A stretch of DNA of 38,524 nt from IMG/VR virus record IMGVR_UViG_3300037119_005874, positions 1 to 38,524 of that record. The stretch is one strand, 5' to 3'. Positions 1 through 38,524 of the stretch are shown here, piece by piece. The DNA is from a virus. Each line of letters begins with the position of its first letter. Positions within the stretch are counted from its first letter, which is position 1. The translations under genes were made by a program, and so were the position numbers. The notes below the pieces were generated by a model. The model made no database searches, was not told where the DNA came from, and saw nothing but the letters and a program-made list of their open reading frames with translations.

Positions 1-1
1 G

Positions 2-148
2 ATGCACAAACCTGTGTCCTACCCTCCTGAGCTTCGAGCTGATCAACCTGATCACTGCGGTTGGCCCGCCTACCTCGCGCCACACGGGTGGGAGTGCAGA
101 GTGTGTCAGTTACGTCTTGACACTGTACAGGTGCAGGAGGTAGACTAA
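2..148 (+). CDS. Small Cys-rich hypothetical protein, possible zinc ribbon
   Basis: This is a 48-codon open frame starting with ATG two bases from the window edge, so the true start may lie further left. The product has a His-Cys pair (H18, C19) and a later C32-x2-C35 pair, an arrangement compatible with a small zinc-binding knuckle. Its TAA overlaps the -10 of the putative promoter for the next gene. No family is recognised. Reality rests on the Cys/His spacing, the absence of an alternative gene and the tight packing with the downstream operon. It could be the tail of a longer gene. Confidence 0.45.
   Translation: MHKPVSYPPELRADQPDHCGWPAYLAPHGWECRVCQLRLDTVQVQEVD
117..146 (+). promoter_or_regulatory. 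Candidate sigma70/SigA-type promoter for the left rightward operon
   Basis: TTGACA (117-122) is followed after 18 bp by TAGACT (141-146), a good match to a housekeeping promoter. The predicted start near 153 gives a ~23-nt leader carrying AAGGGAGAG before the ATG at 176. It overlaps the 3' end of the preceding small gene. It differs from the GTTGA-N10-TATA elements found elsewhere in the window. Confidence 0.45.
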
Positions 149-175
149 GGTACACACCGAGCAAGGGAGAGACCC

Positions 176-325
176 ATGGCACTGCCGAAGAACATCATCG
201 CCCCCGCCCGCAAGGGCCCCGTCCGCCAGCGCAAGTCCGGCGCCGGGACACACGCTCAGGGAACCCGTCGTCAACGGGTTCGAGGTCAGGCACGAGCAGC
301 TGCGTTGAAGGACGCAGCTGCCTAG
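176..325 (+). CDS. Small basic hypothetical protein (49 aa)
   Basis: A 49-residue product beginning MALPKNIIAP, rich in Arg and Lys (KGPVRQRK, RRQRVR) with an Ala-rich end. It has a strong ribosome binding site (AAGGGAGAG) 5 nt before ATG and is followed 10 nt later by the next gene, which has its own GAGAGGAA site. The charge suggests nucleic-acid or virion binding. No family is recognised, and the role is unknown. Confidence 0.6.
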   Translation: MALPKNIIAPARKGPVRQRKSGAGTHAQGTRRQRVRGQARAAALKDAAA

Positions 326-335
326 AGAGGAACCC

Positions 336-842
336 ATGAAGAAGCACACATACAACTGGACCGAACACGAGCTCCTCAGCACCCGACAGGTAGCCATCCT
401 GCTCGGGTATGACCCCGTGTCGTTCGCAGATCAGGAATTCGAGTGGATGCCGGAGCCGGAGGAAGGGACCAACCTCTACCGCCCGGAAGACTTCGGGAAG
501 CTGATCAAGGAGAGCACCGCGAACGAGAAGGCATCGGTCCGGATCCAGAGTGATGAACTGCTGGTGATCAAGCAGATCGCTGCGATGCACTCCCCGCCGG
601 TTGCCCCGAACACCTTCGACTTCTACTTCCGTCTCGCAAAGAAGAGAGCCGACAAGGGCCTGCAGAGCACCAACCCTGCTCCGCAACCTGATGAGTACCT
701 GGCTGGCCGCCCGGTCTGGCACCCCGCTCCGGTGCGTGACTACCTGCGCAACCGCCCCGGTCCCGGCAACCACATCACCGGCACCAAGCGGCACGCCTAC
801 CGGGGCGGCCGGGTTCCCTACTCCAAGCTGGCGTCGTCATGA
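336..842 (+). CDS. Hypothetical protein, possible DNA-binding N-terminus
   Basis: A 168-residue protein with a good Shine-Dalgarno (AGAGAGGAA) before ATG. Residues ~13-28 (LLSTRQVAILLGYDPV) resemble the first helices of an excisionase/MerR-type winged helix. The match is weak, because the usual wing is replaced by an acidic stretch. The C-terminal ~50 residues are Pro/Arg/Gly rich and basic (HAYRGGRVPYSK). It overlaps the winged-helix gene that follows by ATGA, so the two are probably co-translated. It may be an early regulatory or small structural-module protein. The function is not known. Confidence 0.7.
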   Translation: MKKHTYNWTEHELLSTRQVAILLGYDPVSFADQEFEWMPEPEEGTNLYRPEDFGKLIKESTANEKASVRIQSDELLVIKQIAAMHSPPVAPNTFDFYFRLAKKRADKGLQSTNPAPQPDEYLAGRPVWHPAPVRDYLRNRPGPGNHITGTKRHAYRGGRVPYSKLASS

Positions 843-1099
843 TCCTGTCCAGGTATCCGGATGTCGATCAGGATCTGCGGGAGACCCTTCGCTGCATCGA
901 TTCGGGACTCACCACCACTGCCAAGGTGATGGAGAAGATCGGCTGGTCGGAGAGGATGACGCAGCGTAGGTTCCGCTCCCTTCACGACCGGGGGTTGATC
1001 AGTCGATCTGATGTCACGACAACCAAAGGAATCCTTCGGGTGTACTCCTTGACCGAAGATGGCAGGAAGGTACTTCGGCGCGATACCGTCAGGGGCTAA
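839..1099 (+). CDS. Winged helix-turn-helix DNA-binding protein
   Basis: An 86-residue protein whose whole length fits a winged-helix domain. Helix 2 and the recognition helix lie around residues 25-52 (TTTAKVMEKIGWSER then TQRRFRSLHDRGLIS), followed by a wing hairpin (ILRVYSLTEDGRKVL). The pattern 'switch helix, RGLI, strand, LTEDG' is typical of MarR/PadR-like and phage wHTH regulators. The start overlaps the upstream stop as ATGA. It probably binds DNA as a small regulator. The target is unknown, although the GTTGA-N10-TATA elements of this window are candidates. Confidence 0.7.
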   Translation: MILSRYPDVDQDLRETLRCIDSGLTTTAKVMEKIGWSERMTQRRFRSLHDRGLISRSDVTTTKGILRVYSLTEDGRKVLRRDTVRG

Positions 1100-1122
1100 G
1101 GACCCCCTGAGAGGACAATCAG

Positions 1123-1467
1123 ATGCCAGTCGGAACCGCAGGTGCCAACGCTTCCACCCTTGCCAGCATCGGAACCGCCTGGAAGGGTCGGTCTCCAGCA
1201 CCGGCTGCTCCGGTCGGTCGTCGGGCTTTCGGATACACCGCCAACGGTGATGGAACGGCTGTTGCCTTCAACATCGCTCACGGCATGACCGACAAGGACG
1301 GCACCGCCATCGCACCGGCGGGTGTAGCCCTGGAGCCACGCAACGCGGTCTCGGCCGCCGCGCACTGGATCTCCTCGATCACCACCACCAACGTGGTGGT
1401 CACCTTCACCACAGCCCCGGCTTCCGGGACCAACAACGTCACGTTCCTGGTCACGGTGACCAAGTAA
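1123..1467 (+). CDS. Beta-sandwich virion-type protein
   Basis: A 114-residue protein preceded by GAGAGGA. Residues ~36-114 read as alternating strands (FGYTANGDGTAVAFNIAHG, then NVVVTFTTAPASGTNNV). This is the pattern of small jelly-roll or beta-sandwich domains at the ends of phage tail and capsid-decoration proteins ('...DGTxTxFxIxHG...TNxxVTFxxAPAxGT...'). The N-terminal 35 residues are Ala/Pro rich and likely unstructured. A minor virion or adhesin component is inferred from the fold. It sits apart from the main tail operon but in the same orientation as the adhesin cassette. Confidence 0.65.
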   Translation: MPVGTAGANASTLASIGTAWKGRSPAPAAPVGRRAFGYTANGDGTAVAFNIAHGMTDKDGTAIAPAGVALEPRNAVSAAAHWISSITTTNVVVTFTTAPASGTNNVTFLVTVTK

Positions 1468-1610
1468 TGGCAGACAACGCAGAGACCTTGAACTCACTGT
1501 CAGCCGAGCTCAAGGAATCACGAAAGAGTGCTGAGGCTCCGGTAGCTCCCGGGCCTTCCGGCAGTCGGAAGAACGCTCCGGCTCCGGTGGGAGAACCTCC
1601 CAAGCAGTAA
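1467..1610 (+). CDS. Small Pro-rich hypothetical protein (47 aa)
   Basis: It starts at an ATG overlapping the upstream TAA (TAATG), which suggests translational coupling. Product: MADNAETLNS..., a short charged helix of about 25 residues followed by a Pro/Ala/Ser tail ending in EPPKQ. A hairpin terminator follows 12 nt after the stop, so this is the last gene of the first transcription unit. No family is recognised. Confidence 0.5.
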   Translation: MADNAETLNSLSAELKESRKSAEAPVAPGPSGSRKNAPAPVGEPPKQ

Positions 1611-1621
1611 CGCAACGCGAA

Positions 1622-1657
1622 AGAGCCCCGACCCGCTGCCACACGAGTCGGGGCTCT
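1622..1657 (+). terminator. Hairpin terminator after the first small-gene cluster
   Basis: A perfect 11-bp stem: AGAGCCCCGAC (1622-1632) pairs with GTCGGGGCTCT (1647-1657) across a 14-nt loop. It has no T-tract, as is common in high-GC genomes. It separates the small-gene cluster from the replication genes. Confidence 0.6.
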
Positions 1658-1683
1658 GACCATCACCGCCGGAGTGAAAGGCC

Positions 1684-1749
1684 ATGTCCTTCTATGCCAT
1701 CTTCCTTGACTACCCCCGCAAAAGCAATAAATGTCAACCCCGACGATGA
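1684..1749 (+). other. Overlapping 21-codon ORF at the ribosome binding site of the prim-pol gene
   Basis: The best-placed Shine-Dalgarno (GGAGTGAAAGG) sits 2-9 nt before an ATG at 1684 that is out of frame with the prim-pol ORF. It opens a 21-codon frame ending TGA at 1747. The prim-pol ATG at 1694 lies only 10 nt further in. This could be a leader peptide that tunes prim-pol translation, or simply a chance ATG. Confidence 0.25.
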
Positions 1750-2758
1750 GCGGCTTGCTCACACCAAGTGGCTGTATTGCTGGGGAACTGACCCTCTCGG
1801 TCACTGCCTGTGCCCACGTGGTTCCTACCATCGCGAAGAGCAGCCGGGGGTTTCCTTCGGTGGCGCGACCGACTGTGGATCAGCTCCGGGCAAGCATCCG
1901 CATCCGCAGTTCCCGCACGGTGCAAAGGACGCTGTCCCCTATTCAGAATTGCTGTCTGAGTTCGGCGCTCCCTCCGGCAGTCGCCGCCTGGGGATGTGCC
2001 TGAACGATGTCATCCTGATCGACATCGATTCACCGCAGGCTCTGCAGTCCTTCTACCGCATCCGCAGGCACGTCCCGATGGATCGGGTGATGGGGATCGC
2101 CCGCACTCCTCGCGGCTGGCATGTGTTTCTGCACTGCCCGGAATGGACACAGGTAGCCCTGAACAAGGCGATGAAGACCTGGCTGGCAGTGGACACCTGG
2201 GACGGCACGGACAGCGGCAAGATCGCACGTCGGGGGATCTTGCTGGACGTCCGTACCGGGGAGCGCAGGTACGTGGTATGGCCGGGCGATGGTGCTCGGG
2301 ATCGGCGCTGGGTAGCGCGCTCGGAGTTCGTAGCAGCGCTACAGTTCGCCGGACGAGGGATGCCGTCCTGGCGCATCGTGACGGACGGATCTCTGGCACC
2401 GTGGAACATTCCGATGGACGACGAGTTGAGGGGGAGGATCGCTCGCGCCGGGGCGGACGCTGTTACCAGGTCACCGCTCGTGTTCGATGGCAGCGAAGCC
2501 GATCTTGCACTCTCTTGGCGTGAGCTTGAGAGATGGGCGTTGATGATCGAGAAGATGGGGCCGGAGTCAGGCAGAAACAACAGCCTGAACCGGACGGCAT
2601 ATTTCAGTGGGGCGGACGCGATCCGGGCCGGGCATCCGATGGAGAAGGTGGAGCAGCGCCTGTTGCAGGCTGCCGCCATCAGCAATACTCCCGGAGCCCG
2701 CGCCACCGTGCAGAGCGGTCTGACATCAGGACTGCGGGACCGTCATGGGAACACCTGA
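1694..2758 (+). CDS. Bifunctional DNA primase/polymerase-like (prim-pol) protein
   Basis: A 354-residue protein resembling the N-terminal prim-pol domain (archaeo-eukaryotic primase superfamily) used by phages and plasmids for primer synthesis. Visible signatures are a Cys/His-rich N-terminus (C38, C40, C61, H68 within a GKHP motif), the metal-binding D110-I-D112 after hydrophobic strands, and T138-P-R-G-W-H143, matching the 's/tTxxGxH' motif. The C-terminal ~60 residues (GRNNSLNR...SGADAI...) match the small helical domain often found after prim-pol. The partner helicase-like gene overlaps its end by 14 nt. The start is uncertain, since the strongest RBS fits an out-of-frame ATG at 1684. The fold assignment is firm and activity is inferred. 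Confidence 0.8.
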   Translation: MPSSLTTPAKAINVNPDDERLAHTKWLYCWGTDPLGHCLCPRGSYHREEQPGVSFGGATDCGSAPGKHPHPQFPHGAKDAVPYSELLSEFGAPSGSRRLGMCLNDVILIDIDSPQALQSFYRIRRHVPMDRVMGIARTPRGWHVFLHCPEWTQVALNKAMKTWLAVDTWDGTDSGKIARRGILLDVRTGERRYVVWPGDGARDRRWVARSEFVAALQFAGRGMPSWRIVTDGSLAPWNIPMDDELRGRIARAGADAVTRSPLVFDGSEADLALSWRELERWALMIEKMGPESGRNNSLNRTAYFSGADAIRAGHPMEKVEQRLLQAAAISNTPGARATVQSGLTSGLRDRHGNT

Positions 2759-4529
2759 TCCATTGCCTCCGAGGTGGGCGGCAGCAGCTGAAACGATCAA
2801 GGATTTGATCGACGGCGGCGAGGCCATGCTGCTGGCGAAGACCCTCCCGGAAGGTGTGTCCTCTCACCTGGGCCTGGAGCGGTTCGCCCGCGAGTACTGC
2901 AAGGTGCATGAGCAAGCCGACCTGGCGATGATCTACTCCATCCTCGGCGTGGCCACGTCCATCGCAGCTCAAGGTGGATACGTGCTCTCGACACCACTTC
3001 CTGGGGGCGAGTGGCTTGAGGTACCGGCGATTCAGATGGTGCTCGGGGTGGCGCCGTCTGGATCAGGTAAGTCGACCAGCCTCAAGGCGGGCACGAAGAT
3101 CCTGGACAGGGTGCTCGCCGCTGCTCTCTCCGACCGGCGCAGGCGTCTTCCCGGGATGCGCAACGACGCGATCGTGCAGTACGAACGCGACCGTGAAGAT
3201 GAGACCCTGGCCGCTGATCCGAAGCAGTTCCAGGAGGTGTTCGACGCCGGTCTCTGTCCGAAGACCATGGTGGGCGACCCCACGCAGGAAGCCCTGCGGA
3301 ACTGGGCGGTGAACAACGGTGGGCACGTCGGGGTGATCGCCGGTGAGGCGGACATCTTCAAGTCGGCCAGTGCCTACACAGCGGACGGCAGCGCGAACTA
3401 CTCGATCCTGCTGAACGCCTGGGATCAGGGGAAGATCGACACCGCTCGGGTATCGAACTCAGACCTGCAGATCGACAAGGCATCCATCCCGCTGTGCGTG
3501 CTCTTCCAGACCGAGGTGTTCGCAGAAGTCACCTCCGGTAACGCCAGGGGCATGGGAGGCAGCGGGGACACCTTCGTGGCCAAGGGCATGTTCGCGCGCA
3601 TGTGGGTGGTGGAGACAGATCAGATCGAGGACTACTCCAAGATCGCCAACCTCTACTCCGACGACAACGACTTCGACAACGACCACGCAGACCCCGACGG
3701 TTACCGGGACGCAGACGGGAACACCACTGACCTCGGCAGTGCAGCGATCGACTTCGAGCTGGCCCTACGGGACATTGCCACCGACACCAACCAGTATCGA
3801 ATCGACAAGGCGGTGCACCGAGCCTGGCACATCACGGCCACCAAGTACGGCACCGAGATGATGGTGCCGGAAGTCCCGGAGCCGCAGCGCACAACGATCC
3901 TGCTCGACGCCGATGGGCGACTTGCCTACCGCAGGCTGCAGCGAATGATGGCAGACATCCAGCAGCACGTGCAGGACCAGAAGGATCAAGACCTGCAGAA
4001 TCTGTGGATGCCGATGGCCGCCCGCATCACCCAGCACGTACTACGGGAAGCACTGATCGTGACGTTGGCCGCCGGTCGGAACTCGGACGCCCCGTTCAAG
4101 GTCACAGCTGAGATCATCGAAGACGCAGCCTGCCGTATCTTGCCGTGGCGCTGGTGCTACTCGGCCAACGCATTGACCCGCCGGGCGAACGAACGAGCTG
4201 AAGACCTCCTGGCGATGTCGGCGCTGCAATTGAATCCACAGCAGCGGGATCTAACGGCACCCTCAATGATCCGTGACCTTCTGAAAACCCTTGCGTCAGA
4301 AGACAAACGGCTCTCCAATCCGGGGATCAAACTCTCCGAACTCACCGAACGGGTGCGCTCTCGCCTCCCTCGGGAGAAGCGCGGACAGGTCTCCACCTTG
4401 CTCAAGGGGACGCTGCCACTGCTGTGCTCCGATCCGGACAGTGGCATCACCGAGCACGAGGGGCCACCAGGAATCGCTGGGCGTGTCACGAAAACGTATC
4501 GAATCTCCACAAGCGCTCAGGTGTTCTGA
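2745..4529 (+). CDS. DUF3987-family P-loop replication protein (helicase-like)
   Basis: A 594-residue protein that probably acts as the replicative helicase or primase partner. Walker A is at residues 103-111 (APSGSGKST). A likely Walker B-type segment follows near residue 200 (VGVIAGEADIF). Then comes the family's typical block, in which a nucleotide-dependent toroid sequence ('ILLNAWDQGKID', 'SIPLCVLFQTEVF', 'GMFARMWVVE') matches DUF3987 proteins. These are commonly fused to or next to prim-pol domains, as here. The C-terminal ~100 residues look like a winged-helix region (MIRDLLKTL, KLSELTERVRSRLP). The overlap with prim-pol argues for a joint primosome. Whether it unwinds DNA is inference from the family. 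Confidence 0.8.
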   Translation: MGTPDPLPPRWAAAAETIKDLIDGGEAMLLAKTLPEGVSSHLGLERFAREYCKVHEQADLAMIYSILGVATSIAAQGGYVLSTPLPGGEWLEVPAIQMVLGVAPSGSGKSTSLKAGTKILDRVLAAALSDRRRRLPGMRNDAIVQYERDREDETLAADPKQFQEVFDAGLCPKTMVGDPTQEALRNWAVNNGGHVGVIAGEADIFKSASAYTADGSANYSILLNAWDQGKIDTARVSNSDLQIDKASIPLCVLFQTEVFAEVTSGNARGMGGSGDTFVAKGMFARMWVVETDQIEDYSKIANLYSDDNDFDNDHADPDGYRDADGNTTDLGSAAIDFELALRDIATDTNQYRIDKAVHRAWHITATKYGTEMMVPEVPEPQRTTILLDADGRLAYRRLQRMMADIQQHVQDQKDQDLQNLWMPMAARITQHVLREALIVTLAAGRNSDAPFKVTAEIIEDAACRILPWRWCYSANALTRRANERAEDLLAMSALQLNPQQRDLTAPSMIRDLLKTLASEDKRLSNPGIKLSELTERVRSRLPREKRGQVSTLLKGTLPLLCSDPDSGITEHEGPPGIAGRVTKTYRISTSAQVF

Positions 4530-4534
4530 CTGAT

Positions 4535-4583
4535 CCTGCCCACGTATGGTGACTAGCTGTAAGCCACTGTGCTAATGGGCAGG
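4535..4583 (+). promoter_or_regulatory. Inverted repeat spanning the start region of the adhesin cassette
   Basis: CCTGCCCA (4535-4542) and TGGGCAGG (4576-4583) are perfect 8-bp complements separated by 33 nt. The second arm overlaps the Shine-Dalgarno (GGCAGGAG) of the ATG at 4591. It could end the upstream transcript or hide the RBS of the first adhesin gene. The long loop makes either role uncertain. Confidence 0.25.
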
Positions 4584-4590
4584 AGATTCA

Positions 4591-5913
4591 ATGAGTTCAC
4601 CACTGCCGTCCAACATGGCACTGTGCACGGTGCGCGGCCGGTATGGCACCTCCGCCACCGTGGAGGGACAGTCGAGTCCCCAGTTCACGCCATACGTCGG
4701 GATGCGGGTGACCTTCACCCCCGCCTACCCGTTCGTCACCAACACCGCTGCCACCCCGAGCCCCATCGTCATAGCCACAGCTCCGCGTACGTTCGTCACG
4801 GACTCGGAAGGGTACATCTCCGATCCATACGCCGGGAACACCCGCAACTGTCAGCTCATCGCCTCCGATGATCCGGACATCACTCCCACTGGGTGGAAGT
4901 ATCTGGTCACGTTCCAAGGCCCCGGTGCCACCAACTTCCGCCCGTTTCGGACGCCAGCCCCTAGCGGGGCTGTCGTTGACATGGCCATCATCACCCCGCA
5001 GCGGGTGTCCACCGGGAACACTCCGACCAGCGCAGAGATCGCCGCCGCGAACGCCGCCGCTTCTGCTGCAGCGGCGCAAGCTGCGGTCGCTTCCATCAAC
5101 CGGGGACAGGCCGGTGGTGTCGCGCCGCTGGATGCCGACGGGGACGTCAACGACGCCTTCGGCGTCAAGGTGCTCCCCGGAGGAAGCGGCGGCGGCGGGG
5201 GTGGCAACGCCAGCGTGGACACGATCGAAGGCATGTCCACCCTTGCCAGGGCCTTCAACAAGGACACCACCGCTACTGCGATGCGCTCCCGGATCGGGGC
5301 TGGCACCGGAAACGGCACCTCCAACCTAGTACTCGGCACCGTCGCCGGGACAGCTGCGGACGCTGCGGCTGTCGCCTCCATGGTGGGCACTCGTGCGGTG
5401 GACTCCAACGTCGTCCACCGCACCGGTGATGAGTCGATCAACGGGATCAAGACCTTCATCACACCTCCTCAGGGTCCTCCCGCCGTGGGAGCAACCGACC
5501 TGATCCAGAAGGGTCAGGTGGACACCTCCGTCACCACTCTGACCACAGCGATCAACCTGCGAATACTGTCCTCAGCTCGCAGCGCCGCTAACGGAGTTGC
5601 TGGCCTCAACGCGAGCGGCAACGTCATCGACGCAGCTGGCAACGAACTCGCATCCGTTGCGCCCACCTGGACAGCGGTTCAGAACAAGCCCAACGTCGCG
5701 GTCCTGGACTCCAACTCTCAGCTGCCACTGGCGAACATGAGCCCATATGCAGTTATCCGGATCGGCAATGGCGGAGCGACTGTCCCTGTCCGTCCGGCCT
5801 TCAACGGATCAGTGGAGTTCTTCTGCTCTGTCGAGCCATCCCGTTCCGGAAGCACCGCCGGAGGAACCGCCGCCATGGCTCCCGGTGATGTCTGGCTGGC
5901 CACGGCCCTGTGA
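4591..5913 (+). CDS. Tail fibre / minor tail protein
   Basis: A 440-residue protein and the first gene of the adhesin cassette, with an RBS GGCAGGAG. It has an N-terminal ~130-residue beta domain, then an Ala-rich helical segment (residues ~147-170, likely trimeric coiled coil), a Gly-rich linker (SGGGGGGN), and short fibre repeats. Residues ~274-289 (VVHRTGDESINGIKTF) match the recurring 'VVHxTGdEtIxGxKTF' motif of phage side-tail fibres. The motifs 'APLDADGDVND' and 'AGLNASGNVIDA' are similar shaft repeats. The C-terminal ~60 residues form a beta-rich tip. The role, attaching the tail to the host surface, is inferred from fibre motifs and context. The stop overlaps the next GTG start. Confidence 0.75.
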   Translation: MSSPLPSNMALCTVRGRYGTSATVEGQSSPQFTPYVGMRVTFTPAYPFVTNTAATPSPIVIATAPRTFVTDSEGYISDPYAGNTRNCQLIASDDPDITPTGWKYLVTFQGPGATNFRPFRTPAPSGAVVDMAIITPQRVSTGNTPTSAEIAAANAAASAAAAQAAVASINRGQAGGVAPLDADGDVNDAFGVKVLPGGSGGGGGGNASVDTIEGMSTLARAFNKDTTATAMRSRIGAGTGNGTSNLVLGTVAGTAADAAAVASMVGTRAVDSNVVHRTGDESINGIKTFITPPQGPPAVGATDLIQKGQVDTSVTTLTTAINLRILSSARSAANGVAGLNASGNVIDAAGNELASVAPTWTAVQNKPNVAVLDSNSQLPLANMSPYAVIRIGNGGATVPVRPAFNGSVEFFCSVEPSRSGSTAGGTAAMAPGDVWLATAL

Positions 5914-7097
5914 GCGTCCTTCAGGTATGGCAACTGGGAGCGGACCGCATCAGCCGGTCCAGAGGAAGGCCCTCCAGGGGAACCGGGATCATCTCCGCTC
6001 AGGGTCGGATACTTGGCGTGAGCTCCGTCCAAGTAGGAACAGCTCCACCGGATCCAGGTGACGGCTACAGTCCACTGAACTGGCCTTACGGAGCGGTGTA
6101 CTCCTACCAGCCCGGACCGTCCACCACCGGAGTCCCCACCGGAACCGCGCTGACCACCTACACCGGACCTACCACGATCACCACCGACGGCACCGTCATC
6201 GATTCCAAGTTCATCCCGGTGCACCTGGTCATCCGAGCCAAGAACGTCACGATCTCCCGCTGTGAGATCGTCGGCGCACCCACCTGGACCGGTGCCGAGA
6301 GTGCGCTGATCGATCACCGGTTCGTCACCCAGTCAGGATTGTTGGTCGCGGACTGCACCATCCACCAGCAGGTCCCGAACCTGTACATCAACGCCTCGAT
6401 CGGTCATCACGCCACCTTCGTGCGGTGCAACATCTACCACTGCGTGGATGGCTTCGGTATCTACAACACCGGCGGCGGCACCAACCCAGCGACCGGTGAG
6501 CCGTACACCAACGACGGAGACATGACGGTCCTGGGCAATTGGTGGCACGACTTCTCCTTCTTCACCCCGGACCCCACGCACTCCGACAACGTCAGCCACA
6601 ACGACTTCGTCCAGTTCCATGGTGGCAAGCGCTCCCTGATCGGTGGCAACCGGATCGATCACTTCGCCGCTCCGGCGTCAGCCTTCCCGGTGGGAACCGC
6701 CGCCTACAACGGAGCCAACGCCTTCGTCAGTTCATCCGCCGCTGGTGTGGATGCCACCGCCACCACCAAGCGCGGGTACGGACAGGGTGTCTACCTGCAG
6801 TCACTGGTCAGCGCGGTCACCGGGAACACCATCGAGTACAACTGGTTCCACGGATCCGGCGGTCAGATCGTGGTCAGAGTCCCGGGCCCGAACATCATCC
6901 GTTCCAACAGGGTGGACCGCTCCGGTAAGAACTTCACGGTCAATGGCAGCCAGTACCAAATCCGCGCCAACGTCTCTTCGCTGCCGGGCATCACCGGGCT
7001 GTACACCAACGTCTGGGACGATACCGGTGCGTATCTCACCTATGACACCTCCAACCCCTCCGGCGGGTCCGGCGGCATACGCACAGACGCAGGATAA
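5910..7097 (+). CDS. Right-handed beta-helix minor tail protein
   Basis: A 395-residue protein starting at GTG within a GTGA overlap. Residues ~75-345 show the turn-by-turn pattern of a parallel beta-helix (TVIDSKFIPVHLVIRAKNVT, ISRCEIVG, ATFVRCNIYH, NVTGN/NTIEYNWFHG). This is the pattern of phage depolymerase or receptor-binding proteins and pectate-lyase-like folds. No catalytic residues can be assigned. It is related in design to the two helices encoded at 13168-14997. Its role is probably binding or trimming of cell-wall polysaccharide at the tail tip. The 60-residue N-terminus would be the attachment segment. Confidence 0.75.
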   Translation: MSVLQVWQLGADRISRSRGRPSRGTGIISAQGRILGVSSVQVGTAPPDPGDGYSPLNWPYGAVYSYQPGPSTTGVPTGTALTTYTGPTTITTDGTVIDSKFIPVHLVIRAKNVTISRCEIVGAPTWTGAESALIDHRFVTQSGLLVADCTIHQQVPNLYINASIGHHATFVRCNIYHCVDGFGIYNTGGGTNPATGEPYTNDGDMTVLGNWWHDFSFFTPDPTHSDNVSHNDFVQFHGGKRSLIGGNRIDHFAAPASAFPVGTAAYNGANAFVSSSAAGVDATATTKRGYGQGVYLQSLVSAVTGNTIEYNWFHGSGGQIVVRVPGPNIIRSNRVDRSGKNFTVNGSQYQIRANVSSLPGITGLYTNVWDDTGAYLTYDTSNPSGGSGGIRTDAG

Positions 7098-7108
7098 GGA
7101 CGGCGCAG

Positions 7109-8500
7109 ATGGTCTACTCAGTACTGGCGACGAACAACGCCGAAGGTGGCACCAACGGCACCGCAGTCTCTACCGGCAACTCCGGTGGCGCGTCCGGCCT
7201 GGCCTACTCTTCCGTCACCCCCGGTACCGGGAACACCACCACGTTCGACACCACTGACGTCTACCTGGGGACCGTGTCCTACAAGGCCACTCAAGGGTCA
7301 CCGTTCACCGCACAGAACAACACCTGGTGGGACTGGGGCGTTGGGATCACCGACCCTGGCGGCCGGTTTGCTAAGAAGTGGGACGCCGCCTCTGCGATTC
7401 CTTCGACGGTGGTGCATCGCTGGTTCAACGGTGCGAATGGTGCAGGAACCATTTTGGCTTCGATGGGTATCACCAGCACCGGCAAGTTGCAGATCGTTGA
7501 AACCAACAACGCCAACCAGGTCGTGGATTCCACCGGCACGCTGAGCGCTAGCACCTGGTACACGTTCCTGTGGCGGTACGTCGAGACCACTGGTGTGTTC
7601 ACGATCAACGCCTACGCCAAGGGCAGCACCACGGTCGCCGCCACGGTCACCATGAACATGCTGACTGGGTACTCTTTCCGCTCCGATCGGCGTGGTGTCT
7701 CCACTGCGAACTCCGGCATGGGGGCCCTGCACTGGGACGATGAGGAGATCGGCCAAGGAGGCTTTGCCGGACGCAACGATGTCGCCGTTTCTGCACCCAC
7801 CATCTCCCCGGATGCCGCGATCGATCGTGTAGCCAGCGCCTCGATCACTGTGCACGCCAACGCTTCTGTCGCTGGAGACTTGATCAGTGCGTTCACCGGA
7901 TCGTTCACCTCTATTCCGGCCGGGGCTTCCGCTCCGGCGCTGACCGGTACCGCGACTGGACTGAACAGCTCCTCTGCATCACTCACACAGACGTTCACCC
8001 CATCGGTCCCCGGCTGGTACACCTGGACCGCGACCGCAACCGGCTCTTCCACCGGGCAGACCGGCACCGGCTCCCAGGTGGTCTACGTGTCTCCGGTCGT
8101 TGGCCAGGCCGTGCCGCTGCGCAGCGTCAACTCTGTTGGCTACGTCAACGTCGGCGGTGCCGTATCCCTGGCGGCAGCCGCCACCGATGGTCTCGACACC
8201 ACCTACGCGGAATCTCCACAATCACCCAACGGCACCAGCTACGTTGAATACCGAATGGGCCCTTACGGCTCATCCGGGATCAAGTTCAATCCGCGTGGAG
8301 TCAAGGTCGGAGCTGATGCCACCACCAGGACGGTGTCCCTGTACAAGACATCCAATCTGACCACCCCGGTCTACACCACCAGTTTTGTACTGAGCACGAC
8401 GATCGCAGCGCCGGACGTCATCGTGGACGGTACTGGACTGGCGCAGCTGTCCACCGTGGACCGCCGTGAACTTGTCTGGCGGATCTCGGACTCCATCTGA
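7109..8500 (+). CDS. Multi-domain minor tail protein (lectin-like + Ig-like)
   Basis: A 463-residue protein. Residues ~1-215 look like a concanavalin/LamG-type jelly roll ('SYKATQGSPF', 'STWYTFLWRYVETTGVFTIN', 'MGALHWDDEEI'). Residues ~218-335 look like an Ig-like domain ('VSAPTISPDAAIDRVASASI' to 'PGWYTWTATATG'). The final ~125 residues form another beta-rich module (SYVEYRMGPYGSSGIKFNP...). Alternative folds for the last domain cannot be excluded. Its ATG overlaps nothing, and a GGA-rich RBS (ATAAGGACGGCAG) precedes it. The stop overlaps the next ATG by one base. It is most likely a carbohydrate-binding virion protein, inferred from fold and context. Confidence 0.7.
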   Translation: MVYSVLATNNAEGGTNGTAVSTGNSGGASGLAYSSVTPGTGNTTTFDTTDVYLGTVSYKATQGSPFTAQNNTWWDWGVGITDPGGRFAKKWDAASAIPSTVVHRWFNGANGAGTILASMGITSTGKLQIVETNNANQVVDSTGTLSASTWYTFLWRYVETTGVFTINAYAKGSTTVAATVTMNMLTGYSFRSDRRGVSTANSGMGALHWDDEEIGQGGFAGRNDVAVSAPTISPDAAIDRVASASITVHANASVAGDLISAFTGSFTSIPAGASAPALTGTATGLNSSSASLTQTFTPSVPGWYTWTATATGSSTGQTGTGSQVVYVSPVVGQAVPLRSVNSVGYVNVGGAVSLAAAATDGLDTTYAESPQSPNGTSYVEYRMGPYGSSGIKFNPRGVKVGADATTRTVSLYKTSNLTTPVYTTSFVLSTTIAAPDVIVDGTGLAQLSTVDRRELVWRISDSI

Positions 8501-9858
8501 TGACATCTGGCCGGGTATTCGGAGTCGAGTCATACTCGATCAACACTCTCAAGGCACGACTGATCGACGTCACCACGAATAACGTGGGTACAGCCGGGAT
8601 CGCTCGTGTGCTTGAAGTGTCCTCGGTTAACCTTTCGGTATCTGGCACTTCCGCCCGCGTGCATGAGGTGGTCTCCATCAACACCACCACGGCAACAGCT
8701 GCGATCACCGGTCCGGATCACGCCGATCCTGGGGACATCGTGGTGCTGAGTGCCAGCGCTTCAGTAGGAACCATCACCTCTATCATTCAGGTGGGAGGTA
8801 GCCCTACCGTTCTCCTACTGGGAAGTGGAGCAACACGCCAGTTTGTTGCCCCGGCGATCAATTCCTCAACTGCGACAGCCCTGACGTTCCGTGTGACCGT
8901 CACCGGCGGTGGAACAGCCGACGTCATCGTGCAGATCTATCCACACACCATGTGGATATGTGGACCGGATCCTGCTCGGGAACTGCTGCCGCTGTACAAG
9001 CGAGGCCGCAGCGCATTGAACAGCGCACCGGTCGGGCCGTGGCCGGGGTGGGGAGACCAGACCTACGTTGCAGACTTCACCTCACCGGTCGACATCGGAG
9101 GATTCGTCCCGGACGCAAGTGGAAATCTGACCACCTTGCAGGGTGGATCAGCAGGGTACTTGCCGTACTCCACGGTCCTGAAGACGACATCAGCTGCGCC
9201 ACAGTCATTGTCGGTGACCTATGACGGGTACCTGGATATCTGGCTGCGGCAGATCTCCGGACAGCCGGTGTTCTCCGGTGTCATTCCGTCCATGACCACC
9301 CAGACCTACGGACGGTTCGCCGTCCGGTTCCGGGCGATCAGCACCGCAGGAGGCTGGTCGACGGCGATCGGATTGACCCCGGCAGATGGTGTCCCGAGAA
9401 ACGGGCAGATCGACTTCCCAGCCGGTGCACTCAACGGTGTGGTGCTGACGACGTTCTCCCCAGCGGAGTCCGGAACCGTTCCGTCCAGTTTCGCCACTAA
9501 CGAGGTGTGGACAACTTGGCACATCGCGGTGATCGAATGGAACATCAACTCGCTGAAGTGCTACTTGGACGACGTCCTGGTCTACAGCGCTACAGTCAAC
9601 GTGCCAGCTACGCCCATGATTTTCTCGATTCGACCAGCAGGGAACAGCACAACCGATGCGCACGTGCAGATCGACTGGATCGCAGCTTGGGCTGCCGGTG
9701 GAGAACCAGCTCCCACCGCACCGAGCTACATTCCTTCCCCTGGGACCTTCCCGTCCAGCACTCTCTACCCGGCTGGCGAAGACACATCACCGGTCGAGGA
9801 AGCGATTCCTTCTACCAGCACACTCCCCTCTGACACCCTGTTCCCCTCTGGAAGCTGA
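8500..9858 (+). CDS. Minor tail protein with degenerate GH16-like domain
   Basis: A 452-residue protein. The N-terminal ~65 residues hold two short similar beta units (VFGVESYSIN, RVHEVVSINT), followed by an Ig-like region (~68-150). Residues ~185-395 resemble a glycoside hydrolase family 16 jelly roll (YGRFAVRFRA, then NGQIDFPAG, WTTWHIAVIEW, IDWIAAWAAGG). The GH16 catalytic signature ExDxxE appears as Q303-I-D305-F-P-A308, so both catalytic Glu positions are lost. Binding rather than cleavage is inferred. A Pro/Ser-rich tail (400-452) ends the protein. The ATG overlaps the preceding stop codon (ATGA-type junction at 8500). Confidence 0.72.
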   Translation: MTSGRVFGVESYSINTLKARLIDVTTNNVGTAGIARVLEVSSVNLSVSGTSARVHEVVSINTTTATAAITGPDHADPGDIVVLSASASVGTITSIIQVGGSPTVLLLGSGATRQFVAPAINSSTATALTFRVTVTGGGTADVIVQIYPHTMWICGPDPARELLPLYKRGRSALNSAPVGPWPGWGDQTYVADFTSPVDIGGFVPDASGNLTTLQGGSAGYLPYSTVLKTTSAAPQSLSVTYDGYLDIWLRQISGQPVFSGVIPSMTTQTYGRFAVRFRAISTAGGWSTAIGLTPADGVPRNGQIDFPAGALNGVVLTTFSPAESGTVPSSFATNEVWTTWHIAVIEWNINSLKCYLDDVLVYSATVNVPATPMIFSIRPAGNSTTDAHVQIDWIAAWAAGGEPAPTAPSYIPSPGTFPSSTLYPAGEDTSPVEEAIPSTSTLPSDTLFPSGS

Positions 9859-9867
9859 GGATCACTG

Positions 9868-11553
9868 ATGGCTTACGACAAGCAGACATGGGCGAACTAC
9901 CCGTCCACGGCCACTCCGCTGTCGGCTCCCCGGCTGACGTACATGGAAGATGGCATCGACACCGCGCACGACATCGCGGAAGCTGCCGCTGCTGCGGCGG
10001 CTGCCGGAACCGCGAACGGCAGTGTTACCGCTGCGAAGCTCTCCGCAGGCGTGGGAGCCAACGGCCAGGTGCTGTCCATGGTGTCCGGTGCACTGGGGTG
10101 GACCACCCCCGGTGGCCTCACCGCTACCAGTGTCAAGACCGCGAACTACACCGCCGCCGCCGGGGACTACATCCCGGTGGATACCACCAGCGGCATCATC
10201 ACGATCACATTGCCTGCCGCACCGCCGGATGGCACGCAGATCGCGATCAAGCAGGTCACTGGCGCGAACAGCGTCTCGATCGTGCGTTCCGGTTCGGCAG
10301 TTTTCAACGTTGCAGCTGGACCCACATCTATGTCGCTGGCCAGCACCGGCATCGGGGTGCAGCTGCGGTACGCCAGTGCCACCGGGATCTGGTACTCCCT
10401 GGACTCCATTCCGCTCTCCGCCGTGGGCAGTTCCTTCGCCCCGGCGACCCCGGCGAGCCCGTATGTCTACAGCAATGACACCAGGTTCACCACGGTGGAA
10501 CGGACCAAGGTTGTCTCCAACTACACCCCAGTGCTGACCGATGCTGGCAAGGTGATCGATGCCGAATCGGCTTCGGACCTGACGATCACCGTTCCACCTA
10601 CTACCTCTGTTCCCTGGCAGGACGGGACGGTGATGTCCCCAGTAGCCCTCGGAGACGGCATCGTGTCTATCTCTCCCGGAGCTGGAGTCACCTTCATCCC
10701 GGCCGGAGCGTGGAAGCTCAAGGCCAAGGGTTCCGGCGCGATGCTCCGCAAGATCCCGGGCGGCGGCGCATCATTGCCGAGCACCGGTTTGCTCCTGCGG
10801 TACAAGGCCGATGACTTGACCGGCGCCAACGGTAGTGCCGTGACCAGCTGGCCGGAATCTTCTGGGAATGGACATCCAGCAGCAACCCAGGCCACCCCTA
10901 CCAACCAGCCAACCCTGTTGACCAACTCGATCAACGGACACAAGACGGTGTCCTTCAGTGGTACCGATGACTTCCTGGCCATGTCAGGGTCTGCGTTGGC
11001 GGTCACCCAGAACAAGTCAGCACTGAGCTTTTTCGTGGCATACAACTACCCCAGCTCGGTCACGGGGCAGCGAACCCTGATCACGTTCTCCAACGGCATT
11101 TCATCCTCTTCTACTCGAACCATCCTCTACCACCGTGATGGAACAGGGACGATCGGTGCCGGTGGCCGACGGTTGGACGCCAACTCGGGTGTCTTCATTG
11201 CTGGTACCGCGTCCACATCCGGTCAATCTGAGATCGCCACCGCAGCATTCGATTACGCCAACAATGACCTGTTCATCTACAAGAACGGAACGCTGGCAGG
11301 CAGTAGCACCTCTTTCCAGACCGCTGGGTCCACGGACAACACGATCTCCCTGGCGGGCACCATCGGTGCAAACCTGACAGGTACGGCTGACTTCGCCTTC
11401 ATCCGGATTGCGGAAGTTCTCGTGTACTCCTCAGTGGACCCCATTGTCCGCGCACAGGTGCACACCTATCTGCAGGCCACCTACGGGATCTCTGCCGCAG
11501 ACGCGCTGGGGGCTGGAGACACCTGGCACATTCAGGGGGATATCACCGTATGA
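9868..11553 (+). CDS. Tail fibre protein with C-terminal LamG-like lectin domain
   Basis: A 561-residue protein. The N-terminus (TWANYPSTATPLSAPRL..MEDGI) matches the common 'TW..g.TPL.A..L..me.GI' head of actinophage tail fibres, followed by an Ala-rich helix. Residues ~80-300 contain two beta modules. Residues ~304-541 form a LamG/concanavalin-like domain (LLLRYKADDL...VTSWPESSGN..., ending EVLVYSSVD..., VHTYLQATYG). This domain is clearly homologous to the one embedded in the 1030-residue protein at 15361, so the module was duplicated or shared by recombination. It is likely a receptor-binding protein. The stop overlaps the next ATG (ATGA). Confidence 0.78.
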   Translation: MAYDKQTWANYPSTATPLSAPRLTYMEDGIDTAHDIAEAAAAAAAAGTANGSVTAAKLSAGVGANGQVLSMVSGALGWTTPGGLTATSVKTANYTAAAGDYIPVDTTSGIITITLPAAPPDGTQIAIKQVTGANSVSIVRSGSAVFNVAAGPTSMSLASTGIGVQLRYASATGIWYSLDSIPLSAVGSSFAPATPASPYVYSNDTRFTTVERTKVVSNYTPVLTDAGKVIDAESASDLTITVPPTTSVPWQDGTVMSPVALGDGIVSISPGAGVTFIPAGAWKLKAKGSGAMLRKIPGGGASLPSTGLLLRYKADDLTGANGSAVTSWPESSGNGHPAATQATPTNQPTLLTNSINGHKTVSFSGTDDFLAMSGSALAVTQNKSALSFFVAYNYPSSVTGQRTLITFSNGISSSSTRTILYHRDGTGTIGAGGRRLDANSGVFIAGTASTSGQSEIATAAFDYANNDLFIYKNGTLAGSSTSFQTAGSTDNTISLAGTIGANLTGTADFAFIRIAEVLVYSSVDPIVRAQVHTYLQATYGISAADALGAGDTWHIQGDITV

Positions 11554-12497
11554 ACACCCTGACCAAGCACTCCGCTGCACTCAAGCGAAAGACTTCCCTC
11601 TCCGCTCTCCACACCATGCCGGTCGGGGATCTTCCTGGCTGGACGCAGGTGTTCGCCGACGACTTTCTCTACACGTTCGCCGAAGGCAGCATCACCCCCA
11701 ACGGATCTGGGATCCTGGCCAGCGGTCCAGCTGCTGCCACCCTGGGCCCTAAATTCACCTTCTACCCGGACACCTGGAACAGCACCCATGGCACCAAGGT
11801 CTACCCCAAGACTGAGGGGGAGCCGGGATACCCCGGTAACTGGCCAGCGATCAACGGAAAGTACTACCCGTCGAAGGTGCTGTCGTTCGCGATGGCGCCG
11901 CCGGACGGGACTGCGCCAGGTGTCATGCAGATCAGGCAGCACTCCGAGCTTGTCGGAGGGGTGATGACCGCGATGGGAGCGGTCGTGAAGCCACGTCACC
12001 CGAGCGGCGATTACATGCGTCCCGCCTACGCACGTTACGCATTCCGGATGCGAGTCCGCTCGGCAAAGATCGGAGGCGTCGATTTCGCCCTAACGAATAA
12101 TTTCACTACGTCGCAAAACCTCTATCACATTCACGTTCCATTGAGTATTGACTCAAATAACTGGCCACAAAATGGTGAATTTAATCACCCGGACGGAGAT
12201 GTTAACCGGGCAATTAAAGGTACCTATCATCCGGCGGCTAATCAAAATGAATCATGGGTGTACGCCCCTACTCCACCGATGTCGCCATTTCAGTGGCATG
12301 TCTACGAGACCATCTGGACCCCTGGCCGTGTCCGGTTCCTGATCGACGGGATCGCGTGGAAAGACACCACGGACCGGGTGCCGTCGCAGGAGATGGCGAT
12401 CGCCTTGTTCCAGCACGAAGTCAACTGGCGCCAACCTCCGGGCGATGAAGAGGCCATCACCGACGTTGATTGGGTGGTGATGTATGACCCGGCCTGA
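11550..12497 (+). CDS. GH16-like (concanavalin fold) minor tail protein
   Basis: A 315-residue protein starting in an ATGA overlap. Residues ~30-313 fit a GH16 beta-jelly roll (FADDFLY near the N-terminus, YARYAFRMRVR, WHVYETIWTPGRVRFLIDG, DVDWVVMYDPA at the end). At the active-site strand, the expected G-E-I-D-F-P-E appears as W205-P-Q-N-G-E210-F-N212-H-P-D215. One Glu remains, while Asp and the second Glu are changed to Asn and Asp. Activity is therefore doubtful and glycan binding is more likely. A ~180-bp AT-rich patch (12080-12262) covers this site, suggesting a recombined segment. It belongs to the tail adhesin cassette. Confidence 0.75.
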   Translation: MNTLTKHSAALKRKTSLSALHTMPVGDLPGWTQVFADDFLYTFAEGSITPNGSGILASGPAAATLGPKFTFYPDTWNSTHGTKVYPKTEGEPGYPGNWPAINGKYYPSKVLSFAMAPPDGTAPGVMQIRQHSELVGGVMTAMGAVVKPRHPSGDYMRPAYARYAFRMRVRSAKIGGVDFALTNNFTTSQNLYHIHVPLSIDSNNWPQNGEFNHPDGDVNRAIKGTYHPAANQNESWVYAPTPPMSPFQWHVYETIWTPGRVRFLIDGIAWKDTTDRVPSQEMAIALFQHEVNWRQPPGDEEAITDVDWVVMYDPA

Positions 12498-12642
12498 GGA
12501 CATGACCGATGAGGATCTGCGTGCCGAACTCGATAGCACGTTGGATCGGTTGGAGCATGATCCCACCGCTGACAACCGGCTTGACGCACAACGAGCTGCG
12601 CACATCTCGTACGAACTTGCAAAGCGTGGAGGTACAGCATGA
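12484..12642 (+). CDS. Small acidic helical protein (52 aa)
   Basis: It opens at ATG 12484 inside the 3' end of the GH16-like gene. A second in-frame ATG at codon 7 is preceded by GGCCTGAGGAC and may be the real start. The product is predicted to be helical (MTDEDLRAELDSTLDRLEH..., DAQRAAHISYELAKRGG). The stop overlaps the next ATG (ATGA). Short 'LxxELxxxLxRL' proteins of this type are common next to phage tail genes. No function is assigned. Confidence 0.55.
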   Translation: MTRPEDMTDEDLRAELDSTLDRLEHDPTADNRLDAQRAAHISYELAKRGGTA

Positions 12643-12779
12643 GCGAAGATGAGAGCATGTTCGGACAGATGGGCTTGACTGGGTGGGCTGAGGGCTACCT
12701 CACCGATTCTGAGGGCAACCTGATTTCGGATCCAGAACCGGCCGAAGAACCGGCCACTGACGAAGGAGATCCCCAGTGA
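12639..12779 (+). CDS. Small acidic hypothetical protein (46 aa)
   Basis: It starts in an ATGA overlap with the preceding gene, with GGAGG eight bases upstream. The 46-residue product is strongly acidic, with a Pro/Glu-rich end (PEPAEEPATDEGDPQ). Its stop overlaps the next GTG (GTGA), so three small genes are translationally chained here. No family is recognised. Confidence 0.5.
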   Translation: MSEDESMFGQMGLTGWAEGYLTDSEGNLISDPEPAEEPATDEGDPQ

Positions 12780-13168
12780 CCGTAGGAATTTCGTCCGCGA
12801 ACCTCGCGACCCCCTGGTTGAATGTGCTCCGTGGGACCACGTTCACCGGCATCACAGCCGTTTACGTCAAACTGCACACCGCAGATCCCGGCAGCGCCGG
12901 TGCCACGGCGGCAGCTGCAGGCAGTACCACCCGGCCTGCGATCACCTGGGCCGCTCCTGCCGGTGGTGCGATTGCCATGACCGGCACCGCCCCCAGCTGG
13001 ACCAACGGCGGTACCTCCGAGACCCTCTCCCACCTGTCCTTCTGGGATGCCTCCACCGGCGGCAACTTCCTGGGATCGGTCGCGCTCGGCAGCACGCAGG
13101 CTTGGGCTTCCGGCAACGTCTACACCCTGTCCGCTCAGGGCTGGGCCCTCACTCCTCTTGCTGCGTAG
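12776..13168 (+). CDS. Small tail-fibre type structural protein
   Basis: A 130-residue protein starting at GTG (GTGA overlap; AAGGAG upstream). The N-terminal sequence (WLNVLRGTTFTGITAVYVKLHTADPG) matches a widespread actinophage tail-associated family with the hallmark 'LN.LlRGt.ft....vYvkLHTgdPG', followed by 'SFWDASTGGNFLG', also typical. It is a beta-rich virion protein, probably attached near the fibres. It is followed directly by the beta-helix gene through a TAGTG overlap. Confidence 0.72.
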   Translation: MTVGISSANLATPWLNVLRGTTFTGITAVYVKLHTADPGSAGATAAAAGSTTRPAITWAAPAGGAIAMTGTAPSWTNGGTSETLSHLSFWDASTGGNFLGSVALGSTQAWASGNVYTLSAQGWALTPLAA

Positions 13169-14997
13169 TGAACCTGCTCTCAAAGATGAGCGGTGCCGTC
13201 CTGGCTTCACGGAAATCGGTGACACCTCTACCGGAATCCTTGTGGCCAGACGACACCAACACGGGGCCGGATGCAGCGGGGTACACATCTCGATCCCTAT
13301 GGACTGGTAGCTACCTGATCTCAGGCAGTAATCAAGTCATCACCGGTCGGCAGTTCACAGGGATCGGACCGCAGGTCACCGGGAACAATGTCACCTTCCG
13401 GGGGTGCGAGTTCAAGGAGACCTACGTCGATGGCTTCCTGATGCGCCTGGACGGGATCAACTGCACCTTCGAGGACTGCCGATGGCGGCCGGGAGACACG
13501 GCAAGTCCACCGGTCATCACCCGCGCGCAGTCCTATCAGCAGGGCATCAAGATGATCAATGGTGTCGGGCTCACCGTGAAGCGCTGTGACTTCTGGGGCT
13601 TCGGCAACGCGATCGAGTTCGAGCCGTCGAGCTCCACCCAGACCAATCCGATCATCATTCAGGACTCATGGTTCCATCACGCCGCCGATCAGGCGGGCAG
13701 CACCTACCACCACGACGGCATCCTGTCCTCCTACGCGGCCAGCTACATCACCGTGGACCACAACTCGATCGTATCCGGCGGCAACACCAACGCCATCGCC
13801 TTCCAGACACCGGCAGGGCTGGGGAACTGGTCGGACCTGACTATCACCAACAACCTGCTCGGCGGGTTCGGCTACACCGTGAACCTCGGTGACGATCGTC
13901 CCAGCAACAACGTCACCTTCACCGGAAACACCTTCACCACCGAGATCGAGCCGATCTACGGTCCGTTCAAAAACAACTGGGCAGCCTTCACCGGGACCAG
14001 GGTCTGGTCGGGTAATCGCTGGAAAGTCCCTGCAGGTGCTGCCTACGGGAACCCAGCGTGGAACGACTTGTACTGGTGGCCCACAGATGGCAAGAACACC
14101 GGTGGACATATTGGTGACTACACCGGTGATGGGATCACACACGGGCGGCAGGTCAACGCCACCAACACCGGAATCGCCGGTATCGGAGTGTCGTCCGGGA
14201 GCCTGATCACCACCGGCTCCACGACCTATTCAACCGCTGGCCAGACGATCACCGGTCGCCGGTTCACCGGTCCGGTCACACTGGCCGGGAACAACATCAC
14301 GCTATCCGGCTGCCAGGTGGAGACCTCTGGCAGCACCGCTCGCGCAATCACAATCACCGGCACCGGCTGCATCGTGCAAGACACCACGATCCTCCCGCCG
14401 TCATCATCGATGCAGATCTGCCTGTACATCCCCGGCGGCAATAACGCAGTCATCCGCCGAGTCGACGCTCGGGGTGCTGAAAACATCGTCACTCTTGAAG
14501 CCGACGACGTGGTCATCGAGGACTCCTACCTGCACGATGTGTCGAACGCCGCCAACCCGGCTGGACATCGGGATGTCATCGAGGTATATGCCGGTGCCCG
14601 TGCCCGGATCCGTAGGAACCGAATGGTGATGGACGACGACGAAACCGCCGTGATCAACATCGCGCCGTGGTGGGGATCGGTCAGCGTGTCGGACTGCTGG
14701 GTCGATGACAACTACATCGACGGTGGCAACATGCACTTCGTCGTGGACGTTCAAAGTACCGGCACCATCACGAACACGAAGGTCCGTCGCAACGACATGG
14801 GTGGACACACCAATACGTTCACCGGCCGGTACACCGCGCTGAACAACGCGGACGGCCGGGCCCGGACCAACGATGACGCCGCACAAGCCAGCAACACAGG
14901 ATCGATCATGTGGCCCACCACGGGAGCTGACGTGAACCGCTGGGTTGATTGCTCCGACCTGTCTCCGGACCGAACAGGGCAGATCATCATCCCGTAG
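13168..14997 (+). CDS. Tandem beta-helix tail protein (two homologous helices)
   Basis: The start is set at GTG 13168, which overlaps the upstream TAG. A longer in-frame ATG at 13102 would lie inside the previous gene. The 609-residue product holds two parallel beta-helix domains. Residue ~55 (NQVITGRQFTGIGPQVTGNN) and residue ~361 (GQTITGRRFTGPVTLAGNN) begin homologous units, each followed by 'VTFRGCEF/ITLSGCQV' turns and ladder motifs such as IIIQDSWFHH and VVIEDSYLHD. This is the architecture of pectate-lyase-like receptor-binding or depolymerase proteins. Acidic clusters (DDDETA, HHDG) could be metal or substrate sites, but no active site is assigned. It is the longest beta-helix protein in the cassette. 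Confidence 0.75.
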   Translation: MNLLSKMSGAVLASRKSVTPLPESLWPDDTNTGPDAAGYTSRSLWTGSYLISGSNQVITGRQFTGIGPQVTGNNVTFRGCEFKETYVDGFLMRLDGINCTFEDCRWRPGDTASPPVITRAQSYQQGIKMINGVGLTVKRCDFWGFGNAIEFEPSSSTQTNPIIIQDSWFHHAADQAGSTYHHDGILSSYAASYITVDHNSIVSGGNTNAIAFQTPAGLGNWSDLTITNNLLGGFGYTVNLGDDRPSNNVTFTGNTFTTEIEPIYGPFKNNWAAFTGTRVWSGNRWKVPAGAAYGNPAWNDLYWWPTDGKNTGGHIGDYTGDGITHGRQVNATNTGIAGIGVSSGSLITTGSTTYSTAGQTITGRRFTGPVTLAGNNITLSGCQVETSGSTARAITITGTGCIVQDTTILPPSSSMQICLYIPGGNNAVIRRVDARGAENIVTLEADDVVIEDSYLHDVSNAANPAGHRDVIEVYAGARARIRRNRMVMDDDETAVINIAPWWGSVSVSDCWVDDNYIDGGNMHFVVDVQSTGTITNTKVRRNDMGGHTNTFTGRYTALNNADGRARTNDDAAQASNTGSIMWPTTGADVNRWVDCSDLSPDRTGQIIIP

Positions 14998-15044
14998 CGC
15001 CTCTACACTCCTGACAAGGGCAGCAGAAGAGGAAGGCCTAGTAC

Positions 15045-15338
15045 ATGATCGGTTACCAGATCACCAAGGCGAACCTGGATTCACGGGTGGGCACACTGGG
15101 TGTGGATCTGCGGCGTTGGTGTGATTCTGTCGAAGCCATGCAGTCCGGCGTGACCGCAGCCATCGCCAACTCCTCGACGTTCTTGGCGGACCTCGGGTAC
15201 TCCGAGACAGACGCAACGACGATCCTGTCTGTGATGACCCAGATGGTGACCGTCAAGAATGCGATCACCGGACAGGGCACAATCCCTACTGCCGGGAACT
15301 ATCAGGCGCTGTTCGCTCAGGCCACCGGGATCGACTGA
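15045..15338 (+). CDS. Small helical hypothetical protein in the adhesin cassette
   Basis: A 97-residue protein preceded by a strong RBS (AGAGGAAGG). It is predicted to be all helical: ITKANLDSRVGTLGVDLRRWCDSV, then an Ala/Ser-rich helix and VMTQMVTVKNAI. Similar short proteins (opening 'y.ltkanldt...l...l..w...v') occur among minor tail genes of actinophages, where their role is unknown. The position between two adhesin genes suggests a chaperone or connector. That is inference only. Confidence 0.6.
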   Translation: MIGYQITKANLDSRVGTLGVDLRRWCDSVEAMQSGVTAAIANSSTFLADLGYSETDATTILSVMTQMVTVKNAITGQGTIPTAGNYQALFAQATGID

Positions 15339-15360
15339 CCCTCGAAGGGTGGTGTGACCG

Positions 15361-18300
15361 GTGGCTCTATGGCTGAACCATGTCGCCATCGCGACCCCCC
15401 GGAACGGCACGAGTTCTCATACGGTCAATCCTGCGAGCTCCACAACAGTAGTAGCCGGAGCGGCGTTCACCCCGACCGCCGGGAACTTCCTGGTGTGCGT
15501 GGCCGAGGGTTCGGTCACCAGCACCACGCCTTCTGGATGGACACTCCCCAGTGGCGGCAGTGCGATCAACAACACCGGATTGTATGTCTGGCACCGAACT
15601 GCAGTAGGAGCTGATTCATTCAGCTCTACACACAACGGCAGCAACTATCCGGTGATCTTCCACTTCTTCGAGTTCCCAGCTGGGAGCACCTTCTCCGGAT
15701 CGGTGTCCGGAACGTCCTACAGCTACACGGGGGCGACCGGTCCGAACCTGACGGGTTTGACCGGAACGAACCTACTGTTCTCAGTACTGGGACAGGGATA
15801 CCCAGATACCAGCGCCGCCAGGTCATTGACCTTCAGCGCGGGAACCGAGCTGATCGACTACAGCATTCCGCAGGTCACTACCGACGGTTACACCTTCGGT
15901 ATCGCCTACCTGGAGGACTCGGTCCTCACCAGTTGGAATGGTGGGACGGTCTCATCAACCGCCACCCCATCCCTGATGGAGCGGATCACCTTCGGAGTAA
16001 AGGTCGCCGCCTCCGGCTTCAGCGGATCCGGAACAAGATCATCTACTGTTTCCGGTACAGCTACCGGGTTTCTGAGTTCCACTGGGTCCGGTTCTAGCTC
16101 CACCGCCGTATCCCTTACTGCCTCTGGTGGATTAGCTGGAGCATCCGGTCCGCCAGCAACGGGAATGATTCTACGGTATAAAGCAGATAGTATCTCTGGG
16201 AGTAACGGAGCTGCTGTTTCTGCATGGCCGGAGTCCTCGGGGAACTCTCTCCCAGATGCCGTGCAAGCAACCGGAGGTAACCAACCGACACTGGCCACCA
16301 ACGTCGTCAACGGACACAAGGGTGTCACCTTCGACGGCACCAATGATCGTTTGACCCTGTCCGGGACTGCACTCGACGTCTTCCGGAACCGTGCTAGTGC
16401 GAATATCTACATCGTTCACAAATCGAACGTGATCACCGGCACCAAGACCGCGCTGGCGTACGGATCGGGAACGAGTGCTTCCCAGAGCCGGGTGTATGTG
16501 ACAACAGCGGCGACCGTCGCAACTGGCGGCCGGACTCTTGACGCAAACTCCCTGGTCGCTTTGACCGGTGGTGCTGCCAGTGCTTCGGGAACCCTCGAAG
16601 TCGTTGCCGCCCGCTTCATCTGGTCGAACTCAGATCTGTACTTGCTACGGAACGGAACCCAGCTCTCCTCCAACACGAACTACCAGACTGCTGTCAACAC
16701 CAGTGATACCGCCAGCCTTTCCGGCGTCATCGGAGCCAACTCTTCGCAGGCTGCTGAGTTCTACTCCGGCACCATCCTGGAAATTCTGGTCTACGCCAGC
16801 GATGACACCGCCTTGCGCGAGCAGGTGCACTCCTACATCGCCAATGAGTACAGCATCACGATCTTCGGTCTGGGGAACGGTTCTAGCACCACCACTGTCA
16901 GTTTGACAGCAACCGGTGCGCTAGGAGGAGTGGAATACACCGGCTCCGGAAGTACCTCCACTGCTGTCGGGATTACCGCGACAGGATTCTTGACTCTGCC
17001 AGGAAGTGCCAACAGCTCCACCACCGTGTCCGGCACAGCCACCGGTATCCGTACATCCTCCGGTACCGGATCCGCCAGCACAGCAGTGTCCCTGTCCGCA
17101 TCGGGGTTCTTGACCACATTCGGGTCCGGAGACCGCAGCACCACGGTGGCAGGAACTGCAGCAGGTTCGACTTCTGCCGGAGCTTCAGTCTCGACAGCTG
17201 TAGGGATCACCGCCGCAGGAATCTTGAGTGTCACCGGTTCTGCAGACCTCTCTGTCTCTGTCGGAAGGACTGCAGCCGGGGTTTTGACCACCAGCGGGTC
17301 ATCTTCTGTCACCGTGACGGTTTCCCCGACGGCATCTGGGCAGACGTCTGGAGCAGGTACGCGTGCTGTCGGCGTCGGGATCACCGCAGCTGGGGTTCTC
17401 ACGGTATCCGGCACAGCTTCATCCACCGTGACGGTGGCAGGTACAGCTGCAGGTGCCCTGGTGTACTCGGGGACGGCCAACAGAAGTACCTCCGTCTCCC
17501 TGTCTGCGGCGGGCAGTCTGCTTGCCGGGGGAAATGCGCCGGTAGCTATCGCTGCAGCTCTGTCTGCCGCCGGGTTCCTCACGCTCTCCGGTACCGGCAC
17601 GAGCACGTCGAACATCAACGGCACCGCGCAAGGAGGGGTGTCTGGCCCTGCAGCCGCCGGGAACGTGTCGATCGGTTTGACCGCAGCTGGCTACCTGACG
17701 GTCAGCGGCACCGCTTCTCAGAGCGTCAGCGTCGGGAGGACAGCTACTGGCGCTGCTCAGGGAACATCGAACCGGACTGTCTCGGTGTCCGGTATCGCTA
17801 CTGGATTCTGGGCCGCCGCTGGGACATCCATTCGCAGCACCGGTGTCACGATCATGGCAACCGGACGTATCTCCGGTGTCTCCGGAACCAACGTCGGAGT
17901 ATCGCTGTCGGCTACCGGTGTTCTCACCACCTCAGGTACAGGATCGGCATCTGTCACCGTTTCCAGGACAGCTGCAGGCACTGTTACCGGAGCCGGAGCC
18001 ACCTCGACGCAGGTCACCATCACCTCGACCGGTCTCAGCGCCGGAGAGGCGTCTGCAGAGGCTGCGGTATCACTTGACGCCGATGGGTTCCTGACAACTG
18101 CTGGCCAAGCTCAGAGCACTACCACTGTCACAGCCACAGGAACCGGGGAAGTCTCCGGTACGGCGACGCGAACCGTTGGTGTCCAGGGCACCGGGGCTGG
18201 GTTCCTGCAGGAGGTCGGCCAGGCACAGCGAACAGTGAGCGTGCTGATCACCGCTACCGGCAGCGAGCAGTTCTCCTCGGCTCCGAGCAACCTGGTGAGC

Positions 18301-18453
18301 GTATCCCTGACGGCAACGGGAGACCTGGAGGATCGACCGGTCTATCCGGTAGCTCCCAGCGTGATCAGGGTGGTCAACGGGCCCAGGTCGATACGCATCG
18401 ATTCCGGCATGAGGGACACAGAGATCACGGCGTCTCGACCGCGCAGAAGTTGA
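15361..18453 (+). CDS. Giant repeat-containing adhesin with embedded LamG-like domain
   Basis: A 1030-residue protein starting at GTG 15361 (GAAGGGTGG upstream). Residues 1-~215 form a beta-sandwich N-terminal domain. Two ~20-residue repeats (222-263) are followed by a LamG/concanavalin-like lectin domain (~264-504), homologous to residues 304-541 of the protein at 9868. The repeats then resume for ~25 more copies (505-~992). The repeat consensus is G-[ST]-x-x-S-[TV]-x-V-x-x-[ST]-A-x-G, and units alternate between a 'GTAxG' and a 'TAxGFLT' type. A 38-residue basic tail ends RPRRS. It is probably a long fibrous or beta-solenoid stalk presenting a sugar-binding head. The stop TGA lies inside the GTTGA promoter-like element of the next gene. 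Confidence 0.75.
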   Translation: MALWLNHVAIATPRNGTSSHTVNPASSTTVVAGAAFTPTAGNFLVCVAEGSVTSTTPSGWTLPSGGSAINNTGLYVWHRTAVGADSFSSTHNGSNYPVIFHFFEFPAGSTFSGSVSGTSYSYTGATGPNLTGLTGTNLLFSVLGQGYPDTSAARSLTFSAGTELIDYSIPQVTTDGYTFGIAYLEDSVLTSWNGGTVSSTATPSLMERITFGVKVAASGFSGSGTRSSTVSGTATGFLSSTGSGSSSTAVSLTASGGLAGASGPPATGMILRYKADSISGSNGAAVSAWPESSGNSLPDAVQATGGNQPTLATNVVNGHKGVTFDGTNDRLTLSGTALDVFRNRASANIYIVHKSNVITGTKTALAYGSGTSASQSRVYVTTAATVATGGRTLDANSLVALTGGAASASGTLEVVAARFIWSNSDLYLLRNGTQLSSNTNYQTAVNTSDTASLSGVIGANSSQAAEFYSGTILEILVYASDDTALREQVHSYIANEYSITIFGLGNGSSTTTVSLTATGALGGVEYTGSGSTSTAVGITATGFLTLPGSANSSTTVSGTATGIRTSSGTGSASTAVSLSASGFLTTFGSGDRSTTVAGTAAGSTSAGASVSTAVGITAAGILSVTGSADLSVSVGRTAAGVLTTSGSSSVTVTVSPTASGQTSGAGTRAVGVGITAAGVLTVSGTASSTVTVAGTAAGALVYSGTANRSTSVSLSAAGSLLAGGNAPVAIAAALSAAGFLTLSGTGTSTSNINGTAQGGVSGPAAAGNVSIGLTAAGYLTVSGTASQSVSVGRTATGAAQGTSNRTVSVSGIATGFWAAAGTSIRSTGVTIMATGRISGVSGTNVGVSLSATGVLTTSGTGSASVTVSRTAAGTVTGAGATSTQVTITSTGLSAGEASAEAAVSLDADGFLTTAGQAQSTTTVTATGTGEVSGTATRTVGVQGTGAGFLQEVGQAQRTVSVLITATGSEQFSSAPSNLVSVSLTATGDLEDRPVYPVAPSVIRVVNGPRSIRIDSGMRDTEITASRPRRS
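16024..18339 (+). repeat. Coding tandem repeat array (~27 units of ~60 bp) interrupted by a LamG module
   Basis: Two repeat units lie at 16024-16149. The LamG-like module occupies ~16150-16872. About 25 units follow at 16873-18339. Units encode 18-22 residues each and are diverged at DNA level (for example GTGSASTAVSLSASGFLTTF and GTASSTVTVAGTAAGALVYS). This argues for an old expansion kept at protein level rather than recent slippage. Confidence 0.8.
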
Positions 18454-18475
18454 CAGATCGCTCTATACTAAGGGA
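18449..18475 (+). promoter_or_regulatory. GTTGA-N10-TATACT-N6-ATG leaderless promoter-like element
   Basis: GTTGA (18449-18453), a 10-bp spacer, TATACT (18464-18469), 6 bp, then ATG at 18476. The TGA is also the stop of the giant adhesin gene. With the -10 at -12 to -7, transcription would begin at the A of the ATG. The same geometry is seen at 19088 and 34111 on the minus strand. No conserved -35 is found at the usual distance. Confidence 0.6.
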
Positions 18476-18811
18476 ATGGACACCGAGCTGACGAGCTACG
18501 TCACTGATCAACTACAAGACCTCTACGGGTACTCCCGGGTATCAGCCGAACAGGCTACCCGCCAGTACTTCAAGGAGTTCCCACCGCTACGAGGCAGGAT
18601 CGATTTCCTCAGCGATCACCAACTGGAGCAGTACGTCACGGGAGCGTTCAAGCTCTCCGCCGCGTCCCCCACCAGCTCCCTGACGTTTGCGGAACTCAAC
18701 GCCAGGGAGATCAATGCCTCCATGGCACGGCATCCATCCGGCCGGAAACTAACACCGGCTCCGTCCCAGATCGGGACGAAGCCGGTCACTAACTCTCGAC
18801 GGATCCGTTAG
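18476..18811 (+). CDS. Hypothetical protein from a leaderless promoter
   Basis: A 111-residue protein whose ATG falls exactly at the predicted +1 of the GTTGA/TATACT element; there is no properly spaced ribosome binding site. The N-terminal half is helical (TSYVTDQLQDLYGYSRVSAEQATRQYFKEF). The C-terminal half is basic and disordered (HPSGRKLTPAP..., ending SRRIR). It overlaps the 3' end of the convergent gene 18789-19061 by 23 nt. No family is recognised. It is expressed apart from the adhesin genes if the promoter is real, so a regulatory or host-interaction role is possible. Confidence 0.6.
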   Translation: MDTELTSYVTDQLQDLYGYSRVSAEQATRQYFKEFPPLRGRIDFLSDHQLEQYVTGAFKLSAASPTSSLTFAELNAREINASMARHPSGRKLTPAPSQIGTKPVTNSRRIR

Positions 18812-19061
18812 GGACATACCTGGCCCGGAGCTCCACAGTGCGCTCCGGGGTAGGTGTGGTAGTTGCCTCAAAGACCCCACTCGTACAAACGAAAGCCCCC
18901 TGCTCTCCCTTGCGGATGCGGTAGGCCACCTGGCCCAGGGTATGCCGTCTCTTTCGATCATCCAGATCGCAATCTGAGATGGCATACCACTGGCAGGGAT
19001 TGGCCTTGAGCTTGATGACAACAGCGGCATCAGGCTCAGCGAGAACTCTGCGTCTGCTCAT
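18789..19061 (-). CDS. Hypothetical protein from a leaderless promoter (convergent)
   Basis: A 90-residue protein with ATG at 19061, again exactly 6 nt after TATATT and with no ribosome binding site. The longer frame reaching 19256 runs inside the helicase gene and is not used. The sequence reads as a small beta-rich fold: AAVVIKLKANPCQWYAISDCD, VAYRIRKGEQGAFV, FEATTTP, TVELRARYVP. It is the last gene of the leftward replication operon but is likely transcribed separately. It converges with 18476-18811, overlapping by 23 nt. The function is unknown. A small DNA-mimic or regulatory protein is speculation only. Confidence 0.6.
   Translation of the reverse strand: MSRRRVLAEPDAAVVIKLKANPCQWYAISDCDLDDRKRRHTLGQVAYRIRKGEQGAFVCTSGVFEATTTPTPERTVELRARYVPNGSVES
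18824..18849 (+). terminator. Hairpin terminator at the convergence point
   Basis: CCCGGAGC (18824-18831) pairs perfectly with GCTCCGGG (18842-18849) across a 10-nt loop, 13 nt after the stop of 18476-18811. It lies inside the 3' part of the convergent minus-strand gene. It probably ends rightward transcription of the adhesin cassette and the small gene after it. Confidence 0.45.
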
Positions 19062-19088
19062 GGTCGGAATATACCGTTCGTGATCAAC
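19062..19088 (-). promoter_or_regulatory. GTTGA-N10-TATATT-N6-ATG leaderless promoter-like element
   Basis: On the minus strand, GTTGA (19088-19084), a 10-bp spacer, TATATT (19073-19068), CCGACC, then ATG at 19061. The TGA (19086-19084) is the stop codon of the SNF2 helicase gene. The stop-to-ATG gap is 22 nt, as at 18453/18476 and 34107/34084. The sequence upstream at the normal -35 distance (TCTGTT) is not a consensus -35. Confidence 0.6.
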
Positions 19089-21123
19089 TGAACAGAGCCC
19101 GGAGCTTGTCCTTGTCATGGACGATGGACTCCAGGGTTTCCGCGTTCTGATCAAGTCTCGCCAGCTGCGCGATCTCATTGCTGTTCTCCACCACCAGATC
19201 CCGGTAGACAATCGCGTTGTGCCGTTCGGAACCGATGCGGTGGAACCGGTCTTCACCCTGCAGGTTCAGGATCGACGACCAGTCCCTCTCCACCACGATC
19301 ACCGTGGATGCCGCTGTCAGCGTGATGCCGGTGCCGCCAGCGGCGTAGGTGAGCAGGACGGTCTTGCGAATCCCGGCCTGAAAATCGTTGATGTCCTCGG
19401 TCCGGCGGGACTGCGAAACATCCCCGGCGATGATCGAAGTTGTCTCCGGCCGGAGGACACCGGCTTCGTACAAGCCCTGCTCCATCATCCGCAGCGCCTT
19501 GCGGGAGGAGAACAACAGAGCGACCTGCTCTCCCTTCCACTCCCCGTCGTTCCACATGGAGATCAGGTGAGAGAGCTTCACGCTGGGAGCACGCAGGCCC
19601 ATAGTGCCGTCATCCCCGATGGGGTAGCCGGTGCCACTAGCGAGCATGGTGAGGCGACGTGCCTGGACCAAGACGTTGGATGCGGTGATCGCACCCTCCT
19701 CCACCATGGCCAACATCTCTTCCTTCATGTCCTTGTAGACGCGTAGCTGCTCTCCGGACATGGTCAGGCGCTCTTCCAAAGAGCCCCATCGCAGCTTCGG
19801 CGGAAGGTCCAGTACCTGCTCCTTGAGCACACGGCGGGTCACCGCATCGAACGTCGCGCGGAACTCCTTCTCCCGCTCCGGCCGCAGACCAGTGACCTCC
19901 CAGAATCCGGCCCAGTTGTAACCGGAGGTGCAGTGCCAGTCCACCCACTTGCTCTTGCCCGGCCAGGCATCGTTGTCCAGGAAGTGCAAAATCGGCCACA
20001 CCTGGTCATAGTCGGTGCTCACCGGAGTACCAGTCAGCCCCCAGCGGCGCGGATCGGACGGCGCGTACTTGGCGATCCCCCACAGGGACCTGGTGGTCTG
20101 TGACTTCGGATTGAGAGCACGGTGGCACTCATCCGCGATGATCACCGACCACGGGATTTCATTGAGCTCCATCATGTGCGTCTGGCACTGCGCCGGGGTT
20201 AGCTCGGAGATCTTCTTGTACTTGAGGCTGTGCTCCCCGACCTCTTCCATGCACTGCGCCGGGTGCAGGTGGGTCTTCCCGGTCCAGTCGCATCCTTCGA
20301 AGCGGCACACACCTCGGTAACCGAGTCCGATTTCTCGGATCTGTACATCCTCGTGCCAGTAGATGTCCGGCAGCGGGTTCCCGGCAGGATCTGTCTTGCC
20401 CATGGTGAGCCGGGGCCCACCGCACTTCACGCAGCGCCGCAGCGCCTGCCCTGGAAACGCTTCGAAGCGAGTACTGGTGCGAAGGTTGGAGTAGCCGATG
20501 ATCGCGACGTCGAACTGACCGTCAGCGATGGCCTCGATCTTCTTCCGGCGCTGCACAGCTGTGCCGGTGATCTCCACCGTCCGCAGTTCCGGAGCAAAAA
20601 ACGCAAGACCCTGCGACCAGCCGGTGGTCATCACCGACTCCGGGCACACCACCAGCGCAGGGCCCTTCTCGGTCAGCTTGCCTTCCTGCAGGGCTCGGAT
20701 CACCGTCCCGGTCTTCCCGGCGCCGGTCTGGTCGAGCAGGGCCCGGCCGGACATCTCGCCGTCAGCCAGGAGCCAGGTAGCTCCGGCCAGCTGGTGCGGG
20801 TAGTAGCTCAGGCCCTCTGCCTTGTGTCCGGTCCCGAGTTCTCCGGCCAGCTGGCGCAGCTGCTTGAACGATTCGGCGTTCTCCTTGTACCAGGCCAGCA
20901 CCTCAGCATCCGGCGCCAGGTGTGCCTTCAGTTCGGTGGCCAGCGTCCCCAGGTTAAGCACCGCTGGCCAGGCGCGCGGCACCACGGAGACCTTTCCCAT
21001 CGTGCTCCAGGCATAGCCGGGCACCTGCTTGATGATGTCCTTGTAGGTGTCCGGGACCTTCACGGCCAGCTTGCCAGTATGTCTGTCTCCGACATCCGGT
21101 AGGAACGACAGTTCCCAGTTCAT
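19084..21123 (-). CDS. SNF2/DEAD-like DNA helicase-translocase
   Basis: A 679-residue superfamily 2 ATPase of the SNF2 type, which translocates on DNA using ATP. Visible motifs: I at 131-138 (DQTGAGKT), II at 331-334 (DECH), III at 363-367 (LTGTP), V (GGTGITLT) and VI (EDRFHRIGS, the Q-x-x-R-x-x-R/H-x-G pattern of SNF2). Between motifs I and II, a ~50-residue insert carries C231-x2-C234 and C273-x4-C278, a likely zinc ribbon. The first ~100 residues resemble the HARP-like beta domain found at the start of phage and SMARCAL1-like annealing helicases. The start overlaps the RuvC-like gene (ATGA), linking it to fork remodelling or recombination. Confidence 0.85.
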   Translation of the reverse strand: MNWELSFLPDVGDRHTGKLAVKVPDTYKDIIKQVPGYAWSTMGKVSVVPRAWPAVLNLGTLATELKAHLAPDAEVLAWYKENAESFKQLRQLAGELGTGHKAEGLSYYPHQLAGATWLLADGEMSGRALLDQTGAGKTGTVIRALQEGKLTEKGPALVVCPESVMTTGWSQGLAFFAPELRTVEITGTAVQRRKKIEAIADGQFDVAIIGYSNLRTSTRFEAFPGQALRRCVKCGGPRLTMGKTDPAGNPLPDIYWHEDVQIREIGLGYRGVCRFEGCDWTGKTHLHPAQCMEEVGEHSLKYKKISELTPAQCQTHMMELNEIPWSVIIADECHRALNPKSQTTRSLWGIAKYAPSDPRRWGLTGTPVSTDYDQVWPILHFLDNDAWPGKSKWVDWHCTSGYNWAGFWEVTGLRPEREKEFRATFDAVTRRVLKEQVLDLPPKLRWGSLEERLTMSGEQLRVYKDMKEEMLAMVEEGAITASNVLVQARRLTMLASGTGYPIGDDGTMGLRAPSVKLSHLISMWNDGEWKGEQVALLFSSRKALRMMEQGLYEAGVLRPETTSIIAGDVSQSRRTEDINDFQAGIRKTVLLTYAAGGTGITLTAASTVIVVERDWSSILNLQGEDRFHRIGSERHNAIVYRDLVVENSNEIAQLARLDQNAETLESIVHDKDKLRALFS

Positions 21124-21602
21124 CGCATTCCCTCCTTCCAGTGATTTGCTGTCCAGTGCAGTGCGTGGCGTAGTGCCATCAGGGCGTGTCCGTGGCCTCC
21201 ACGGCCAACACCTTTCTCACCCTGTTTGTACGGTCCGATCTTGGTGTCGGTGCCCCAAGCCTGCGCAGTTCCGGCGAACGTTCCGTTGAAGAAGTTCTCC
21301 GGCCGCCAGATGTACTCCAGGGTGCCGATGATGTAGATGACGTCGGGCTGGTAGGTCTTGACGAAGGCTGCTGGCTTGTAGGCCTCTGCGATGCAGTAGT
21401 CCACACCGCCCCGGTACCGCAGGTCCGCTGCAAGATCGAGGAACTCCATGCGCTCCACGATCTCCCACCAGTCCAACACCTTGATCGTGAACCGATCCAC
21501 CGGCTCGAAGAGCACCGCTCCGGTGGCGCCGTCCTTGCCCTGAGGGTTCGTGCCACGGGTGGTCTTGGAGGTCCCACCGGGGTCCACGCTGAGAACCTTC
21601 AT
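21120..21602 (-). CDS. RuvC-like Holliday junction resolvase / RNase H-fold nuclease
   Basis: A 160-residue protein beginning MKVLSVDPGGTSKTTG-like (here TTRG), with the strand-1 Asp at D7. It has a second acidic residue in IAE73AY at the end of strand 4, and a C-terminal helix (GHGHALMALRHALHW). This order fits the RuvC/RNase H fold used by phages for junction or branch cleavage. In the last helix, the acidic residue usually seen near 'H..D...H' is not present; only His (H137, H139, H146) is seen, so the metal site may differ. It overlaps its neighbours on both sides by 4 nt in the replication operon. Confidence 0.72.
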   Translation of the reverse strand: MKVLSVDPGGTSKTTRGTNPQGKDGATGAVLFEPVDRFTIKVLDWWEIVERMEFLDLAADLRYRGGVDYCIAEAYKPAAFVKTYQPDVIYIIGTLEYIWRPENFFNGTFAGTAQAWGTDTKIGPYKQGEKGVGRGGHGHALMALRHALHWTANHWKEGMR

Positions 21603-22150
21603 GGCTTCATCAGCCCCACGAGATCCGCCAGATCCGTCAGAGTTCCGTCATTGACAAGCGTGATCTTTGGCTCGATCCGATCCAGTTCACTCTCGGACAG
21701 GTGCTCTCCTGCTTGTGTTCCCGGACGTGTGACGCGCCAGATTTGCCCATCGAGGTCTCTCACGGCACGAGCCTCATTGAGAAATCTCATGTCCGAGACG
21801 CAGACGTCATAGCCCTGCTCCAGCAAAACTCCGGCGTTGCGCCGCCAGGCATCGATCCAGACTGTCGGTCCCAGGTGGTCCCGGCCACCCTCGGTCCCGA
21901 GTTTTTGCAGCAACCGCCTGATCTCGGGGTACTTCTCCTTGGCTTCATCCCAACCGATCTCAGCAACGATGTCGCTGACGCGGTAAGGATGATCAACAGA
22001 GAAGTAGACGATCGGATCGATTGCTAGCATCATGGACTTGAGGACGTCAGCGAAACCCGTGATCTTGAAACCGAACTCATCGCGCAGCACGTTGCACACG
22101 GCGTTCTTGCCCGAGTTCTTGTACCCGGTAACACCTATCAGTTTGCTCAC
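21599..22150 (-). CDS. Deoxynucleoside monophosphate kinase
   Basis: A 183-residue P-loop kinase that would phosphorylate dNMPs to dNDPs for phage DNA synthesis. The N-terminus has the P-loop G9-Y-K-N-S-G-K15-N (GYKNSGKN, with Asn instead of Ser/Thr at the end, common in phage dNMP kinases). Typical family segments follow: 'GFADVLKSMMLAI', 'RRLLQKLGTEGGRDHLGPTVWIDAW', and the Walker B-like strand 'YDVCVSDMRFLNEA'. The last third (DRIEPKITLVNDGTLTDLADLV) is the usual C-terminal 'NdGtledL' signature. It overlaps the polymerase gene and the RuvC-like gene by ATGA. Confidence 0.85.
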   Translation of the reverse strand: MSKLIGVTGYKNSGKNAVCNVLRDEFGFKITGFADVLKSMMLAIDPIVYFSVDHPYRVSDIVAEIGWDEAKEKYPEIRRLLQKLGTEGGRDHLGPTVWIDAWRRNAGVLLEQGYDVCVSDMRFLNEARAVRDLDGQIWRVTRPGTQAGEHLSESELDRIEPKITLVNDGTLTDLADLVGLMKP

Positions 22151-24918
22151 TTGAGCTCCGCCCAGTTGTTGCCGATGTTGGCCGTAGCCCGGATGGCCAC
22201 GCCGTACTGCTGGGGATCGATCTGGCTGTTCATGATCTCCTCTACCTCTGCTGCGATGTCCTTGGCTTCACCGCGAGGTACAGACAGGATCAACTCGTCG
22301 TGCACCGCCAGACGCAGATAGTCTCCGAGACCGGCAGCCTTGCATCCGATCGCTGAATCCTTGAGAATCGTTGCAGCCCAACCCTGACCACACCAGTTGG
22401 GGAGCACCCTCTTGTCCTTGTGATCCCGCACCCGGAACCGGCGTCCGTTCGGTGTCCAGATCTCGTAGATGCCATCCTTGGTCTTGTTGACCATGGACTG
22501 TCCAGCATCCTTGAATGAGGTGTACCGCTGCTTGAGCGCTCGAATGGTTGGCTGCACCTGTGCAAGGGGGAGGTTTGCCGTCTCTGCGATGGTGCCGTCT
22601 CCACCAGCGTAGATCGTCGCGTAGCAATTTCCGGTGAGCATATCAAGATCGCCCTGGTTCATCGTCCAGGAACCGAGATCAGTTCTGACGCACCAGACCT
22701 GGCCACGTCCGACTTCCTTCCAAGTCAGTTTCTGCGTCGTGACTCCGCCCAGCAAAGGAACTACGGAGTAGTTCGGCTTCTTCATCCACCCAACGCCATC
22801 AGGAACCCTCGTACGCACGCGAACAGCGTTGCCGGAGAGCAGCACCATGGCTCGGTAGAAATCTCGCGTCCAAGGGTCTGACTTGTAAAGTGTCTTCCTG
22901 CCATCGGCCAGATGGATCGATTCCAGAGCAGCAGATCTCTGGGAAGCAGAGAACCCTCCGGCCAGCACCGAGAACGAAGGACGAGTCCCGTCCGCAGTGA
23001 GGAGACCTACTTTGCGGCACAGGTCTCGGGCCCACTCAAATTCGAAGGTGTAGATCTTGTATGCGTCTCCACGAACGACCACACGACAAGGAACCTCCTT
23101 GATCAGGCGATCGATGCGCTCCGTGTGCTTCGACTGCCGGATCTCCATGTAGACGCCCTGACGCTGGCCGTCTTTCCCCTGTGCACGACTACCGTCCAGA
23201 GGAGAGACACGGATATCTCCGTCGGAGAGTGCCCACCCCAGTAGTGCAGCTTCGTCATCGGTGATGTTGAAACCGTCGCCATCATGTTCAGCGGCGAGCT
23301 TGATCCTCCGATGGCTACCAGCTGGACCAGAGAGTTCCTCCGTTGTCTGCCACTGGTGGAGCTCATTCTTCTGGCGATCACTGGTAGTAGCCCATCGATG
23401 GTCCGGCGTGCTGCGTACCTTCCATGTCTTGTTGCCCATCTCAACGATGGGAAGATCGTCGTAGTGAACGACCTCGCGGATCGTTGTCCACTCGGTACGC
23501 CCGGTCAGGTCGTTCAGACCGATTGTCCAGTCTCCGACCACTACCTCATCGTGAGCAAGCCAGCCCCGTTGCGTGAGGATCTTGGTGTCCAGAGGAACGC
23601 AAGTGTTCTTGATCGGGCCACGTCGTGGATCGGACTTCTGAAAGTCTGGCTCATTGAACAAATCTCGTGCCATGAGCACGAAGAAGTCGCCTCCGGTAGC
23701 ATCAGCTTCGTTCAGCATCTGCAACAGGCGCTCATCCTTATTCATGATCGCCCAGGTACGCATCTCTATCTGTCCAAAGTCAGCACCGATCAGGACGTGA
23801 TCCTCGTTGTCCGGCAGGAACGCACGCCGAGCGGTGTGATCGGATGCCGGGAGCTGCTGCAGTGGTGGAGAGGAGACGCTCATCCGGCTGGTCTTCGCGG
23901 CCATGGACCAGATGCTGGGGTGGATGACCTGCGTGCTCAGCTCCCCACCGATCTGCTGGAAGATCTTCATGAGGTAGTCGTTGCGCATCTTCTGCGTCTT
24001 CATGTACTTCAAGCGCAACTGCGCCAACGGATGGTCAATGTTCCGTAGTTGCTTCTTGTCCAGGGAGATGTCCCCGCCATCGGTGAGGCGGCCGAGATCG
24101 AGCACACCAGCTGCCTTCAGGATCTTCAGGCACTCCTGGCGACTGTTCGGGTTTCCCCATCCGGATGCGTCGGCCTGTGCCTTGAGCGCTTCCAGGGCAA
24201 CATCAAGTTCGGAGATCTTGTCTGCCAGGTAGACCCCATCCACCATCATCCCGGTGCGTGACATCTGGTTGGTGATCACAGATGTCGCGATCTCCATATC
24301 GTGGTGCTCAGCGAACTGCTGGCGCCACTCCAGCCACTTCTCCCAGAGCATCGCGGTAGCCACGACGTCAATCACGCCGTACATCGGGTAGGGCTTCCAC
24401 CCCATCGGGATGTCGGTCCAGGTCCAGTTGGCGTTCTTCATACCGGTCTTGAGGATGTCCTCCCCGACCCCGGCCCACGGTCCCAGATGCTTGACCGCTA
24501 GCGGCTTGAGACGGCGACTCTCACCGGCGAACCCGCCCAGGCCAGCCCAGATCTGGGTGTCCTCCTGGCAGGTGGGATCGATGATGATGCCATCCATCCG
24601 CAGCGCTTGAGCGTCATAGCCGAAACCGTTGTGCCACACGTGCTTTGTCCGGGACTTGGAGATCCAGTCGAACGCTCCCTTGACCAGGCCCTTCCACTCC
24701 TGCATCGGGATAGCCCAGCCGCCCTGTGCGTCACCGAACTGCATCATGCGGGTGTGGAACCCCGGTCGGAAGATCTCCAGCTCATGCCCGCCGGGGGTGG
24801 AGCCGGTCTCGATGTCGCAGGCGACGTAACCCTTGGGACGGTGCGTGAGCCACTCCCAGAACGGCGCCATCTTGTCCGGGTGGTCGAGCACCCTGATGGA
24901 GAACTTAGGGACTTCCAT
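22147..24918 (-). CDS. Family A DNA polymerase with 3'-5' exonuclease domain, containing an intein
   Basis: The precursor is 923 residues; about 598 remain after removal of a 325-residue intein (440-764). The start is chosen at ATG 24918, with GAGGAAGG 5 nt upstream. An upstream in-frame ATG at 24969 would put the terminator hairpin inside the gene. The N-terminal DnaQ-like exonuclease shows ExoI (VACDIETG), ExoII (HNGFGYDAQAL) and ExoIII (YGVIDVVAT). Polymerase motifs are A (LIGADFGQIEMR), B/O-helix (RRGPIKNT joined to CYATIYAGG) and C (AVHDELI). It is the replicative or repair polymerase of the phage. It overlaps the dNMP kinase gene, which would supply its substrates. Confidence 0.9.
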   Translation of the reverse strand: MEVPKFSIRVLDHPDKMAPFWEWLTHRPKGYVACDIETGSTPGGHELEIFRPGFHTRMMQFGDAQGGWAIPMQEWKGLVKGAFDWISKSRTKHVWHNGFGYDAQALRMDGIIIDPTCQEDTQIWAGLGGFAGESRRLKPLAVKHLGPWAGVGEDILKTGMKNANWTWTDIPMGWKPYPMYGVIDVVATAMLWEKWLEWRQQFAEHHDMEIATSVITNQMSRTGMMVDGVYLADKISELDVALEALKAQADASGWGNPNSRQECLKILKAAGVLDLGRLTDGGDISLDKKQLRNIDHPLAQLRLKYMKTQKMRNDYLMKIFQQIGGELSTQVIHPSIWSMAAKTSRMSVSSPPLQQLPASDHTARRAFLPDNEDHVLIGADFGQIEMRTWAIMNKDERLLQMLNEADATGGDFFVLMARDLFNEPDFQKSDPRRGPIKNTCVPLDTKILTQRGWLAHDEVVVGDWTIGLNDLTGRTEWTTIREVVHYDDLPIVEMGNKTWKVRSTPDHRWATTSDRQKNELHQWQTTEELSGPAGSHRRIKLAAEHDGDGFNITDDEAALLGWALSDGDIRVSPLDGSRAQGKDGQRQGVYMEIRQSKHTERIDRLIKEVPCRVVVRGDAYKIYTFEFEWARDLCRKVGLLTADGTRPSFSVLAGGFSASQRSAALESIHLADGRKTLYKSDPWTRDFYRAMVLLSGNAVRVRTRVPDGVGWMKKPNYSVVPLLGGVTTQKLTWKEVGRGQVWCVRTDLGSWTMNQGDLDMLTGNCYATIYAGGDGTIAETANLPLAQVQPTIRALKQRYTSFKDAGQSMVNKTKDGIYEIWTPNGRRFRVRDHKDKRVLPNWCGQGWAATILKDSAIGCKAAGLGDYLRLAVHDELILSVPRGEAKDIAAEVEEIMNSQIDPQQYGVAIRATANIGNNWAELK
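22627..23601 (-). other. Intein with LAGLIDADG homing endonuclease in the polymerase O-helix
   Basis: A 325-residue in-frame insertion. It starts with Cys in block A (CVPLDTKILT), followed by block B S-T-P-D-H (intein position ~64-68). Two LAGLIDADG-like dodecapeptides follow (LLGWALSDGD at ~120-129; ALESIHLADG at ~225-234), then a block F-like segment (QVWCVRTDLGSWTM). It ends MLTGN before the +1 Cys of the extein. The penultimate residue is Gly rather than the usual His. The insertion lies inside motif B, right after the catalytic Lys of RRGPIK, so unspliced polymerase should be inactive. Confidence 0.88.
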
Positions 24919-24939
24919 GTTGCCTTCCTCAGAGACGAA

Positions 24940-24967
24940 GCGGCCCGGTCCAAAAGGACCGGGCCGC
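24940..24967 (-). terminator. Strong intra-operon hairpin before the polymerase gene
   Basis: A perfect 12-bp stem, GCGGCCCGGTCC/GGACCGGGCCGC (24940-24951 with 24956-24967), closes a 4-nt loop. It lies 8 nt after the stop of the DUF669-like gene and 21 nt before the polymerase ATG. In the leftward direction it is followed by TTCGTCTC. It can partly end transcription and lower polymerase expression relative to the ssDNA-binding and Sak4-like genes. Confidence 0.65.
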
Positions 24968-24975
24968 AAGGGAAA

Positions 24976-25602
24976 TCAGTTATCGGTTCCCCAGGGATCG
25001 TCCGTGGTGCCCTCGGTGGGTGCAGCCGCCGGAACGGTGACCGGTTCCTTCGCTGCAGCCGGAGGTGGGGTCTCCTCGTCATCCTCCAGCGGCGGCAGGG
25101 AGTTAGCAGCCGGAGGCTGCGCAACTCCGGTCAGGGTCTTGGCCCCGGCCCCGGCCCCGGCGATGTTCGGGTTGGACCCGATGATCGACTTGAGCTGGGT
25201 CTTGGCCCGTTCCACCTCCTGGTAGGTCTCATGCTTGATCGCCGCGACCAACTGCACGTTCTGCGCCAGTTCCGCCATGCGAGCGATCTTGGTGTTGCCG
25301 GTGGCACGCACCCACTCGCTGGTCATCCCCAGCGCCTTCATCTGACGCCAGAAGAACTCGATGCCGGATTGCTTCTGCGAGGAGTAGTAGATGTTGTGGA
25401 TCATCCGTTTGCCCCGGTAGGGCCCGTCGATGATCTCCAGGTGCAGGACGATCGCGGGATTGCCGTTGGAGGACGTGGTGGTGGATGTGGCCACAACCTG
25501 CCAGTTGTAGTCCGCCTCCGGAAGCAGCTTGCTGCCGGTGGCGATGTCATCCATCCCGGCGAGCTCTGCCTCGAAATCGAAATCGCTCTCTTCACCGCTC
25601 AT
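24976..25602 (-). CDS. DUF669-family ssDNA-binding-like protein
   Basis: A 208-residue protein. Residues ~22-125 match the DUF669 pattern: 'LLPEADYNWQVV' (usually 'vpeGtYe.vv'), 'GNPAIVLHLEIIDGPYRGKR', then 'NIYYSS...GIEFFWRQMKALGM'. The last ~80 residues are a disordered Pro/Ala/Glu linker ending in an acidic tail, DDPWGTDN, like the C-terminal tip of SSB proteins that recruits partners. It probably coats ssDNA during phage replication or recombination. The start overlaps the Sak4-like gene stop (ATGA), consistent with a recombinase/SSB pair. SSB activity is inferred. Confidence 0.72.
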   Translation of the reverse strand: MSGEESDFDFEAELAGMDDIATGSKLLPEADYNWQVVATSTTTSSNGNPAIVLHLEIIDGPYRGKRMIHNIYYSSQKQSGIEFFWRQMKALGMTSEWVRATGNTKIARMAELAQNVQLVAAIKHETYQEVERAKTQLKSIIGSNPNIAGAGAGAKTLTGVAQPPAANSLPPLEDDEETPPPAAAKEPVTVPAAAPTEGTTDDPWGTDN

Positions 25603-26471
25603 GCGGATACTCCTTCATCTGTGTTGGCTGCGTCCGGGATCAGCTGGATCGCCGGACGTACTTCGGGCTTGGACATGGTGCCCAAACTCATCGAGAAGGC
25701 TGCCTGGACAATCCTTCTCACGGTGGTGTTGGCCTTGCTGATCGCTTCCAGACTGTCGCCGGTGATGACGTCGAGCCGGAGCGGGTTAGGGACGCGACCG
25801 GAGATCCGGCTGCCCGCCGTGAACTTCACCGGCGCGGTGCCGGATGGTTCGGTGTAGAGGTCACGCACGGTGACCCAGTTGCCCTGTTCCACGACATCGG
25901 ACTTGATCAAGAACGAGTTGACGTCGAACAGGTAGGGCAGCACAGACTTCATCTGCCCCTGCAGGTACGGCTCCCAGACCTTGGTGTCCTCGTTCCGCTT
26001 GGACATCGAGGTGACAACCACCGAGGACAGGGGGTGTCGGGGGTGCTTGGTCAGGTCCCGGACCTTGTTACAGAACGCACGCATGAGCCGCAGCGCCGTC
26101 CCCCAGTCCTGGAGCTTGACCTGGTTCAGCCCGGCGATGGAATCGATGCACTTGTTCTGCAGTTCCGAGATCGAGTCCACGGAAAGGCTTTTGAACGGGT
26201 GCGGCCGGGAGTGAAGGGCTTCGATCGCGTTGACCGCGTCCTTCCAGTCGTTGACCTGGACCACGGCTGTGTCCCAGGTTCCATCGGGTTCCGGAGGTGG
26301 CAGGCTTGGATCCCAGATGATCGACTTGATCGGCAGCAGGTGAGCCGCAGATTCGACGTCGAGCAGCACGCGGGGTGCAGCACCGCTGATCCCGAGCAAG
26401 GACTTACCGGCCTTGCTTTCCCCGTGGACGAGGATCGAGAGGGACTTGTTGAGGGTTCGTGGCTCTGCCAC
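25599..26471 (-). CDS. Sak4-like RecA-fold ATPase (ssDNA annealing/recombinase)
   Basis: About 290 residues from GTG 26471, chosen because AGAAGG lies 6 nt upstream. An alternative GTG at 26507 adds 12 residues and would be coupled to a 6-codon leader. Walker A is G17ESKAGKS24 (VHGESKAGKS). The Walker B-like strand is SLSVDSIS. Family segments 'GTALRLMRAFCNKVRDL', 'VVVTSMSKRNED' and 'PYLQGQMKSVLPYLFD' fit the AAA_24/Sak4 phage recombinase group. It probably loads on or anneals ssDNA with its partner, the DUF669/SSB-like protein encoded immediately downstream. Context with a Cas4-like nuclease upstream supports recombination. Confidence 0.8.
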   Translation of the reverse strand: MAEPRTLNKSLSILVHGESKAGKSLLGISGAAPRVLLDVESAAHLLPIKSIIWDPSLPPPEPDGTWDTAVVQVNDWKDAVNAIEALHSRPHPFKSLSVDSISELQNKCIDSIAGLNQVKLQDWGTALRLMRAFCNKVRDLTKHPRHPLSSVVVTSMSKRNEDTKVWEPYLQGQMKSVLPYLFDVNSFLIKSDVVEQGNWVTVRDLYTEPSGTAPVKFTAGSRISGRVPNPLRLDVITGDSLEAISKANTTVRRIVQAAFSMSLGTMSKPEVRPAIQLIPDAANTDEGVSA

Positions 26472-26503
26472 GGATGACCTTCTTTCACTGGCGGTAACTG
26501 GAA

Positions 26504-26524
26504 TCACGCACAGTGGCTGGCCAT
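26504..26524 (-). promoter_or_regulatory. Six-codon upstream ORF (leader peptide) before the Sak4-like gene
   Basis: GAAAGGAGG, a near-perfect Shine-Dalgarno, precedes ATG 26524, which opens only MASHCA and a stop. The stop (TGA 26506-26504) overlaps a GTG at 26507 in frame with the Sak4-like ORF (GTGA). This could couple or throttle translation of the operon. Confidence 0.35.
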
Positions 26525-26566
26525 AGGCTCCCTCCTTTCGCAGGGGAAGCAGAGCACAAGGCTCCG

Positions 26567-26587
26567 GGGTGAAGGGTGAAGGGTGAA
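26567..26587 (+). repeat. Three tandem GGGTGAA heptamers
   Basis: Exact 7-bp unit repeated three times (26567-26573, 26574-26580, 26581-26587), directly abutting the GTTGA of the palindromic promoter-like element. It would lie in the 5' leader of the leftward transcript. It could be a protein-binding site, an RNA element or a slippage product. Confidence 0.7.
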
Positions 26588-26621
26588 GTTGAGTGAATAC
26601 TCTATATTACTCTAATTCAAG
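26588..26621. promoter_or_regulatory. Palindromic double GTTGA-N10-TATA element upstream of the Sak4-like gene
   Basis: Plus strand: GTTGA (26588-26592), 10 bp, TATATT (26603-26608). Minus strand: CTTGA (26621-26617), 10 bp, TATAGA (26606-26601). The two share the TATA core, giving an imperfect palindrome. The minus-strand TGA is the stop of gene 26617-26802, as in the other elements. The leftward copy would give a start near 26594 and a ~120-nt leader. The rightward copy has no convincing gene. Confidence 0.4.
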
Positions 26622-26802
26622 GACGATGCAACTTCGCTCGCAGACTCGATTCCCACTCCATCTGCTCAGCGTGTCGGATGGCCTCTTGCCACGCACGCCA
26701 GGTCGCCATGATCTCTTGATCAGTCCCTACCCAAAGTAGCCACCGTGATCTATCGGTGTTGTCAAGAGCATCAAGTAAAACTCTCGTCATCAGATTGATC
26801 AT
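26617..26802 (-). CDS. Small helical hypothetical protein (61 aa)
   Basis: ATG at 26802 overlaps the stop of the Cas4-like gene (ATGA). The 61-residue product is predicted to be helical and Trp-rich (DRSRWLLWVGTDQEIMATWRAWQEAIRHAEQ) with a basic end (SSLRAKLHRP). Its stop codon sits inside the CTTGA of the palindromic promoter element. No family is recognised. The operon position suggests an accessory factor for the nuclease or recombinase. Confidence 0.6.
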   Translation of the reverse strand: MINLMTRVLLDALDNTDRSRWLLWVGTDQEIMATWRAWQEAIRHAEQMEWESSLRAKLHRP

Positions 26803-27764
26803 TGGAAGCCTAAGCCTTCCAACGTATTTGACGGATCGTCCTCATACCGCTGCAGTGGATTGCCGGTCACGTAGAGATCGAGCAACATGCGATCAGCTCC
26901 GGAGAAGTTCCCCTCCTGCATCTCGGTGCAGGGCAACTTGAAAGGACAGGTCTTGCACTGCCAGCTGGGATGGTACGGAGCCACCTTGAGGTGAGAGGCA
27001 CCCCGATCCAGCCGGTCGACCACCGACGCAATCTGGGAGATCTCAGCGGTGGCGTTCTCCAGCGCGGCGTTCAGCTTGGCCTCGGAGAACGGCACCATCA
27101 GCCGGTCGTAGTAGGGCGGCTTGCTTCTAGGTCCACGCAGCACCTTGCGGAGCTGAGTCAGGATGCCACCGGCTACCCACGTCTCCGGGGCGTCCCGGCG
27201 GGCCAGGATCGTGTAGAGCGGGAGCTGTGACTCCGACAGTCTGGCCTGGATCGAGTCCTCGGTCAGGGAGCTGGTCGTCTTGTAGTCCTCAGCAAACAGG
27301 GCCCCGTCGGAGTTGCGCTGGCTGAGTAGATCGAGTTTGCCGCGCAGCACGACGTCCACCTCCTGCCCATCACTGAGACGGATCGTGAGAGTGGTGGAGA
27401 GCTTCTTCTCGATCCCGATCACGGTCCAGTTGGCGAAAATGCCCTCAGACTCCAGAAAATCCTGGAAGCCCTCCAGCATCACCTGGCCCATGGCGGACTC
27501 CTTGTCCAAGCCATCTGACCAGCCGAGCTCCTCTGCGATCTCGAACTCACGCTCCATCAGCTTCTTCCAGATCGTCGTCGGCATGATTCGCCAACCACTC
27601 TCTCCGAACAGCTGAAGCGCGAGGTGCACACGGGAACCGAAGGGTAGGGCCCCGGTCCGGGGTTGTGTCAGGGGTTGTAGGCCGAGGTACTGGCCGAGGT
27701 ACCCCAGCCGGGGACACACCGACCAGGTCTTCAGGGAGGAGTAGGACACGGCTTTGAGCGGCAT
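26799..27764 (-). CDS. Cas4/RecB-like PD-(D/E)XK nuclease with Fe-S cluster motif
   Basis: The start is placed at ATG 27764 (MPLKAVSYSS...), giving 321 residues. The open frame continues to 28112 but there overlaps the divergent promoter and gene. Nuclease core: H47 in FGSRVHLAL, D145 in GKLDLL, D160-Y-K162 in AEDYKT, and the QxxxY motif Q180-LPL-Y184. One Cys near the N-terminus (C17) and three near the C-terminus (C270-x2-C273-x5-C279) match the four-Cys iron-sulfur cluster of AddB/Cas4-type exonucleases. It probably resects DNA ends to feed the Sak4-like recombinase. No clear ribosome binding site is seen before 27764. CRISPR involvement is not suggested by anything nearby. Confidence 0.82.
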   Translation of the reverse strand: MPLKAVSYSSLKTWSVCPRLGYLGQYLGLQPLTQPRTGALPFGSRVHLALQLFGESGWRIMPTTIWKKLMEREFEIAEELGWSDGLDKESAMGQVMLEGFQDFLESEGIFANWTVIGIEKKLSTTLTIRLSDGQEVDVVLRGKLDLLSQRNSDGALFAEDYKTTSSLTEDSIQARLSESQLPLYTILARRDAPETWVAGGILTQLRKVLRGPRSKPPYYDRLMVPFSEAKLNAALENATAEISQIASVVDRLDRGASHLKVAPYHPSWQCKTCPFKLPCTEMQEGNFSGADRMLLDLYVTGNPLQRYEDDPSNTLEGLGFQ

Positions 27765-27788
27765 GCCACGAGTGAAGCACGATCCGGT

Positions 27789-27812
27789 CTTGTTGACAAG
27801 TCGCTCTATATT
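27789..27812 (+). promoter_or_regulatory. GTTGA-N10-TATATT promoter-like element in the divergent region
   Basis: GTTGA (27792-27796), a 10-bp spacer and TATATT (27807-27812), then 15 nt to ATG 27828 with no ribosome binding site. The GTTGA lies in a small inverted repeat, CTTGT-TG-ACAAG (27789-27800), a possible operator. On the minus strand the same site reads AATATAGA and could serve the leftward nuclease gene. The 9-mer CTCTATATT is shared with the element at 26601. Confidence 0.55.
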
Positions 27813-27827
27813 CCGTACCTTTACGCC

Positions 27828-28100
27828 ATGCCATCCAAGGTCCAGACCTTCATCCGAGTTGTGCCGAGTCAACACAATCCAGGACACGCGGTCATCGAGA
27901 AGGCCTACCGGGAAGACGTCCCGGCCTTCAACACCATCGCAGTCCGCTGGGAAGACATACCGGACCTGATCACCAAACTCCGGCGCGCCCATACGCAACA
28001 TCACGCTGCTGTGGAGAAGGCACAGCTGGACGCTGATGGCACCGTTGCAGCGGTCCTCCTGCAAACCCACAACGCCGCCGCCCCCGGCGACCTGTTCTAA
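27828..28100 (+). CDS. Hypothetical protein, first gene of the short rightward operon
   Basis: A 90-residue protein with ATG ~10 nt after the predicted start point of the GTTGA/TATATT element and no Shine-Dalgarno. Pattern: a beta strand region (KVQTFIRVVPSQHNPGHAVIE), a short linker, then a long helix (DLITKLRRAHTQHHAAVEKAQLDADGTVAAVLLQ). It resembles small phage proteins of unknown role. It is followed 17 nt later by the VWA gene with its own RBS (ACGAAAGG). No function is assigned. Confidence 0.62.
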   Translation: MPSKVQTFIRVVPSQHNPGHAVIEKAYREDVPAFNTIAVRWEDIPDLITKLRRAHTQHHAAVEKAQLDADGTVAAVLLQTHNAAAPGDLF

Positions 28101-28117
28101 CGAAAGGCCCACCGAGC

Positions 28118-28906
28118 ATGCCGATCAACATGGAAAAACGGACCGAGATCGCCAAAGAGTCCCTGGTCTCCCTGCTCAAAACTGAGAGTGGCAAAGGCAA
28201 CGACCTGGGAGAACTCACCGCACAGATTCGTCTCGCGGAGGACTACTCCGGTTCGATGGCACGGTTCTACGCCAGTGGTGAGATGCAGGAGCTGACCGAA
28301 CGCGTCCTCGCACTCTCCCTGACTGGACTGGACGCAGATGGCGACATCCAGGTCTATCACTTCGACCATCAGGTGTACGAGCCCTACACCGTAGACATCA
28401 ACCACTATGTCGGAGCAGTCGATCGGTGGCGCTTCGAGGAAGTTACCGTTCAGGTGCCAGGACAGAAGAAGATGTTCGGCAAGGTCTCTGCTCCCACCAC
28501 ACGGGTCGAGAAGGTGGAACGGCAGATGGGAGGTACCGATTACGCTCCCTGCATCCGCAAGATTCGCCAAGATGCACGAGACTCTGGTGACCTGGCTCCA
28601 GGAAAACCGCCGGTCATCGTGGTGTTCCAGACCGACGGCGGAACCTCCAGCCCAGCGAACACCATTGCAGAGCTTCGAGACTCGTCCAAGGATCCGATCT
28701 TCTGGGTGTTTCTTGGGCTTGGCAACAACACCGGGTTCTTGGACGTGCTGGACAAGATCGACGGTGGAAGGGTGGACAACGTCAGCAAGATCAGTGTCAC
28801 CTCGATCAAAAGCGTCCCGGATGCTGACTTCTACGCGGAGTTGATCCGTGAACCCTTCTCCAAGTGGCTCCCGGCTGCGCGGGCGCTGGGCATCGTTACG
28901 GTTTGA
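28118..28906 (+). CDS. VWA-domain protein with intact MIDAS
   Basis: A 262-residue protein, nearly all one von Willebrand factor A domain of the type seen in tellurium-resistance (TerF-like) proteins. The metal-ion-dependent adhesion site is complete: D42-x-S44-x-S46 (DYSGS), T140 (GGT140DY) and D173 (FQTDGGTS). Strand FWVFLGLGN follows the last MIDAS residue. A leading ~38-residue segment is helical. VWA proteins bind partners through a divalent metal and often work with ATPases. None is encoded in this short operon, so the partner is unknown. The stop is 3 nt from the next ATG. Confidence 0.78.
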   Translation: MPINMEKRTEIAKESLVSLLKTESGKGNDLGELTAQIRLAEDYSGSMARFYASGEMQELTERVLALSLTGLDADGDIQVYHFDHQVYEPYTVDINHYVGAVDRWRFEEVTVQVPGQKKMFGKVSAPTTRVEKVERQMGGTDYAPCIRKIRQDARDSGDLAPGKPPVIVVFQTDGGTSSPANTIAELRDSSKDPIFWVFLGLGNNTGFLDVLDKIDGGRVDNVSKISVTSIKSVPDADFYAELIREPFSKWLPAARALGIVTV

Positions 28907-28909
28907 CCT

Positions 28910-29713
28910 ATGCCCTGCTCTCCGAAGATGAACCAGTGCAAGTCCTCCTGCCTGCACCGCAGGTTCGTCATGGACTACCGATCAGAGCGCCTGCGGCAAG
29001 AAACAGACCTGATCGAGAGCAACTACGGTTACGCCACAGAGATTGCGGACGATCTACGTATAAGGGCGGAAAACGGAACACCGTTGATCGACTTCCGCAC
29101 CTGGCTCAAGGGCCACCGCAACCTACCCCCGGAGGAACCAGTGACTGCTCCCGTTGTAGAGATGGAGTACGGCAACAAGCTCGCAGAGGAAACACTGCTG
29201 GCCGTCGCAATGCGGGAGCCATCCGTAGTATGGATGATCAACGACATCGGTCCGCAAGCGTTCCTTGCCTCTCCGCTGAACTCCCTGATCGCAGAAGCGA
29301 TCATCAACCTGGAGCGCGACGGGATCCGCGCACACTGGGGGAACGTGGAGACCTACCTGGAGAAGCACCACATCCCGCCGATTTACGAGAACGGCACAAA
29401 GTACGGCCTGCGTCACTGGCATGATCACGCAGGTCCAGCCATCTTTGCGCAGGGAGCGGCCGACGACGTCCGTCTCCACTACACCGCCTACCAGGCAGAA
29501 AGAGTCCTGACATGGGGTACGACAATGATGCGCAAACACATCATGGAGGGTCCGACATCACAAGGGATCAAGGACATCCACTCCCAGATCCAGCAACAGA
29601 TGGAGGACCTGGGAGTAACCCCACAGGCTCCGGAGCCGATTATGGGGCTGACCCCACGCTCACAGGCGTTGCTGAGACCGCGCCCGCTGGCTTCTACACG
29701 GAAAAGGACGTAG
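28910..29713 (+). CDS. DnaB N-terminal-domain-like protein without helicase domain
   Basis: A 267-residue protein. Residues ~85-200 resemble the DnaB helicase N-terminal domain: KLAEETLLAVAMREPSVVWM, 'PQAFLASPLNSLIAEAIINLERDG', 'VETYLEKHHIPPIY'. The RecA-type motor that normally follows is absent. The first 19 residues carry three Cys (C3, C10, C14). An internal ATG at codon 21 is an alternative start. The C-terminus is basic (PRSQALLRPRPLASTRKRT). It may interact with the primase or helicase of phage or host, for example as a loader or decoy. That role is inference. Confidence 0.65.
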   Translation: MPCSPKMNQCKSSCLHRRFVMDYRSERLRQETDLIESNYGYATEIADDLRIRAENGTPLIDFRTWLKGHRNLPPEEPVTAPVVEMEYGNKLAEETLLAVAMREPSVVWMINDIGPQAFLASPLNSLIAEAIINLERDGIRAHWGNVETYLEKHHIPPIYENGTKYGLRHWHDHAGPAIFAQGAADDVRLHYTAYQAERVLTWGTTMMRKHIMEGPTSQGIKDIHSQIQQQMEDLGVTPQAPEPIMGLTPRSQALLRPRPLASTRKRT

Positions 29714-29720
29714 ACGATCG

Positions 29721-29972
29721 ATGGTAGGAACACCTGAAGCTGCCCAGAAGGCTCAGGCGACCAGGCTGGCCAAGCAGCAGACAGCTGCCAAGAGCACTGG
29801 GTTTCCGAATGGCACCACGGTAAAGGTCAACACCCCACGGGAGAGGCACTACCACGGGCGAATCGGAACGGTAGAAACGCACAATCTTGGTGAGATCGGC
29901 GTGACCTTCGCCAGCAACACCCTGATCTGGTTCCGCGCCGACCAGCTGGTAAAGCAGAACGCCCCCGCGTGA
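29721..29972 (+). CDS. Small KOW/SH3-like protein
   Basis: An 83-residue protein with GGAAAAGGACG upstream. The N-terminal ~25 residues are a charged helix. Residues ~28-78 read as a small beta barrel: 'GTTVKVNTPRERHYHGRIGTV' then 'EIGVTFASNTLIWFRADQL'. This resembles the KOW motif ('G..V.V......G..G.V') of RNA- or DNA-associated SH3-like folds. The stop codon is in the loop of the following terminator hairpin. It could be a transcription or nucleic-acid accessory protein. Confidence 0.65.
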   Translation: MVGTPEAAQKAQATRLAKQQTAAKSTGFPNGTTVKVNTPRERHYHGRIGTVETHNLGEIGVTFASNTLIWFRADQLVKQNAPA

Positions 29973-29990
29973 GACTCGCGGGGGCGTTCT
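29956..29990. terminator. Bidirectional terminator between convergent operons
   Basis: A perfect 14-bp GC-rich stem, AGAACGCCCCCGCG (29956-29969) with CGCGGGGGCGTTCT (29977-29990), and a 7-nt loop that contains the TGA of gene 29721-29972. It lies between two convergent operons and can serve both strands. Confidence 0.75.
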
Positions 29991-30000
29991 TCGGGCCGGA

Positions 30001-30609
30001 TCAGGCAGGTTCGACGTTACCGTCCACCGGCTGCGGATTCTCCGGATTTTCCGGGGTGGGCTCTGGCGTCGGTTCCGGAGTCGGCTCGGGCTCCACCGGA
30101 GGAGCTGGCTCCTCAGGGGTGGGCTCCGGCTCCGGCTCCACCGGCGGCGCGGGCTCTTCCGGGGTCTCCGGGACCTCGACGGCAGCAGTCTGAGCGTCCA
30201 GGGCCTCGGCCTTGGTCACCAGGTCGGACAACGCCGCGTTGTTGGCATCGGTCAGCTCCTGGACAGCAGCCTGAACGGCGGCCTGGGTCTCAGCGGTGTT
30301 GTCCGCGACAGCCGCATCGAGAGCGGTCTGCAGCGAATCCAGCCGAGTCGCGAAATCGGTCTGAGCCGCGACGGCCGCATCCTTGAGCCCGTTGATATCG
30401 TTCTGGATGTTGTCCAGAGCGGTGTTCAGTCGTTCGACACTGGTCACGAGTTCCCTCATTTCTGTTTGAAGCGTCCCGACCGCTTCGGCCAAGATCAGCT
30501 GTCCTTCGTGAAGATTACTCACCAAAACCGCTAGTGCATCCTGCTGTGCCAGCAGGCGCTTGAGCCCCTTGACCTTGACCTTCACGGGGATGGAGAGATC
30601 GGACATCAC
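30001..30609 (-). CDS. Coiled-coil protein with Pro-Glu repeat tail, end of the lysis cassette
   Basis: A 202-residue protein starting at GTG 30609 (GTGA overlap with the transglycosylase-like gene) or ATG 30606. Residues ~20-135 form a long coiled coil (LVTSVERLNTALDNIQNDIN..., AAVQELTDANNAALSDL). The last ~65 residues are a Pro/Glu repeat, with PEEPAPPVEPEP present twice and then PTPEPTPEPTPE. It has no transmembrane segment or signal peptide. Last gene of the leftward lysis/tail operon. It may be a cell-wall-spanning or scaffold-like accessory. The function is unknown. Confidence 0.65.
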   Translation of the reverse strand: MMSDLSIPVKVKVKGLKRLLAQQDALAVLVSNLHEGQLILAEAVGTLQTEMRELVTSVERLNTALDNIQNDINGLKDAAVAAQTDFATRLDSLQTALDAAVADNTAETQAAVQAAVQELTDANNAALSDLVTKAEALDAQTAAVEVPETPEEPAPPVEPEPEPTPEEPAPPVEPEPTPEPTPEPTPENPENPQPVDGNVEPA

Positions 30610-31124
30610 ACACCCCCATCTGTGTAGTAACGCGGGTTCTTCTCCATGGCCAGCGTCTGCACCTCACGGTCTTTGTAGTTTTGCGCGTAAGGGTACGGCT
30701 TGCCGGTTCTGGAGTCGATCTTCACACCGTCATACTGCGACTGTTGTACCCGTTGGGCAACGTCCCAATCCTCCAGGCTCATCCACGCGGGAGCCTTGAC
30801 CAGCATCTGCTCCAGGAATCTGGTGGCCGCCACCCAGGGATCCATGGACCCTTGCGTGGTCCCCCAGTACTGCGAACGCTGCTGTAGCAGGCCTACCGAG
30901 TTGAGGTCTTTCCCGACACCATCATTCGGATACTTCAGGCTCTCCGGCACCGAGTTGTTGGCCAGGTTCAGCCAGTCGCTCTCGGTGAAGATCGTGCGGT
31001 ACAGGATCCTCTTGGCCTTCACCCTGGGAACGGAACTCCACGGGGTGGGACGGGAGTCTCCGAAGTCATCGACTGCCTTGTCCACCTGCTCGCGGTAGCG
31101 ATCCCGCCGGTCGATCACCGGCAC
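30606..31124 (-). CDS. Lytic transglycosylase / lysozyme-like protein
   Basis: A 172-residue protein starting at GTG (TAGTG overlap with the M15 endolysin gene). Residues ~45-90 fit the lysozyme-like fold: E48 in IFTESDWLN as the probable catalytic acid, then NSVGLLQQRSQYWG, the actinobacterial version of 'dSlGLfQQrp..gWG' seen in transglycosylases and resuscitation-type lysozymes. 'AATRFLEQML' and 'DWDVAQRVQQSQYDG' are the downstream helices. It would cleave glycan strands of peptidoglycan, complementing the neighbouring peptidase. It could act in lysis or in DNA entry. Confidence 0.72.
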   Translation of the reverse strand: MPVIDRRDRYREQVDKAVDDFGDSRPTPWSSVPRVKAKRILYRTIFTESDWLNLANNSVPESLKYPNDGVGKDLNSVGLLQQRSQYWGTTQGSMDPWVAATRFLEQMLVKAPAWMSLEDWDVAQRVQQSQYDGVKIDSRTGKPYPYAQNYKDREVQTLAMEKNPRYYTDGGV

Positions 31125-32227
31125 TACGATTTTGGGGCGTTCAGCACCTGCCCGACTTCGATCTGGTCCACGTTGGTGACCTGTGGGTTCGCGGCCTTGA
31201 GCGCGTCCACGGAGACACCGAGCTTCTTGGCGATCCCAGAGAAGGTATCCCCCGCGACCACGGTGTAGGTCTCAACAGGTGTAGGTGTGGTGACTGCGTC
31301 CGGTCCGGGGAGGCTCCCGGACTCCCCACGTCCACCGAACGCTCCGGGAAGATTGACGTCACCGCCGGGCCAGGTCAGAACCTTCTTCCCTGAGGCCTCG
31401 GCCACCATCTTGAGACCTTCAAGGGTTTCCACGTCAGGGATCGGACGAGAAACCCCGGCCTCGGACCACCAGAGACCTGTCCCATCCTGGTACAGGACGA
31501 CGTCGTACTCACTGACCTCGGTGAGGATCCGCTCCAGCAGAGCCTGCTGTCCCTTGCCCCGGTTCCAGATGTCTGCAATCACATCGGTGAGGAACAAGCC
31601 ATCGACCTTGCCACTGCGGCCGAGCGTCTCCTCCAGAGCCTCCTTCATGACCTGCTTCGCGCGTGCCTCGTCCACGGTGTCCCACCAATCCTTCTCTGGC
31701 TCTGGGATGTTCGGTGTTCCCGGGACGGGGATGTTCCCACCCGGCAGGGTTGCTGCTACTGCGGAGACCTTCGCTGCGGAGCCGTTGATCTCGAAGTGCA
31801 TGGGGTCGTTGCCGGTCAACCAACGAACGGTGCCCTGCAAAGTCCCGAGAATGGACTGGATCTTCTGGTACTGAGAGCCACTCCAGCCACCGCCACCGTT
31901 GGGACCGGTAGATGTCCCATTTGCGTGTTTTGTGGCGTTATAGTCTATTGCCGTACCACTGGCGTGACAGCTCAGAGTGGAGGGGTTGTTGACATTCGCA
32001 CGGTAGGCGTAGCCCCAGCATCCATACCCGAGTTTCCCCGTGCCAGGGTCGACCATCATGGGCTCGACCTCATTGTGCAGCCGAGTGATCAGGTAGGTGA
32101 AGATCTTCTCGACGTCCCCGGCCTTCACGCCGCTGGGGAAGGCCGCTCCGAGGACCCTGAAGTTGGTGTTGATACCGATGGCGGCGGCACTAGGACTGGC
32201 TTGCCATCCGTTGTAGCTGTTCGCCAC
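31124..32227 (-). CDS. lysA: Endolysin: M15 (VanY-like) peptidase with C-terminal LysM
   Basis: A 367-residue protein starting at GTG 32227, with AGGAGG 6 nt upstream. Residues ~35-150 form a D-Ala-D-Ala carboxypeptidase-like domain with zinc ligands H88 and D95 (SCHASGTAIDYN) and H144 in DPMHFE, the M15 signature. A linker and helical region follow (~175-300). Residues ~322-366 are a LysM motif (YTVVAGDTFSGIAKKLGVSV...NPQVTNVDQIEVGQVL), which binds peptidoglycan. It is most likely the main endolysin cutting the peptide cross-bridges. It overlaps the transglycosylase-like gene downstream and follows two membrane-protein genes. Confidence 0.85.
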   Translation of the reverse strand: MANSYNGWQASPSAAAIGINTNFRVLGAAFPSGVKAGDVEKIFTYLITRLHNEVEPMMVDPGTGKLGYGCWGYAYRANVNNPSTLSCHASGTAIDYNATKHANGTSTGPNGGGGWSGSQYQKIQSILGTLQGTVRWLTGNDPMHFEINGSAAKVSAVAATLPGGNIPVPGTPNIPEPEKDWWDTVDEARAKQVMKEALEETLGRSGKVDGLFLTDVIADIWNRGKGQQALLERILTEVSEYDVVLYQDGTGLWWSEAGVSRPIPDVETLEGLKMVAEASGKKVLTWPGGDVNLPGAFGGRGESGSLPGPDAVTTPTPVETYTVVAGDTFSGIAKKLGVSVDALKAANPQVTNVDQIEVGQVLNAPKS

Positions 32228-32237
32228 CGGACCTCCT

Positions 32238-32702
32238 CTACGGCCTCAGGTTCTGAAGAGCCTCGGCCTGCTGACGGATCAAGGTGAGCGCGTTTTGCAG
32301 CTCGCTGCGTGCCTGTCCGAGTTCAGTGCGGCAGGCGTTGAGCATGGCTTCCAGCTCGACTTGACGTGCCTGCAACTCCCTGATGCTAGCGTCACGCTCT
32401 CGGATGGTGGCGTCCTTCTCAGCTATGGCCTCTCTGTGAACGATCTTGGTCTCCGAATACTCTTCCTGAATCCCCCGCAGTTGAGTTCGCACTCGTTCCA
32501 TCTGCTCTTCCTGCTGAGCGGCCCTCGCGCGTACCTTTTCGAGCTCGTCAGCGATCTTCTCCCGTTCGGTCCCCAAGACCGTGACCATTGCTTGATCGAT
32601 CTTGATTCTCTCATTTTTCGCCGACCGTCTGGCGGCATACACAGTGCCCGACCCTGTGATAAGGGCAACCACGATCAGAGCAACGGCCTGTTCGATGGTC
32701 AT
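32238..32702 (-). CDS. Membrane-anchored coiled-coil protein (lysis-associated)
   Basis: A 154-residue protein with one N-terminal transmembrane helix (residues ~5-23, AVALIVVALITGSGTVYAA) followed by a basic stop and an uninterrupted coiled coil to the end (EREKIADELEKVRARAAQQEEQ and onwards). It lies between the probable holin and the endolysin, with 10-nt spacing to the endolysin. One-helix proteins in this place can be second holins, antiholins or spanin-like. A Gram-positive host makes a true spanin unlikely. Confidence 0.7.
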   Translation of the reverse strand: MTIEQAVALIVVALITGSGTVYAARRSAKNERIKIDQAMVTVLGTEREKIADELEKVRARAAQQEEQMERVRTQLRGIQEEYSETKIVHREAIAEKDATIRERDASIRELQARQVELEAMLNACRTELGQARSELQNALTLIRQQAEALQNLRP

Positions 32703-32707
32703 GTCAG

Positions 32708-33289
32708 CTACTCCGGCTCCCGGTGCTCACACTGGAGTCGGAGGGCTTCGTTCTCCGCCGCCATCATGAGCAATCCTTGCTCTAGCTCGCGCACGCGGTC
32801 TTCCGCGCGTTCCCGGAGCCAGATCTCATGTGTCTTGCGAAGACCCTGGACGACCCCGGCCGAGAGCACCAACCCCGTCAGTATGAGGCGTAGGCCGATG
32901 AGAAGATCCGCCGTTTGTCTGTCGTCATCTGGAGCGAACAGCGCGCTGAATAGGTAGATGAGCCCCCACACCCACCAGAGCATCATCACAGCGAAGGCAG
33001 CGAGGCGGTCCCAGTCCGGATGCCGGTGGCCGGTGAAGGCCACGCCGACAGCTGTCAGGCCGACGATCATCCAGATCCAGCCCCAGAACATGATGAAGAT
33101 AGGTCCAAGTTCCAGGAACAGCCATGCCGTCGGGCCGATTCCCCAGACGTAAGAACTGCCCTGCAAGGCTGTCGTCAACCCCACCCCGGCGAGGTAGACG
33201 GTCCGTGCATCCGGCTGGTCCGGCGGAGAACGGAAGAGATAATTCGACCACCCCGGCTCACCGAAGATGAAGTTCTTGATCCGCCCCAC
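32708..33289 (-). CDS. Four-helix membrane protein, candidate holin
   Basis: The start is set at GTG 33289 (GGGAG 7 nt upstream). The longer frame to 33391 would overlap the previous gene. The product is 193 residues, with transmembrane segments near residues 30-48, 52-86 (probably two, LFLELGPIFIMFWGWIWMIVGL), 95-118 (FAVMMLWWVWGLIYLFSALF) and 128-148 (LLIGLRLILTGLVLSAGVV). A soluble coiled-coil tail follows (REELEQG-like, RVRELEQGLLMMAAENEAL). Its place next to the endolysin genes makes it the best holin candidate. It is larger than most holins, so another membrane role is possible. Confidence 0.65.
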   Translation of the reverse strand: MGRIKNFIFGEPGWSNYLFRSPPDQPDARTVYLAGVGLTTALQGSSYVWGIGPTAWLFLELGPIFIMFWGWIWMIVGLTAVGVAFTGHRHPDWDRLAAFAVMMLWWVWGLIYLFSALFAPDDDRQTADLLIGLRLILTGLVLSAGVVQGLRKTHEIWLRERAEDRVRELEQGLLMMAAENEALRLQCEHREPE

Positions 33290-33347
33290 GATGGACTCCC
33301 TACGGTGAGTCGTTGCTGTCCCCCGAAGTATTCCCGACAACGGCGAG

Positions 33348-33824
33348 TCAACGCGACGTAACAGAAAGCCATCCGTCGAATACTGCATCATTCATTCGGA
33401 CCTGGCTGACCACGTGCTCCACCAGCGCTGTCGGTCGCTGCGTGCGGTTGAGCAGGGCCTGATACAGCTGTTCGGGGTCACGAGCGCGCAAAACGGTGTA
33501 TCGGGTAGCTTCGAGCACTGTCTGCGGGTCCATGTGGTCACCTACCTCCGGTAGGCATTCGAGACACGGCACCCGATGGACTTGTGCTTCCTCTCCAGCT
33601 TCGAGCCAGGTAGGCATCTCGGGATAGACACGAGAGCAATCCGGACGGTGTGCCACCAGGCTCCGGCCGATCTTCCACACCACGTACTGCTTGCTCTGGG
33701 TGAGTCGATAGACGATCAGTTCGCTCCATCGGGGAGCTCCGGCCCGCTGGGAGGTGGCGGTTGCCAGAACGTCCGCCTCGAAGCGGAGCACCTGCGCTCC
33801 GTCGCGAACTGTTCGGATGGTCAT
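33348..33824 (-). CDS. Hypothetical protein with Cys/His site
   Basis: A 158-residue protein whose ATG overlaps the HTH gene stop (ATGA). The N-terminal half is beta rich (ATSQRAGAPRWSELIVYRLTQSKQYVVWKIGRSLVAH). H84-like and Cys residues follow (HRPDCSRV... then VPCLECLP), suggesting a metal site. The C-terminal half is helical (PEQLYQALLNRTQRPTALVE). Similar proteins are common in actinophages, with no known role. It is followed by a 58-nt gap before the membrane protein. Confidence 0.62.
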   Translation of the reverse strand: MTIRTVRDGAQVLRFEADVLATATSQRAGAPRWSELIVYRLTQSKQYVVWKIGRSLVAHRPDCSRVYPEMPTWLEAGEEAQVHRVPCLECLPEVGDHMDPQTVLEATRYTVLRARDPEQLYQALLNRTQRPTALVEHVVSQVRMNDAVFDGWLSVTSR

Positions 33825-34084
33825 GCCTTCACATACTTCCCTGCACCTTTGCCACGAAGCGGTCCTCCGGGGGTGGGAATTCGCTGGACGAGTCCCCTGC
33901 TGTTCATGACCTTGAGCCTGGCGTGCACCTGACTAAGAGACTTGGCGGCCTCCTTGGTCCCCTCCCATATCTCTCGTGGCTCCCGCGCCCGACCATCTTC
34001 AAGAAGAAGGAGGATCGCTTCATCCAAAGGGGTGGTCGGGCCGACGAAAACCGGCTCCTGGCGTTCGGTGATCTGTCTCAACAT
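33821..34084 (-). CDS. Small winged-helix protein from a leaderless promoter
   Basis: An 88-residue protein. The ATG at 34084 is exactly 6 nt after TATAAT and has no ribosome binding site. The in-frame ATG at 34150 lies inside the previous gene and is not favoured. The sequence fits a winged helix: DEAILLLLEDGRAREPREIWEGT (helices 1-2), KEAAKSLSQVHARLKVMNSRGLVQRI (recognition helix and strand), then a basic wing, GGPLRGKGAGKYVKA. It is probably a DNA-binding regulator placed inside the late operon but with its own promoter. Confidence 0.7.
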   Translation of the reverse strand: MLRQITERQEPVFVGPTTPLDEAILLLLEDGRAREPREIWEGTKEAAKSLSQVHARLKVMNSRGLVQRIPTPGGPLRGKGAGKYVKA

Positions 34085-34111
34085 GATCGGATTATAGTCC
34101 GTTCGATCAAC
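34085..34111 (-). promoter_or_regulatory. GTTGA-N10-TATAAT-N6-ATG leaderless promoter-like element
   Basis: Minus strand: GTTGA (34111-34107), a 10-bp spacer, TATAAT (34096-34091; a perfect -10), CCGATC, ATG at 34084. The TGA (34109-34107) is the stop of the minor tail gene. The 7-mer GTTGATC and the hexamer CCGAYC are also found in the element at 19088, showing a common origin or constraint. No -35 consensus lies at the usual distance (CACCTA). Confidence 0.62.
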
Positions 34112-34844
34112 TGTAGGTGCCGATGCGAATGATTGAGCACGGAGCGACATCCACCAGAGCCATCTGGTTCACACTCACCGTGGAGTCATTCGTGCGGGGA
34201 ACCCGGAACAGCCCCGGATCATCCACTGAGGAAAGTGAGACCTTGATCGGTCCAGTCCAGAACACCCTGGGGTTCGCACTGTCATAGCCGCCGTTGATGA
34301 CGACCTTGTCTCCCCAGAGGTTCTTGTCCTGCCCGGCCAGCAGGATCCCAGCTCGTCCCAGAGCTGGAGCGATGCTCGGCGGCACGTGCATGATCGGATG
34401 CACCCCGGCACCGACCACGGTATCCACCCAGAGCTTGCGGCCAGCTGCGACGCTGTCGCCTTTGGTGGCATCAGAGGTGGTCGTCCAGGTGACGGATCGG
34501 ACGTCGGCGTGCCCGGTGTAGCTGTCGGTCCCGGTGATGGCCTGAACGACCAGGGCCCGCCCGATCACGATCTCGTTGTGCTCCTGCAGCGCCTTGATCG
34601 TCCACTCAGTGTCATCGGGCTGCTCACATGTCACCGATCGCTGCAGCAGGGCCTCATAGAAGAAGGGCTTGGTGACGTAGGTACTCGCGCGGGAGTCTTC
34701 ATCACCGACGACATCCCCAGAGGTGTCCTCACAGGGGTCGGTGAGCCTGATCCACGCACCACACTCCCGTGCGACTCGGTTCTCTCCCACGTAATTCAGC
34801 CGCTCCGCGCCGCCAGTCACTTCTGCGACATCCAACAGGTCCAT
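34107..34844 (-). CDS. Minor tail / virion structural protein
   Basis: A 245-residue protein with RBS GGAAGAGGG. It reads as a mixed alpha/beta protein: 'RVARECGAWIRLTDPCED', 'FFYEALLQRSVTCEQ', 'GRALVVQAITGTDSYTGH', 'VGAGVHPIMHVPPSIAPALGRAGILLAG', 'NPRVFWTGPIKVSLSSVDD'. Related genes sit downstream of the baseplate hub in actinophage tail operons, where they are called minor tail proteins. The exact role is unknown. Its stop codon is embedded in a GTTGA promoter-like element. Confidence 0.65.
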   Translation of the reverse strand: MDLLDVAEVTGGAERLNYVGENRVARECGAWIRLTDPCEDTSGDVVGDEDSRASTYVTKPFFYEALLQRSVTCEQPDDTEWTIKALQEHNEIVIGRALVVQAITGTDSYTGHADVRSVTWTTTSDATKGDSVAAGRKLWVDTVVGAGVHPIMHVPPSIAPALGRAGILLAGQDKNLWGDKVVINGGYDSANPRVFWTGPIKVSLSSVDDPGLFRVPRTNDSTVSVNQMALVDVAPCSIIRIGTYS

Positions 34845-34868
34845 GTCAGCCCTCTTCCATTTCTGTCG

Positions 34869-35552
34869 TCACATCGTCACAGATAGTGGCGTCACTCGTA
34901 CACGGCCGGTCCCGGAGTACGTCCCGGATTGTCCACTACTGTGCAGCCCGAAACCATTGATCGTCCCGTTGATCAAATCAAGACCCCAGCCGATCGGCAG
35001 TGAGACCCAGCTGAGCACCCCGGCCGCAGGACGGGGTACTCGCCAGATGAACTCCGACTCCGCCAGCACTCCGGACGCCGACGCGGATCGATGATTGATG
35101 AACTCCGGCGGCCCTCCGTCCAGGAGGTTGATCTCGATCTCCACCTTCTCCACCATGACCGTGCGCAGTGCCACCGCGTTGTAGCCCCAAGCACCGACAA
35201 GTCCAGGGCCTTGATTAATAACACCGGGCTGCCACGTCTGCGAGGCGATGTCGTAGGTGGCGCTGTACAGCGGATTCAGGATGATCGGAGTCTGTGGGAC
35301 CAGGGGAGCTGGCGCCGCCAGTGGGGTACTGCTCGATCCGAGCACCAGGGTGCCCTGGCCCTGCAGGGACAGGGCGTGGACAACGTCTCCTTCAACGGGA
35401 GTGTAGTGATCCAGAGTGCCGACCCCGGGGATGAACCCACCGAGGTATTCGAGGATGACAGAGCCGTCAGGGTTGACGCTGTACACCCTGGCCTTGATCC
35501 ACTTCAGGGAAGGTCCACCGATACCGGTGAGGTAGTTCTCCAGCAGTGTCAT
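34869..35552 (-). CDS. Minor tail protein with N-terminal OB-like domain
   Basis: A 227-residue protein whose start shares bases with the hub gene stop. Residues ~18-75 (KARVYSVNPDGSVILEYLGG, then 'HYTPVEGDVVHALSLQGQGTLVLG') match the OB-fold 'v..v..dg.v.v...G.....v...y.p..GD.V.v' seen in phage baseplate spike and hub-associated proteins. The C-terminal ~140 residues form a beta-rich domain (VMVEKVEIEINLLDGGP...). Probably a tail-tip component next to the hub. Assignment is from pattern and gene order. Confidence 0.7.
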   Translation of the reverse strand: MTLLENYLTGIGGPSLKWIKARVYSVNPDGSVILEYLGGFIPGVGTLDHYTPVEGDVVHALSLQGQGTLVLGSSSTPLAAPAPLVPQTPIILNPLYSATYDIASQTWQPGVINQGPGLVGAWGYNAVALRTVMVEKVEIEINLLDGGPPEFINHRSASASGVLAESEFIWRVPRPAAGVLSWVSLPIGWGLDLINGTINGFGLHSSGQSGTYSGTGRVRVTPLSVTM

Positions 35553-36637
35553 CAGAACTCATCCTCCGACATGTCCTTGGAGGACAGGGTGTCGATGGAA
35601 ATCACTCCGTCTGGGCCCAGGTCGAAGCCCATCTTCTGCATGATGCGCCTCTGCACCTCTCCGCTCTCCAGAGCAACGTCGACCACGTCCCCGGTCTCCA
35701 GGAATATCACCGGAAGTGCAGTGAAGGACAGCGACCGGTTCGCAGACAGGGACTCCGCCAGCAAGGTCTTGGCGTAGTTCTCACACTGGAGATTCGAGGA
35801 GAAGAACTGACTGGTATAGAACCTGGGAACCTGCCCGAAGTCCCCGTAGTAGTAGGTAGGACTGGAGGGATCGGAGTCATACGCCCATCCCCACACCGGT
35901 GGGATGTTGGCGTCTGATGACTGGCCGGACACCGAAACGGCGTTGTAGATCTTGTCCCGAGTCTGTCCTCTGTCCCGGGAGATCAGTGTTCCGGCTTCCC
36001 CGGTGGTGAAGGAATAGACCGGAGCCGTCTGCGTGAGGCTGGGGATATCCCGGATGACGAAGTGCCCCCGGTAGTCAGCGAACACTTCGGCGTCGATGCT
36101 GGCAGCCAGAGCGTCGATCGCATCCCAGCGATCTTCATCCCAAGGAGATGTCGCTTGCACTGGCTTATCTCGGCTGCACTCGATCGACACCTTTGCCGAG
36201 GGCAGGACTTCCAAGATCAGATCCCTGATCTGCCCGGTGGTGGACACGCCATAAGGAGGGGTTCGTGGCTGGATGAACCGGGCGTCGATGATGTAGCTCT
36301 CCAGCCCGGATCCATCGATGTCGAGAACCCGGTCCGAACCTTGACTGATCTTGTCGATCCGGAACTCCCCCAGCAGGATGCTCTCGGCTACTCCCAGGCT
36401 CTGGTAGCCCTGGTGCACACGGAAGCGGTATACCTCTACTCCGAGGTCCACCCCGGGGTCGTAGATGGAGATGGAAGAGTTCAGCCGGACCTTGCTCCCC
36501 CGATCACTGGAGTAGTCCCCGGAGATCAATGGCACCTTGGCCGCGACAACGTTGCCACCGCGAACGATATCGACGGTGGTGCCGATGGTCTGGGAGTAGA
36601 CAGCGGCGTCCTTGAGCAACTGGCTGCAGGGGATCAC
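35552..36637 (-). CDS. Baseplate hub / Tal-like minor tail protein (DUF5047-like)
   Basis: A 361-residue protein starting at GTG in a GTGA overlap with the upstream tail gene. The order of segments fits phage hub proteins: an N-terminal domain ('VDIVRGGNVVAAKVPLISG', 'SSISIYDPG'), a mid domain 'ILLGEFRIDKIS...LDIDGSGLESYI', helical 'WDAIDALAASIDAEVFADYRG', and a C-terminal barrel 'NYAKTLLAESLSANRSLSFTALPVIFLETGDVVDV'. In siphoviruses this protein plugs the tail tube below the distal tail protein. DUF5047 membership should be confirmed by profile search. Confidence 0.75.
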   Translation of the reverse strand: MIPCSQLLKDAAVYSQTIGTTVDIVRGGNVVAAKVPLISGDYSSDRGSKVRLNSSISIYDPGVDLGVEVYRFRVHQGYQSLGVAESILLGEFRIDKISQGSDRVLDIDGSGLESYIIDARFIQPRTPPYGVSTTGQIRDLILEVLPSAKVSIECSRDKPVQATSPWDEDRWDAIDALAASIDAEVFADYRGHFVIRDIPSLTQTAPVYSFTTGEAGTLISRDRGQTRDKIYNAVSVSGQSSDANIPPVWGWAYDSDPSSPTYYYGDFGQVPRFYTSQFFSSNLQCENYAKTLLAESLSANRSLSFTALPVIFLETGDVVDVALESGEVQRRIMQKMGFDLGPDGVISIDTLSSKDMSEDEF

Positions 36638-38154
36638 GCCGGAGTCACCAGCACATCGAGCCAGTCTTCACGACTACTGCGCAGCTGTGCCCATGTCATC
36701 CCGGAGTCCTTGATCTGCTGCCAGGTCGTCCCGCTGGAGGCTTCGATCAGGCCAGTAGGACGCAGCACCTGGGCGAAAGGAACGGTCCAGACCCGATGTG
36801 GATCGCGGGCATCCGGAACGTCCCTGCTCTCTTCCACATCCCCGATCGCGAGGTACCAGTTGGTCTCCGGGTAGCGGGGATCAGGGTTGCGAAGGAGAAG
36901 GATTCTGCCGCTCCTCAGGATGTTGATTGCCTGTGCACGTTGCGCCAGGGTGTCGGTGAATAGGGTCAACTGGCCGGTCGCGAGAGCCCTCTTGGAGGAG
37001 ACCCCGATGTAGTCTTCCCGGTCCAGAACGGATAGGACATTCAGCCTGGCGTTTCTGGTGATGGTGTCAACCCCAGCTAGGCCGAACCATTGGGCGAAGG
37101 CACTGCTGACCGGGTCTGACAGCAGTACCGGCTCGCAAGGAACACTCTGCTCCGGAACATTGATCTGCGTTACCCCGGACAATGAGATCACTGAGGGGCT
37201 AAAGAATCTGGAGACCGATGTGCCTGGAGACCCTTCCCACCCGATGAAGGAGTCTGAGGAGGCAGCTTCCCACTCATCACTTTGCATCAGGTAGTCCTGA
37301 GGACGGGAGGGTACGGGGGTGTCTCCGGAGAACCAGAACAGGTTGTACATCCTGTCGGTCTCGGCGCGGGTCATCATGCCGACCTGCCCGAGGTCCCACT
37401 GTGCCGCATACTCACGGGTGTTGGTGCCGTGCATGATCCGCAGCCTGGCGTTCGACGGGATGACCGCTGGCGTCGTCACGTAGGCGGAGAACGTCGTCCA
37501 TTGCTGGGAGATGTTCATCGGCAGAATCAACGTCGTCAGGGGCGCCACGTAGTTGGTAGTTCCATTGGACAGTGAGATTGAGATGCTGGTGTAGGAGTCC
37601 ACCGGACCTCCGGAGGACTGCGTAGAACGAACGGCCTCCCAGGTTGCCTTGGCGGCTCGCAGCTGTGCCCATGTTCCGACGTTGCGCACGTCTTCCCAGG
37701 TCCACACATCCGGGGTGATGAAGCGGATCTGCCCGGTCACCAGGTACTGGGTGTTCGGCTGCAGCGCTCCCAGACCTACCTCCCCGATAGTCCGCCCCGG
37801 GATTCCGGCTCCGGTGCCTCCGGTGTTGGCAGAGACTCGCCCGGCGGCACTGATCGTCCGCCCTGTTCCAGTGGTCCAGGTCTGCTGGCCATAGGTGAAA
37901 TCCGGTGTGAGCACGAGGTTCCGCTGGATCAGGCGGTTCGTTGGGGTACTGGTTGCGGTGTAAGTAACAGGGACACCGATCGGTGCTTCGGAGTCCTCCA
38001 GGGAGAACCCCTGCGTGGTGACCATCAGGTCTCCACCGCGCAGCTGGAAATCAGGAGTGTCAGCGCTGCGCCTGGAGACCACCAGGTGTCCGTTGGGGAC
38101 TTCCCCGGTTACCCGCACCAGGCCACGCTCAGGAGTGATGTTGAAGATCAACAC
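36634..38154 (-). CDS. Distal tail / minor tail protein with lectin-like insert
   Basis: A 506-residue protein starting at GTG 38154 (TAGTG overlap with the tape-measure gene). It occupies the distal-tail (Dit) position. Residues ~105-275 form a carbohydrate-binding-like jelly roll: 'LVLTPDFTYGQQTWTTGTGR', 'NTQYLVTGQIRF', 'WTTFSAYVTTPAVIPSNARLRI' is the typical CBM pattern. The C-terminal ~170 residues (REDYIGVSSKRALATGQLTLFTDT..., WYLAIGDVEES, RVWTVPFAQVLRP) fit the beta domain of phage minor tail proteins that contact the hub. An evolved Dit carrying a sugar-binding module is the likely reading. Confidence 0.72.
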   Translation of the reverse strand: MLIFNITPERGLVRVTGEVPNGHLVVSRRSADTPDFQLRGGDLMVTTQGFSLEDSEAPIGVPVTYTATSTPTNRLIQRNLVLTPDFTYGQQTWTTGTGRTISAAGRVSANTGGTGAGIPGRTIGEVGLGALQPNTQYLVTGQIRFITPDVWTWEDVRNVGTWAQLRAAKATWEAVRSTQSSGGPVDSYTSISISLSNGTTNYVAPLTTLILPMNISQQWTTFSAYVTTPAVIPSNARLRIMHGTNTREYAAQWDLGQVGMMTRAETDRMYNLFWFSGDTPVPSRPQDYLMQSDEWEAASSDSFIGWEGSPGTSVSRFFSPSVISLSGVTQINVPEQSVPCEPVLLSDPVSSAFAQWFGLAGVDTITRNARLNVLSVLDREDYIGVSSKRALATGQLTLFTDTLAQRAQAINILRSGRILLLRNPDPRYPETNWYLAIGDVEESRDVPDARDPHRVWTVPFAQVLRPTGLIEASSGTTWQQIKDSGMTWAQLRSSREDWLDVLVTPA

Positions 38155-38524
38155 TAGAATCTCCCGTTCCGGGCGTTGCGTGCGGTCTGGTCATTGGATC
38201 GTTCTACCTGAACGTTGATCATGTCGGTCAGTTCCCGGTCTCCGATGAACACCCGAACCTGGGTGTTGCCACCTACCGCCCCGGAACCGGCGAGCTTGTT
38301 GATGATGGCGTGGTCACGCTGGGAGAGACCGGTGGGGTCGAGGGGCTCGACTCGTTCCGCCTGCCCGGCTTCCGCGATGGTACGGAGTTGTCCGCCAGGG
38401 GTCGGCCGGAAAATACCGCCTTCTGCGGTAGCTGGTGCAAAGGCGTAGTCAGATCCGGAAGTAGCAGCGATAGCATCCGCCGACGCACTGACAGCACTAT
38501 TAATACTGTCAATAATTCCAGATC
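38155..38524 (-). CDS. Tape-measure protein, C-terminal fragment (5' end outside window)
   Basis: An open frame without a start runs from the right edge to TAG at 38157-38155, about 122 codons. The segment TPGGQLRTIAEAGQAERVEP followed by LDPTGLSQRDHAIINKLAG matches the well-conserved end of siphovirus tape-measure proteins ('...vaEaGpEvvvPL...g..r...l...lag'), and the last residues (VFIGDRELTDMINVQVERS) form the usual final beta strand and helix. It sets tail length in virions. It is followed directly by the distal-tail gene, as in other siphoviruses. Confidence 0.8.

Follow-up and report, generated by a model that had tools for sequence, protein, structure and literature searches.

The 38,524-nucleotide stretch of viral DNA analysed here (the window) encodes a protein in which a ConA-like lectin domain lies within a tandem repeat array, with two repeats before it and 25 after it, 27 in total. 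Another protein of the same phage carries a paralogous copy of the lectin, and relatives of the array protein, several of them with fibre and connector genes as neighbours, share its N-terminal domain and tandem arrays but have no lectin. This arrangement is most simply read as the insertion of a lectin domain into an array that already existed.

A lectin domain within a repeat array

The gene starts with GTG, at a position that matches the aligned starts of its relatives, and its features are listed in Table 1. The residues that the initial annotation had assigned to the array (222-263 and 505-992), their window coordinates and the count of two plus 25 repeats agreed with ours to within a residue or two. 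In a comparison specified beforehand, a profile built from the 25 late units only scored 30.5 bits on the two early units, versus 4.3 bits for the best of 1000 composition-preserving shuffles; therefore a single profile describes the repeats on both sides of the lectin, as had been proposed. A fusion of separate proteins by frameshift or misassembly was considered and rejected, because the gene is one open frame and both the N-domain-array and the lectin modules have independent relatives.

Table 1. Features of the array gene and of associated genes in the window.
Feature	Residues	Coordinates	Strand	Remarks
Whole gene	1-1030	15361..18453	+	1030 aa; start consistent with relatives
N-domain	1-221	15361..16023	+	predicted all-beta; common to about 12 distinct phage relatives, about 47-56% identity
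Two early repeats	222-262 (units 222-241, 242-262)	16024..16146	+	late-unit profile; alignment to relatives
Inserted ConA-like lectin domain (putative insertion)	265-505	16153..16875	+	paralogue identity; Foldseek matches
25 late repeats, 18-21 residues each	506-992	16876..18336	+	periodicity and profile
C-terminal tail, R-rich	993-1030	18337..18450	+	sequence; short tails in relatives too
Second lectin-domain copy, C-terminal end of 561-aa protein 9868-11553		10777..11496	+	E 6e-60; without repeats
Small gene directly upstream, 97 aa		15045..15338	+	resembles, judged by eye, a 158-aa gene at the equivalent place in L218

Sequence and predicted fold of the repeats

Autocorrelation of residues 506-992, relative to shuffles, gave z = 10.1 at lag 20, z = 10.1 at lag 38 and z = 7.4 at lag 58. 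One Gly is kept in all 27 units; relative to it, Val is found at -6 in 23 units, Ala at -2 in 25 and Leu at +2 in 15, position -4 is occupied by Leu, Ile or Gly, and the intervening positions are mostly polar. Judged by sequence, the pattern is that of an amphipathic beta-strand. The two subtypes (GTAxG and TAxGFLT) that had been described as alternating do so as a tendency, both in unit length (P = 0.037) and in subtype (P = 0.066), and not as a strict rule; the super-period of about 40 residues derived from them is weak, and where the alternation holds a pair spans 38 residues (20 + 18), not 40.

No Pfam, PHROG or NCBIfam family matched the repeat, which bears out the impression that it belongs to no named family. 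A DNA-level tandem repeat finder detected no array in the window gene, and the repeats are therefore far diverged at the DNA level. Searches of phages by tblastn with the array alone gave no matches, for which low-complexity masking is probably responsible, and blastn of the array returned only short, chance-like matches. An initial DNA pattern for the repeat found no arrays in viral contigs, and a repeat profile run across the Actinobacteria order gave six weak matches, of which those inspected were not arrays.

Modelled alone, the array was all-beta with a mean pLDDT of 56 (25-47 in a longer model), and several beta-helices and solenoids were among its best Foldseek matches in the PDB, all of them insignificant (E of at least 1.5). 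With a model of such low confidence and matches of this kind, the suggestion that about 40 residues make up one turn or hairpin of a fibre is so far unsupported. The hydrophobic alternation and the Gly would be compatible with the triple beta-spiral of the adenovirus fibre shaft, a trimeric beta repeat with a conserved Gly/Pro turn, whereas our prediction was of a monomer.

The lectin domain and its paralogue

The array lectin shares 46% identity over 240 residues (E 6e-60) with the C-terminal domain of P0002, the 561-aa protein of Table 1, which has a different N-terminus from the array protein and no repeats. Foldseek with a model of residues 1-566, whose results table carries no query range, matched the Pan3 tailspike 9vyh (E 4.5e-9), CBM40 (E 1.5e-4) and many viral ConA-like lectins, and the earlier description of the domain as LamG-like is thus correct at the level of the fold. 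A sequence profile of the lectin alone matched the sialidase CBM40 4c1w (E 0.0019). All six aligned lectins match phrog_10356 and three of the six match Laminin_G_3 (PF13385; best E 2.5e-10); fold and family are the same, although the copy in the window has diverged too far for a direct PF13385 match and gave none. When genomes were scanned with an alignment of the two lectin copies, no relatives appeared. Related lectin domains are embedded in giant proteins of two phage contigs, L003 (4377-11684, 2435 aa) and L004 (105-9263, 3052 aa). The array lectin presumably binds cell-surface glycans.

Relatives of the array protein

tblastn with the N-domain gave no match among 50,697 phage records; relatives were found in IMG/VR and in one actinobacterial genome, about 12 distinct proteins after removal of overlaps, with N-domain identities of around 50%. 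An N-domain profile in which the window sequence itself is included matched residues 3-217, the relatives having been found independently by tblastn, and with an array starting at residue 222 the window protein fits this group. In most relatives the N-domain is followed directly by a tandem array, usually with a period of 20 residues (L216, L217, L218, L220, L225, L232, L233 and, weakly, L215); other periods are 18 (L224), 22 (L227), 24 (L219) and 29 (L229). In L222 and L223 the N-domain makes up the whole protein and an array is encoded by another gene nearby, and L221 has a different continuation.

The lectin is absent from every N-domain relative, so that the search for the array without its insert in other phages, suggested in the initial annotation, did recover array-bearing IMG/VR sequences, none with the lectin. 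The repeats of L216-L218 detected the window array at 27.2 bits versus a shuffle maximum of 6.9; taken by themselves, the two early window units are so short that the relatives' profile does not separate them from shuffles, and in the alignment they pair with units one and two of L216-L218.

Like that of the window (18337-18450), the array proteins of L215-L233 often end in short tails with tandem R- or W-rich motifs of about 9-10 residues (ExRxxxV, RRW, DRTG), which possibly constitute an anchor. A long 20-residue array was also seen in L187, from the same contig as L070, together with a beta-propeller and a Flg_new domain and with no lectin (8153-11048). A separate small ORF (7465-7806) that precedes the beta-propeller array gene there carries two repeat-like units, and a change of frame near 10290 within the array is due to a sequencing error or a frameshift.

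Probable insertion into a pre-existing array

The lectin lies at a unit boundary, between the second and third repeats, and the units that flank it (starting at residues 242 and 506) are the third most alike of 351 pairs in protein sequence and the second in DNA. Because the array-only relatives lack the lectin, its insertion into a pre-existing array would be the simplest reading of these sequences, with the lectin-free relatives as apparent empty sites; it is also possible that the lectin was ancestral to all and was lost elsewhere. Domain insertion in this group of phage repeat proteins is real and well supported, and we infer that the event took place in the lineage of the window.

The early repeats could instead be a linker between N-domain and lectin that formed separately, the array having grown on both sides with no insertion into it. 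Short linkers rich in Ser, Thr, Gly and Ala arise easily and array lengths vary widely among relatives, but the late-unit profile scores the early units far higher than shuffles, the same two units are present, aligned, in lectin-free relatives, and the flanking units are among the most alike pairs, so that we consider this origin rather improbable. About equally doubtful is that the array lacks a regular fold and serves as a disordered spacer rich in Ser, Thr, Ala and Gly: the low pLDDT values and a repeat sequence that varies strongly among relatives at a length that stays near 20 would fit such a spacer, whereas the strong hydrophobic/polar alternation, the Gly invariant in all units and the all-beta prediction argue for regular structure.

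A second array with an inserted domain

A separate array protein of 1074 aa is encoded in L222 (6197-9421) and is also present in L223, which is 99% identical to L222, and in L236 and L237. Its first three repeats are separated by an insert of about 230 residues from the roughly 30 that follow, and these early repeats scored 31.7 bits on the late-unit profile versus a shuffle maximum of 16.4. The insert is homologous to a 468-aa protein of its own genome (L222 2756-4162, E 2.8e-25) and has no match to the lectin profile; with the L222 array protein as query, only the same phage was recovered. We suggest, tentatively, that phage tandem beta-repeat stalks may be acceptor sites that take up intragenomic domain copies between repeats close to the free end, of which the window lectin and the L222/L223 domain would be two separate examples.

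Gene neighbourhood and proposed polarity of the array protein

Upstream of the array gene are seven large genes on the + strand (4591-14997), among them two coding for beta-helix-type proteins, two for GH16-like proteins, one for a lectin protein and one for a protein with a weak BppL_N match, which together probably form a rich adsorption cluster. Genes next to those of the relatives encode proteins like the Gp80 fibre I and the Gp77 fibre-tail adaptor (E 1e-26), a virion structural protein and a head-tail adaptor. The L220 array gene lies between Gp80-like and Gp77-like genes, the families of the tail-fibre cassette of podophage GP4, but the array protein has no GP4 family match and the window has no Gp80 or Gp77 neighbours. 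In L215 (3521-4768) the C-terminus of the N-domain-array protein continues into a tail terminator (phrog_123), and in L232 (5001-6926), within a head-tail gene block, into phrog_810, of unknown function. The L227 protein, with the same N-domain plus array, matches in its array the minor tail protein family phrog_13352 (E 7e-63) and also the minor tail family phrog_8501; its unit, however, has 22 residues and an unlike sequence, and the window protein as a whole matched none of the PHROG families, phrog_13352 included. The window gene follows the beta-helix, GH16-like and lectin cluster and is not beside head-tail genes, and its place in the virion may therefore differ from that of its relatives.

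We consider it reasonably probable that the array protein forms an adhesin stalk on the virion of an actinobacterial-type phage and that it gained a domain by copying. An ancestor with an N-terminal beta domain and an unbroken array of amphipathic beta repeats of about 20 residues would have received, between repeats near its N-terminal end, a copy of the lectin that the phage also uses in another protein. The array would be a long spacer, with its C-terminal end probably attached to the neck or tail of the virion, a polarity suggested mainly by the L215 fusion and more weakly by that of L232. If this end is anchored, the N-domain and lectin would be displayed near the free end to bind glycans of the cell surface.

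Phage fibres usually have their anchor at the N-terminus, and genes for probable tail-tip proteins, one with the weak BppL_N match, precede the window gene as a cluster; both would suit an ordinary tail fibre with the N-domain on the baseplate, the lectin proximal and the array pointing outward. The C-terminus, however, has no receptor-binding head, merely a tail of 38 residues, and in L215 it is this end that is fused to the tail terminator, which makes the ordinary orientation unlikely, if the most credible alternative. Presence in the virion is itself deduced, and the protein could instead be an adhesin that the phage encodes for secretion or for the cell surface, but with relatives in head-tail gene blocks and one of them fused to a tail terminator, a non-virion protein seems quite improbable.

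Known systems and implications

Inserted domains also interrupt other virion proteins. In the tailspike gp49 of phage LKA1, also a phage adsorption protein of repetitive beta structure, the beta-helix is interrupted by a globular insertion domain, a small beta-barrel; that protein is an enzyme, in contrast to the one studied here, and the available part of its description mentions no 20-residue sequence repeat (PMC5701251). The head-tail adaptor gp83 of phage DEV likewise has an inserted domain, which faces outward and was named lectin-binding by its authors, but its host is a helical bundle and not a repeat array (PMC10925440).

The results document a phage protein group that Pfam, PHROGs and NCBIfam for the most part do not cover, with one N-domain and arrays in which the period is mostly conserved and the sequence is not, and a lectin module appears to have moved into one of them. 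There are two cases with an intragenomic paralogue, and the process is therefore testable. Junctions between repeats would be natural change points in phage adhesion proteins if they can accommodate whole domains, and repeat stalks acting as acceptor sites would allow binding domains to be added or changed quickly with the anchor undisturbed.

Follow-up and report, generated by a model that had tools for sequence, protein, structure and literature searches.

The N-terminal domain of the DnaB helicase provides the surface that binds primase and the helicase loader. Capture of the helicase-loading step by phages is reported for lambda P (PMC3640518, PMC4926192) and for a Staphylococcus aureus phage protein acting on DnaI (PMC4887207). 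DnaB relatives of the D29 Gp65 type in mycobacteriophages consist of the RecA core only (PMC4523182). Ter stress-response and phage-inhibition proteins are likewise found in phages: TerF-type genes and Ter operons are described for jumbo phages (PMC7824862), and there Iyer and colleagues proposed that phage Ter proteins, including TerF, counter rival phages. Among the literature matches listed, neither a motorless DnaB-N phage protein nor an operon of the composition studied here was found, most subscription papers being outside the scope of that search.

The operon lies in a virus record of which the whole stretch analysed, hereafter the window, comprises 38,524 bases (G+C 61%). The window is a fragment and may be incomplete, and absences in it count as weak evidence. 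No near-DNA match to positions 20000-38524 was obtained among 50,697 phage records. The nearest named relatives of the Cas4/PD-(D/E)XK exonuclease, encoded beside the operon on the minus strand (26799-27764), belong to Gordonia, Microbacterium and Arthrobacter phages (31-35% identity), and the source is an uncultured bacteriophage, probably with an actinobacterial host. The four plus-strand genes (27828-29972) are divergent from the exonuclease gene and adjoin another minus-strand gene (30001-30609) on their other side, which bears out the isolated operon of the preliminary description. The minus-strand flanks carry replication genes on one side (exonuclease, a Sak4-like RecA protein, DUF669, PolA, a dNMP kinase and an SNF2 helicase) and lysis and tail genes on the other; a RuvC-like protein among the replication genes was named by eye and had no family match. 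A RecA-like protein is encoded at 25599-26507. A DUF3987 protein with a P-loop (2745-4529, plus strand) is encoded downstream of the PrimPol gene and is a candidate for the phage's own replication motor.

Gene 1 (27828-28100) encodes a 90-aa protein whose family was not recognised and which had no match in phage records at E<=1. It is followed by genes for a vWA-TerF-like protein of 262 aa (28118-28906; PF10138, phrog_5359), a DnaB-N protein of 267 aa (28910-29713) and a KOW/SH3-like protein of 83 aa (29721-29972). Codon scores were positive in all four frames, a result that is partly circular as the VWA gene and the greater part of the DnaB-N gene were in the training set; a score trained without the cassette also marked the DnaB-N frame as coding up to about 29633. 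Directly after the last gene, between the convergent operons, a strong hairpin terminator (29957-29992, not assigned to a strand) has a 14-bp stem of AACGCCCCCGCG and CGCGGGGGCGTT with -30.7 kcal/mol. The operon proteins gave no matches to NCBIfam or PADLOC, and a distant-DNA search of 27600-30100 against plasmids returned none.

The GTTGA element that had been assigned to the first gene proved to be a conserved promoter-like element, GTTGAC-N10-ATANT, at 27792-27812 on the plus strand upstream of gene 1. The pattern occurred twice in the window compared with 0.00 expected from 100 shuffles, and the reversed-pattern control gave 0; the second copy (18449-18469) precedes a gene at 18476-18811. 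Its position between the exonuclease gene and the gene that opens the opposite operon was kept in all three relatives described below. One of these, on a 107-kb contig, has a second copy at another site, and the pattern was matched in two of 49 VWA loci (L007, L013). A sigma-70 promoter with a spacing of 16-18 was rejected as a description of the element: none was found in 18300-38000, and GTTGAC and ATANT are only 10 bases apart.

Relatives were collected by searching viral contigs with the exonuclease and PolA, which yielded L066 (5.1 kb), L068 (7.3 kb) and L069 (a 107-kb contig); a fourth match, L067, was left out as only 62 exonuclease residues matched. The contig of L066 ends inside gene 1, which is partly recognisable there. 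In L068 a clear homologue of gene 1 comes after a gene for about 79 aa (phrog_419) and is followed directly by the DnaB-N gene, at which the contig ends, with no VWA gene between. L069 carries a 65-aa gene whose likeness to gene 1 is limited to the C-terminus (...APGDLS), then genes for a 264-aa protein with a LAXTG-type sorting region (NCBIfam E 3.8e-5, under the cut-off) and for a 159-aa phrog_2693 protein, followed by the DnaB-N gene, the KOW-like gene and lysis genes as in the window. Two unrelated genes thus occupy the place of the VWA gene, whereas the DnaB-N and KOW-like positions are kept. PF10138 was not detected in L066, L068 or the 107 kb of L069. Linkage in relatives, which the preliminary description had proposed as a check, accordingly divides: the VWA gene is unlinked, and the DnaB-N and KOW-like genes stay together. 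On these two informative relatives (L068 and L069), the conserved unit is gene 1, DnaB-N and KOW-like, with a slot after gene 1 that is empty or otherwise filled, and the VWA gene is, from its distribution, exchangeable cargo and only one of the guests that this slot can hold.

The 267-aa protein is composed of two parts. Residues 1-80 match phrog_7933, a small Cys/His module (E 7.3e-13), which was detected in 95 phage records (tblastn, E<=1), nearly all from Gordonia and Mycobacterium. In the five records opened, the module either formed a short protein or closed a short annotated ORF at its C-terminus, and it was not joined to a DnaB-N part. C3, C10 and H16 were invariant among six aligned modules, and the fourth candidate ligand varied (H7 in most modules, C14 in the window protein), so the module may possibly form a metal site. 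It was found among replication genes in one Gordonia and one Mycobacterium phage.

The second part, residues about 87-235, would comprise the DnaB-N head and the helical hairpin. Neither a Pfam match of the window protein at E<=1 nor PF00772 anywhere in the window at E<=10 was obtained. With a local DnaB-N profile for which 10 phage DnaBs were used, however, this region scored 17.2 bits and ranked 5th of 7,142 ORFs, below four true DnaB helicases only; none of 5,000 shuffles reached this score (best shuffle 11.5 bits). Alignment of profiles by hhalign gave E 8.9e-5 over 138 columns at a probability of only 31.7%. The clearest evidence came from the L069 orthologue, which has 33% identity to the window protein, shares its N-terminal module and is likewise without a motor. 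It matched PF00772 with 29.8 bits in six-frame translation and 27.6 bits as a protein (cut-off 23), as well as the DnaB-like helicase family phrog_19 (E 3.5e-4). With this relative most doubt about the DnaB-N assignment is removed, and the reading of the 267-aa protein as a putative motorless DnaB-N protein, as originally suggested, is supported.

An AlphaFold model was computed from the window and L069 sequences only, with no DnaB sequence as input (mean pLDDT 60.9); a single-sequence model (mean pLDDT 41.8) was used for the helix pattern only. When the two-sequence model was compared with 350,542 PDB chains by Foldseek, DnaB-type chains took ranks 1-17, with the Mycobacterium tuberculosis DnaB N-domain at rank 1; the best E-value was 0.083 and TM-scores in the DnaB rows were low (0.24-0.29). 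Fourteen of the 17 top chains carry DnaB in their title, and the other three (2r6e, 2vye, 2r6a) we take to be DnaB-type helicases. Other comparisons weigh against the assignment. VIA-align 2 aligned the hairpin only, PDB sequence searches with the window protein or a two-row profile gave nothing convincing, and the L069 protein gave a weak match to the DnaB chain 2r5u (E 0.34), ranked under seven unrelated chains. In searches for further relatives, the window protein found none in viral contigs or in genome contigs, where a two-row alignment found only a free-standing 69-aa N-module on a Micrococcales MAG scaffold; tblastn in phages gave none for the whole protein at E<=1e-3, one unrelated-looking match (E 3) for its DnaB-N part and none at E<=0.1 for that of L069. 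The 267-aa protein would share with DnaB the head helices and the C-terminal helical hairpin and differs from it by the missing RecA-like motor and the extra N-terminal Cys/His module; in its L069 counterpart, head and hairpin are in addition separated by a long insert. Like the D29 Gp65 type, it belongs to an actinobacterial phage and keeps only one half of DnaB. The halves are reversed: in Gp65 the motor is present and the N-domain absent.

The DnaB_C or RecA-like motor (PF03796) was not detected at E<=10 in either the window or L069 (107 kb), in a search that was positive in 14 of 14 control genomes, and both records contain DUF3987. For the lack of a motor, the 107 kb of the relative are stronger evidence than the window fragment.

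For the VWA protein the family assignment is clear. Residues 35-260 matched PF10138 (vWA-TerF-like) with E 4.5e-38 and 131.9 bits (cut-off 29.4), and the MIDAS residues D42, S44, S46, T140 and D173 were invariant in all eight aligned phage proteins, so the intact MIDAS of the preliminary description stands. Both DxSGS and [TS]DG were present in 48 of 50 VWA proteins, the window protein included. By tblastn (E<=1e-3), relatives occurred in 191 of the 50,697 phage records, every one below 60% identity; a single-protein search of viral contigs returned none. Family match and intact MIDAS are shared with the Ter stress-response and phage-inhibition proteins. Unlike Ter systems, however, the window VWA stands alone in its slot beside the DnaB-N gene, without TerD. 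Seven opened phage records and 42 IMG/VR loci served as a reference set of 49. TerD (PF02342) was found in 10 of these, in nine of them within 2 kb of the VWA gene, but neither in the window record nor in that of L069, and no other Ter gene was recognised among the proteins scanned.

A VWA domain with MIDAS is also common to MoxR-VWA chaperone pairs, from which the window differs by its TerF-type VWA and by the lack of a MoxR-type ATPase. A partner ATPase had been reported missing, and PF07726 was indeed not found in the window record, a possibly incomplete fragment. As a functional clue this absence had to be discarded: MoxR-type AAA_3 occurred in one of 51 records searched, among them the 49 VWA-bearing reference records, and there distant from the VWA gene. 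Since only one of 49 reference VWA phages has one, a TerF-type VWA without a MoxR-type ATPase is the rule. The idea that VWA phages also carry motorless DnaB-N proteins found no backing. PF00772 was present in 10 of 54 records, with frames of 432-671 aa in all but one; the exception, a 239-aa frame in L062, still has a Walker A motif (by eye) and has the appearance of a full-length DnaB interrupted by a frameshift.

The last gene is described as KOW-like from its G/V spacing and its L069 homologue only (38% identity; G-R-x-G-x-V and HNxGExGV in common). Neither of the two proteins matched Pfam at E<=1. The window protein found no relatives in viral contigs, and the two proteins together returned the contig of L069 and nothing else. 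Just before this gene, the codon score favours the -1 frame (29633-29727, plus strand, in the window; about the final ten codons in L069). In both phages this frame ends in TEKDVDDRW-stop and overlaps the start codon as ATGGTAG. The window and L069 differ by four bases in this block, all synonymous third-position changes in the -1 frame; the chance that four random differences are all so placed is about 0.007 for the given frame and about 0.02 for any frame. An ATG for a short coupled ORF in the -1 frame is present in L069 and absent in the window. A -1 frameshift could account for the signal, as could a short coupled ORF or the conservation of a ribosome-binding region.

We tentatively favour, at less than even confidence, an accessory operon in which the DnaB-N protein acts early, as a decoy or adaptor towards the primase, loader or DnaB of the host, the VWA protein being a separate Ter-type factor. 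The operon would be of an early type, next to the replication module in a group of actinobacterial phages, and its core of gene 1, DnaB-N and KOW-like would be driven by the phage-specific promoter element and closed by the terminator. The DnaB-N protein would present the DnaB collar, with its primase- and loader-binding surface but no motor, to the host replication machinery; by competing for host DnaG, a DciA-type loader or DnaB itself it might divert or block host replication, while phage DNA would be copied by the phage's own PrimPol, DUF3987 and PolA. The VWA protein would act separately through its metal-binding MIDAS, in Ter-type host modification or superinfection exclusion. We infer the timing, the partners and the effect on host replication. 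The step proposed here would be the same as that captured by lambda P and the DnaI-targeting protein, neither of which, to our knowledge, is a DnaB-N homologue.

A possible but less probable reading is that of a split helicase, in which the DnaB-N protein would supply a collar in trans to a collarless phage motor (DUF3987 or the RecA-like protein of 25599-26507) and recruit host primase or tie the replisome together. This would fit the lack of DnaB_C and the presence of DUF3987 in both phage records, the position of the DnaB-N gene, which in both L068 and L069 adjoins the replication module, the occurrence of the N-terminal module among replication genes in Gordonia and Mycobacterium phages, and the RecA-core-only DnaB relatives of mycobacteriophages (PMC4523182). 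The gene is, however, situated in its own operon with small uncharacterised genes, on the opposite strand and outside the replication operon, and a PrimPol phage may not need host primase. A more specific form, in which a separate DnaB collar with the Cys/His module, perhaps with a second C-terminus from the -1 frame, serves DUF3987 in trans or captures host primase for it, seems rather unlikely. We lean towards the decoy or adaptor because the operon stands apart from that of the replication genes and the phage owns PrimPol, DUF3987 and PolA. On the other hand, the operon adjoins replication genes and DnaB-N is conserved, with which a replication subunit would fit equally well.

It is also conceivable, if unlikely, that the whole operon is moron-type cargo with no replication role, the DnaB-N fold being reused for protein or DNA binding, perhaps together with the Cys/His module, in superinfection exclusion as proposed for the VWA. 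Its own promoter and terminator, the opposite orientation, the exchangeable genes within it and the surface-protein-like gene in the L069 slot would agree with such cargo, but the DnaB-N and KOW-like genes were not exchanged in the relatives seen and remain beside the replication module. The moron-type features (own element, own terminator, variable content) fit the VWA gene and not DnaB-N/KOW-like.

We consider it still more doubtful that a complete DnaB helicase is decaying here, with the 267-aa protein as its remnant, or that the likeness of this protein to DnaB is a mere common helical arrangement. The window protein has no Pfam match, the E-values of the fold search were weak, and VIA-align 2 aligned the hairpin only, matching generic hairpins with no DnaB chain among 50 rows. 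Against a remnant or a chance likeness stand the frame, which is intact with a coding signal and shows no residual motor sequence, and L069, in which the same truncated architecture recurs at 33% identity in a protein over the PF00772 cut-off.

The original proposal, in which VWA, DnaB-N and KOW-like proteins make up a single dedicated system for hijacking or inhibiting the helicase and transcription of the host, is very improbable. Although these genes have an operon and its promoter element in common in the window phage, the VWA gene is missing from L068, where DnaB-N directly follows gene 1, and from all of the L069 contig, and none of the 49 VWA loci (flanks of 6-10 kb, less where contigs end) had a nearby relative of gene 1, DnaB-N or KOW-like (blastp, E<=1).

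What remains is a real, slightly unusual protein predicted to be a motorless DnaB-N protein. The VWA, the more striking gene, belongs with the unexplained phage Ter genes and not with a new helicase system. A conserved motorless collar in phages without a recognisable DnaB motor, in the sequence examined, mirrors the motor-only relatives in mycobacteriophages, and it offers a testable case of either a takeover of host replication via the collar surface or a helicase built of two proteins.

Close to its 3' end, the gene for the motorless DnaB-N protein carries in the -1 frame an end reading TEKDVDDRW-stop, which is common to the window (positions 29633-29727) and to the 107-kb contig L069 of a related phage (4794-4900, minus strand), the two phages compared; all four differences between them are synonymous in this frame. 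This conserved end may be the product of a frameshift in the DnaB-N gene.

In the slot held by the VWA gene in the window, L069 encodes a phage protein (6316-7107, minus strand) with a signal-like start, a Thr-rich middle, an LAYTG motif, a hydrophobic stretch and a basic tail, and from this arrangement it looks like a sortase-anchored surface protein. The promoter element of the operon also precedes a lone gene of 111 aa in the window (18449-18811 together with the element, plus strand). Its L069 homologue is weak (30.7%, E 1e-5) and is preceded by a similar GTTGAC sequence, shorter by one base.

PolA of the window (22147-24969) contains an insert of 326 residues (22624-23601, minus strand), which begins with Cys and is directly followed by Cys. 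The corresponding site in the relatives L066, L068 and L069 lacks it. The insert looks intein-like, although Pfam and NCBIfam searches gave no intein match for it.

Among other phages bearing a TerF-type VWA gene, a TerD gene lay within 2 kb of it in contigs L008, L030, L032, L038, L039, L040, L042, L045 and L046. In Streptomyces phage Psst1 (L002) a DprA-like gene (6966-7967) is located two genes downstream of VWA. In 18 of the 50 VWA-bearing phage loci, including the window, a family that resembles WhiB in its Cys pattern, as judged by eye, is encoded near VWA (e.g. L050, 8809-9504); the cluster may contain shadow-frame ORFs.
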